Origin: Buxus sempervirens
Taxonomy: Eukaryota; Streptophyta; Magnoliopsida; Buxales; Buxaceae
Reading direction: 5' to 3'
Assembly: GCA_947561395.2 (NCBI GenBank)
Contig: OX387193.1
Coordinates: 35,290,255-35,354,254 of the forward strand
Length of the DNA: 64,000 nucleotides
The position numbers and the translations under genes are program-made. Positions within the stretch are counted from its first letter, which is position 1, and each line of letters begins with the position of its first letter. The notes under the pieces are model-generated. The model searched no databases. It was not told the DNA's origin and saw only the letters and a program-made list of their open reading frames with translations. Positions 1-64,000 of the stretch are shown piece by piece.

Positions 1-301
1 GAGATTGAGAGTTTTAGTACCCATCGATACTAGACTTGATTTATTTGGATTAGATGGTTATATTTATTTTAAGTTTATGATGATGTTAGGTTACACTTTC
101 GCACAATTAAGTTTCCTCATTCTGATAGTTAATGATGAATGGTTTATTTTAAATTTCAGTCTAGTTATATTTGATGATTATATTTATATGGGCCCAGTAG
201 CACCTCGGATTCGGTTGTTGAGCTGGATTCGGGTTGTTACAGTAGCGAATCGGATTTGGGTCAGGTGCCGGTTTGCATTGACCCAGGTTTGGGGGGTTAC
301 A
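1..301 (+). mobile_element. LTR X, 3' end only (family 1)
   Basis: The stretch ends in GGGGGGTTACA, a decayed form of the GGGGCGTTACA terminus shared by the family 1 LTRs here. Its last ~110 bases closely match the tail of LTR S near 23745-23856, including an extra internal GGGTTGTTACA about 60 bases before the real end. The 5' part lies outside the window. It appears to be inserted in the Q LTR, but the left flank is not visible, so no target duplication can be checked. Confidence 0.7.
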
Positions 302-1245
302 ATAGAAGGGGTGTACCTTAGTTATATGAGAGGGGTACCTTTAGATAGGAATGTACCCTAGGTAATATAAGGGGATGTACCTTAGTTGTACAAGAGGGTA
401 CTTTAGTTATATAAGGAGGGCACTTTAGTTATACAAATGGGGTACCTTAATTATATAAGGGGGTGTACCTTAGGTAAAACAAAGGGGTACCTTAGGCAAA
501 TACATGGGGGTACCTTAGTTATATAAAATGGGCACCTTAGCTATATAAGGGGGGTGTACCTTAAGTGAAACAAGGGGGTACCTTAGTTGTATAAGGAGGT
601 GTACCTTAGGTGAAACAAGGGGGTACCTTAGTTATATAAGAGGGGTATCTTAGCTATTTAAGGGGGTACTTTAAGTATACAAGTGGGGTATTTTAAACAA
701 TACAAGGGTGTACTTTAAGTATACAAGTGGGGTACTTTAGACAATACAAGGGTGTACTTTAAGTATACAAGTGGGGTACCTTAGGCAATACAAGTGGGGT
801 ACCTTAGGTATAAAAGGGGGGTACCTTAGGTATTCAAGTAGGGTACCTTAGGTAAAACAAAGGGGTACCATAGGTAAAATAGTGGGGTACCTTAGGTAAA
901 ACAGTAGGGTACCTTAGGTATAATTGGGGGTGTACTTTACTTATGTAAGGGGCTACTCTAACTATATTTGGGAGGGTATCGTAGGTATACAAGGGATACT
1001 TTAGATATACTTGGGAGCTTACTTTAGGTATACAAGGGGATACTTTAGGTAACACTTGGTGGTACTTTAGGAAATACATAGGGGTACTTTGGGTATAATT
1101 GGGGGTACTCTAGTGTTATTTAGGAGGGTACCTCAGGTATACTTTGAAGGTACTTTAGGTACACTTGAGAGGTACTTTGGGTATACTTAGGAGTTACTTT
1201 AGATATTCTTATAGGATACTTTAAGTACACTTGACTCTAATTTTT
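302..1245. repeat. Degenerate ~21-bp minisatellite with GGTACC core
   Basis: Dozens of head-to-tail units of about 20-22 bp follow the pattern GGGGTACCTTAGGTATACAAG. The core GGTACCTTAG is the best kept part; the A-rich part varies and drifts toward GGTACTTTAG at the right end. Open frames across it simply reflect units near a multiple of three and are not believed to be genes. It lies within the LTR of element Q. Confidence 0.85.
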
Positions 1246-1488
1246 CAGAATTTGATTTCTAATTCACTAGATCTAATTGGAGGATACCTTAGATAATTGT
1301 AATTAAGACATAGCATTAACTAAGCTTACCTTAATAACTTCAATAAAGTTCAATTTAATTTCCCTAAATCCTCAAGTGTAATCTACATCTACCTCATCTT
1401 TATAACACAAGTACTTAACTAGTCTAAGAATCCCACTTTATATAATTAAGCTTAATAATTAAGATATAATCCGAGTCGGGGTTTTACA
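302..1488 (-). mobile_element. 3' LTR of element Q (partial)
   Basis: On the reverse strand an LTR begins at 1488 with TGTAAAACCCCGACTCGG, directly after a purine-rich tract. It runs left through AT-rich sequence into the minisatellite and is cut by LTR X at 301. The adjoining internal sequence to the right has the gag remains of the same element. The LTR's 3' end is not in the window. Confidence 0.6.
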
Positions 1489-1501
1489 TTCAACCCCTTT
1501 A
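1489..1501 (-). other. Polypurine tract of element Q
   Basis: Read on the reverse strand this is TAAAGGGGTTGAA, immediately followed by the LTR start TGTAAAACCCC. This is where plus-strand priming occurs in LTR retrotransposons. About 15 bases upstream, AAATTTCGATGACGAAAT resembles the sequence that ends many plant chromovirus pol genes. Confidence 0.55.
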
Positions 1502-2202
1502 CAAAATAAATTTCGTCATCGAAATTTCACCTTGTAGTCCATCAAAATAGAGTAGGATACTTCTTCCTTAACTCTACCTTAGTCTCCTATGTATAGTGAC
1601 AAATTGTTTTAAGAGCTAATCCATTCCAAGAATTTCATCAAACTTCCCAAGAAGTCGACATATCAAATCACTATGTAATTCTAGTTGGCCTAATTTGATC
1701 ATGGCATCCATACACCATTTGGGGCCCTACTAGCCTCTCTTGGTGGGATACACGCCAATAAAATAACCTCAAATAAAGAAGGTGCCAAAACAGCACACAC
1801 ATACATGCTGACAAATCAAAAGTACATGAAGTTTCTTCTAGTGGGATACACACCAACAAAAATGATTGAGATAGATAACAGATTGACCACAATTAAAAAT
1901 GATACCTCTTCTAGTGGGATACACACCAACAGAAGTACAAATCATAGAGATAGATAACAGATTGACCACAATTAAAAATGATACCTCTTTTGGTGAGATA
2001 CACACCAAAAATGATAGAGATAGATAACAGATTGACCACAATTAAAAATGATACCTCTTCTAGTGGGATACGCACCAACAAAATAAACTCAAATAAAGAA
2101 TGTACCAAATCAACATGCACAACACATGCAGAAGAAATCAAAAGAACATAATGCTCCAAAATCATAGAGATAGATAATAGATTGTCCACAATTGAAAATG
2201 AT
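1502..2202 (-). repeat. Element Q 3' noncoding region with ~75-bp tandem repeats
   Basis: Between the end of Q gag and the polypurine tract lies noncoding sequence where protease, reverse transcriptase and integrase would be expected. About 1820-2202 consists of four to five imperfect 70-80 bp units sharing GATAGATAACAGATTGACC and GGGATACACACCAA. A diverged partial unit lies at 1735-1830. I see no pol motif on either strand, so Q looks like a gag-only or internally deleted derivative. Confidence 0.6.
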
Positions 2203-2640
2203 ACCTCCTACTAAAACTGGGGTGTCAGGCTCAGGCTCAGGGTCCTCATAAGTGACTATAGCAAAGGCTCTAGCCTGTGATTGTAGTTGTGGAGCAACTG
2301 GCAGTGGCCTTTGAGGTCCACCTCTGCCTGCTGGCCTACCCTACTGCCTTGGCCCAACTGGTGCTCTTTGACCTATCGTCAGTCTCTGAAATCGAGTAGA
2401 TAGTGCTGCAATAGGTCATGCCCTTCGGGTTTGAAGTGTTTGATATGTGGAGGGATATGGGCACTGGGGTATAAGATGCCCATTTTGTCCACAACGATAA
2501 CATGCTCCTGGTGGTGCTACACAGGGGCCAGGTACATGAAATCTATTGCAATGGGGACATACACCATTAGCTGGCTGATATGGGCACTAAGATATGAGAT
2601 GCCCGTACTGTCCACAGCGATAACATGCCCCTGGCAGTGC
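2203..2640 (-). pseudogene. Element Q gag, zinc-knuckle region (broken)
   Basis: The reverse strand encodes the nucleocapsid part of a Ty3/Gypsy gag. Two CX2CX4HX4C knuckles are visible, CYRCGQYGHLIS*C (stop inside) and CYRCGQNGHLIPQC, separated by a CPHCNRFHVPGPC segment. A basic, Pro/Gly/Arg-rich linker follows, then ARAFAIVTYEDPE, which resembles the gag-protease junction of Tekay/Del chromoviruses. At least two more in-frame stops occur in the linker. The protein would package element RNA. Solo LTR P interrupts it at 2641, and the frame resumes correctly at 5643 reading leftward. The doubled knuckle is unusual and may be a local duplication. Confidence 0.75.
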
Positions 2641-5466
2641 TGTAACGCCCCGGGCCCGGGTTATGTAAATAACCCGTAACACGTCTCCGGAGGTTAAAAT
2701 ATAACACAGGATCGCAATATCAGAGTGAAGGAAAGACATGAATACAACAATAACTAGAAATCAGAGTACGCTAAAATCCCAAACTGAAATAAACTCACAA
2801 GATCGAGTAACTACCCGCAGGAATCTTCCTCTCCAAGAGCTGCTGAAAACAAAACAAAACAATACGGAATGAGATACGAATATCCCAGCGAGCCACACAT
2901 GAATGCACAAAACCATTTAGTTCAGTTCTAAAACATGCCACGGTAAAAGCATACATGGTGACGACAACACATATAATTCGAGTAATCCAACAACATTCCA
3001 ACAATCCAATCGATATAAACGCAAAAATCCATCCTATAACCCCAATTAATAACATCGGTATCAAATCTCGAATCTAGCCATGAAATCACGTATAATCAGG
3101 TAACCATACCTTGAAGAAATCATAATTTCAAATAACTCAAGGTTTCGAAATATTGGAGTGTTTATCATGGGCCACTCCACACCAATAAACCAGCAAATAA
3201 ACATCTCGTTAGAGAAAGTCAAAACCAACATTGGTCAATGTCATGTAATTGCTTAAATTGGATAATCAACATGCGGGAGTGTTTATCATGGGTCACTTCG
3301 GACCAAATTCCGGCCTACTCAGGGTTTCGGAATACTGGAGTGTTTATCATGGGTCACTCCGGACCAAAATTCCGGTCTACTCAGGGTTTCGGAATACTGG
3401 AGTGTTTATCATGGGTCACTCCGGACCAAACTTTCCTTATGGAGGCTCTCAATATAATTTTTAATCCAACAACAAAGCTTAACAACATATAATGCAACAG
3501 CCTCAAGACATACTTATTTTCAAATTATGCTCATAACATCAAGTCCAACAAAAGAAATCAAATCAGAAATATCGGATCTGAAATTTACAGTGTTAATCAT
3601 CTCAGTATTGAAAATATGGAAAACGTGAAACCATTCAATTACTTGGAATTCAGCATGAGCAGAAATTAACTGCTTTTTTCCTAAGCCTCCACTGTTACTT
3701 TTATTTTCTAACCTGGTAATGAAGAGGTTCTAGTGCACCACCCTTTTCCGACCTAAATAATATCTATTCAGGTGTTAGAAATTTCTGTATCAGTAACCAC
3801 CACGAAATAAGTTCATACTAACAATTCGCCGCTCACTTAGTTTATTAATAGGTTTCAAACCATAAATTATCTAATATAACATTTAACTTTGATTAAATTT
3901 ATTAATATGCATTTCATATCTGACGGCCACCTCATTTTCATTACCTACACTTAACTACACTCCTAAAGTAAGTTTATTGATGGTTGAAACAAGTTCTGGT
4001 GGTTTGAGGAGGGGTTAGCTGCACTTGGCTAAGACAACCAGAGTGGCCGCTAACCTTCTTCCCTGGTGTTTAATACTTCTTAAATTTATGGCTTGCATAT
4101 CTGATTCTACAACCATCTAGGTATCATCTACAACATTTAATTAAACTAGTGAAGTAGGCTAATGGTGTGGTAAAACAATTTCGGATGGTTTGACAAATTA
4201 GCCACACCTGGCTAACTAAAAACACTTGGCGCTAACCTCTTAGAGGTTGGCGCCGGTTAGCACCACATGGAAATTTAACTAGCGCTAACCTCCTAAAGGT
4301 TAGCACCAGACTAGCGCAGTTAGCGCCAAATGATCCAAACCTCTGACTCTCTGAAATCTTCGATCCAACCCTTCCGATCGATATTTCTAGTACAATATAG
4401 GTTCCATTAACATTCCTTAACCTTTAGGAACTCATCCAAACATACTTGACCTTAAAGCAATCAAATCCTAATATAGAACTCTAGAATTTGGCATTCGGCA
4501 TGTTCACAGTCGATCTACTTAATTACTAACTATACAAACCATGAAAACTCATATAATGCATCGACAAAATTTGAAAACAGTGCTACTCACCTGATTCGAA
4601 CCTCCTCAAGCTCAGCAACTCCAAGGCTTCGACTGAGTACAAATGGCAACGATTCTAACTCCAAATTTTCTGCCGCTCACCTCTGATCCCAATTCCTCTA
4701 CCAAAAGTTCCAGATTTGATTAGATCTGGATGAAATCTAGATTCCTTTAACAATTTGTTCACAATGATCAAGCTAATTTTCTCTTACCTGATCTCTCCAA
4801 ACGAATTGACTGAATTCTGCAACCTCCAACCACTGCAACCTCCGACAGCAGAATTCCACTACTGATTTAACTCTAAGCCACCTTAATTTTACAATCTCCA
4901 CTCACCTTCTTCTCTCCTTCTCGATCTTGTTGAATTTCGGCAAAAATTCTCTTCTCCGACCAATCCGAGCGAAACCCAAAACTTCATATACGACCTTTAC
5001 TTATAAGTTTCTGTTAGCGCTCAAATGCCAACCTCAAATCATGATCTGTTGTGTGCTCACCCACAACCTCTTCCTACATTAACAATTCTTTAACACCCGA
5101 TTCAATGATTGCCTCTTCACCTAATCACCTACCTTAGCACCCTACTAAATAAAAAAAATAATTTTAAACATAATAATGATTCAGATTATCATTTTAACCA
5201 CAACTAATTTTAATTTACTTCCTTCCGCACTTAATTTAGTTAAATCCCCAAATTACCCTTTTAACGCTACACCACAGAACCGCCAAAACCCAACCCATGA
5301 AAATCAAATAACCGATCTTTCCTTTTAATAATAATTCATCTTATCTAAATTTTGAATTTTAATGTTAAATAATTTCCTTTCCCCATTTTCTAAAATTTCC
5401 ACTAATTAAATGAATTAACACACAAAAATCTAATTTTCAATGTTATTAAAAATTCGGGATTTCATA
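2641..5466 (-). mobile_element. Solo LTR P (family 1), inserted in Q gag
   Basis: The element is 2826 bp. Its reverse-strand end is CCCGGGGCGTTACA at 2641; its start at 5466 reads TATGAAATCCCGAATTTT, so the usual TG has become TA. Flanks are AGTGC and GGTGC, a target duplication with one A/G difference. Inside are the family's cassette: predicted donor, a GC-rich GCGCTAACC motif cluster (4210-4330), three ~60-bp repeats with GGCCTACTCAGGGTTTCGG (3290-3420), a hairpin and a predicted acceptor. No coding capacity is visible. Confidence 0.88.
2843..4590 (-). other. Predicted intron inside LTR P
   Basis: The reverse strand has donor CAG/GTGAGTAGCAC (4590-4580) and acceptor TTTTGTTTTCAG (ends 2843). 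The hairpin GGGATATTCGTATCTC (UUCG loop) is at 2871-2886. The segment GTGTGGCTCGC at 2888-2898 can pair with the donor at 10 of 11 positions, counting G-U. Splicing itself is inferred. Confidence 0.5.
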
Positions 5467-5643
5467 GGTGCTACACAGGGGCCAAGTACATGAAATCTAC
5501 TATAATGAGGACATACGCCATTATCTGGCCTGTCACTCTGCCCTCCAGGTGGCCCTACTCCTCTATATCTCCTTTGCTTATCATACCCAATCCTCTGTCG
5601 CTTATCTCCCCCATACCTCAGATCTGCATTGGGTCGGGGTGGC
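5467..5643 (-). pseudogene. Element Q gag, middle fragment
   Basis: The reverse strand encodes a basic Arg/Gly-rich stretch (GGDKRQRIGYDKQRRYRG) followed by CPHYSRFHVLGPCVA, the first half of a chromovirus nucleocapsid motif with one Cys replaced by Tyr. It joins in frame to the 2203-2640 fragment once P and its duplication are removed. It joins the 7511-7856 fragment on its N-terminal side once solo LTR N is removed. Confidence 0.72.
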
Positions 5644-7510
5644 TGTAACTCTTCGAATCCGGGTTCCTTTTTTTTTGACTCAAATCAAGGCATTAACTTG
5701 TGGTACATTACAATCAGCTCATAAGATAGAGAAATAAAGAACTAGATTTATCAGAGTGCTAGGAAGCTTAAATTATTCATTAGAACCTGAATCTTTCTAT
5801 TACATCAATTAATCAAATAGACGGCAACTACAATTTAACTAACTCTTAAATTCTACCAAATCATCTATTATTAATCCAAGGAAATAAAAACATCTATTAT
5901 TAATCTAAGCAGGTAAGGGTCTCCGCCACCAAGCGGGTAAAGGTCTCTGCCACTAAGCGGGTATGGGTCTCCGCCACCAAGCGGGTATGGGTCTCCGCCA
6001 CCAAGCGGGTAAAGGTCTTCACCACAAAGCGGGTATGGGTCTCTGCCACCAAGCGGGTAAAGGTCTTCGCCACCAAGCGGGTATGGGTCTCCACCACCAA
6101 GCGGGTATGGGTCTCTGCCACCAAGCAGGTTATCAATAAAACTGGCCACCAAGCCAATATACAAATAATTCTCATTCTAATATTATTTATGACATAGTAG
6201 GTTCATACTTAATTGATAATTCAAAATCTTGTTCCAAAACAGCTCCTTAGTTTAATTATCAATGTATTTAGTTCAGTACAGAAAAATACGCTTAACGTGA
6301 TAACCTGATTTAGTGTTAGATGGATATTTAATCATATAATAAATTGGACCCATAATACACACGCTAAGATGCGGGTCTAATAGTGTATTAATTATATTAA
6401 TATAAAATTCAATTGTTTAATGATATGGTGGGGTCGTTTAAAAATAATAGGAATTAATTAAGGTTTGGTTAAAATATCAAATGTTATTAAGGTTTAGATT
6501 TAGTGGGGGGGGGGGGGGGGGGGAGAATTTACGTATACAATTTAATTTAGGTTTGGGTTAAGTTTTCAAAGTTATTAAGGTTTGGTGAGGGTCAAAAAGG
6601 CAAATGAACGTATTTAAATTTTAGTTTAATTCAATAAAGTAAAAGGGAAATATTTAAGCTTTAGTTTTATTCATAAAGGTAAGGAAAAATATTTAAGATT
6701 TAGGCTTGTAATAATTAAAAGCCTTTAAATTGCTTTTTACATTTTGTACGCCAATGGACGCTTACCTCAATCTCCTAAGCGCCCATTAGCGGCTATGCGT
6801 TACGGAAAACGCGGGTTTTTGTTTAAATAAAAGGGGCGCCTACCGATGCCTAGGTGATGGAGGGGTTGGCGCCCTATGTAGTGCGGCTAATATGAGAATA
6901 AGCAGTGCGATTTTCTCAATTTCAAACGATTTCTACACATATAATCAACAATAATCTAACGAAACATACGCATACATCAACAGGGTGTTACCTACCTCTG
7001 TTCGCTCAAGATCACCTTCTTCCTCCTCTAACCAGCAATCGTTTCCTCTCTTCACAGATGCAAAACGCTCCTGGAATGCTACGAAACCCGTGGTCAAACT
7101 CTCCTCTCCCTCCTTCTCCTCTCGGTCTCTCTCCCATTCATTTTTCCCCTTCTCTATAGCCGCCAAACACACAAAACAAAGACTCATACGAATGGTTTAA
7201 AGCCCTATTTTATTCTCCCCTGATCCCACGCATCGCACTACTATCGGGTTCTATACTTATCCACCAATTAGATTTAATAAGGACCTTTAATCCACACTTA
7301 CCTTGATATCTCACGATCCAACGGTTAGATCTGCGCCAAACTCCTGATCTCTACTATCCACGTGATCATCTATAATTATAATTAAAATCCCTCAATAAAA
7401 TCCTCATCTCCTCAACTTAAGGCTCCATTTTATTATGACAAATTCATTAACATTCAAAATATTCATATTTAATTTAATTTATTTATTTGCTGAAAATTTG
7501 GGGTTTTACA
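5644..7510 (-). mobile_element. Solo LTR N (family 1), inserted in Q gag
   Basis: The 1867-bp element has a perfect GTGGC duplication on both sides. On the reverse strand it starts TGTAAAACCCCAAATTTTC at 7510 and ends GAAGAGTTACA at 5644. It belongs to the same subfamily as LTR M: both share the terminal ~150 bases and a 24-bp tandem array. A predicted donor (GTAGGTAACAC, 6995-6985) follows a cluster of small exon-like pyrimidine-rich sequence, and a GC-rich GCGCCCATTAGCGGC cluster lies at 6748-6850. The acceptor region and hairpin appear deleted, which would explain why N is much shorter than M. A run of 19 G occurs at 6505-6523. Confidence 0.9.
5908..6140 (-). repeat. 24-bp tandem array in LTR N
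   Basis: About ten units of the pattern CGCTTGGTGGCGGAGACCCA plus four bases are arranged head to tail. Because 24 is a multiple of three, two reverse frames stay open across the array and read as octapeptide repeats. I regard these as side effects of repeat length, not genes. The same unit is amplified in LTR M at 13226-13540. Confidence 0.85.
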
Positions 7511-7856
7511 GTGGCACCCTCGGCCTAACCTCCTCCACTTTGCTACTAGTGGAGCCCTCAATGATAGAAGCCTTACGGACCGACTCGTAAAAGTTGGTGT
7601 CCAAAAAGGCCACAACCCACTCTCTAAGATTGGGACGAAGACCTCTCACAAAGTGATTCGTCTTCTTTCTACCGGTATCCACAAGGTGTGAAGCAAACCG
7701 AGACAACTCTAAAAATCTAGCCTCGTATTGTGCAACCGTCAAATTCCCTTGTGATATAGTCATAAATTATAATTCTTTCTGTGCCCTCACTTCCTCAGGG
7801 AAGAACTTGAGATCAAACTGGTTCTTAAACTCCCTACCAGCTCCTACTTTAGAGGC
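7511..7856 (-). pseudogene. Element Q gag, capsid-type domain fragment
   Basis: The reverse strand encodes the conserved retrotransposon gag domain. From 7850 leftward it reads EFKNQFDLKFFPEEVR, then, past one in-frame stop, the classic LTVAQYEARFLELSRFA, then FVRGLRPNLREWV. The pattern F..FFP...R..K..F..L.QG..TV..YE..F..LSRFA is diagnostic of Ty3/Gypsy gag. The start methionine and N-terminus are missing because element R inserted at 7857. The right-hand part is not found elsewhere in the window. Confidence 0.8.
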
Positions 7857-8536
7857 TGTTAGCACCTAATTTTTGCACCCCCAAAATGCAAGAAAATAAA
7901 AATGCCAATTGAAAAGTCAAACCCGGAGGGGTCAAAAAGTTGACTTTTTGATCCACTGAAAATTGATCATCAAACTTCCTCTCCTTGAAAAGAGAATTCT
8001 GACATGATTCCAACGCAACTGAGTTTGCTGGAATCGGAGTCCTGGAGAGCAAGATATGAGCAAAACTGTATTCCGGGGAGTAGTTTTGCACTTCTACTAA
8101 AGAACCTAAATCCGCCACCAAACTTTAGCCCAATGGGTAGGGAATTCCGAGCTGATTCGAACAACACTGAGTTTGCTAAAATCGGACATCGAACGGAAAA
8201 GTTATGGCCGATCAAAGTTTCAGGAAAACTGCCTGTGTGGTGAAAAGCAGAAAATTGCGCAGCAAATAAATATCGAGATTTAAATAATATTTTCATACAA
8301 AATATCTAGATTTTTTTATTAAAATAATCAATAAAATCAAGAAAAATCGGATCAAATCTTGTATATAGACCAAGTTTAATAAGGGGTTTAAAATCCAACA
8401 TTTTTAAAACGTGCGTGACCACATTTGAAGTGCGGACGTGCCTTGACCGCACTTCAAATGCGGTCTCTATAATCATTTCAAAGGACACTTGGTGACAGCT
8501 GGCAGATTTGCTCGGATTTTCGCACATGGGCGGCTC

Positions 8537-8557
8537 GACCGCATTTGAAATGCGGTC
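8537..8557. promoter_or_regulatory. Palindrome upstream of the R promoter
   Basis: Perfect 10-bp arms GACCGCATTT and AAATGCGGTC surround one central base, about 40 bp before the TATA box. Imperfect copies occur at 8408-8466 and 8566-8585. Similar GCGGTY motifs recur at 9990-10085 in the same LTR. A binding-site role is inferred. Confidence 0.5.
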
Positions 8558-8599
8558 AAGGCATGACCACACTTCAAATGCGGTCGCGGAAAAATTGTC

Positions 8600-8607
8600 T
8601 ATAAAAG
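8600..8607 (+). promoter_or_regulatory. TATA box of LTR R
   Basis: TATAAAAG sits at the position where LTRs E, F and G also have a TATA box. It is followed by a pyrimidine-rich leader and an AAG/GTAATAG sequence at ~8862 that could be a donor site. Confidence 0.6.
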
Positions 8608-10905
8608 GGCGTCCCAGCCCCCATTGTTCAAGGTTGGTCCCTCCTTTCCTTCTCCCATGGTCCCCCATGTCCAATGAGCTGTTGAAATCCCCCCTCTATT
8701 ACCCAAGCTCCAAAATCCCTATTTTGCCCTTCAAACCTCTCCTTTTCTTCTTCCTTCTCTTCTTTCAACCCAAGAACAAGGAGAAGGTCACTTTGGAGAA
8801 CCAAGGAAGGAGCTGAAGTGCTGTCCACATCAACAGGAGAACTACCACACCTCAAAACAGGAAGGTAATAGCAAGGTGATACTCCCGGTAAACTTGTATT
8901 CAACATACTTTAAATTCAATTTTTTTTTGTTTACTAAGTTTCTTTCATTATGGACATTGTTATTTGATTCTCACCGTTTGGCTCTCTTGGTGCATGATTC
9001 AAGAGTCCTCGTGGTAAGGGGGACTCCATACGGAAAGATGAGAGGGGGACTCTATTTGTCTAACAAGAAAGGAGTCATCTAAGTAAGTTTTTTTTATTCC
9101 ATTCAATATTCAGGAGGGGACTGTCCTCTTTGCATCCTTGTTGTACCCCTAACTTCCTATCGCCCTCTCTTTTCTTTTGATTAGTTCTTAATCATCAATC
9201 TTGAGCTTATGCATCCATATGGCATACTTAGCTACTTTCCATTAGAAGTGTAGGATGGGGAGTTTCTTTACATTACTCCCAAAGCACATGCCTTGGTTTC
9301 ACTAACACATGCATCCACGTGTATTAATCCATCTTTATTTCTTGTCTTAAATGTTTCTTTTAAGAAGAACACTACACACACATACCTATAGCATGATAAA
9401 GGTGTTTCAAAACTCGTTTTCATCTTGCTTTTTCACTTTCTTCAGACGTCAGCATGAAGTGCTTTGTTTTCAACACACAAGAGCATGCCTTTTATGTCAC
9501 TGTCATCTTTTGCACATTTGGTCCACCTTTAAGAACACAATTGGGTTTCTTGAGAGACCTTCTTTACTTTATGGTATCAAGTACTCCATCTTAGAACACA
9601 CATGTGTCATGGGTTTCTCATGTTAGGAAGGTGAACGATCATGAAGTGGGTTTGGGATGAATGAAAACCATTTGTGGTCTCTTGAGCCATGTTTAGTCCC
9701 TCAAGCGAAGGAGTTGAAATGTTAGGAACATCAAAGGGAAGCAGACATTAAAGTTCTTTTGGTGGTTTCCCAGCTTCCATTTCAAGGACCGGAAGGACCC
9801 AAAGCTATTTGATGGTTCCCGTTTGCAGAACAACAAGACATGAGAAACTTGAGCTCAAAATAGACATTTTAGCGGTTTTGAGGAGGTTCTGGTGGCCACA
9901 GAATTCGGCAAACAGCAAGAAGAAACCGGCAAACCAAGTCCGGCCGGCGTTCCGGCCATTTTCGAAAACTGGGCCGAACTGCATACTTAGTGCGGTTCGA
10001 GCTTGACCGCACTTCATATGCAGTCAGGCTTGAACCGCATTGGCTCTGCGGTTCAGCCCAGACCGCATTGTATATGCGGTTTGTTTTGTAATTAATTAAA
10101 AAATCAAATTTTCGGACCCGGTTGGACCCGAGCCGACTTGACTTGATATAATCCAAACCCGTGAGGCTTTGTGGGTCAACCTAAGCCTGTTTTGAGACCA
10201 TGGGCCCATCTGGGCCCACCAAGGCTCAGTGGGCCTTCCAACGGAGCCCGCTACCAGTCCGGCCCAAACCAAGCCCGTTTTCAATAACTGGGCCAAAGGC
10301 TACTTGATTAACAAGCCCGTTTTCAATAACTGGGCCAAAGGCTACTTGATTAACTACCCTTGGGAGAAGACCAAGCCCATTGGGGCCTTAAAAATGTTTA
10401 ACCCACTTAACTTACATGTTTAATTAAACTTTAAACAAAATGACCCAATCCAATAAGGGTTACCCCAATAACCCTAACTGGGTCGTGGGCTCGAGCCCAA
10501 CTTGGGGTTCCCACGGGCCTTCCAACGAGGCCCATATTCGACCCACTTAAACCAACAAAAGATAAAAAAAAGATAGAATCAAATTAAAGGGGACTTACAC
10601 CTTCAATGGTCCCCACCAGACTTACAAAGATACATGCTGGGATAGGAAAAGGTGAGATAGTTGACTCAAAACCAGGGAGACCTGAGGGACCCGTTAACCC
10701 GATGGGGCGGGCCGGGGTGTCTTCAAACTTCCTCAAATGTAACCGAGAACTTGCCCGAATCTTTGATGAGCCGCAGACCAATCACATTAGACCTGAATAA
10801 GTACCCTGGTGTCTGCCTGCACCTCATCAGGCAGTGGTGAGTTCGAATGTTCCGAGGTACGCATCCTGTATGCGCCTCGTCGTAAGAAATCAGGTGCGCA
10901 CAGCT

Positions 10906-10923
10906 TGACGACTTTGCTAGAGA
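10906..10923 (+). other. Primer binding site of element R (tRNA-Arg type, decayed)
   Basis: TGACGACTTTGCTAGAGA begins three bases after the LTR. From memory, the complement of plant tRNA-Arg 3' ends, used by Tat/Ogre elements, is TGGCGACTCCGCTGGGGA. The two agree at 13 of 18 positions. All five differences are C-to-T or G-to-A transitions, as expected from decay of methylated DNA. Confidence 0.6.
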
Positions 10924-11342
10924 CCCTCAACCCAATCGAACCCTGGTTAGAAAAGAGTCAACTTAATTGGATATGGGCAGATCTAGAAAGTACTCTTTGT
11001 CCAACTTTAATGAATTACGGAACACACGTAATTATGTGATTCTGAAGGGTCCTCTCAAACGGACTCGATAATTGCCTAAGGTAAGTGGATTTTAATGGGA
11101 CCACTGTGAGCCTTCCACTTACCTGGGGACCCACATAGACATCATATTGCGTGCCGATTTTGTACTTTCACTATAAACGAGACATAGGGGAACCCTTTAT
11201 CAACCCAATATCCAAAACTCACCCGATTAGACACAGCACTCTGCCAACTGCACACACAGGCACCTCACCACACCGTGGATGACTTTATAACTGCATAGGG
11301 TGACACGCACGAGGGAAACTGCATGAATGATCTGACCAGAAT
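10924..11342 (+). mobile_element. Leader of element R, first part
   Basis: Noncoding internal sequence lies between the primer site and solo LTR M. I see no credible ORF or RNA gene in it. It continues at 14686 after M. Confidence 0.5.
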
Positions 11343-11873
11343 TGTAAAACCCCGAATTTTCAGCAAATAAATAAATAATAACTAAATCTAAATATTGGGT
11401 ATGTCTATAAACTTGTCAAAATAAATTAGAGAATAAACTTAGAAATCTCGGAAGAAATCGAGTGAGTAGATGTAAATTATCAAGGGAAGGGTATTTTGGC
11501 CAATTCATATTAATTATTGGTAAATAAATAAATATATTAATTAAGTTATTATTAGACTTGAGAAATAATGATAGATTTAAGTTGGGTTTAGATTGCCTAT
11601 TAATAATGATATTTATACCTTGATAAGTGGGATAAGGGCATAATGATAAATATAGTCGATTTGGAGCCTTAAGTTAAGGAGACAAGAATTCTATTGAAGG
11701 ATTTTAATTATAATTATAGAAGATCACAATGATAAGGGAGATCAGGAGAGTGGCGCAAAATCTGACCATTGGATCGTGGTAGATCGAGGTAAGAATTAAG
11801 TAAATCCGAAACTGTGTTCTAATTGCATTGTTGTCTAATGGGTGATGCATGTGTGTTGCGTAGGATTGTGGGG

Positions 11874-11881
11874 TATAAAAG
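11874..11881 (+). promoter_or_regulatory. TATA box of LTR M
   Basis: TATAAAAG occurs 531 bp into the LTR, about 250 bp before the predicted splice donor. Equivalent boxes occur in H (51428) and I (56941). Confidence 0.6.
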
Positions 11882-12121
11882 AATAGGGTTTATACCCTAG
11901 AGGAATGCTAAGCGTATATTCCATCGTATTGTATTTGGTTTGGGTATTAGACGGCCGAAGGAGAAAAACGAAAGGGAGAGAAAGACCGAAGAAGAAGAAG
12001 AGAAGAAGGAGAAGAAGGAACAGCTGTCTTGTGTTCTTCATCGCCTTAAGAGTGTTATTCTGTGTTTGAGAAGAGAAGAGGGCTTTCTGTTCAGAGGAAG
12101 AAGAAGAACTCGCACAATCAG

Positions 12122-14330
12122 GTAGGTAGCACCAAGTTTTAACGTTCGTTTTGTGTTCTTGAGATTGATCGAATCGTTTGCATGTTTTTATGATGTATCT
12201 ATATATCTTTAGTTTGTTAATCACTTTATATGTATGTTAGAATCATTTAGAACACGAAAAATCAGATTTTACACAGTCGAGTAGCTATTTTTGGGTGAGC
12301 GCTGACTTCTCTGCGCTCAGCGCTCTTGAGCGATCCTGAGCGCTTGTTCAAAAAAATATGAACGCCGAAGACCGCTTACTGACAGAAGGTTGGCGATCGA
12401 TTTTGAACTACCGCTAACCCTAGACCGCCTGAGCCACCATGAGCGGTCCTGAGCGCTCTAAACAGAAAATCCAATTTTTCGTATTTTAATCCCCATTTCA
12501 ATTCTAAACCATTTTTAATAAATTTTAATCATTACATAAGGTGTTTTAGGACCAAAATAATTTATCAAATACCCTGTTTTGGCAGAAAAATAAATAGGGA
12601 ATTATTTTGGGAAATTAGTTGCCTAAACTTGATCTTAAATAAGAAATTCTAAGTTCAATGCAGATAAACCTTTATAAATTAGAATAATTAATTAAGAGAC
12701 ATTAATTTATATATAAGCAACCAGATTTCTACAAATAGAGACTTTATATCAGAAACCCAACCCTGTTGAACTACCTTTGATAAATCTTAAGTACCAGGAC
12801 TAATAAGCTTCATTGGTAAAACTGTGAACCAGAAACTACCTTATCGACATTGGAGAAAGGACGCTATATACCTTTAGGCCTTATTTGTTAATTGAAGTGG
12901 TCTACTCTAAGTTTCTCTACTAAAATAACACATACCCTATTATACTATGTCACCACCCCTAAATTCTACCTGAACTTCTTATTAAATAGCAAGAACCATA
13001 TTATCCCTAGACTTACGTAAGTATCAAGTATCTTATTACACCTAAACTTTATTCTCTAAATTACTTTATAACTTTACATAACTTTTAATTATCACATAAC
13101 TAGACCAGGCCATTGTGATTACAAACTAATGAACTAAGTTTGGAACAAGACTTTGGATTAATGATTCAAACATGAATCAACAACAATATAAACAACAATG
13201 AAATACAAATTTCTGATATAATGGCTTGGTGGCCAGTTTTATTAATAACCTATTTGGTGGCAGAGATGTATTGATTATTACCTACTTGGTGGCAGAGATT
13301 ATTACCCGCTTGGTGGCAAAGACCTATACCCGCTTGGTGGCGGAGACCCTTAACCCGCTTGGTGGCGGAGACCTTAACCCGCTTGGTGGCGGAGACCCAA
13401 CCTGCTTGGTGGCAAAGATAACCCACTTGGTGGTGAAGACTCAACCTGCTTGGTGGCAGAGATTACCCGCTTGGTGGCGGAGATACCCGCTTGGTGGCGG
13501 AGACATTACCTGCTTGGTGGCGGAGACATTACCTCATGCGGGAGAGATTTATTATCTCTTGTGGGGCAAATGTATTTCCAATGGATTGCATCCTATAGGA
13601 GAGGTACCTCATGTGGGGAAGATGTGATTATGCGTGATTGCATCCCACATGGAGGATGGGTGTGTGAGTTATCACTGGAAGGTGAGGAAGCTATCTCCTA
13701 CGGTAGAGGTAGATGCTATATGTTCACATCCTACGGTAGAGTTATGCTGTCTCCTGCAGGGGGTACCTATAGTCTTAGAGATGTGCATTCTCCTGCGGCA
13801 TGTGTGGATACTATGTGTTTACGTCCTGCAGTAGAGGTAGGCTACTACCTGAAGGTTGGTTTTATTACTGATACAATGATTGATTCGCCGATTGATGGGT
13901 TGTCTTAGATAGATCTGACAAGATTGTTTATTTAAAAGGAAATATTGAAATGTCATAATTGAACAGAACTGCTATGATTAAATGTGAACTATTAAAGTGG
14001 AATATTATTAGATCATGAATAAGATGTAGAATTGTTCATAGGAAAACACTAATTGAAATAAATTAGAAATCATGGGAATGTGGTTTATAATACATGGTCC
14101 TTTAAATTGAAATGAAATGCACATGATTAACTTCCTTTAATTCGGGCACCGGTTCAGTGTTTGTTTTGTATCGTGATTATTCGTTTATCTTATTGACCGT
14201 AATTACTTGTTTATTTTACCGAGCATGAAACCACTGTTATTTTTTATATATATATAAACTGTTTTTCCTCATGCATGTGTTACCTACTGAGATATTCATA
14301 TCTCACCATACTTCATATTTTATTTTTCAG
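12122..14330 (+). other. Predicted intron inside LTR M
   Basis: The donor is CAG/GTAGGTAGCAC and the acceptor is TATTTTTCAG/GT. The segment GTGTTACCTAC at 14277-14287 can pair with all 11 donor bases, one pair being G-U. One base later comes the hairpin GAGATATTCATATCTC (14289-14304), 26 nt before the acceptor. The intron would remove the tandem array and the GC-rich cluster. No transcript data are available here. Confidence 0.5.
13226..13540 (+). repeat. 24-bp tandem array in LTR M
   Basis: Thirteen or so imperfect units are built on CGCTTGGTGGCGGAGAC, with spacers of varied length. Related decayed units with CCTGCGG/CCTACGG continue to ~13830. It is homologous to the array in LTR N in the opposite orientation. 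The long open frames here are repeat artefacts. Confidence 0.82.
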
Positions 14331-14685
14331 GTCATCTTGGAGAGGACGCCACGAGTTAAACTGATAGTGGGTTGAAGTCTAGAAAATCCAAATGAAAAGA
14401 GTAGGATAATTCTATATAGTTGTATTTATTTTATTGGAATCATAATAGATGATTTGGTAGGGTATTAAGAGTTAGTTAATTTGTAGTTGCCTTTCTTTTG
14501 ATTAATTGATGCAATAGGATGATCCATGTTCAAATGAATAATTTAAGCTTCCTAGCACTCTGATAAATCTTAGTTCTTTATTTCTCTATCTTTTGAGCTG
14601 ATTGTAATGTACCACAAGTTAATGCCTTGATCCGAGTAAAAAAAAATGAAAAAAAAATGACCCGGATTCGGGGCGTTACAAGAAT

Positions 14686-15748
14686 GATGAATGGATTCCG
14701 ATTGTGAATGTTCTCCTCTGCTAAAAACCTAGACCTCCTTAGCAGCCACCCTTCTGATTCGATAAACTTACTTTTGGGGTGGTATTAACCCTACGCTCCC
14801 GTGGCTTGCTGGGGAAAGCAGGGTAAACCCATCTCCCCAGGTTTTTGGATTCCTTAGTGCTACTGGTTTCTTGCCGTGGTACACGATGGGTCTGGTACTT
14901 GGCTCAGACCCTTGTAGGCAGATGCCTCGGGCTGGGTATCCTTCCCCACCTATTACTTCTGAAAACCAATGTGAATGTGAATGTGAATGGAGAAGTAAAA
15001 GGTAAAAATAATTTAAAACCCAAGAGTCCATCAGGGGCAGCAACCCCCGTCTTTTTGCATCAAACTGAGTGAGCCCTAGACCATGGGCTATCTTACCCCT
15101 AACTCAGGGAGCCAACCCAATTTTGATTAGGGGTGCCACCCCGGTTGCATGCATTTGAGTCCTATGAGTCGTGGGCCTTGACCTATTGAGTCCGCTGGAA
15201 GCACCCTAAGTCCTAGTCGGCCTTTTGAACAGATGAAAGCCGGCCAGATCAGACAGTCAGACAGAAACAGGCCAAATCAAAATAGAGGCACAAAACCCTA
15301 GATTTAGGAACTTGGCCTGCCTGCCTTGAAGCAAACACGTACCCTCCTTTTGAGCTCCCAACAGCCCTGAAGGTGATTTCTTTGCAGATTTTTGTAATTA
15401 TTGTAAATTTCGCCCTCGATGGCAAGTTGTAAATATTTTGTTGTGGTCTGACACCAGGGACAGATGAAAGAGCAAATGAAAGAAAAGGTTGATTGGGATT
15501 TAGACGTGCTTCCTTTACACAAGTATGTCTAGGAGTCGCACCTTAAGTGGTGCAAACCCTCTAGGATCACACACGTTTGTGTGTTTGCATTTAATTTCTC
15601 TAAGTCTGCTCATGGCTTTAGTTAATCTTGCTAAACTGCTGAAATGATGATTTAATTTCTGCACTTTCTTATGCATGCCTTAGACTAATTAAGAGTTTTG
15701 GCATATAAAAAACCCTAATTGACTTGGGATTAAGATCGGGTAGTCGGC
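14686..15748 (+). mobile_element. Leader of element R, second part
   Basis: Noncoding sequence leads to ORF1. GAGTCGTGGGCCTTGACC near 15167 recurs as GAGTCATGGGCCTTAAA near 47691 inside LTR G, suggesting G carries Tat internal sequence. A short (GTGAAT)n tract occurs at 14970-14988. No gene is supported. Confidence 0.5.
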
Positions 15749-16190
15749 ATGGCATCTTCGTCCTCGACTGAGAGAGTCCGTTTCCCTAGGATAAAGAAGT
15801 GTGCCTTCGACACACCTTGGATCCATTCTTGGACAAAGCAGCTTCGAGGGGATGATCAAATTGGGTGGGAGCACAAATACCATATGGGACAAACCTTGTC
15901 TCTGTTAAATGTGCCAATCAACTGGGATATGATCCAAGCAGCTTTGCTTTTCTGGGATCCTCAGTTGTTAGTGTTTAAATTCGGGATCAATGAGTTGACC
16001 CATACAATTGAGGAATATGACCTATTCCTTCGATTTTCGCGACCTTGGAGAACCAGCTTAGCCAAATCTCAAGGATGGTTACAAGAATGAAGCTTGTACT
16101 TTCTTTGGCCTACCCAGAGGGGAATTCCAGACCTTAGGAGGTGACCAAGCATTCACAAGAGTCTCCAAAACCTTCCTGGCAGAAAAAATA
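15749..16190 (+). pseudogene. Element R ORF1, N-terminal part (plant-mobile-domain-like)
   Basis: The ORF starts at ATG (MASSSSTERVRFPR) and contains LLFWDPQLLVFKFG and ELTHTIEEYDLFL. These match the W.P....F.F...E..PTLEEY motif of the plant mobile domain ORF carried by many Tat/Ogre retrotransposons. A +1 frameshift between about 16030 and 16076 moves the frame, which then continues NEACTFFGLPRGEFQTLGG up to 16190. There solo LTR K interrupts it. The function of this ORF in Tat elements is uncertain; a gag-like or accessory role is possible. It cannot be active here. Confidence 0.7.
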
Positions 16191-18319
16191 TGTAACGCCC
16201 TAGATCCGTGTTGTTCATTAAAGATATAACACGTCTCACAGAGGGTTAGGTAAGGATCCAAAATAAGTGTGATCGCTGGATAATCACATAATTAATACCA
16301 TATCAGAGTGCATAGTTAATTCTTATCTAAGAAGTCCAAAATAATCTTTAATTAAAATCAAACGATTCCACATCAACTACTTTATTACATTTCCTAAAAT
16401 CAAATGAGTCAAAGTTCCAATCTAAAATAAACATACTAGTCTATGGATTGTAGTAATAGTCTTCCTCCCTATATGTATTAGTCGGATCTACCCCAGTAGG
16501 CGCCTCACCATGAGTATCTGAAAACAAAACAAAAACAAACGGAATGAGATACGAATATCTCAGCGAATAGCATATGCATGCAAAAATAGTTATCAACAGT
16601 TATAAACATGCCTCGATAAATAACCAACACCAATACATCAATAGAGATAAATTCGAAATGGAAATCCAGAAGTCTAATAATAGTTCACATCAAATATCAA
16701 CCACAGTACCGATAAATCAACGAAAGGTCAATGTCATGCATATTGCTTAAATTGGTTAATTCACATGCCAAGGAGACATTCCACACCTCCATGTACACAG
16801 TTCCGGCCTACTTAGGGTTTCGGACACTCTGAAATGACGGCCTACTTAGGGTATCGTCATCCAATGCCGGCCTACTCAGGGTATCGGCATTGACAACCAG
16901 GTCTACTCAGGGTATCTGGCTGCTCTACACCGGTTGTGGCAACACACAAGGCCATGCAATTACCCCAACAAACAATACCATCACATTACTAAGCTCAACA
17001 TGGATCCAAGGGAAGCTAAACCAAAACCAAAATAACAATTTCATATAACTTAGTATTTGCAAAACAATAAACCCACACCAATTACCATCATGTGTATCCC
17101 AATACACTCATCACAAGTCATTCCAACCAGAACAGGAACTCATGTAATTTCAGTAGGTATCCCAACCCCAAAACAACAAACCTCATCAGCAGTAAAATCC
17201 TCTTACTCACACAAGAAATTTACAATACTATTCAGCCCTTTGATATCAAACAAATCTAGATTAAACAAATCCATAATCAGAAGACAAATATAATACATAA
17301 ACCAAACTAAGTCATTAACTTATAGTGTCATGAACAACAAATAACCTACACAGATTCCTTCAATTCACACTTCGGAAACTTATAGAAATACCTAGAATTT
17401 GATTTAATGCTCTTCCAATTTTTTTGAACAAATATAATATTTCTAATATCCTAATCTAGTCTTTGGGTAAGAGGTTGAAGTCTCAAAGTATCAAAAATTG
17501 GCTTGGATTGGTCAAACACAACTTTCGGCAGGTTTTAGGGGGTGCGCTGACCTCTGGCGCTTGGTGCGAGGTCGGCCCCAACTCGGCGCATACCCAATCA
17601 GTGTCTCGCGCGGACTAAAAGTAGTTGGCGCAAGGTCGGCGAGAACTCGGCGAATCAAAATCAATCCCGCGCTGAGCTGCCGCTGAGGTAATATGGTTGG
17701 CGGCAACTCGGTGGATCCGACCCTCGAAACGTGACTCTCTGTTAACCCTAGATCTCCATGACTGACCATATTTTTGACCTCTGTAACTACTTTTCTATGG
17801 TTCTACCATCCCCAAAACACTTTTAAACATGATTCGGATTTAATCTAAACAACTTTATATCACGACCTGAATCTCATCGAATAACTCACGCTCGAAACTA
17901 TGTTATTCAGCAACCATGCTTCAAGGCTAAACTATTAGATCAAAACCAAAACACCGGATTAAAACGATGCCACTCACCTCTTATACGCTTAACCCCTTGC
18001 ACTACAACTCCTACGATAGCAGGTCCAACATTCGATCTCCTTTTCACACGATGACATTCTGAACTCTCTGAGTGACTAGGAACCACACGTCGGCTTCTCT
18101 CCAAAACCCTAGAACTCCAGCCGAAATCTCCTTCAACTCAAGTATGCGAAAACCTATGAAACTAAATACCTTAAGTATTTATACTTACCCAATATACTTT
18201 GCCGCTCGACGAATTTTGAAACCCCTGATTTAGTGCACGCTCCCCCACCAAGTTTCCCTACATACACAGCTTATTAATTTTTCACAAATAATAATCATGT
18301 AGAAAATTGGGGTTTTACA
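16191..18319 (-). mobile_element. Solo LTR K (family 1), inserted in R ORF1
   Basis: The 2129-bp element is flanked by a perfect AAATA duplication. On the reverse strand it starts TGTAAAACCCCAATTTTC at 18319 and ends GATCTAGGGCGTTACA at 16191. It contains a TATAAATA box (18183-18176), predicted donor (17977), GC-rich GCGCAAGGTCGGCG cluster (17530-17720), ATGGATCCA motif (17000), GGCCTACTTAGGGTTTCGG-type repeats (16805-16915), hairpin and acceptor. Confidence 0.92.
16518..17977 (-). other. Predicted intron inside LTR K
   Basis: The reverse-strand donor is GAG/GTGAGTGGCAT and the acceptor is GTTTTGTTTTCAG. ATGCTATTCGC (16573-16563) can pair with all 11 donor bases using three G-U pairs. This includes an A-U pair where other copies have G-C. 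The hairpin GAGATATTCGTATCTC (16561-16546) has a UUCG loop. Confidence 0.5.
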
Positions 18320-18324
18320 AAATA

Positions 18325-18907
18325 AGAAACAAAAAGCAGAAAAGACCTCATGTTTGGTGGGATACCTTCACCCTCGTGGTTTTGTCGCAGATCTTTTTTC
18401 CAACTGAAGGAGACACCATTAATTTGGCCCTCATGGAAATTGTGGACCAACTCCGGGCGGGATACTGAATTGTGCCACTAGTCCAGGCCCAATTGTATCA
18501 TGCCTTGACTATGACCAAGAACAGAACTAGGAGGTTTCAGGGGTGTGCTCCTCTCATACATATCTGGCTTCAGGACCACCTGATGGTTGCTGAGTCCATT
18601 AGTCCGTAGTATGGGTTTGTCTGTGATAATGTCACTCCGGATGGCTCGAAGAGAGATCAGACCAGACTTGCCCACTCGTGAGGATTGGTTCAACCACTTT
18701 CTCCAGCTGAATGGAGAAACGGATATTAGATGGTGGGGCACATTCAACTTCACCTACGCCCCCATCTTGGCTTTCAGAAAGAGAAGTTGCCTAGCTTTGA
18801 TAGGTTTAACCTATGCCGTGTCATACTATCCGATCCGAGTTCTGAGACAGTTTGGGAAGTCTAAGGGGATACCGATCAAAAACGATGCGAGCGACTTGAC
18901 TGGCCCG
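18325..18907 (+). pseudogene. Element R ORF1, central part
   Basis: After K is removed the frame continues with HVWWDTFTLVVLSQIFFPTE, typical of the plant mobile domain core. It then has an in-frame stop after RAGY, a frameshift near 18605, and WFNHFLQLNGETDIRWW. It ends at DASDLTGP, where LTR L inserted. With L removed, the next codons continue in frame at 20586. Lesions show the ORF was already decaying. Confidence 0.65.
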
Positions 18908-20580
18908 TGATAAGTCATGAAAATACCACATTATAGCACATTAATTTCATGACTTATCTGGTTTTATTTCATATTTAATTCCCAATTTTACTTAGAAATT
19001 GTCAAAGTCTTTCATCTTTGCATTTTATTTTCATTGTCTAAATTGTGCCTAATTTGTTGATGTCGAGATACTCTTGGTGGTTATAGAAGTCACGGTTCAA
19101 ACGGCGTAACATTCGGAGTCAAATTGCAGAAGTTATGATCAGCGTTCGCTGGCCGTTCGACTGTCATTTGAACGTTGGTGTTCTGCAGAGAAACCCGAGA
19201 GTAGCGTTCGCTGGCCGTTCGACTGTCGTTTGAATGTTAGTGTTCTACAGAGAAACCCGAGAGTAACGTTCGCTGGCCGTTCGAACGTTGGTGTTCTGCA
19301 GAGAAACCCGAGAGTAGCGTTCGCTGGCTGTTCGCTTGTTGTTCGAACGTTAGTGTTCTACAGAGAAACCTGAAAGCAGCGTTCGCTGACCGTTCGATGA
19401 ACGTTCGAACAAGAGAAGAGGAAATAGTTGTTTGACTTGAACGTTCGACCCGCGTTCGACTGTCGTTCGAACGTTCAAGTAGTAAAAACTGTTGTAAAAT
19501 TCCGAACTTTGCGGATTTGTTTCCTTTTGCTGGGGGATCTTCTTCTAACTTTTAGGAGGATTTTAAGGGGTTTCTAAGAGAGGAGATTAGGTCATTTTTG
19601 GACTTCTAAAGTCATGGATATACAAGAAAAGAAAGTTCTCTTTTCCTTAGGTGTGTTTTCTTGTTTGAAGGAAAGTTTCTATTTTCTCTTAAAGAAACTT
19701 TTGGCAAGCTTATGGGATTCCTATAAAGGAGAGAGCTGGAACGTGAGAAAGAGGGCTGAAGTTGGGAACGTGAGAAGGAAGCTGGAACATCAAGAGGTCA
19801 GAGTTTGGATCATCATTAGTTTATTTCTTCTCTTTTCTTCTCTTTCTTTTATTATACTCTGTTTTTGATGGTTGTTCTTAGTTCAATCATGAACTAACTT
19901 TTATTACTAAGGCTTTGATGTAATCTAAACATGATGTTTTGATTCTGAATATTATTGCTAATGAATTTATGATTCATTCTTTGAGTATTTTATTATTGTG
20001 CTTAACCCAATTGAGTACTTGATCACCATTCAATTGTATTTGGTAGTTGTATTGAGACCGAGAGGAGATATACAATTTTAGTTCCTGTGATAAAATACCA
20101 TATTCTACATGTTGATAGAGATATTGGCATGGTTTATGTAGCTTTGTGTTTTTGTACATGAAAGTCCACAGATCTTAATGTGCCTTGTTGCTTTTAAATT
20201 CACATAGAGATATCGTGAGTTATCTTGGGGAGGTAAGTTCGTTGGTGCTCGAGAGAGACCATTGGACAGACTAGGGATTTTCGTTTTCAAATTGGATTTT
20301 AAAATTCAGTAGCATGTGTATTCAAGAGTTAATTCAGATTGGTTTATGAGGAAATCAAATGCCTTAGTATTTTTAATCTCTTATTGAATCTTACTCTTAT
20401 ATTTTCTTAGTTAATAATTTTAATTGCTAGTTAAACACCCATCTCACTTTTTGATTATCCAAATAGAATTTAGGATAGTAATTTCAGTATTTAGTAGCTA
20501 CAATTCCGTGTGGGTTCGACACTCTATTTCATCACTTTATTACTTGTTACGAATTCGTGCATTTGCAAAAAAGTACATCA
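18908..20580 (+). mobile_element. Solo LTR L (third LTR family), inserted in R ORF1
   Basis: The 1673-bp element starts TGATAAGTCATGAAAATAC, ends AAGTACATCA, and has a perfect GCCCG duplication. It lacks the family 1 and 2 hallmarks. It holds a 62-bp tandem array (19141-19440) and a TATAAAGG box at 19722. The first 50 bases contain an inverted repeat of TGATAAGTCATGAAA and TTTCATGACTTATC. I cannot assign its lineage with certainty; Ty3/Gypsy is likely. Confidence 0.88.
19141..19440 (+). repeat. 62-bp tandem array in LTR L
   Basis: Five units begin with AGCGTTCGCTGGCCGTTCG at 19141, 19203, 19265, 19316 and 19378. Spacing is 62, 62, 51 and 62 bp; the third unit lost 11 bp. Each carries GTTCGAACG or GTTTGAACG palindromes. 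Confidence 0.85.
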
Positions 20581-20585
20581 GCCCG

Positions 20586-20996
20586 CTTACGCATGAGCTG
20601 AAGAAGCATTTCTTGAAAGAATGGCAGAATGTGCGCAAACTCCAGGAAGACATCTTCTCTGGTTCCCACTTTCGTGACTACGAATAGTGGATAGCTCGGG
20701 AATCCGGCCTCGATGGCCCCCCACCTCTTTTTTCCGTCGCTTCTAGTGACTTTCTAGTTCCACCCCCTGATGCATATAGGGATAGGGTGGCTGAACTATG
20801 GGAATCTCATTCTCGAATTCATCGTGCATACGTGAATTCTGAACGTGAAAATAGGCAGGCCAATGAGGCCCTTCAGCAAGAAATGGAACTTGTGCGCAAG
20901 CGCGCAGAGGAGGACCGACGTCTGCGGAACAAGCTTTTGCGTGCTTTGAGAAGACGAGATGTGTCCTCCCACTATGATGATGACCAGCCTAGCTAG
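20586..20996 (+). pseudogene. Element R ORF1, C-terminal coiled-coil part
   Basis: The frame resumes as LTHELKKHFLKEWQNV, hits one stop (TAG near 20686), and continues WIARESGLDG. It ends with a highly charged helix rich in E, R, K and Q (for example ENRQANEALQQEMELVRK) that should form a coiled coil. The terminal stop follows DDDQPS at 20996. Such coiled coils commonly end this ORF type in Tat elements. Confidence 0.68.
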
Positions 20997-21392
20997 GTCT
21001 TGGTTTGGTTGTAATTTTTGAACATGATGATCTATTGTAAATCTTGATGTTAACTTTCCAGTTGTTGTAATTTTCAAGCATGAAATTTTCTTTGAATCCA
21101 ATATCTTGTGTTGAATCTAATCTGCTAATTAATGATGTAAATGAAAAAATTGAAGTCCTCCATAGGCAAATCAGCCTCGAGCGGCCACCTTTGTTAATCT
21201 CGGTCAATGAAACCACTGGTTCTTTTTGAAATCGGTCCCTGACGGACTACTCTTGACAGTTGCAAAAATTGGTCGATGAGACCACTTGAATCAAAATCCT
21301 AAAACCCAGCAAGTGTTCTAAACCTTGAGCACCCAAGCCTTTGAGCTCAGATCACACTCGTTTGTATCTTTTTCAAGATCATTCGGTCAGCC
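20997..21392 (+). mobile_element. Element R noncoding region after ORF1
   Basis: AT-rich then mixed sequence without a credible ORF. It leads directly into the 144-bp tandem repeats. I see no gene here. Confidence 0.5.
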
Positions 21393-21970
21393 TTTTGGGG
21401 CACTAAAGCCGCTGGTGATTAAACCGGAGATTGGTGGAGGATTGTCTTGGCATAGCATAACCCTAGTGAGGCGCCGAAGTCAATGGTGTTGAAACTAGCG
21501 ACTAGCAAAGGCACGCCCGGGTATCACTAGTCGAAGTTTTGGGGCACTGAAGCCACCGGTGATTAAACCGGAGATTGGTGGAGGATCGTCCTGACATAGC
21601 ATACCCCTAGTGAGGTGCTGAAGTCAATGGTGTTTAAACCAGCGACTAGCTAAGGCACGCCCGAGTATCACTAGCCGAAGTTTTGGGGCACTGAAGCCGC
21701 CGGTGATTAAACCGGAGATTGGTGAAGGATCATCTTGGCATAATATACCCCTAGTGAGGCACCGAAGTCAATGGTGTTTAAACCAGTGACTAGCTAAGGC
21801 ACACGCGGGTATCACTAGCTGAAGTTTTGGGGCACTAAAGCCGCCGGTGATTAAACCAAAGAGTGGCCGAGGATCTGTCTGGCATGGCCTTCCCCTTTGT
21901 GAGGCATCAAAGTCAATGGTGAATAAACCAACGACTAGCTAAGGCACACTCGGGAACTACTAGCCGAAGT
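21393..21970 (+). repeat. 144-bp tandem repeats in element R
   Basis: Four units begin TTTTGGGGCACTRAAGCC at 21393, 21537, 21681 and 21825, exactly 144 bp apart. Each contains GGTGATTAAACCGGAGATTGG and GACTAGCTAAGGCACGC. The fifth start near 21969 has diverged to GTTGGGTGCCC. Tandem repeats in this position are common in Tat/Ogre elements. Confidence 0.9.
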
Positions 21971-22151
21971 TGGGTGCCCGGGAACTGGAGATTGGCTGAG
22001 GCACGCCTGGGTGCTGCTTTTCAGCTCACCCCCTGCGGAGACCCTGCATGGTCCAGCCCCGTGATACTGAGCTCAAAAAAACCCCCCTTAAAATTGAAGG
22101 TTCTCTTTCCTTGCCAAGATGGCTCAGAAAATTCAGATTTTGGGGGATTTT
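21971..22151. other. Residual element R sequence, nothing identified
   Basis: The stretch contains a decayed repeat unit and T/C-rich sequence. I see no gene or signal. Confidence 0.4.
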
Positions 22152-24101
22152 TGTAATACGAATAAATATTCAATAATTTTTCTGATAAGTTAAGCATACG
22201 AGCATCTTTATAAAGACCTAATTAAGGTATAAAATTTATAAATTTATATTGGGAAAATTAACCAATTAATTGGAGGTTATAATGAAAGGTTGGTGCATGA
22301 AAATGTCTAAATGATATGGGATAATGTTAGGAATAATACAATTGGTAATTATGGAATGAAAACATCTTCTAAGCTATATCTTAGGTCTGTAGGATATGCT
22401 GGAAAATAAAAATACAGAAAACTGAAATAGAAACTATCTTAGGCATTAAGATGGGGACTTGGATTATAATAAGGGGATTAATAAGGAAAACTCTAAGAAA
22501 GACTTGAGTTACTTTTATTTGTGCTTTAAAAATGAATATTGGTTTCTGGAATTGTATAAACTCTGATTTTCATCGAATTTATGATTCATGAGTTTTATTT
22601 TGAATATAATTGGGAAATTGCATATGTTATTCTGAAAAAGGTTTTATTTGGGTTTAGAAGGATTGAATCATGTTTTTCTCTTGGGATTGAATATTTTGGC
22701 ATGGATTGGATTGTGGTACAATGTTATTCGCTTTTCTTTTACGGTTGAGTGATACGGCTCCTGTGGTTGAGTTGATATTAGCTTTTACGGCAGAGATGGA
22801 TAATCCTCTGTTGTAGAGATGTGTAATCCTTTATGGGTAAAGTTGTGTATGCCTTCGATAGTAGCGTGTCCTCTTGTATGTTGTTTTATTGTGGTTTGTG
22901 TCAATGGACTTAGTTGTATATGGATCCATAGTTTTGGCTGGTTAGCTAAGTGATATTTCTTTTGGGTTGAGTTACTCCTATGTGTGAGCGCGCTTCCTTT
23001 GCAAGTTAGTTTGCTTTGGAAGGTCCTATGTCTGGAGGGACACCCCGGTGTGCCGTTGGTGATTCTCTGTACATGTGGATAAGCGCCATCTCCATGTATT
23101 GATTTCGGGGCTGCATGCTAGTGGTACATGCCAACTCTGTTGAGTCGTGCGCAATAAGTCGATGACTACGGCTCCTATCTAAGGTGATGTTCACCGGTTT
23201 GAGTATCATTAGTAGCTTCGTCCTTAAGTTACATGGTGGTATTGCTTGTGGTTGAGTGTCATCTCAAAAACTTATCATCTTTGTGAGTCCTGCAATGACA
23301 CGTGCTTTATTGCTTTCGTCGGTTTTATTTATCGATAACATCTTTTTGCTGGTATTTACGTATGATTACATGTCTTATTGCTTTATTTGGATTCAGCATT
23401 GATAACTTGAATTTCTCGTCTTATCGTTGATTAATCGTATACCTCATGACTATTTGCTTACATTAGACTGTTTTAATTGCATGCACTTGCTACTTGCTGA
23501 GATGTAAATCTCACTCCGTTTTTACCTATTTTTCAGGTTTGCTTGGAGAGATCGCGAAGATGGGGTTTATTTGATGGGTAGATTTGTAATTGATATTATT
23601 GTCCACATTTTGATTAGACAAATTTTATTGTAAATTGATTTGATTAAATTGAATAAAAAATTGTTTTATTTCTCACCAGAAATTTGATGTAATTAACTAA
23701 CTTTAAAATTTATTGTGAATCTTAGTATTGTATCTAACCCCAGCTTCGTGGTAACACCTCGGGTTTGGTTGTTGAACTGGACTTGGGTTGTTACAGTAGC
23801 GAATCGGGTTCGGGTTGGGTGCCGGTTTTGCACTGACCCAGGTTCGGGGCGTTACACTTGGAGAGATCGTCATGGGGTAGTAAGCACATGGGTAGAATTG
23901 TGACTGTAAAACTAGAATTATTCCAGATTAAAGAACATAATATTGTAAATAAATTTGTATTAATTGAAACATTTATGATATGCTGCCAATTGTACTCTGA
24001 TATAATTAAAAGTTTTAATTTTGCATAAATTTTAGTTTGTTTTGACCCAATTCATACTAACACTCCGGTTTTGGTTGTTGATCCGGATCTGGGGCGTTAC
24101 A
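22152..24101 (+). mobile_element. LTR S (family 1) with two successive 3' tails
   Basis: It starts about TGTAATACGAATAAAT and has the family order: ATGGATCCAT (22920), hairpin GAGATGTAAATCTC (23499-23512), acceptor TATTTTTCAG (23536), and CTTGGAGAGATCG. A complete LTR end GGTTCGGGGCGTTACA occurs at 23856. CTTGGAGAGATCG then begins again and runs to a second end GGATCTGGGGCGTTACA at 24101. The 5' portion lacks a recognisable donor and promoter. No matching target duplication is found, so this may be a recombinant or a 5' LTR. Confidence 0.68.
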
Positions 24102-24408
24102 ACAGCGTATCATGTAGAGCTATAAGAATTGCCCAACATGCCCAAAGCCCGCCCAACCTGACTAGAATAATAGCCCGAACTCAGATTTTAGTTTGGGTTT
24201 GGGTTTGGTTTAGGCTTAATTTTAAGCCCAAAGTTGAGTTTGGATTGGGCTTGGGTTTATGCTTTATCGTCTAAAAAGCTCGAACTAAAGAATAAACCCA
24301 TGAGTATATCCGAAGAAAACAATATCCAAAGAAGAAACCTATGAATTATATCCAAACATAGCTATTCTTTAAAATCTTTTTCTCTTGTTTGAAAGAATTG
24401 GAAGTTAT
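24102..24408. other. Possible element S internal remnant, no gene
   Basis: GTATCATGTAGAGC right after the LTR end loosely resembles the initiator-Met primer site GGTATCAGAGC with an insertion. A run of GCCC/GGGC and GGGTTTGGGTTTGG sequence follows (24140-24260). I see no credible gene. Confidence 0.3.
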
Positions 24409-24800
24409 TGTAATCCCCTGGATCTGGTTTGTTCATTAAAGATATAAATACGTCTCCGGAGGGTTATGTATGGGCCCAATTACTCATACCAAACTCACAA
24501 TCATTATCATGAGTAATATATCAGAGTGCGGAAATTTAAAACTTCTATTTAAAGCGCGGGAGTTCTAAACAATACTACAAGCAATTATATCATGAATCAA
24601 TTACCAATTTTGATACCAACAATAAATCTCAATATCAAATGGTAAAAGTCGCATCAAAGTATCAATATGACACCTACTAAATCTATGGATGAAAGTAATC
24701 CTCCTCTTTACATAAATTCTCCGGCCCTACCCCTGTAGATGCGTCCTCTCAAAGAGTGGTCGAAAATAAAACAAAACCGGAATGAGATAAGAATATCCAA

Positions 24801-26235
24801 GCAAGTAGCACATGCATGCTAAAAACATTTTATCACAGTTCTAAACACATGCTACGATAAATATACATAATCATGTTGATATGAAATCACATAGAATCCA
24901 AATTAACCAATACGATCATAAACAAGTGTTGATAAACCAACCGTATCAAACCAAATAGTTATATCTCAACCAAAACAAGTATCAACATAGGCCAATGTTA
25001 TGTAGTTCACTTTAATTGAGTAATTAAACATGCCAGAGCCAAATCCAAACCTCCATGTATATAATCTGGCCTACTCAAGGTTTCAGATACTAAAATGATG
25101 GCCTACTCAGGGTTTCGTAATCCAATGCCGGCCTACTCTGGGCTTCGGCATTGACAACACCCTTGTACTCAGGGTTTCGGTGCTGCTCTACACCGGTTGT
25201 GGCAACACTCATGGCCATGCAATTACAAAAATAAAGTCAACACACCACATTACTAAGCTTAAGTAATGGATCCAACACAAGTTAAGCCAAATAGCTTAAA
25301 ACAAAACCAACATGTAAAACAATATGCTTAACATATAATCATGGGTCAATCATATGACCAAATGCACTCATTCATGGAGGATATCAAATACATGCCCTCA
25401 AGGAGAATTTTCAATAACCAAAACAATATTTATGTCAACACAATCATGAGATCGAACAATTAATCTAAATTCGTCCATAATTCCCAAATTAGGCTAAATC
25501 TGCCCAAATCAATGGAAAACCATTTTTATACATTTCCAAAAGTTAAAACATGTTTATAAGCAACTAATATAAGTATAGGAAACATCCAACTCAATTAAAA
25601 TTAAAGAAAAGAACACAAACTCATTAAATTCCCAAATTAAGACCAATTTCGGTAAAACATGCCCAATTTTACATAATTAATTTAATAAATTCAATCGGCC
25701 ACTGGAAATCAGTTCTAGAGACCTAAAACTTGTTTGTACATGAGTTGGATTTGCCCAGAAACTAGTCTAAGCTCGATAATCATCTCAAAACTCAGATTAC
25801 ATGAAATCTGGGATGGCCGCTCGACAGGGTTGCTCAAGCGTCCTGGTTGAGTGCCCCCTTTCCGGGAATTTTTCTTCTAGATCTAAACAACTAACCTTAC
25901 CGCTTGAGAGGTCCCTTAAGCGGTCCTCAACTATATCTAAAAAAACAAGAAATAAAAGGGGCGCCTAACCCTGCGCTCGAGCGTGGGGTCTAGTGGTAAA
26001 TCCGATTTAACCATATCTCTCCAGGAATAATTGTTCTAATCCTTTTAACTACTTACTAGAACACATATAAAACGCAAATCCATGCTCATATAATTAATTC
26101 AAAGGAATTCTACACATATAATCAAATTTCTATCTGATGGGGCAATAGAACCCATTATCTTTGGTTAATCATCAATCTATTTGAAACCAAAACAATTTTC
26201 ATACTATAGATTCAAAATTAAAGAGTGCTACTCAC
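24801..26235 (-). other. Decayed intron signals of LTR T
   Basis: Donor GAG/GTGAGTAGCAC (26235-26225) pairs fully with GTGCTACTTGC (24811-24801), with two G-U pairs. The expected acceptor just left of the hairpin reads TTTTATTTTCGA, so AG is missing. Confidence 0.4.
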
Positions 26236-26366
26236 CTCTATATAGCTCAAATCAGTCTCCTGTTAGCTCTAAATTTCCAGACCTCCTTTCCACGATCAAA
26301 TATACCTATTGTTAACAGAAAATCCAATTCTCAAGAAATTACTTCCAAATCCACTTAAATCATACC

Positions 26367-29190
26367 TGTAACGCCCCGAATCTGGTTCAACAACCAAACC
26401 CGAAGTGTTACTAAAAATCTGGGTTAGAACAAACTAAAATTTATGCGGAATTTAAAACTTCTATTTATATTAGAGTACAATTGGAAGCATAGCATACTTA
26501 ATTCAATTTAATCGAATTAATTTACAATAAGAATTTCTTTATACTTAATTTGTTTTATGGTAACAACCACAATTCTACCATGAGTACACTACCCCAAACT
26601 TGACGATCTCTCCAAGCATACCTGAAAAATAGGGGAAAACCGGAGTGATATAAATCTCAACAAGTAGCAAGGTGCATGCATTTGAATAGTCTATTTATGA
26701 AATAGTCATGGGGTATAACGATAAATCGTAGAAAAACAATAATTCAAGTCCATGTATACAATTTCAATATAAACGATAAAATATACTCAAAACCACATGT
26801 AACATCACAGGACTTATGAAGCAAGATAAGTCTTTGAATAGACACTCTTCATTCACTACGCCAACACGCGACTTATGAGCGAAGATAGTAAATCCTCAAA
26901 CCAGAATCTGAATCTGACAATAAGAGGCCTAGTCATCGACTTATTACGCATGAAACTCAAGTACCAGCAACACAAAAATTGAAATACGGAGTTCGGCATG
27001 TACCATTAGCATGTAGCACCTGAATCAATAAATGGAGATGGCCACTTAACCACACATAAATGATACTCACTAGCAACACAAACAGGAAATGAGACCCTAC
27101 AGACATGAAGACCCCCCAATGAAAACTAACTTGCAAAGGAAGCACGAGGGCAAAATAGGCGTAATCAACCCAAATAAATACCCCTCCAATCTAGCTTAGC
27201 CTATGGATCCATATACAGCTATGCCCGCTAGACACAGCTCACACATATTACAATTTATTCTGTTTACAATTGATTACCAATTCATATGTATATTTTCGTA
27301 AACCATGATCTCAAATCGATTATCATAATTCGTTTTCAAGTGATATACATGTCTCAATCTTTTTAACTCGAAATCAATCCCGTTGACAAAACACAATCAA
27401 AACCACGAATAAATCTTTAAACCAGATTTCATAAATATTGACGCACCCAAAACATAATTATTAAAAGTTTAGACAGGTTATAGTTTATATTCATGAGCAA
27501 AAATAAGATTCCTATGACTTGACTATAACTTCCCTAATTAACAATTTATTTAAGATCCAAATTTCTATAGTTATAACCTAATGTGTTAAGTTTTATAATT
27601 TCTGTTTTTCAATTCCAGCAGATCACACAGACCCATATTGAAGCTTAAGAGTTGATTCTAATCCCCAAATTTATGTTTAACTTAATCTAATCCTCTATTT
27701 CCAAAACCTTGACCTTTAAGACACCCATTTGCATTCATTGTTCCAAATTATTAGTTTTAATACCAAATTAAATTCGGTTAGTTCCTACACTTCAATTTAA
27801 CTCCTATACAGGTGTTACAATAATTAAATTACTAGGAAAAATTATTAAACATTAATTTAGACGTAAAATCCCCAATTTTCAAATCCTGATATAGGTCACT
27901 CAAGCAGTTGTGTTAAGCGGCCATACAAATTTATGCAAATTTCCCAGATTTTCTGATTTTTGGGTTATTTCTTTGGTTTTAATTGTTCTAAATTTATTCT
28001 TTATTAACCTACATCACACCTACAACTCTCTGAACCTATTTGTATCAATTAATTACAAGTTCATGGTCCTCTACACAACTCTATGAACCTATTTGTTTCA
28101 ATTAATTACAAGTTTATGGCCCTCTACATATAATTCATACTTTTATACTTTTCTTTCAACAACATGTAAACTCATTGATGAAAACCAAACGTATCCATGA
28201 AATATATTTTCGTCTAATCAAATCAATTAAGAATAAATTAAAAACACAGAAATCATGCAGTTCATCCAGTTTTCAAGTGATTGCTACTTGCCTTATCATG
28301 CAAAAATCCATTTTCTCTTGAATCCGAACTTCTGTTATTTTTCACACTAACCTAGGGTTCTCCAAACAAGATCTCCACTGTTTAGATTGTAGTCCTAGCA
28401 GTCTTAAACAAAACCTCCAAATTTGAGGTCGATCCAACGGTTGGATCTCTCCCGATTTAACTTTGATGGCTGCTGGTCGGAGGGTTTTGCAACAACTCTT
28501 TTCTCTTGTGATCTTTCTATTTTCCTCTTTCTCTCTCTCTGGACTCTCCAAACGTGGGATCTACTTTTTTCTCCTCTTTTTCCTCTATATAAATTGATTA
28601 AAAGAAATCCTAAACTTGCTTTAATGACCTACTTAAATAGACAAACCTTAGAGGAGTCCAATTAGGATTAGGAAACCTTCTAATTAATTCCTACTTTCTC
28701 TCCTCCTAATTCTCTTTTTAGTATTTTACCTATTAAGTCCCTTACTAAATAAACTCATTTTTAATCAAATTTTCGTTCATATTTTATATCTATTTCTAAA
28801 TATTACCTAAACACTCTATTTAGTCACTTTTTCTCCAAATTAAGGCCACTACTTAAGTATAATTACCCAATTGCCATTTTCCCCTTCTTTTATGCTATAA
28901 TTATTACTATTCAACTTCAAACTTAACCCAATAAGTTTTAGTCTTCTATTTTCCAATTCTATTAATTATTTAATGATTTAATTCATCAATTGTCCTTTTG
29001 GAATTTCTTAAAATACCCTTTTATCCTCCTAGATTGATTTCCTTTGAAAATTCTCTTTTATTTACAAATTATTATTTATTTGAATTATCAATCCTCTAAA
29101 TTTTCATTCTTTTATTTCCACTATACTCAAACCCCTATTTTCTTTTATTTACTTATTCCTTAATTATTATCTAAAAATTGGGGTTTTACA
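26367..29190 (-). mobile_element. Solo LTR U (family 1), inserted in T
   Basis: The 2824-bp element runs on the reverse strand from TGTAAAACCCCAATTTTTAG at 29190 to CCAGATTCGGGGCGTTACA at 26367. Flanks are ATACC and AAACC, a duplication with one mismatch. It belongs to the same subfamily as V, which lies in the opposite orientation to its right. It contains a GC-type donor, a GC-rich cluster (27890-27930), ATGGATCCAT (27203) and an acceptor. Confidence 0.85.
26622..28291 (-). other. Predicted GC-AG intron inside LTR U
   Basis: The reverse-strand donor is AAG/GCAAGTAGCAA and the acceptor is CCCTATTTTTCAG. TTGCTACTTGT (26670-26660) can pair with all 11 donor bases, and the unusual C at intron position 2 faces a G. 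The hairpin is partly decayed (GAGATTTATATC). Confidence 0.45.
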
Positions 29191-29478
29191 AAACCCTTAC
29201 CAATTCTCTGTGTTATATTAAACATAAATTATTAACTAGAATCATTCTTACCTGTTTTCCCTAGATCTGAGCAAAAATCCTCTCCAATTCTCCACTGATT
29301 TCCTTCAATTCTCCTTCATAGCTCCATCGACCAATTCAAGTTTCTTCTTAGATCTCTTCAACTTAATCTCCAGTTCTTTCTAGAGCTTTCTCTCCTTTTC
29401 TTCTAGGGTTGCTGTTCTCTATTCCTCTAAAGAATCTTAGATCCAATCGACAAAACAAACAAACAAACTAATTCTATT

Positions 29479-31181
29479 TGTAAAACCCCGAATTTTTGGA
29501 TAATAATTAAGGCATGAATAAATAAAAGAAAGTAGGGGTTGAATATAGGGGAAATAAAAGAGTGGAAATTTAGAGGATTAATAATTCAAATAAATAATAG
29601 TTTTTAAATAAAAAAGAATTTTAAAAGGAAATCAATCTGGGAGAATAAAAGGGTATTTTAGTAAATTCCAAAAGGGCAATTGATGAATTAAATCATTAAC
29701 TAATTAATAGAATTGGAATATAGAAGATTAAAAGTTATTGGGTTAGGTTTGAAGTTAAATAGTAATAATTATAGCATAAAAGAAGGAAAAAATGGCAATT
29801 GGGTAATTATACTTAATTAGTGGCCTTAATTTGGAGAAAAAGTGACTAAATAGGGTGTTTAGGTAATATTTAGAAATAGATATAAAATATGAACGAAAAT
29901 TTGATAAAAAAGGAGTTTATTTAGTAAGGGACTTAATATGTAAAATACTAGAAAGAGAATTAGAAGAAGGAGAGAAAGTATGAATTAATTAGAAGGTTTC
30001 CTAATCCTAATTGGACTCCTCTAAGGTTTGTTTATTTAAGCAATTCATTAAAGCAAGTTTAGGGTTTCTTCTAATCAAGTTATATAGAAGAAAAGGAGGA
30101 GAAAAAGGTAGCCCCCGCGTTTGGAAAGTATAGAGAGAAATAAAGAGGAAAATAGAAAGAATACAAGAGAAAGGTACTGTTGCAGAAACCTTCGACCAGC
30201 AGCCGTCGGATGAGAGATCCAACCGTCGGATCGACCTCAAATTTGGATGTTTTGTTCACGACTGGTAGGAATACAATCTGAACGGTGGAGATCTGGTTTG
30301 GAGAACCCTATGTTGGTACGAAAAATAACAGAAGTTCGGATTCAATACCGGATTCAAGAGAAGATGGATTTTTGCATGTTAAGGCAAGTAGAAATTACTT
30401 GAAAACTGGAGGAACTGCAAGATTTTTGTGTTTCTGATTTATTCCTGATTGATTTGATTAGACGAAAATATATTTCATGGATACGTTTGGTTTTTATCGA
30501 TGAGTTTACATGTTCTTGAAAGAAAAGTATAAAAGTATTAATTATTATAGGTTTGATATGTGTAGAGGACCATAAACTTGTAATTAATTGATACAAATAG
30601 GTTCAGAGGGTTGTAGGTGTGATGTAGGTTAGTAAGGAATAAATTTAGAACAATTAAAACCAATGAAATAACCCAAATATCAGAAAATTGGAAAATCTAG
30701 GAAATTTGCCGAAATTTGTATGGGTGCTCAGCACAACCACTTGAGCGACCATGCTGAGCGACCTATGTCAGAATTTGAAAATTGGGGAGTTTAGGTCTAA
30801 ATTAATGTTTAATAATTTTTCCTAATAATTTAATTATTGTAACACCTGTATAGGAGTTAAATTGAGGTGTAGGAATTGACGGAATTTAATTTTGTATTAA
30901 AACTAATAATTTGGAACAATGAATACAAATGGGTGTCTTAAAGGTCAAGGTTTTGGGAATAGTGGATTAGATTAAGTTAAACATAAATTTGAGGGTTGGA
31001 ACCAACTCTTAAGCTTCAATACGGGTCTTTGTGAATTGCTAGAATTGAAAAATAACAGAAATTATAAAACTTAACACCTTAGGTTATAACTATAGAAATT
31101 TTGGATCTTAATAGGTAGTTAATTAGGGAAGTTTTAGTTAAGTCATAGGAATCTTATTTTTGCTTATGAATGTGAACTATA
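29479..31181 (+). mobile_element. LTR V (family 1), 3' truncated by LTR C
   Basis: It starts TGTAAAACCCCGAATTTTTG and is closely similar to the reverse complement of U for its whole length. It includes a GC donor AAG/GCAAGTAGAAA at 30384 and a GC-rich GAGCGACC cluster (30720-30770). It stops at GTGAACTATA where LTR C begins. The missing 3' part is not in the window. A pyrimidine/purine-rich leader with ATCCAACCGTCGGATCGAC lies at 30210-30240. Confidence 0.82.
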
Positions 31182-31956
31182 TGTAATACCCTGAAAATTT
31201 CCAGAAAATTTTAATTAAATAATAATCAGTATTTTATTGATGGATTATAATTAAATATATAGGTGATCACATTGATGAAAGAGATCAGGAGTTTGATGCA
31301 AATCTAACTGTTGGATCATGAGATATTGAAATGTGTATTAATTTAAGGTTATCTTTTATTCTGATTGGTTAGTAGTATAGGTTATGATGGAGGGAGATGC
31401 ATGGAATCATGGGATTAAAATAGGGTTTGTATTAAGTGAGTATACGACTAATCAATCGTATACCTACTCTTTGTAATCTCTTGCGGCTGAAAGTAGAGGA
31501 AGAGAAGAACCGAGAGAGAAGAGAAGAAGGAGATGAGGAGTTTGTTGATATCGAAGCATTCTGCATCCCAGGAGGAGTTCTGTGTTGCTGTGGAGAGAGA
31601 GATCAACATCTACACTAAGAGGAAAGAGGAGGAAGAAGGAAACTTGATTGAACAGAGGTAGGTAGCACACTTGTTTAATCGAAAACTGAATTTTACTAAG
31701 GTTTGATCATCTAGCATGTTTTGGAAGTAATGTATATATGTTTTTGAAGTTATTAGAGATGATTTTGATGAATAGAATGTGGGTTGTTGCTTAAAAACTT
31801 GATTCGGAGTTTGGAAAAATTGCTGTTTGTCGAGCGCCTGACAGGATTGCCTGGGCGACCTAGATGAGCGTATCGCCTATGTCTATTTTTAGGAGGTAGT
31901 CGCCCAACTGATCGCCTGGTCAATGCAAAATCGGCACTCAACTCAAATCTGAAGTG
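31182..31956 (+). mobile_element. LTR C, forward 5' portion
   Basis: It starts TGTAATACCCTGAAAATTTC and matches the reverse-strand LTR that ends at 39235. It includes donor GAG/GTAGGTAGCAC at 31668 and a GCCTGGGCGACC cluster at 31830-31930. It then breaks off and meets the reverse-strand copy, giving a head-to-head arrangement. The exact junction (about 31935-31965) is uncertain. Confidence 0.7.
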
Positions 31957-34312
31957 CTATAGGCCCAAAGCTTCTAAATACCAAATAGTTAAATTCAATT
32001 CGTTTAACATATAATATCAGAGTGCGGAAGTTTATCATCTATAAAAACTCAATAATAAGCGTGGATAAAAGTCATCCAAACCATCTCATCCAAAAATAAT
32101 TAAAGTCTGGTAAAACAGGTTCTATCACTCTCACTCTCATAATCATCAAATCCATAAAATAAACAAATAATAAATCAAATGTATCTAACATTTGTATCAA
32201 CCTCAAAACTATATCTACTCAGGATAATAATAATCCTTCGGGAGAAAATCTGCAATCTCACCCTAAGTATCAAACCCCAAGTCCCTTTCTTGCGTATCAG
32301 TTAAAAATAATCATTTTTCATACTCGATAAAGTAAACGAATAAACAGGATACAATCTCAATAAATAAAACAGTAATCAAATCCAAACAGTTCATCAAGTA
32401 TAATCTTTTCCATCCACATAAATTCCAACACAATAGTGTAATAAGCAAGATCAAAACTAATCCATCATACATCATTGTAGGACTCATGAAGACAAGTAGG
32501 TCTTTGAAAAGAAACTCTCCATTCACTATGCCAGCACATGACTTATGAGCGAAGCTAGTAAGACCCTCAAACCTGTATATCAACTGAGACAAGAGGTGTA
32601 GTCATCGACTTATTACGCACGAAACTTACGAAGTTCGGTGCGTACCATCCAGCATGCAGCACCTTAATCAATACACAGGGATGGCTGCTTATGCACACAT
32701 ACATGCAGACCATCCAAAGCAAACTAACTTGCAAAGGAAGTGCGAGCGCAAACTAGGAGTACCCAAACAAAGAAAAACCTCTACACTTTCAAGCTTAATC
32801 CTATGGATCCACATGCAGCTATGCCCACTAGACACCAACAATAACAATTTTCTCAAACGAACCTGGTTCTATAATAGTGCTTAGTGGCATATAGGGTTTC
32901 CTAAAGCTCATACTCTTTCCAAAGTTAAATCTTCAAGTAGTTTCTAGTGTATAGTTTTTCTAGTGAAATTCAAAAATCATGATACTTTAAAATACCTTTT
33001 CCTAAGTAAGAATTTTCAAGCAAATCGATTCAGGTTTCTAAATAACCCAAAAATCCCATTTTATTTTCAATTCAGACAATATTTTTTGCAAACAGTCCAA
33101 AATCATTCTTCAATTTGTTTTAAATACAAAAGATCATAAAATGTTGTAAACACCTAAAATCAGTAGGTTCAGATATTTATATTCATTTAAAATTTTCTTA
33201 TTTTGGAATAATATTTCAATTTGTAAAAAATCAAGATTTGGTGTGGGTCGCTCAACCCTATTGCTCAGGCGACCTAGTTGGGCGATCTAATATTTTAAAA
33301 CCAAAATTTCAAACCAACGGGTGCTCAAGTGGGCACCCAGGTGATCCCTTTGGGCGACCTACCCAAAATCTAATTTTTAATTGTCGCTCAATTCATCGCT
33401 CAGGCGATCGGTTGGGCGACCTATGTTATGTATTTCTAAAACAGACAGGCGAGATGCTCGTCTAGATCGCTTAGGCGATCGTGTCAAGAGCTCGACAAAC
33501 AGCGGCTAATCCGACTTCCAAAAACTAGTTTTTTTATGCATCAAACAACAATCTACATATTCAAATAAATTCTGATAACTTCAAAACATATATATCATAC
33601 TTCCAAATCATGTAGAAACATATATACCATACTTTCAGATCATGTAGAAAGATCAAACCATAAGAAAACTAAGTATCGTCTAAATGGGTGTGCTACCTAC
33701 CTCTGTTCGACCAAGTTTTCCTTCTTCCTCTTCTTCCCTCGTAGTGTAGATGTAGACCTATCCCTATACAGTAACACAGAACTGATGTAGAACCTTCAAG
33801 ATCAACAAGGCTCATCTTCTCCTTCTTTTCTTTCTCGGTCTCTCGTTTCCTTCAGCCGCTAGAGAATACAAGACGAAATACGATTAGTATTCTCTAAAGT
33901 ATTAAACCTTATTTTAATCTCATGATTCCACGTATCCCCTCCATCAAATCCTATACTACTAACCAATCAGATTAACAATTAGCCTTACATTAATATGTAC
34001 TCCTTTATTTCATGTTCCAACGGTCAAATTTGCTTCAAATTCCTGATCGCTTCCATCAATGTGATCACCTATATTTTAAATTACAATCCATCAGTAAAAT
34101 CCCCAATAAAATTGTAGCGCCCCGAATCTGGGTCTTGCCCAATCACGACACCAACCCGTCCCCTGGGCACTACTTATGGGCCCACAACAACTTAATAATC
34201 AGAGACATGGCATTATAAAGCAATTCATCAGAGTGCACAAGATATGGTGTGTACAGGTATAAGCTATCCAATAAAAATACTGAGACCTGGATACAAGCTA
34301 GTACACCAAAAG

Positions 34313-36897
34313 TGTGAAACCCCAGTTCCAATACCCTTAACACACCCTAATTGGTAGACTTATTGTGTACGTGAAGTTGGAGAAGCCCAAGCTTGAAGCC
34401 TTCAACGTGGCTAAGCCCCGGCTTGACAGTGGTCTATGAAGGTGAGCAACCTCTAGTTTGTTAAATAAGGTTGTGTATTAAGTGAGAAAATAGCTAAGTG
34501 TTGATGTTGTGCAGTATAAGAGGAGAGAGTGGCAAACTTGTAAAATGTGTCTTGTGGAGAAACTTTGCTTAAGTGGAGGAAAACCAAGGGGAAAGCCCCA
34601 TTCGACCAAGACCCTTTCCCAACCCCTTTCTCTCTTCACTATCTTCTCTCCCACTCTCATTTCTTCCTCATCTTCTCCTCATTTCCTTCTCCCCATCATA
34701 TTCTAATCCCATTGTTATTAAACCCATTTGAATAGAACCTATTGTTAGCAAGAAGAGAAGAAGGGAGCACAAAGGAGGATTTTCGTTTGGAGGCTTGGAA
34801 GTTTGGAGGTTTGCGAAGAGCAACCAAGGGTGCTGCTCGTGGGTTTCAAAGACTTGCCTGAGTGATTGCAAGAGGTAAGCAATACCACCCCAACCCTTAT
34901 TTCAATTTTCGGCCATTTTCGTAGGTGAATGTGGAAGTTAGGTTTGGAGATGGGAAAACAAGTATTAGGACAAATGGGAAGGATTTCTTTGAGGGGTTTT
35001 GTAGGAAATAGATTTCCCCACATGCTAGGATAGATTTAGGGCCCAAAAACACCAAAAACGAGTGAGATTTGAGAAAAACCAGAAATCCCAAAAGTTCGGA
35101 TTTCGCGAATTGTAAAAAAACCCAGTCGCCTGAATAGCCGCTCGAGCGCGGTATCAGGTGATCATTTTAGGTAAAGACCTAAGGTATGGCTGCTCGAGCG
35201 ACTGCTCTAGCTACCTGCCTAAAATGGAGAACCTGAGAGCAAATTTCTAGCTGCTCGAAGCATGCTCGAGCGCCCTGTACAGATTTTCCAATTTTTGAGT
35301 TTTTAGCTTAGATTAAACTACCAATTGTTTTTATTCAAGTCCAACCTATATATAAGTGAGAGTTAGGTGTCTAGGAAGTGCTCAAACTGAAAGTATCTCA
35401 AAATTTCAAATAACAAGGATTTTGGGTACGTTTTGCTAAAGAAGGTCTTAGAGAGAGTTTCTGTCCCAGATTCCTATAGAAGTAGGATAATTTGATTCGG
35501 TCACCTCGAGCACCTTCCAAATAGCCCTTAGAATTAGAAATCAAGAATCAAAACTAAGTTGTGCAAGTATCAAAAGAGTTGAGGCATAGGTTGCCCAAAT
35601 GAGTCATGAACTGTAGAAATTTTGGGAAAACCTATCCTTTACCGTTGACCTCATTGTGAGTACACAACCACATGATTTATTTAGGGCATTGGCCCATTTT
35701 TTAGCATGTCACATGTGGATAGCATGAGTTGTTTATCGTTGCTCACTATAAGGCATGAATTGTATGATATTAGGGCGTTGGCCCATTACTTGATTGGCAT
35801 GAGATGAAAGGGCAGTGTCCCATGGTTATTGATATTGAATGAAAGAGCAGTGACCCATGGTTATTGATATTGTATGGAGGGCAGTGGCCCAGATTCCATG
35901 AGAAATGAAAGTGGGCTTGGCCCAAGATTGACTCGGGTAACGCCATAGGCTACCCTTGACCACTTTCCATGCAAGTGTGCATGTTGTATAGTTGTGAAAT
36001 TTGATTGATGAATGAATACATCAACATAATGAACCCTTAAGTTATGGATCCATAAACTTAAATTGGATTGTTTGTATATATATGCCATGGCCAGTTGTTG
36101 TTGTTGTTATTATTGTACTTTACTGTGATATCATCCCGGCACTAACAACATCGATGGTCGATGCCCATTTGCTACGGGGAATCGGAAATGGATGCCTGTA
36201 CATCAAGGGGAATCGGTGTAGATGCCAAGCCACCATGTGGAATCGGTGAAGCTAGATGGGGTCATGTGTAGTATATATACTAAACATCCTAGATAACCAA
36301 GTGATAAGATTGAGTAAGGATTGTTATTAAATGGATTACCTGTACACCACGGCACATGCATGCACTATTTGTGTGACACTAAGATGCCGTGGATTTTGTA
36401 GTATTAGAACTACCTGTATGCCATGGTTTTATCGAAGGATATTTGTATCAACTGTGTTTTCACCGATCATGCATGTTTTGTTTACTGAGACACTCGTCTC
36501 ACAGTTGTTTATTATCTTATTTTTCAGATCCGTTGACGTCCGGTGTGAAGGACTGGGCTGGGGATAGAGGCAAGGAAAAGGCTATTGGGTACAGAGAGGA
36601 AGACTATTATAGGCCTTAGGTTTTATTACTATTTTGTACATAGTTCCTTTTTAGACTGTAACCCTTACACTATAGAGGAGTGATTAGTCACCTACATCTT
36701 GTATTTATTTTGAAGTCCTTGGGACTTATTACATTTCAAACACACTTTGATATGCACAAGTATAAATTGTTTGTCATTTGCACTTGTGAGGAAAAAGTTT
36801 TAAATCCTTTGCATTTTATCAAGTACAATGACCCACCCGTCACGGCCTGGGACTGGGGGATGCCTTGGAGAGGCATAACTGGTTCGGGGGCGTGACA
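34313..36897 (+). mobile_element. Solo LTR A (family 1), inserted in LTR B
   Basis: The 2585-bp element starts TGTGAAACCCCAGTTCC and ends GGTTCGGGGGCGTGACA, with perfect AAAAG duplications. It holds donor (34875), GCTCGAGCG cluster (35125-35290), GAATCGG-type repeats (36175-36255), ATGGATCCAT (36044), hairpin and acceptor. The deep nesting makes it one of the youngest insertions in this block. Confidence 0.93.
34875..36527 (+). other. Predicted intron inside LTR A
   Basis: The donor is GAG/GTAAGCAATAC and the acceptor is TTATTTTTCAG. GTTTTGTTTAC (36475-36485) can pair with 10 of the 11 donor bases, although the donor differs strongly from those of K, M and W. The hairpin GAGACACTCGTCTC follows at 36487-36500, with C-G where other copies have T-A. 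Confidence 0.5.
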
Positions 36898-37129
36898 AAA
36901 AGTATATAGATCATCTATAAAAGGGTGACTAGTATCTCACATCTCTCTCTCTCTCTAAGTATGAATAGTCATGTACAAAAATCATCAATCCAAAGTATAC
37001 ATCGTATATAACCCAAAAGTGATTCAAAATGACATAAATAGAAATCCTACGTAGGGTGAAAATAATCCTTCGGCCAATACTCTGGATCACCCTGAAAATC
37101 TGCCCCAACATGCAGCTCACCAGCGGGAT

Positions 37130-38748
37130 CTGAAAACAAAACCGATAAAAACAAAACACGCGTGAGACTAACGTCCTAGTAAGTAGCACAATGTATGATA
37201 AGAAACAGTTTATGCAACTTTCAAATAATAAAGAAACATGCTAATATACCATACGTTCAAAACCCATCCAAATCATACGAAGAAGTAATTCATTATAACA
37301 ATACAAATCTCAGTATAAAGTGTCTGTGCAGGACTCGTGGATTAGTGTGTCTGTAAATCGAGATAACCACACTCAACCAAAATGCCACTTCATGACTCTC
37401 GGGTAGAAGCCTGATCACGGTCATCACCCTGAGTGGAGCACCCACGCATGGGCTAGAAGAAACAACCCAGTCAACTGTGAATAACCATCCATAAAGTCAT
37501 ACACACGCGTACTCGCACACACAAAGACCTCGCCGATCCCACACGGCGGAATGGGTTGCCACAGCTCATTATCCCACAAGAAAGCCTCACCGATCCCACA
37601 CGGTGGAACGTGAATGTGGCCCGGGGTGTTAACTCGACAAGCCATCACTAATACACTGACTAGGTTGACTATGGATCGTCAATCATCTTTAAGCCCACCA
37701 GACCATAAAAACCAACCACGGTTAAACAATCTCACAATTCTAAGATTCTGTGGTGAATTTAGGTTCACTACCCACAATGTGTCAAGCATGTGCTGAACTT
37801 GAGTTCACTACCCCCAGAATCCATATTTGTGGTGGATGCAGGTTCACTACCTCCAGCTAGGGTGAACAACAGTCCATTACTCCCAACTAAGGTAAACGGC
37901 AATCCACTGCCCACAAATATCCACGTTTGTGGTGGATGCAGGTTCACTACCCCTAGTTCTCATTCAGCAAGGGTAAACAGCAATCCACTATCCACAGGAT
38001 CAACATATCGTAGGCCACTGGCCTTTTAAAGTTCTCGTTTACCATAATAAAATACCATATACCGTATTCATATAATTCACAGATAAAATCAATTCCAAAT
38101 CCTTCAACTCCATTAAAATCAAAAGAGAGAACATCATTTCCTTAAAATACCAAATCAAAACCAATCTAAGTAAAAACGTAACCACAAATCCGATTATATT
38201 AAATTCCAAGATAAACTAAATAGAAGAAGTCTCTAAACACCTAAATTGTTCATACATGAATTTAATACTATAAGAACACATCCCACGCTGAAAATCTACT
38301 CAAAACACCCAAAAATACATTTTCTGTGTGATGGGCTCTTGGCATGGTTGCTTGGGCGACTTAGCTGGGCACCCCTTTTATTTGATCTGTGGTGGGCGCC
38401 TGGCAGGGTCACCTAGGCGACCTAGCTGGGCGCCCCCTTTAATTTCTAGCCAACTTTGGTCGCCTGAGCTACCATGGTGAGCGACGGAAACCTAATGTTT
38501 TTCGAATATGCATTTCTCCTAAATCTAACTACCAAACTTGTTTTATTCCCTCTCAAACACTTAACAATCATCAAAGAACACTCAAGGAACAAAACCTAAC
38601 CATTTATAACTCGATTTACACAATAAATCTTCCCCAACCCAAATCAATCATATAAAACCCAAAAATATCGCATGAAACCAAACGAACATGGATTCTTTGT
38701 TTAAAATGAGATTTCTTTGCAAACCGTAAGTAGAAAGGTGCGACTTAC
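37130..38748 (-). other. Predicted intron inside LTR B
   Basis: The reverse-strand donor is CAG/GTAAGTCGCAC and the acceptor is GTTTTGTTTTCAG. GTGCTACTTAC (37189-37179) pairs with 10 of 11 donor bases. The hairpin stem GGAC/GTCT with loop GTTA is at 37164-37176. Confidence 0.45.
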
Positions 38749-39235
38749 CTGGAGATTCACAAATCCGAAGCCAAGGCTTTCCCTTCTTCACTGTTTCTCC
38801 TTCTTCCCCTTTTTTGCAAACCCTTGAGCTCTTCTCCTTCGTTCTCTTCATATTCGGCAAAGTGGTGTTTTGCCCTTAACCAAATCTTTAGGTTAAGGCA
38901 TAGGCTCCTTTGGCCCTTTTACAGAATTGCCCCTCTCACTTGAGCCCCTTTTCCCACATTACCCTATTCTTACCAAACACAATCTTTAAATTAATTTACT
39001 AGGTGAGTTCAAACAAACCTAAGTACCATAAACAAACTAATACTTAATAATGTGAGAGAAACCTTAGTTGAGCTTACCTCATTCCAATATTAGATGGTCA
39101 TAACATAGTTAATTTTTCAATTAATCCCAATTAACAATAAGCTAAATAATTAGACTAAAATTAGAAAATACGGGTCTCACAAAAATACTGATTATTATTT
39201 AATTAAAATTTTCTGCAAATTTTCAGGGTCTTACA

Positions 39236-39247
39236 TCCTCCCCTCCT
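39236..39247 (-). other. Polypurine tract of element C
   Basis: AGGAGGGGAGGA on the reverse strand directly precedes the LTR start TGTAAGACC, the standard layout for plus-strand priming. It overlaps the last codons of the pol frame. Confidence 0.7.
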
Positions 39248-39588
39248 AAAAGAAAAATTTCGTCTTTGAGATTTACCTTGCAATTTTGGAAATAGGTGCG
39301 GATACTTCTTCTTCATTTCCGACTCAAGCTCCCAAGTTGCCTCTTCTACTGCATGATTCTGTCATAAAACCTTTACTAGCAGGATTACCTTCGTATGAAG
39401 GACTTGCTCTCGTCTATCCATAATCTGAATTGGATGCTCCTCATATGACAAGTCCTCACGCACTACTAATGGCTCATGCTGAATGATGTGTGTGGGATCA
39501 TGTACGTACCGCCTCAACATTGACACATGAAATATGTCATGAACTCCCTTCAACTGTGTAGTTAATGCTAACCGATAAGCCACTGGTC
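39236..39588 (-). pseudogene. Chromovirus C pol, integrase C-terminus and chromodomain
   Basis: The reverse strand encodes the last ~115 residues of a Ty3/Gypsy pol: YRLALTTQLKGVHDIFHVSML, then RYVHDPTHII, EDLSYEEHPIQIMDR, and EEATWELESEMKKKYPHLF. This is the hallmark end of Tekay/Del chromoviruses, whose chromodomain-like tail directs integration to heterochromatin. The Trp codon in VLWQNH has become TGA. Immediately after the coding end a GAGGGGAGGA tract abuts the LTR at 39235. Upstream pol is cut off by LTR D at 39589 and is not found in the window. Confidence 0.88.
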
Positions 39589-41403
39589 TGTAATACCCTG
39601 TTTCTCTAAATTCTTTAATATAGGGGTATTATTGGAATAAATGAATAATCAAGCTTTTGATTTGAGCAGAGGATGCCGGGATTGGCCAGATCTAAAAACT
39701 TGGAGGAAATCCAATGGCTAGATAATGCATAATTAAGGTAAGAAGATTTAAGTTAATCATTGAATGCTAATAGGTTGAAGGTGCATTGGTTAGGTGGAGG
39801 GCCACACACCAAATCAATTTGATTTTGTTTTAAAAAATAAATATATATTATTAAATAATGTAATTTGGTTAACTTGTCTGTAGCAAGCATGAGGTGTCGT
39901 TGCTGGAGGTATAGAAAAATTTGAAGAAAGCATGAGGTGGCTTTGTGAAGCATTTGTTGGCAAGAGTTAAATATGTAGAAAGACACTTGGGTTAACCATT
40001 ATTCTCTCTTTGACAGCAAGATCTTTCAAATGCCGAACAAGCAGGTGAGTCATCACCTTACAAAACACCAAAGTATTTCAGTAGTTTCGGAGGAAATATT
40101 TTAAGAGTTGCCTTTGAATTTTTGAAGAAGTTGTGGAACTTTGGAATAGGGAAGATGGAGAGGAGATCTGCTGGAAGTGTTGCAGATTTTGAAGAATCAC
40201 ATTGCTTTTGGAATTTAGCATAGAGAGGTAGGTGATACCTTTAAAGAAAATAATGATGTTTGTTGCTTTGTTTTAAATTAAGTTAACAGAATTTGTTTTA
40301 AGTGTTTGTAAATGGTTGTGTGATCTTGGGTAATGATTTTTCAAGTAAGTGTTAACAGAAGTTTTGTTCATGAGATCATGATAAATTTTTAACTCTATCT
40401 TCTGTTTAAATTAACAAATGAAATTTTTATTTGATTTGAAACAAAACTGGTTTTAGAAGATTGCAAATGATTTAAAAGTGTATTTGATCAATTGCTTGCA
40501 AAGAGATGAAATCATCAAGTTTAATTTTTGTTTAATGGCTTAATATTTAGTTTAAGATGTTGTTAGATGAATGGAATTGTTTTAGTGTCATTAGATGCTT
40601 AGATTCAAATATGAAAAACCAAAGAAGAGAATCAGTTAACGTACTGGGAAGGAAGAAGAACTCATTCAACAGAGATGAATTTCTAAAAAACATATTTGAT
40701 TTTATAGCAAAAACATATACTTTAATGATAAATTAGTTCTGCTTAAGCGAATTTTTAAATTTTCGTCAATACTTGATATGAGATTAACAATTAGTTGAAA
40801 ACCTGTTACACAGAAGTGAATTGAGTGAACTGAGAAGGATTCCGTGAAAAGGAGAATAGTTTTTGAAAAATAAGTACTTATTAGTGCAAAAAATTCTTTG
40901 GTGATAAATTAGTTCACTTTAATAAATATTAAAATTTTAGTCAAATTTTGAATACGAAATTACTAATCAATGTAAATTCCTAAAATTTGCAAGCAACCTG
41001 ATATATAGGATAAATCTTTCAATTTTAAATTTTACCAAATCCTAGACTTTTGCTCAAAACTGCATTTTCCAAATAAATTTGGATAAAACCTAAGTTTGTA
41101 ATCTGAAAACCATTATAACCCTTGTTATTAGAAATAAGTAAATAAATAGTTTGAGATTAAGTTGAAGATTAGCAAATAAAACAATCTTTTACAAAATTGT
41201 TTCGGAAACTGAAAAATGGATATTTCGGCCAACTTATTTACAAGAATTGGGTTAGTTAAAATTTAAATAGATATCTCAGTAACTTAAGATAAATTTTAAG
41301 TTAATAACCATGGTAAAATATCTGTAAGCACCTCATTTTTGTGCTCCCAGAAAAACCAGAAATGCAAACCCTGGACAGAAAGTCAAACCCTAAGGGGTGA
41401 AAA

Positions 41404-42138
41404 GTTGACTTTTTGATCAAGTGAAAATTGGCCACCTCGCTTTATGCCATTGGATAGAGAATCTCAACACGGTTCCAACGCAACTGAGTTTGCAGGAATC
41501 GGGGTTCGGATGAAGGTTTTGCGGGCGGTCAAACTTGAGCAGAGCCAAAAGTTGACTTTCTGCTAAAATCTAATCCAGAGGCCTACCCCTAGGTCATTGG
41601 ATAGAGAATCTCAACACGGTTTCAACGCAACTGAGTTTGCAGGAATCGGGGTCCGGATGAAGGTTCTGCGGGCGGTCAAACTTGAGCAGAGCCAAAAGTT
41701 GACTTTTTGCTAAAATCCGATCCAGAGGCCTACCCCTAGGTCATTGGATAGAGAATCTCGACACGGTTCCAACGCAACTGAGTTTGCAGGAATCGGGGTC
41801 CGGATGAAGGTTCTGCGGGTGGTCAAACTTGAGCAGAGCCAGAAGTTGACTTTTTGCTAAAATCCGATCCAGAGGCCTACCCCTAGGTCATTGGATAGAG
41901 AATCTCGACACGGTTCCAATGCAACTGAGTTTGCAGGAATCGGGGTCCGGATGAGGGTTCTGCGGGCGGTCAAACTTGAACGGAGCCAAAAGTTGACTTT
42001 CTGCTAAAATCCGATCCAGAGGCCTACCCCTAGGTCATTGGATAGAGAATCTCGACACGAGTCTAACGCAACTAAGTTTGCCCAGATCGGAGCCCGGGTG
42101 AAGAAAATATGAGCTGACGAAATTTCCGAGCAGCAAAA
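41404..42138 (+). repeat. 147-bp tandem array in LTR E
   Basis: Units start with GTTGACTTT at 41404, 41551, 41698, 41845 and 41992, all exactly 147 bp apart. Each includes CATTGGATAGAGAATCTC and CGCAACTGAGTTTGCAGG. The outer units are the most diverged. Other family 2 LTRs have only one or two units here; F has two, 149 bp apart. Confidence 0.92.
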
Positions 42139-42458
42139 CTAGCAATCTGCACACGTGGCAAAAAGCTGCACACGTGGCGAGTTGCGCAGGAAAATATCTC
42201 GGGGATCAAATCCGTAAATATCCAAATATACGAAATATCTCAGGGACTAAATCTGTAAAAATCCGAGTATATCGGATTAAATTGAAAATGGCCAGGGACT
42301 AAATCTGAAAAATTCAAATTTTCCGACCGACGAGCGGCCGCATTAAATTTTTTTGTCATAATTATGCCACTCGCGCGAACGTGGCAGGCGGGTATGCGCT
42401 CAGTGCAGGACTGAGCGGATCCCCATTTTAGGTGAGCGGATCCCCTTTTTTCCTGGTC

Positions 42459-42466
42459 TATATAAA
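42459..42466 (+). promoter_or_regulatory. TATA box of LTR E
   Basis: CTATATAAA lies just downstream of two GAGCGGATCCCC motifs at 42413-42445. The position matches the TATA boxes of R, F and G. Confidence 0.55.
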
Positions 42467-43584
42467 CCGCACGAGATTTAGCGCAAAGGGTTCGAGGATT
42501 TTTGGTGAAAAAAAAAAGTTTAAGGTTGGAGGCTTTTGGGTTCGAAAATTTTGGTTGGAGAGTTTTTGGTTGGAGAGTTTTCGTTGGCTCCAAGTGCCGT
42601 GCCCAAGCTTCTTCCCCACCTGAAACCTACTTGTCTCAGTGGCTTCGGCCTCCCCAAGCCGCCCACCTTGATCCAACACTCCCCTATCCTTGCTTCTTCT
42701 TCATCCCCACACCACCAAACGGAGTCCGGTTGCTGTTGGAGGTGCAAGAGAGGGGAGCTCCAGTGCTCGTGCCACCCCAAGGAGAAGCCGCCGCCTTGCA
42801 CAAGAGTGTAGGAACCTCAGGTATTGTTCCCCACCCACTGTTATTTCACATATATCAAGATGAGAGTTATATAAGCATGTTGTCATAATGTTGTTTTTTC
42901 CTTTCCTTGTTACACATTTTGTTGCTCCTCCACTTTGGGTGACATGGAGGTCTCCTGGGTAAGGGAGACCTCATGCACGACCCCGTCCCCGTTAAGAAGA
43001 CGAGGGTTTCATTGCTCCACCGAGTGCTCATGAGGTACCTGGCACTCCTACGAAGAACCGGCCCCTCATTTATCTCATCTCATGTATCCTTGTAAACCCC
43101 CCTCCTCCTTCCCTTCTTCGGATGATCAATGTGCATGCTCGGAGGTCCGGTCCAGGTGTGGGTGAAAGTTCGTTTTTTTCTTATGCATGTAATCTCTGTT
43201 GGTTATTGTGTTTTTTTTCTCCTTTTGCCAAATTTGCTAACATGTTCCCCCAACCCCTTGCCTGTGTGCCTGCAAGCATGCTCCCATTCCCCCATTACCT
43301 TAGACTGTGATGTTTTTTTTTTTATGGCCGAGCTTGTTTCTTGATAAGGAGATTGGGAGTTGTGTGATGAATTAGTTTAGATTAATTTGAATACACGATT
43401 AAGTGTCTTCTAGGAGTCTGGGAAACACCGGAGAGGTGTTACAGACCCTAAAAACCAGTTAAAAATGGAGTTTGGAAGAAAAAACAGGGAATAGGGGTAT
43501 GCGCCGAGCTTTGCACACCCGAAAAAGGGTGAGCGGATCGTTTTTTTTGGCATTCGCCGAGCTCGCGCCCACTTCTTAATTTTG

Positions 43585-43760
43585 GATGCCCTCAGCTTGC
43601 GCTCACTTAGTTTTGGATGCGCTCAGCTCGCGTTCACTTAGTTTTGGATGCGCTCAGCTCGCGCTCACTTAATTTTGGATGCGCTCACTTAATTTTGGAT
43701 GCGCTCAGCTCGCGCCCACTTCATTTTTGGGTGCGCTCAGCTCGCGCCCACTTCATCCGA
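43585..43760 (+). repeat. ~31-bp GCGCTCAGCTCGCG array in LTR E
   Basis: Five or six units carry GGATGCGCTCAGCTCGCGCT, mostly at 31-bp spacing with one short unit. The motif echoes the GCGCTCAG and GAGCGGATC motifs found before this LTR's TATA box. Confidence 0.8.
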
Positions 43761-46373
43761 GGATGGTTTTTTTTTGTTTTTTCGGTCCACCCACCTCGCC
43801 GACCTTGCGCCTAGTGTCTGAGGTCGGCGCATACCCCTAAAAATGCCGAATTGCCATATTTTTTGAAAAATCCCGAAAATGCCCTTTACCATACCGCGGG
43901 CCCCGTTGTTTGCTGCGTGTCCAACTTGTTCCTTGGTACAGGGAGGTAAGCTCCGCTTCACTCTACCCACAGGGCCCCCAGGTACCTCCCCTTGGACCCA
44001 GCATATTGAGCTAGTCTCTCCTTAATAAGTGTCAAACTTATATATTTTTCTGTGATTATTGCTGGATGTGAGTGCCATTTCCAAACTGAACTGGATGAAC
44101 CAACAGGGTTTCCGAGTCACCCGAAAACCCAACATGGGACTTGGACTCCCGGTCCAACTTGATTCCCCGTGGGCCTTCCAACGGGGCCCACCAAGCCCAA
44201 TAAACACAAATGAAATGACTGCATGTAACTTAATCAAGATAAGTGAAATTAACCGATTAAACTGGGCGGGCCAAACCTAATGCGGCCCACCCGGACCTAT
44301 TAGTGAATTGATGCATGAAATGCGTGGTTTGGCCGAGACTAAGGGCAAGGGCCTATCGGGCCCGCCAAAGCCCACAAACCAACCGAGTAAGGGTTCAAAA
44401 CCCTAACCTCACATAACCTGGGCTTTCAAGCCCTAATCAGGACTACGGGCCCCAAGCCCAGTGTCCCATCCATTTTTTGGAAACTTAAGTAAGATAAATC
44501 CAATAAATTACCAGGCCACCATGTGCGGCCCACCCAATGGGCCCACAAACCAAACCGGCCCGCTTTGCATATAAATCACTTAATAATCCAACTTGAACTC
44601 CAAAATAAAATCAACTCATTGAACCAAAAATCCTAAGGGCCTCTCAGGCTTAGACTGAGGCCTACAAGGGTACATGGGCTTGACCAAAGCCCACCAAGGA
44701 CACTGTGGGCCTTCCAACAGAGCCCACCCAACTAGACCCAGATCACCTAATTAATCAAGATAAAAGCAATTAAAGGAACCCACACCACTCAGGTGGTCCC
44801 GCCAGACTTAACCAAACTGCATATTGGATTAGGAATCGGGTGAGACCAAAATAAGCTGACTCAAACCAGGATAAACCTAAGGGACCCGTCACCCAACGGG
44901 GTGGACCGGGGTGTCTACAGACTTCCCCGGACTGCAACCGAGACCCTACTTAGAATCTCAAAGCCGCAGACCGAAAGCCCTAATAGACAAGATTAGGCAC
45001 CCAGGTGTCCGCCTGCACCCCATCAGGCGGTGGCGACTCCGAACTTCCTGTGCCGCGTTTCCGACGCGCGCACAATATCATTGGTCATATTTTATTGAAT
45101 TGAGTAAATTTTTCCATAACTTAGATAAAAAATTGAAAATTGATAAAATTAATATTTCTGCTTAAAATTAAAAGTACAGTTTTAGATTTTATTAGTTTTT
45201 GGAGAATTTTACATGTGATTACATTGTTTTAATTGAACTATGAGATGTGGTTAGAAATTTATTTGGTTCTAAGCAACCTAGAGAGGCTTGCTATTTATTA
45301 AACATTATTTGCCCGAAGTGGCTAGAGATTTACTTGATTTTGAATAGTCTGAGTAGCTTGATGATTATTTACTATAATTGCACATTTCCTCATTTCATTG
45401 TCTATAATTAGCTTTATAAGTCAATTAGGCATAGTTTAGAGATGGATCCATACTTAAACTAAGCAGTGTGATAGGGTACATTTTGATGAAGTTAATACTG
45501 TGTTCACATCTGCGTTTCCACTATATGAGATAGTGAGGCCTTTTAGTAGGTGGATGAGTTGCGGCAACCCGTTTCAACCATGGGTAATGTAAAACCCCAG
45601 ATTTTGTTAATTTTATTTGAGAGAATTATTTAATAATTTTAATTAATTTTATATGTGGAAATTCCAGGTAATTGAGGAAGAAGGTTATTGTAAGCACCTC
45701 ATTTTTGCACCCCTGGAAGTGCCGGAAATGCAAACCCTAGTTAGAAAGTCAAAACCCAAGGGGACAAACTTGAGAGGGATCAGAAATTGACTTTCTGCTA
45801 AACCCTGAATCAGCTACTTAACCCCATCCCAATGAATAGAGGACTTCGATACGGTTCTAACGCAATTGAGTTTGCCAAAATCGGAGTCCAGATGAAGAAG
45901 ATATGAGCAGTTGAAGTTCTAGGGCAGCAATGCCAGAAGCTGCACACGTGGAAAAAGAGCAGAAAAATATCTCAAGGGCAAATCCGTAAATATAAAAAAT
46001 GCTAAAAATATCTCAAGGATTAATCCGCAATTATCCGAGGGGCAAGCAGCGATTATCTCGGTTGTCAAATCGATCAAATCCGGGGGCAATCTGTAAATAT
46101 AAAAAATGCACCTTTTCGTATCTGACATAATATGTCGGATATGCATATTTTTATTTGTATCCGACATAATATGCCAGATACAAAAGATTTTGTCCAAAAT
46201 CTTGTCGGATTTTCCGATAGATTTTCTGATAGAATTTAATGTTTGAAATGATTTTGTCTGTATTCGACATTTTATGTCGGATACAAAGGGCCCGTAGTGT
46301 ATCCGACCTTCATGATCGGATACACATGGGATTATGTGTATCCGGCCATCAAGGCCAGATACAATAAGCTGCC

Positions 46374-46382
46374 TATAAAAAG
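46374..46382 (+). promoter_or_regulatory. TATA box of LTR G
   Basis: TATAAAAAG follows four TATCCGAC/GTCGGATA palindromes at 46118-46365. A 17-base C run (46428-46444) lies in the presumed leader. Confidence 0.6.
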
Positions 46383-46502
46383 GGGGCAGATCCCCTTGGT
46401 CGAGGTTGGCAATTCTTTGCTCATTTTCCCCCCCCCCCCCCCCCTTTTCCCCCCCTTTTCCCCCACTGTTCTTGGTACGAAATCCTCCCTTCTTGCCCCT
46501 CC

Positions 46503-46972
46503 TTGCCTCTTGAACCTCAAAAACCCTATTGTGTGACCATCCTACCCCTCTCAGACGCGTCAGTGGGTAGTTCAAGGGTGCCTCCTCAGATGTCTATTGA
46601 ATGGCCACCCGATTGCGTGTCTGTGGCCGCAGAGCCGAACCTGCACCTATCACCCCTCACTGATCACATCGCCCCCTCGTCTGATCTGCGAATATGGCTC
46701 AGCCTCCCTCATGTCACGGTAGAAGGGGAGCCACCATCAACCCCCAAACTCCCGAATCTGCCTTACTAGTACGAGAGCTTAGATGAATCCACTGATGTAG
46801 AGGAAGACCCAGAGACACATCATCAGATGAGAGTGATCCGGAAGAGTTCATCGATATGATCACCATTGACGGGTTTGAGCCTGAGGAGATAGCTGAGGTC
46901 AACAAGGAGAACGAATCACTGCTAAGGAACTGGAGCTCGGTGCCCTTCGCAACCCGCAAGGCCGGCTTCTAA
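46503..46972 (+). pseudogene. Coding-like remnant inside LTR G, probably Tat interior
   Basis: One frame is open with acidic, Ser/Pro-rich protein to PKLPNLPY, then a stop, then YESLDESTDVEEDPETHH. After a frameshift the frame SDESDPEEFIDM runs to LRNWSSVPFATRKAGF and a stop at 46972. The acidic composition and location suggest a gag or gag-pol spacer part of a Tat element. I do not recognise a definite domain. E and F have nothing equivalent between the TATA box and the downstream zone. Confidence 0.35.
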
Positions 46973-49300
46973 AAGGGGGGTTTCCTTCACTCTCGATGTT
47001 TTTTGTTGTAATTACTAAGTGAACATTTTTAATTCTATTATCTGCATATGTAAAAAGAAAAACTTTTTGAAAAATGCAAGTGGTGGTCAGTGATGACATT
47101 GCTCTGAGACCGCACCTTTTTGGAAACGACCATGATCATGGGAAAATGCTGAGTTGCTCAAAGGTGTCTTCAGCTGGGTGCAGTACACTGTCCCATGAGA
47201 ACTGTGACTGAGCCAAAGGCAATCCCTTTCTGATCTAGACCTTGATTTTCCTCCCAAAACCTATCTTTGCAATGGGGCAGAATAACCTTTGAGAGAAAAG
47301 AAAGGAAAAGAAAGAAAAGTGAAGGTGCCAAAACCAGCTAAGGGCCGAGGCCGGCTTTAACATAATGTCTTTAGAAAGGATGAGAGGCCATCCTTCATGC
47401 ATCCTGAATTTTAAGATCCGCTAGTCAAAACACGTTGGGCTTGATCATATCATTCAAATACCCGTGCTATGTCTAGCCACCCCACACTCGGGCAAAGCTA
47501 AAAAAAAATAAAAAAAAGAAAATAAAAAGCATGAATAGACTCCTAAATGAATTTGCATGACTGTTTCAACCAAGTTGTCACAACTTCTGCAAAAGGATGA
47601 AAGGCCATCTTTGTTTTATTTCCCCAGTTTTCAAAATCATATCTCTAGTCAAACCATTTGAGCCTGACTTTCTTTCTTCTAACCCACTGAGTCATGGGCC
47701 TTAAATCTGGTGCTGGGTAAAGAAGAGAAAACATGAATGAGCAAGAAAAGAGAAAGAAAGCGGAAAACACACTGGGACTTGCTAATCAAAGCAAAAAGCC
47801 GAGATGAACCCAGAGCAAAGGAAAGGAAAAAGCAAAAATGTTAAAGGAAAAGCGAAGGTCACAAATGGCCTCACAAAGAAAATTGAAGGAAAGCAAAAAG
47901 GTATTGACAAAGCCCAAGCAATCAAGAAAAGGGTAGAACATGACTCGACCCATTTACAAAGAAACTTTGAGCCATATTCCCTTTCTTTCATAAGCTAAAA
48001 ACCTCAACCTTCGTTTCGTCCCATGAAAAAGTCCTTTTTAATTGTAGAAAATGTGACAATGGAATTCATGCAGATCAATGATGAAGGAAATCTGAAAAGA
48101 ACGAGCTTTGGCAAGACACAAAGTAAAACCTAAAAATGAAAAGATAAGAATTTGAGCCTTATATCCCTTCATTTCTCAGATTTAAAACCAAGCCGATGTT
48201 TCTTCCTAATGTGAAGACCTCTCTGATCTATGGGACATGATGCACAAGAATCAGCCAAAGACCCTCAAGCTGGGGTAGGCACTAACCCAAGGGAAAAGAA
48301 AACGGAAAAAACCGTCAGTTGCAAAATCCTGAAACCATCCTGAAAAATTGGGTCAAGGTGAGAGAAAACAAAAACTGGGAAAGGGAGAACATCCCTTGAG
48401 ATACCCCTCAACTTTTAAACCTTTGCAAAGCATTTATTAGCACAAGTCTGGAATTTCATGGGAATGTGTGTCAAACACGCCATCCCAAAACACTTCGGGT
48501 TAACAAGGAAATTCACCATGGTCCCGCCTCTCTTTTAAAAGTCACTTGTATAAATTTCTGAAAAAAAAAGAAAAACTTTTGAAAAATTACTTTATTTCAA
48601 CTGTGTGCACTTGCACACACAATAAAAGCAAGTCATAAGTACTTGCAGCTTGAATTTCAGCTACCTCACTGCTCTGTGAGAATTTTGTAGACCCAGGCAA
48701 GGCAAAAGAACTGGAGAAGTCAAGAAGTGCTAAGAAGACAAAAGCAGAAGAAAGGCAAAACAGAGGAAAGTCGATGCAGTAATACACCGGCAGGGGAATG
48801 GCGAAGACTTCCTTTCCTTTCCCCAGCGGAATTGTCAAGAAACCTAAAGCTGCATGTCAATACCACGCCCAGTCTAAAGAGGCTGGTTTTGCAAAAGGAG
48901 AGGCATATACAAGAGGGCTCCATAGATCCCCAGCAGGAGCCTCCATAAGCATGATCAACTCGCACCCGACAAGAAAGGACTGAGCTGTGCAAGAAAGTAA
49001 AATGGTAGGGACTCCCACCAATCTCCAGTGGAGTTACCATAAACTGGGAAGCCCCTACCTCATTGAAAAAGGGAACTGGCAAAAGCACCCTTCCCCCTGG
49101 AAAAGAAGACCATGAAAAAGAAAGAGATGAAGACCCTCTCATGAAGAAGAAGACAAAAAGAAGAAATCTTCGGGCAGGATGGCCCCATTTGTAAATTTTG
49201 ATTTCCTACTTTTGTAAAAGAATATGATAGGTGTGCGAGCTCCCTTGAGGCATCGGACAGCGCTGAGAGCACCTCCTCACCAAGGGCACCTTCTCCTTCT
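46973..49300 (+). other. Purine-rich noncoding stretch inside LTR G
   Basis: Long AAAGAAAGGAAAAG-type tracts alternate with GAGTCATGGGCCTT and GGAATGGCGAAGAC sequence. This composition is typical of noncoding interiors of Tat elements. Open frames are short, repetitive in composition and unsupported. No gene is called. Confidence 0.4.
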
Positions 49301-51427
49301 TTCCTTCCAGTCCCTAATCAACAATGTTCTCTTTCTCATGTTTGTACCCCATTTTAACCCCCTTTCTCTTCCCTTCTTTTAGATGTTTTTTTTAGGTTAA
49401 GGGAATAGCATAAGCTAATAATAGTATGTCGAGAACCATATATGATGTTTGTTTAATATCTATTTCGTGTGTGCCTAAAAGTCCTCATGTTATTCATCAA
49501 CATGTAAAGCATGCATGCCTTAGTGTTAAGACCATATTAGCATATTCCTTTTCTACTGTTTTGCGCATTTTTCATCACTTTTACTCACTGTTTTTTATCA
49601 CATGAAGTCACACCACTCGGCTTTGCCTATGTCTTATGTGCATACCCATATCCTTACTTATTTGGAATACATCTAGGGATTTTGTATGTCTTGTCATTCA
49701 TTTTAACTTGGCATGTTTAGGTTAGGTCACGTGTGCAGATCTTTCTCTTGGAATATATGCTTTATAATGCTTTCATACAAATGCCATCTAGCTACTTGTA
49801 AGTAATATGCATGCTCTCCTTTTTAATATACGTTCACACATGAAGCATGCTCACTCACACACACACTTTTTGTTTCAAGCAAAATAATCTGTAAAAATGC
49901 ATGTATTTCTCATGGTTTAAAAATATGCATATTAGGTTTAGTTGCTTGGTTCCTTTTTGACCTATGTGTGGGTTGATATGTGAAATTGGGATAACCAAAC
50001 AGGGGTACTTAGGTCCCTGTCCCACTGCTGGAACACCCTAAGGAGCCCAGAAACCCAGGCCCACCAGAAAAATCTGGAAAAGCCCTTACTATGTGCTGAT
50101 CCGACAATTCAAGTCGGATCAGCCTGTCTCCATTTGTAGCCGACATCTCAGGTTGGCTACTAGGCAAAAAATTTCAGTTTTGATTTTTCTCGGGTTTTGT
50201 GTCATCTTCATGATCTCTCAATCGAACCAAATGAGCCAATAGGGTTTCCAGGTCATCCGGAAACCCAAAATGGGACTCGGACCACTCTGGTCCAACCGGA
50301 TTTGCAGTGGGCCTTCCAACGGGGCCCACCAAGCCCGACTGATCCCCTTGAATGTAAACAAGAGAAATGAGTTAATTGAGTGGGCCGCACCGCTTGAGGC
50401 CCACTAAAAGCCCAATTCACAGCATGCTGGCTTACACTAGGTGTGGTTTGGCCAAGATTGCGGGCCAGGGCCTATCGGGCCCGTCAAGCCCATCAACCGA
50501 ATCAAAAGGGTCAAACCCTAATTTCCTAGGCTAAGGGCCCCAAGCCCAAGGCCTAGCCCATTTTGGCACAGATTAATAAAGATAACTTAAAATCATTTGG
50601 TCACTATCGTAAGGCCCACCTAGGGGCCCACCAATCAATCCAGACCCACTTTGCATGAAAATCAACTTAATCTTAAACTTGAACCCTAAATGTAACCAAT
50701 TCACTGAACCAAAGCCCAAAGGGCCTCTCAGGCTTAGACTGAGGCCCAGCAAGAGGCATGTGGGCTAGACTTAGCCCATCAAGGAATCCGCGGGCCATCC
50801 AATGGGGACCGTCCAATCAGACTCATCTCATTTTAAGCTAAAAAGATAAAATCAAGTAAAGGGACCCACACCACTCAGGCGGTCTTGCCAAACTTAATCG
50901 AACTGTGCATGTTGGAATAGGAATCATGTAAAACCCTGGATTTTCCAAAGAATAAAATAAATAATTAAAGATAAATTATAGAGGAAAATACTAAGGAATA
51001 TAATAGTATGGGAATTAAAGAGAGATATAAAGGTTAAAATAGGAATTTAAAGAGGAAGGGTAATTTGGTTATTTTAATTTGTTAAATTCATGAAAGAAAA
51101 TAAGATAATTGGTTATTAAGTCAATAAATTCAAATATACAAAATCTTAGCTTAGTTGGATGCAAAATAATGAAATTAAGGTTTTAAGGGTGGAAAAAGGG
51201 CCTAATGGTAATTATACTATTTAGGGTCCAAGATATAGGTAATTTGAGTGAATAATAAAAGCCTAAGTTCAATTTAAAATTAGAAATAAGGTTGAGCACG
51301 AAAATTAATTAGGAGATCCTTTGAAAGAGAATTAAAGGAGTTAAATTAAGGAGAATGGTAGAAGAGGGAATACACTAAGTATATTAGAATAAGCTAAACC
51401 TAATTAGAGTTGGACTAGTAATGAGGC

Positions 51428-51435
51428 TATAAAAG
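51428..51435 (+). promoter_or_regulatory. TATA box of LTR H
   Basis: TATAAAAG occurs ~500 bp into the LTR and 345 bp before the GC-type donor, matching the layout in M. Confidence 0.55.
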
Positions 51436-53627
51436 AGAGGTTTAAAGAGTGTTTAGGTTTTGAAAACAAGTTAGAATGAGAGGGAAATTCGTGCATAAGT
51501 GCTAGGAGCTAAAAATAGAAGGAGAGAAGAGAGAAAAGAAAGGGGGAATTAGAAAGAAAAGAAGTTGCAAAGATGGCCGACCAGCCAACTTCAAGCATCG
51601 AGAGAGGAAGATCTAACCGTTGGAATGGGCTGAAATTTTAGGGTTTTGTTCTACGCATGGAAGACTTCAAACTGAACGGTGGAGATTTTAATTGGAGAAG
51701 TCTAAAGGGTGCAGTAGAGCTTCAAAGTTGGGCACAAGCAAAGTTTCTGAAAAATTCTAGGTTCATCGTAAGGCAAGTAGCAAACACTTGAAACTTGAGG
51801 AACTGCATGTTTTCCTGTGATTTGGATGATTAATTGTATTGTTTTGAAGTTGGATTTCATGGGAAAATTTTATTGTTTATAAAGTATTGTTTTGGTGATT
51901 TATTCTTTCTTTTGGAAATCAAGAAAAGGTTGATCATGATGAGTTAAACTTAAAAAGACACTCAAAGATAAGTGGAAAGATGATAGGATTAGTTTAGGGT
52001 TGTCCCAGAACTAGTTTAGGATGGAAATTAGATGTTCAGGATCAAAACAAGTAAATAGTATGTATAGAAAGTTCTAAGATTTCCGTAAGTTGAAGAAAAA
52101 TAAGTTATAGCTGGAGCGCTCGATACACCGTTGGAGCGATTCCTCAGGCGATAGGCCTTTGAAAAATAACAGAACCTGAAACTTCACTGCTAGAGCAGTT
52201 GCCTGAGTGACCCATCAAGCGACTGACTATCAGAAATTTCTAAACTTGGGATTCGTGCCTAGATTCAAGTTCTAATGATTTTTCTTGGAATCTTAATGTT
52301 GTAACACCTATAATTAGGGTAATTTGAGATGTAGGAAGTAACAGAATTAAATTTGGATAAAAGGATAACTAATTGGAACAATGTACGTAATAATAATCAA
52401 AGTAGACTAGTTAAGGTAAACTATAAGCACTCAAACCACTTTCATTAGGATTCTAGGTATGAAACCTAGTTTAACAAGTTATAATGGACTTAAATTAACT
52501 TTTGGATAGAATTAATAACATAACCTAAAGGTTTTGGAGATTTAGGGTATCGGTTGGATTTAAAAGTAAAGATTTTAGGAGGAACGAAAGTGTAGGATTA
52601 GGAGTAAACTTTGTATGAAACAAAGAATAACCTGAATACTGAATTAGAACAATAAACTAAGTATGCTCACACTAACACGACTCAAATCTAAACCTTTTAT
52701 TTAGAATTGTGTATACTCTTGTACTTATCTTATTAAATGACATGGAATTCTGTTTAAGAACTGTTCAATGGTTATTTTGAATATATTTTGGTTGAACACC
52801 GTGGTCTTTGGATTATTTTGCCCTTGAAGCCTGGTGTTTGGACATATGACTTGGTACGCCTAGTGTTGGTTTTTGGGTCACTGGTGTGACAAGGCATGGT
52901 GCCTGTTTTATTGTTTACAGCATGGGCGGATTTGGTATACAGATATGGTTCTGTATTTTTTTTGGTGGGTGTTATTGAGAAGTATGTCCATTCCCTGGGT
53001 TGGTTTTCCACTGTCGTGTGGGTTTCGAAATTTCATTGATATGTTATTGAGTTATTCAAGGTTTTGATTGTGAGTTGTGTCTAGTGGGCAATGCTTAGTA
53101 TGGATCCATAGCTTAGCTAGGAAGTGAAAGGGAATTGGCTGGTAAGTTATTCTTGTTCGAAACTCCCCAGTATGCGGTCCGTTGTACTAGCAGGTGCGGG
53201 CAACGTAGGCAGCAATCAGAGACTGCTGCAGGTGCGGCCTGGTTATAAGCCGAGGTTGTTATCGGTAAATGGTTTTGTTTTATTTTCAGGTTACCATCCG
53301 CATGCTTCAATGAGTATGAGACTGACTTTCATAAGCTTTATATTGGTCATGTTGGTAGGTTACTTGTGACTTGCACTTTGGAGCTATGATTTGGCCGTGC
53401 TTGAGGATCACTTGTGCCTTGCACTTGCATTGGTTTTAGACGTGTTTGTTGTGAGTCCATTAATCTTTGATCGGATTGGTATGGCCTCCGTGGAAGCAGT
53501 ACCCATGATGGGATTTTATTTGGACTGGATTGTACTCGCCAACCCATGCGTGGGTGGTCCGCGTTTATGGTTGACGAAGGAGATGGTAGTGACTACAGGT
53601 GTGGGCTCCATCTATCATGTAAGTCGT

Positions 53628-56084
53628 TGTAACGCCCCGGATCCGTGTTGTTCATTAAAGATATAACACGTCTCACGGAGGTTAGGCAAGGATCGTTAAT
53701 CAATTTATGATCGCTGGATAATCATACATCTATAACCTAACAGAGTGCACATTTCCATTTATGCAAAATTGTAACATTTAAGCTAAGCTGAAATCATGTG
53801 GTTCATCCCCCAATGACTTTAATACATCTCAATTAATTCAAGTTCTCAAATTCAGAACAGATAACCTACAAGTCTAAGGAAGGTAATAGTAGTCTTCCTC
53901 CCTATATGCCTCAGCAGGATCTACCCCAGTAATCGCCTCACCACGAGTATCTGAAAAAAATAGAACAACACATAGTGAGATACGAATATCCCAGCGAGTA
54001 GCACATGCATGCAGAAATAGTTGAATCACATTTTAAAACTATGCATCGACAACACTACAATACGTTTAAACAGCCAACATCAATTTCCCAAGTTCAAATC
54101 AAACAAATCACATCTTAGTTAAATACAATAACACATCGATTGGTCAATGTCATGACTATCGTTTGGTTGATAAATTAAACATGCCAAGTAGACACTCCAC
54201 ACCTCCATGTACACAGTTCCGGCCTACTCAGGGTTTCGGATACTCTGAAATGACGGCCTACTCAGGGTTTCGTCATCCAATGCAGGCCTACTCCCCGGGT
54301 TTCTGCATTGACAACCAGGCCTACTCAGGGTTTCTGGCTGCTCTACACCGGTCGTGGCAACACACAAGGCCATGCAATTCCAACAACCAACAATAACATC
54401 ACATTACTAAGCTTAAACATCTGGATCCAGGACAAGCTAGACCAAAACAGTAAACATCGTATAATCTCGATTTCAATATCAAAACAAACCATTCATTTCT
54501 ACATCATGTAATTACTCATCACAATTCATCACCTGTCCCTCTGGACCAAGCAGTGCCTCAAGTACATTCAGTACTTTCTCATTTCCATAACACAAGTCAT
54601 ATGAAAGTAAAACTCAATCCATTCATACCAAAGAAAACCATTCAATACGTATAAAGTTTCCAACAAGTGAAACCAGAAATACAAGAACTTCTCAATCAAA
54701 GCAGTGTATAGAATAAGGAAAAGTAACTGGTAACTCTTACTAGTTCGGTGTCCGGCACAATACTCATAAGTAACCTAAACCCAACTTGAAACTCATAAGA
54801 TGTTCACAAAATTTTCCTCTATTAATTTCATAGGCAAAATGGTTTCCCAGGTTCCTAACCAAGTGAATAGTGAAGTGGTTTAACCCCTAAGAAGTGCAAA
54901 TACTCTTGGTCAAATCAGAAATTCCATTTCGGTAAGCAAAATAGGTCTGCCGCTCACCTATCGAGGTGGGCGCGAGGTGAGCGCCGGTCGGCGGTGAAGA
55001 AAATGGGCAAAAGCGACCTGCCGCTCACCCGACGCTAGGTGAGCGCGAGATGGGCGTGAGGTGGGCGCGGGATTCGCGCGAGATGAGCGCCTTGTTTTCT
55101 ACTTCGCGCGAGATGAGCGCGAGGTGGGCGCGGGATCGGCGGTAGGTCATTTTTAACAGGGCGCCTCCCTCCGAGGTGAACGCCGGTGAGCGCGAGGTGA
55201 GCGGATACCCCTGTAGTTTTCATTTCTCTGTTATTTTGAGATCTACATGAATGGCCGGTTTGTGAAGGTCTGTAACTACTCCAGTACACTCCTAATACTC
55301 CCAGAAGACTTCCCAACCAGATTTGAAATTAATCTAAACACTTTCATTTTCAATTAAAACTTCAATCCGGAGACTCTGTTCATGTAACTTTCCGAAAAAC
55401 CAGAAAAACCAGAAAACATCATACCATCACTCAATATACAAAACATGCATCATAATAAGCTCGAGAAACATAAAACCCTGTTGTAAAACAGTGCTACTCA
55501 CCTGTGCTTATTCCCGAATGATAAAACCCCGGCCGATCACTTCTCGGCCACGCGCGCGAATGAAAAACCTATCGAAACTAATCTTCTCGAGCAGAGGGAA
55601 ATAACCCAAGGAAATTCAGCTCCGAACTCCTTCTTCCAGCACTTGCGATATATGGTTCTTCACGAACGAAAGCCCTAGTCGCCCTCCAGCCAAAATCGCC
55701 AATTCTCCTTATGTCCAGAGTTAACGAAAATGTTGCCGAAATTATGCTAAGCGCATTCTCATAAACCCGAACCCTACTTTCCATTTTAGTCCACTTACTT
55801 GTTACATACTCACTCGAATACTCTCCCATTTCCTTGATCCTATGCATGCTCGCCTACGGAAGACACTACCTGTTCAGCATCTATTCGCGTTAAAATCACA
55901 TAACTACACCTTAATAATACCAATGAGAATACTACGATTTTTCGGAAAAATGGCTATATAACGCCTGTACATATGAGTATGGGCTAAGCCCTCAAACCAC
56001 AAAATAACCTGATAAACACAGTTTATACATCAGAATAAATAACTAAATAAATAAATAAATACTCACAAAATTCAGGGTCTTACA
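53628..56084 (-). mobile_element. Solo LTR W (family 1), inserted in H
   Basis: The 2457-bp element has perfect GTCGT duplications. On the reverse strand it starts TGTAAGACCCTGAATTTTG at 56084 and ends GGATCCGGGGCGTTACA at 53628. It is close to K and P in its 3' part. It holds a large GGTGAGCGC/GGTGGGCGC cluster (54950-55210), CTGGATCCAG (54421), GGCCTACTCAGGGTTTC repeats (54220-54340), hairpin and acceptor. It is the innermost element of the I-G-H-W stack. Confidence 0.93.
53951..55501 (-). other. Predicted intron inside LTR W
   Basis: The reverse-strand donor is CAG/GTGAGTAGCAC and the acceptor is TATTTTTTTCAG. GTGCTACTCGC (54004-53994) pairs with all 11 donor bases, with one G-U. The hairpin GGGATATTCGTATCTC (53992-53977) has a UUCG loop. 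This is the cleanest example in the window along with M. Confidence 0.5.
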
Positions 56085-56940
56085 GTCGTGATGTGGCGAA
56101 CTATGGGGGCAAGAATATTCTTACTAAGTGGTTTCAGTTCACGAGTCCTATTGGTCGCATGTGTTTGTTTGGATTGGTGATTTGTTATTGTTGTATTATC
56201 GTATTATTGTGGTTTTGGTTTTATCGTTCACCTCATGACTAGTATTGTATATTATGGTTGTTAATAAATAAAGAGAAATTAAATTTAAGTTTCTGCATTT
56301 ACTCTGATTATAAAGTTAGAAAAAGTTTTAAATTGTCCACTTTCTTTAGTTGCTTTGTTTGATTACCATAACACCTCGGGTTTGGGAATGGACTCGGAAC
56401 TGGGGCGTTACAAATCGGGTGAATAGACAGACTGAGTTGACTCGTAACCAGGAGATCCACAGGACCCGTCATTCGACGGGGCAGACTGGGGTGTCTACGG
56501 ACTTCCCCGGACCGTAACCGAGACCTTGCTTAGAATCTTAAGCCGCAGACCAGCCTAATAGACAAACCTAGGCACCCAGGTGTCTTCCTGCACCCCATCA
56601 GGCAGTGGCGACTCCAATCTTCCCGAATTACCCATCCGGAGGCACGCACTCTTTCGTGCGCCCTGCCGTGCGACCCTGTGCATAGGTACTTTTGGAATTT
56701 TTGGAGATTAAGTGAGAAGGGACGTAAATTAAGGTAATTAATGAGTGTGATATTAATTTGAATAATTAATAATAATATGTTTAAGAATTTATTTTAATTG
56801 AATGAGGTGATAATGTAGGCTGTTTGTGGCGTGGCAAGTATTTAATCAAAGGGTTAAGAGGTTGAGCATGTAGAGAGTTTTGGTAGGTGAGCAACCAGCA
56901 GATCATGAAGAGCTTAAGTGGTTTGAGCGCCAACGAAATC

Positions 56941-56948
56941 TATAAATA
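56941..56948 (+). promoter_or_regulatory. TATA box of LTR I
   Basis: TATAAATA lies ~380 bp before the predicted donor at 57321, within the part of I between G and F. Confidence 0.5.
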
Positions 56949-57644
56949 GGCAGCTCGTTTCTATTTGCTGGTTTCGCTTGTTGAGATCGGAGGCAAATTC
57001 AGAGAGCTCAAGCTGTGAAGAGAAGCTGAGTTTTAGAGGGTTTGTTTGAGTGGAGGTGATTGGTGTTAATCGGAGGAAGATACCTTGCTGTTGGAGAGTT
57101 CAGTGAGTAGAATTGTGGAGAATCGACCAATTTCAGTTGCAGATCTTAGAGAGATAAGGGCATTTCGTTTTGTATTTAGGGTGCAAATTAAATGATAAGT
57201 TAGGATTAAACTCAGATCTGGTTGTGCTGATGCAACAATGACCAATTGGCCACTGAATAGCTATTTTGGTGGTGCTGTGATAAGAGGATTTGAGCTCAGA
57301 GTAGTTGTTCATCAGCACATGTAAGTAGCAATTACTTTCTATTGGATTTGCAATCGTAGTTTTGATTAGAAGCATGAATTAACCTGCTGCACCTGAGTTT
57401 TATCGACTGTGAGTAATTTATGATTGAAATTTCTGATTTATAGTCGATTCAGGTTAGATTAAATTTAGTTGATGATCAGCATGTTGTTAAAGGAGATAAG
57501 AAGAGAATCAAATGATTTGTGGAGTGAAATTAGGTTCAGTCATGGTGAAAATTGAGTTTGCAATGATTTAATATAGTTCCGTAAGATATTGTGTTTGGGC
57601 GCTAACCAGTGCCTACTGACATGAAGTAGACGCTGGTAGGCATT

Positions 57645-60600
57645 TGTAAGCACCCAAATTTTGATCAAATCAAAAAGAAAAAAAAGAGAAAAGAAGAAAA
57701 TGAAAAAATGTGCTAAAAGACAGCAGAAAAGTCAAACCTTGAGGGGACAAAAGTTGACTTTTTGATCAAGTGCAATGTGGCCACCATACTTCTTCCTAAT
57801 GATTAGGAAATTCCGACAGGATTCTAATGCAACTGAGTTTGCTCAAATCGGGGTCCGGATGAAGAAGATATGAGCCGGTCAAACTTAAGGGGGAGCCGAA
57901 AGTTGACTTTCTGCTAAACCCCGAATCAATTGCTCAATCCTATCCCACTGGATAGGGGACTCCGATACGGTTCTAACGCAATTGAGTTTGCCTAGATTGG
58001 AGTCCGGATGAAGAAGATATGAGCTGTCGAAGTTTCCACGCAACAAACCCAGAAACTGCACACGTGGCAAAGAAACTGCACACGTGGCAGCAAACGCAGC
58101 AAAATATCTTAGGGACTAAATCTCAAATATCCAAACTTTGCAAAAGATCTCAGGGACTAAACCAAAATTCACAGGGGGCAATCTGCAGATATCCAAAAGT
58201 GTCAAATCGGTCGAATCAGTCAAATCGGTCAAGTCGAGGGGCAAATCTGTAATTTTTTTGATTTGTATCCTATCAAATATGTCGGATACACATGCTTTTA
58301 TTCATATCCGACATATATTGCCAGATACAAGAGATTTGCCCGCGAGATTCGCGCGGATTCTCTGACAGATACGCGCAGAAAATTAAATTTTGGAAATAAT
58401 TGTGTTTGTATCCGACATAATATGCCGGATACAAAGGAAGCTCAGTGTATCCGACATAAAATGCCGGATACAAAGGAAGTGTAGTTTATCCGACATTAAA
58501 TGCCGGATACAAAAATTTATCTATAAAAAGGCAACAGCAGCTCCATTTCGGGGGTTGGCTTCTTTTTGCTTGCTTCCACCTTTCTTCCCCCTCTGTGCCA
58601 GCTCCAAAAACCCCTCACCTTACCCCTCTCTGACTCCCAAAACCCTCAAGCACAACCCCAAGGCCATCCAACCCCTCTTTCCCCTCTTCTTCTCCATTTC
58701 CTCACAAGTAAGAGGAGGTTCTACCACTGTGGCTGCTGGTGGGGAGGGCTCCAGCCTCAGTTCTCACTCCAAGGAGGCTCACAAACTCCATCCCAGGGTG
58801 TGTAAACCCCAAGGTATCATTTCTTGTCGCTTCTTACTTCAAATATATTAAAATGAAGATGTTTTGAGCATATACAAAATGTTTATCTCTTCTTGCTGAA
58901 ATGGGCCAGTTGGTAAGGCTTTTAGCTTACTTTTCTCCACTTTTATATGGTATGAAAGGCCTTCCATGGTAAGGGGAGTGCATGTTCTGTTATGAAAAGA
59001 GGCAAGGGTGCTCTTTGGTCACCTCCGAAGGTCTCCAAGGTGTCACTTTGCTGTGAACCTTTCCCATTTTTCATAGGGAGCATGTTCCCTTCCTCCAACA
59101 ATCCAATGTAACCCGTAAAACCCCCCTTGTCCCCTCCTTTAAATAGTTTCATTTAAGATTATCGTATGCTTGCTTTGAATACGAAGTAGTGATATGGTAG
59201 GATTGATTAAGATAGGTTGCATATGCATGTTTTGCCCAAGTACGTGCTTTTCCTCTTTCCTTTTAGTTCATGATCATATGTCATAAGCATACCCGTGTTC
59301 ACCTGCATAAAATCAACCATCCCATTTTGCACACACCAAATGAGCACACTTCTCACCTTATTTGCATGTGATATACTTAAGGGCATCATGGCCTCAAGCA
59401 TGCATCCTGCGCCTAGTTGATCGATCCTAGTTTACATTGCTCGCTTGTTGTTTTGTGATGGATGAAGAACCAAGGTAGGGGCACTCAAGCCCCCACCTCG
59501 CCGCTGTAAAAATCTCAAGAAGGAAGGGGGATAAACCTTGATCTTCCAGCTTTGTCTTGCATGAACCCAAAGTGCCCAAAAAGTGACCAAAAGAATTAGG
59601 TTTCCCCCCTCTCTGTGCCACTGTGGGCCCACACGGGGGCCCACACAATTACATGAACGTCCTAGGAGACCTAAGAACCTAACCCCATTGGAAAAATCCA
59701 AAAAAATAGCTTCTGTATGTTGATCCGGCAACTCAGGTTGGATCAATAGAGACCTGTTCGTAACCGGCGAAGAATGCCGGATACAATGGTCTCTATGTGT
59801 AGCCAGCATCTCAGGCCGGCTACACTGCCGAAATTCTTTTTTTCTCATTTTGCTTGATTTTGTGCAATTTTTTACTTTTCCAATCGAACTAACTGAACCA
59901 GAAGGGTTTTCGGGTCGAGATGGGCCTTGGACACCCGGTCCAAATTGATTTCCGGTGGGCCTTCCAATGGGGCCCACCAAGGCCGACCAACTTATTTGTG
60001 CTTAAATAAGATAATTAAAAGAATTGAGTGGGCTAGACCCTTTGAGGCCCACCAAAGCCCATCTGGGGCAACATGCATGTTTAGATCTAGGCTTGGTTTG
60101 GTCGAGACTGCGGGTAGGGCCGGTCGGGCCCACTAAAGCCCATCGAACCAAACCAACTTAGGGTTTCCAAACCCGAACTCATGAAGTATTGGGCTTTCAA
60201 GCCTAAGCCCAGGTAAAGGGGCCCAAGCCCAAGGCTTGGCCCAGATTAAGAAAGATAATCAAAATCACTTGGCAACCAACTGTGTGGCCCGCTCAAGGGC
60301 CCATAAAGCAATCCCGGCCCACTTGGCATGAAAATCATTTAATTCTAAACTTAAACTTCCAATAAAATCCATCAAATCAACCAAAGCCAAAACGGGGTTA
60401 TCCAACATAACTCCAAACGGGACTTGGGCTTTCACTAAAGCCCAAATTGACATCCTGTGGGCCTTCCAACAGGGCCCACACACCAGACTCATTTCACTCT
60501 AAACTAAGAAGAAAAAATCAAGTAAAGGGACCCACACCACTTTGGTGGTCCCGCCAGACTCAAACCAAATTGCATGCTGGATTAGGAATCGGGTGAGAAA

Positions 60601-60829
60601 CCAAAGTTGACTTAAACCAGGGAAACCTATGGGACCCGTCACTTGACAGGGCGGACCGGGGTGTCTACGGACTTCCCCAGACTGCAACCGAGAACCTGCT
60701 TAGAATCTCAAGCCGTAGACCAGCCTAATAGAAAACATAGGCACCCAGGTATCTGCCTGCACCCCATCAGGCAGTGGCGACTCCAATTTCCCACTTTCAC
60801 CCTGTGCGACCTGGAAACAGGTGCGCACA
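57645..60829 (+). mobile_element. Solo LTR F (family 2), inserted in I
   Basis: The 3185-bp element starts TGTAAGCACCCAAATTTTG and ends AACAGGTGCGCACA, with perfect GCATT duplications. It has two GTTGACTTT units (57753, 57902), five TATCCGACAT/ATGCCGGATA palindromes (58262-58512), a TATA box, a possible AAG/GTATCA donor (58813), a second palindrome group (59720-59830), a GGGCCC-rich zone (59930-60500) and the conserved end. Confidence 0.92.
58522..58530 (+). promoter_or_regulatory. TATA box of LTR F
   Basis: TATAAAAAG lies about ten bases after the last TATCCGACATTAAATGCCGG-type palindrome. The arrangement is the same as in G. Confidence 0.6.
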
Positions 60830-61502
60830 GCATTGGTGCATTTTTGGAGAAGGCTTAGGGGCTCCAACCCTTGCCTACTGACATAAGGTAGGTGCCCATT
60901 CAAGTTCACTTGGTCTGGTGCGGCTGATTTAATAGAAAGTGTATTTCAAATTTTTAGTTTAGAAATGTTAGTTTAAGGGATCTATCTAAGTGTTATTGAT
61001 ATTATATGAAGGTTATTAGTGGATAAATTGAGTAAGCCTAAGGTCTGGATAGATCAATGGAGCTTCAAGTTAGTGGTAATGCATGGGCGTCAACTGCAGC
61101 TAGGTGAGCAGTCCTAGGCGCCCAGCTTTAATGCTTGAGCTAGGTGTGGCTGATTATTTAGAAACATGAATTCTGGTTTAATCACTTAGTTTATTACTTC
61201 ATAGAACTTTACTAAAGATTAGTTATGTTCTGAAATGGTTTAATCATAGAATCTCCACTGCTACAAGTGTGTGAGAATGGAAATAAATGAATCGGATATT
61301 AAGAAATGTAGAGAGGAAATTTCTGTTGGCATCTGTTAGGTGTAATTAATTGGTAATTCTACTGTTTTGGTATTTTTGTATCATAATATTTAAAACTTAA
61401 GATTTCAGACTTTGTAATATTAAATTGATTGAAAAATTGTTAACTTTTATACGCTGGGCAGACTTTACAAATGGCTTTCCTTGAGTATTTGCATACAATA
61501 TT

Positions 61503-64000
61503 TGTGCGCGGGTCGGAAACGCGGCACGGGAAAATTCGGAGTCGCCACCGCATGATAGGGTGTAGGCGGACACCTGGGTACCTAATTTTGTCTATTGGGC
61601 TGGTCTGCGGCTTGAGATTCTAAGAAAGGTCTCGGTTGTCGTCTGGGGAAGTTCGTAGACACCCAAAACCACCCCGTTGGATGACGGGTCCCGTGGGTTC
61701 CCTGGTTTGAGTCAGCTTGCCTTGGTTTCTCACCTAATTCCTAAGCCGATATGCAACTTGGTTAAGTCTGGCAGGACCACCTGAGTGGTGTGGGTCCCTT
61801 TAATTAATTTTATCTTGTTTATTTTGAATGATCTAAGTCGAATTGGGTGGGCCTCGTTGGGAGGCCCACGGTGACCTTGGTGGGCTTGGTTAAGCCCACA
61901 AATCCCTTGGTGGGCCTCAGTCTAACCTGAAAGGCCCTTTGGGTTTAGGTTTAGTGAATTGATTTTATCTTAGGTTTTAATTTAAAGATTTAAGCGGCTT
62001 TCATGCAAAGATGGGTCGGCATTGGTTTGCGGGCCCCTGGGTGGGCCCCCATGGCGGTTGCCAAAAATATTTTTAGATTATCTTGATTTAATTTGCCAAA
62101 GTAATCTGGACATTGGGCTTGGGGCCCATAGTCCAAATTTACGCTTGAAAGCCCATGTTCTTGGAGTTTAGGGTTTTGAACCCTCATTTGGTTGATTAGT
62201 GGGCTTTGGTGGGCCCGATAGGCCCTTGCCCTTGGTCTCAGCCAAACCATGTTATTTAAACACATTATTTCACAAAACAAGTTCGGGTGGGCCGCATTGG
62301 GTTTGGCCCGCCCGGTCCGATTAGTTAATTTTGCTTTATCTTGCGTATTGGCATGCAAAGAAGTTTATTGGGCTTGGTGGGCCCCGTTGGAAGGCCCACA
62401 AATGTTCCAAGTTGGACCTGTGGTTCAGGTCCCATGTTGGGTTTCCGGGTCATTGGTTTACTTGGTTTGGTGGAAATATCATTCAAATTCGACAAGAATC
62501 GGAGAAAGCCAAAATTGGCATTTCTGCCATGTAGCTGACATAACCTGTCGGCTGCACAAAAGTCCTAGGTGATCCGACCTGAGTTGTCGGATCACCCTTA
62601 ATTTGCCTGTTTCGGGGCTTTGACCATGGGGATGCTCTTGTGGGTTTCCTAGGGGCTTCTACAAGTCATGTGGGCCTCTAGGAGGGCCCACATTGGTTCA
62701 AGTATGGAGGGGAGGCCTCCATTTTGGCCTCCCTTGTGGTTTCTCAACAAAGGCAAATGGGCCATGGGGGGCATGGGGCTGCTGCCCGTCCTTATCCCTT
62801 TTCAATCATGCAATAGTGGCTACGGGGTCATGGCATCCCAATTTTGGTGTCTCCACTTCACCAATCCATGCACAATCCGATCTTAGTCACAAAACACATC
62901 AAAACATATAAGTTCATCCCAAAATAACATATATCATGGAGTGTGGAATAACAATCAACAAACAACAATAAAAAAACAAACCAGATCCCAGCATGTACAT
63001 GAAGGTGGGCAATGCATGGAGGGTGACTTTGAGAGGTTACCCTCTTGAGGGTGCTAGGGTAATGACCTAGGGGTGCTGGGGTGTGATGGTGGGTGGACTT
63101 TCTGGACAACAAGTTATCTCAGGAGATTTTGGGGGTTTCAAAGTGGTTGAAACAGTGGGCTCTTGGGGGAGAGGGAACATGCTCTTAAAAATACAGCAAG
63201 TAACAAAGGGATTGGGTGGCATGCATCAACACCTAAAGGCGCACATCAAGTTCATGGGGAAGGGATCGTGCATTCTTCTCTAAAAAAACAGTAGGTTATC
63301 CCAACCACATGCTCCCCCTACCAAGCTATAGGTCATGCTCAAATGGGAGCAGGGTCAACAATCAGGGTAGCAGGTTAAGCGGGAAAGGGTGCGTGTTTTG
63401 ATACTTAAGAAAAAACAACAAGTTACCAAAGAAAAGAAGGATATGCACCCCTATCTAAAAGCAAGAAAGTTAGTATAAAAAAAACATGGCTATGGGTTAA
63501 TACCATGGATGGTTTTGGGCTTCCCATCCTGCTGGGACAGCAGCCAGCAGTGGAGGTTTGCTGCTGTGCCCAGTAGTAGCTCACTTGGATCTTGGGAGGA
63601 CTTAAACAACAAAGATAAGGAGAGAAGAGGGAGGTCATGCTCATGGGGTTTGCCTATATGTGTGCATGTACTTGGAACAGCCCAAACCACTTCGACATGT
63701 CAAGTATACACCAACAAAAGCAAGTAAACACCTGTTGCACCTGTACAGGGCAGCAACCATTGGGGAGAGTTTGGACATGCAAATGAGGAGGGGAATGGAC
63801 TGTGGTGATAGTGCAGCAGCTGGGACAGCCAGCACCCCAAGGTTTGGGGTGGGTACGGCAATGCCTCAACACAACCGACTCATGGGAAAAGGGGTCATGT
63901 TCAGGTACACAAAGACACTGACTTGAAGGAGGAAGGAAGGCATGCATTAGTCATGGTGAACACAGGAACGAGCAAATCAGAAAAAAAACATATCAATGGA
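61503..64000 (-). mobile_element. LTR J (family 2), reverse, runs off the window
   Basis: Its reverse-strand end is GACCCGCGCACA at 61503. The conserved terminal ~200 bases (61510-61720), GGGCCC zone (61850-62450) and GCTGACATAACCTGTCGGC plus GATCCGACCTGAGTTGTCGG palindromes (62525-62598) match E, F and G. Beyond 62900 the sequence is less familiar LTR sequence. I see no promoter or gene before the edge. Confidence 0.8.

Follow-up and report, generated by a model that had tools for sequence, protein, structure and literature searches.

A covarying helix joins the donor of candidate introns inside plant retrotransposon LTRs to a segment near their acceptor

Plant LTR retrotransposons are generally intronless; Ogre and EVADE are named as notable exceptions in the part of a December 2025 review cited here (PMC12786077), and BARE1 and CRR are further spliced elements (PMC3735527, cited part). 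The facultative introns of these four elements yield both spliced and unspliced RNAs from one element (PMC12786077, PMC3735527), as the candidate introns described here would. In the cited portions of both sources those introns lie in gag/pr, in rt or between ORFs, whereas ours lie wholly within the LTR and have a covarying helix between their donor and acceptor sides. Yeast RPS17B (RP51B) likewise has an intron whose two ends pair over a long distance; in the cited part of the source, splicing is promoted by this pairing, and its 5' segment is located downstream of the splice site (PMC2536676), whereas here that segment is the splice site itself (+1..+11). Conserved intronic complementarity near splice sites is also found among PCCRs and by IRBIS (PMC8052449, PMC4174434). 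In humans, the cited portions report, such regions are underrepresented at active splice sites and tend to avoid branch points, whereas our helix starts at +1 and abuts a candidate branch-point hairpin. In the HIV-1 leader the major donor is base-paired in the packaging-linked form (PMC4576207, cited part), as our donor pairs by sequence; that fold lies inside the retroviral 5' leader, whereas our donor and its partner, near the 3' splice site, are separated by 1.4-2.2 kb. No described case of an intron inside a plant LTR was recognised among the literature matches listed, most subscription papers aside. In the cited part of PMC5599236, splicing joins solo-LTR sequence to another element, which is a different case. 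The units described here would combine two known kinds of system: the facultative intron of a retrotransposon, and the control of a splice site through long-range pairing.

The window, that is the whole stretch of 64,000 nt of Buxus sempervirens DNA that was analysed, is a plant transposable-element nest of old insertions. An LTR-end scan of seven copies (T was left out) identifies TG...CA ends with 5-bp target duplications in four of them, M, W, K and A; the same scan found no such frame for U, X and P.

11343..14680, + strand: LTR of copy M, TG...CA ends, target duplication AGAAT
11874..11880, + strand: TATA box of copy M, 248 nt upstream of the donor, putative LTR promoter
56084-53628, - strand: LTR of copy W, target duplication ACGAC
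18319-16191, - strand: LTR of copy K, target duplication TATTT (a second, weaker candidate frame is at 18949-15725)
34313-36897, + strand: LTR of copy A, target duplication AAAAG

We take the TGTAA...GTTACA ends to resemble those of Ty3/gypsy Tekay-type chromoviruses; no coding region bearing on this membership was recognised in the window. A PBS scan found none adjoining the LTR of copy M, which is read as a solo LTR, and the three matches in the window to a Met-tRNA-type PBS pattern (up to 2 mismatches) all lie away from recognised LTR ends. The window holds no ORF of at least 250 aa. Given these two results, M, W, K, A and related copies are best read as solo LTRs in nested old insertions. 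An ORF piece at 15734-16087 (+) exhibits a weak, sub-threshold match to Pfam DUF7745 (25.7 bits against a cut-off of 26). The LTR end at 23856 sits within exon-2-like sequence of a second LTR ending at 24101, and the region 23487-24101 probably contains a nested insertion. Tandem repeats occupy 41296-42177 (147 nt) and 21393-21971 (144 nt). M (-248), K (-206) and U (-300) have TATA-like boxes 206-300 nt 5' of the donor; in W such a box lies at -459, and none is found in A, X and P by the pattern used. The boxes at -308 and -234 from the T donor belong to the neighbouring U copy, which ends about 130 nt upstream of that donor. Rfam gave no match for 11300-14720 with E up to 0.1, and searches of viral contigs and genome contigs found no relatives beyond the window. 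Three exact viral-contig matches were judged to be chance, a hairpin and acceptor not being visible by eye.

Eight complete intron-like units (M, W, K, T, U, A, X and P), falling into about five divergent groups, are present in this one window. Each is arranged in the same order: an AG|G(T/C) donor, about 1.5-2.2 kb of intron, an 11-nt partner segment, a hairpin, a pyrimidine tract and CAG. Their coordinates, with the parts of copy M given in full, are as follows.

12122..14330, + strand: copy M, candidate GT-AG intron in the LTR, 2,209 nt, 45 ATGs
12122..12132, + strand: copy M, 5' arm of the long-range helix, intron +1..+11 with the 5' splice site included, donor GTAGGTAGCAC
14268..14276, + strand: copy M, CATGCAT box, directly 5' of the partner, kept in most modules
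14277..14287, + strand: copy M, 3' arm (partner), GTGTTACCTAC
14288..14305, + strand: copy M, hairpin, beginning right after the partner
14305, + strand: copy M, candidate branch point A in CTCAC, last hairpin base, 25 nt before the intron end
14329..14330, + strand: copy M, acceptor AG with a T-rich tract 5' of it, CAG ending at 14330
53951..55501, - strand: copy W, candidate intron, donor 55501, partner 54004
16518..17977, - strand: copy K, candidate intron, donor 17977, partner 16573
24760..26235, - strand: copy T, candidate intron, donor 26235, partner 24811, acceptor decayed (TTTTCGA, ending at 24760)
26622..28291, - strand: copy U, candidate intron of GC-AG type, donor 28291, partner 26670
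34875..36527, + strand: copy A, candidate intron, donor 34875, partner 36475
37130..38748, - strand: copy X, candidate intron, donor 38748, partner 37189
2843..4590, - strand: copy P, candidate intron, donor 4590, partner 2898, lowest pairing score of the eight
23487..23536, + strand: acceptor module B (partner, hairpin and CAG), no recognised donor in the window

Donor and partner are 1,404-2,155 nt apart. The last intron base lies 38-49 nt past the partner in seven of the eight units, and the same seven end in CAG; in T this CAG has decayed and the next YAG is at 24733. CAG is present in 8/9 acceptor modules. By sequence the units have the marks of U2-type introns: a GT or GC donor, a pyrimidine tract, CAG and YTNAY, the branch points being candidates. 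Introns contain 34-48 ATGs. In all eight copies their T content is higher, and their GC content lower, than in the 200 nt 5' of the donor. Against 150 nt of exon 2 there is no T-enrichment of the intron: in copies T, X and P the T content of exon 2 exceeds that of the intron, in M, U and A the two are equal, and in W and K exon 2 is 1-2 points below the intron. Short tandem repeats (CTTGGTGGCGGAGAC-like) occur at 13225-13530 within the M intron, and 13285-13534 of the same intron matches 5911-6153 of the copy with donor 6995.

The acceptor modules were collected by a search with the M acceptor region, and a profile of the nine related places (M included) recovers all nine at E 2.3e-15 or better, with nothing else below 0.24. 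Donors were first chosen by pattern, and a profile of 12 recovers them at E 0.0024 or better; the thirteenth, 30384 (+), was included despite its E of 0.12 because it is the mirror copy of the U donor, and 57313 (+), E 0.23, was excluded. All 13 donors are AG|GT or AG|GC, of the form AG|G(T/C)RRG. The GC donor AAG|GCAAGTAG is common to 28291 (-), 51773 (+) and 30384 (+), so that the GC-AG intron seems to have been inherited within one LTR subfamily. Two of these sites are mirror copies: a large inverted repeat at 27479-31181, with arms 83% identical, mirrors the donor regions 28291 (-) and 30384 (+). Donor-like sites outside the donor set are 40228 (+), 54957 (-), 4680 (-) and 57313 (+). Of these, 54957 (-), within the W intron, and 4680 (-), 90 nt upstream of the P donor, have GTGAGCGGCAG in common and reach a score of 8.0 against the W and P partners; AG|GTGAGCGGCAG is possibly a second conserved donor.

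Some parts in the window are unmatched, namely 5/13 donors without a partner module and 1/9 acceptor modules without a donor. For two of the partnerless donors, 31658 and 33700, the sole perfect match is the inverted copy of the other; sites matching the remaining three (51773, 30384 and 6995) reach 9-10 and lack a hairpin and acceptor. Module B has no donor-like complement upstream. Its best match, GCGACTAGCAA at 21498 (9 Watson-Crick pairs and one G.U, 1,989 nt away), is not preceded by AG and lies within the 144-nt tandem repeat. Only two AGG(T/C)RRG sites lie within 5 kb of module B, with scores of 5.5 and 5.0.

Conservation is concentrated in the paired elements. Over the 13 donors, identity is 76% at +1..+6 and still 73% at +7..+11, past the usual donor consensus, against 29% (-40..-4), 36% (+12..+25) and 32% (+26..+60) in the flanks. 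Over the nine acceptor modules it is 66% in the partner, 73% in the hairpin arms, 55% in the CATGCAT box and 35-38% in the flanks. The box, which adjoins the partner, is partly conserved and self-complementary, and we take it to resemble the plant RY element. Counting from the base that follows the partner, six of nine modules (M, W, K, P, A, B) have a mismatch-free hairpin of 6 or 7 pairs; the T and X hairpins contain one mismatch each, and that of U is poor (4/6 pairs). At the sixth pair, the long form and B have T-A, whereas A and X have C-G. The last hairpin base is the A of a YTNAY in 8/9 modules, 23-33 nt before the intron end (for T, the decayed end); at the U hairpin end no YTNAY was found. 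This A is a candidate branch point, a suggestion only, since YTNAY partly follows from the hairpin sequence itself.

The sequence-only reading had claimed that the first 11 intron nucleotides are complementary to an 11-nt segment near the acceptor. Eight whole pairs bear this out, including X. Donor GTAGGTAGCAC at 12122 and partner GTGTTACCTAC at 14277 of copy M form 10 Watson-Crick pairs and one G.U; the arms given for W, K, A, T and U are exact to the letter, and P pairs at 10/11 as claimed (7 Watson-Crick, 3 G.U, 1 mismatch). The count of eight pairing copies also stands, with a different membership: the copy called B is not matched, as module B has no donor-like complement, and X (38748/37189, -, 10/11 Watson-Crick) is absent from the pairs that were written out. 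What was meant by B may be X, or else the match to module B at 21498, which is not donor-like. In total +1..+11 are paired with the partner in 85 of 88 cells (96.6%, G.U included), the exceptions being +9 in A and +7 in X and P; by position, 6-8 of the eight copies pair.

The helix has sharp limits. It starts at +1 in 8/8 copies, that is on the splice site and not downstream of it. Positions +12, +13 and +14 are paired in 0, 0 and 1 of the eight copies and -2 in one; at -1 a G stands opposite T (G.U) in all eight, and beyond -2/+14 pairing varies between 0 and 5 of eight (G.U included). A recent inverted duplication is an unlikely source of the complementarity, because pairing drops to 0-1/8 at -2 and +12..+14, with only G.U at -1; we rejected it as an origin.

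The register is also specific. With the donor fixed, the true partner is the sole best among 1,453-2,204 positions in 7/8 introns; in copy P two other sites score as high or higher. When 6 kb upstream of each partner is scanned, the T donor is equalled by the U donor and the A donor by a site at 32360, and the P donor is absent from the four best matches listed. Among 16,641 pairs of 11-nt windows around both sites, the true register has the highest mean pairing (9.875/11, against a background of 3.77, sd 0.57) and, jointly with its own one-base slide, the highest cognate z-score. The raw cognate excess is equalled or exceeded by 61 of the 16,641 windows, the true register included; the eight windows highest in this measure pair at a mean of only 4.8-5.8. 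Register slides of 1-3 columns leave 19-52% paired. A de novo scan gave 5 matches at a score of at least 9 (mean 0.25, most 1, in 20 Markov windows) and 13 at a score of at least 8 (mean 3.5, most 7); as it was designed with the modules already seen, it measures specificity only. It missed T, whose acceptor has decayed, and U at the true partner, where the hairpin is poor; the score of P was 8.5. We also considered pairing of the CATGCAT box with +16..+160 as a second long-range helix, which is not supported: the best site in that stretch is unremarkable within the intron in 6/8 copies and ranks high only in W (2 of 1,452) and P (4 of 1,647).

Donors differ among copies and partners change to match, as had been noted, for example, between W and M. 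Changes on both sides relative to the commonest pair are found at five of the 11 pairs (+3, +4, +6, +8 and +11), in 8 cells; shuffles average 1.7 pairs and 2.3 cells, and reach the observed values in 3/500 and 0/500 cases. The covariation score is 0.513 (shuffles 0.347, sd 0.044; 0/500 as high), and the observed count of further pair types is reached by 55/500 shuffles. The double changes occur in different copies: +3/+4 in M against W, +11 in K and U, and +6/+8 in A. A sixth variable position, +2, is U-A, U.G or C-G, the GC donor of U facing a G in its partner and the GT donors an A or G. Of the 40,320 assignments of partners to donors, 18 reach the observed sum, the true one and ties from identical donors included. 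The donors of W, T and P share all 11 nt. Long stretches of W, K and T are 66-69% alike; the matches of P to K and T are short. Since the copies are related, the eight rows are not independent and amount to five units at group level, and for this reason a second permutation used five groups, namely M, U, A, X and one of W/K/T/P. The true assignment alone reaches the sum when W or K represents its group (1/120), and two assignments do so with T or P (2/120). Across the eight copies a covarying helix between the intron ends, as in the earlier proposal of a conserved helix between donor and acceptor sides, is supported by the pairing, the window scan and the shuffles.

The isolated helix has a predicted energy of -7.1 (A) to -17.6 (W) kcal/mol. 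Computed with what we take to be the U1 5' end sequence, U1-donor pairing is predicted to be less stable than the helix in five copies (M, W, K, T, U) and more stable in three (A, X, P). In shortened constructs the helix is in the MFE structure in 6/8 copies, A and P excepted. Folding of whole introns, a length at which long-range thermodynamic prediction is unreliable, places it in the MFE in 3/8, with mean pair probabilities of 0.99 (M), 0.69 (U) and 0.18 (T); in the other five the probability is at most 0.01 and the helix is unsupported by such folding.

The explanation that we favour, and hold to be rather probable, is that the LTR intron is facultative and its donor is occluded by a long-range helix under selection, so that splicing is partial and the RNA is split between two roles. 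An LTR is rebuilt from the 5' end of its RNA, and a packaged RNA without the intron would yield intronless LTRs; an intron in the LTR must for this reason stay in the RNA that is copied. That 13/13 donors and 8/9 acceptors are recognisable in divergent copies suggests that intron-retaining RNA was indeed copied. The unspliced leader, with 34-48 ATGs per intron, should for that reason be translated badly. The plant retrotransposon LTRs would carry a U2-type intron downstream of the promoter, whose +1..+11 would pair with 11 nt lying some 40 nt upstream of the acceptor, these 11 nt acting in effect as a cis U1-mimic; the hairpin directly follows, its last base being the likely branch-point A. 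Helix and hairpin together may hide donor and branch site in the unspliced RNA and make splicing partial. Spliced RNA would shed the leader with its dozens of ATGs and become translatable, and reverse transcription of intron-retaining RNA would restore the LTR plus intron. A donor-covering helix would be the simplest way to keep both RNA forms. The units, their complementarity with its sharp limits and the covariation are seen in the sequence, and beyond them we infer splicing, masking as the main effect of the helix, and such a division of labour; that the helix sets the balance of spliced and unspliced RNA, as the sequence-only reading had suggested, would follow in the same conditional sense.

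A more elaborate version is tentative and somewhat doubtful. No base separates the partner from the branch-point hairpin, which allows end-to-end stacking of this hairpin on the donor helix. In such stacked helices the first G of the intron and the candidate branch A, the reactants of the first step, would be neighbours on the broken strand. The LTR intron might thus contain its own scaffold of RNA, which would fix the branching geometry in advance or keep both sites locked, until a factor releases it and thereby chooses between mRNA and genomic RNA.

Alternatively the helix might aid splicing, bridging intron ends 1.5-2.2 kb apart in the manner of RPS17B and being opened when U1 and U6 take over; pairing would indeed place the donor about 40-50 nt from the acceptor. 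We consider this unlikely and prefer masking, because the helix covers the 5' splice site, whereas the RPS17B stretch lies downstream of it (PMC2536676), and because human conserved complementary regions are, in the cited part of the study, depleted at active splice sites and generally obstructive when those sites are double-stranded (PMC8052449). Less likely again is a signal acting mainly in packaging, dimerization or strand transfer of the unspliced RNA, with donor masking as a by-product as in the HIV-1 leader, or a pairing of the 5' LTR donor with the 3' LTR partner that circularizes the RNA. The partly conserved, self-complementary CATGCAT box beside the partner would suit such a role, and the major splice donor of HIV-1 is base-paired in the dimerization-competent form (PMC4576207, cited part); a pure packaging signal, however, would need neither AG|G(T/C), kept in 13/13 donors, nor the pyrimidine-rich CAG of 8/9 modules. 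That the complementarity is unselected and inherited from one ancestor, its covariation being shared descent plus chance, gains something from the relatedness of the copies, the three identical donors of eight (W, T, P) and the mere 120 arrangements of the group permutation, and is nevertheless most improbable with flanks 29-38% identical against 66-76% in the arms, 96.6% pairing, and double changes falling in different copies (M against W; K; U; A).

How transcripts are divided between translation and reverse transcription is a major question for LTR retrotransposons (PMC3735527, cited part). If the donor is masked as we favour, a cis structure limiting splicing would answer this question directly. 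It would also provide a natural splice donor held by a covarying helix across 1.4-2.2 kb, useful for the study of long-range RNA structure in plants, and the module could serve as a marker for finding such LTRs in genomes.
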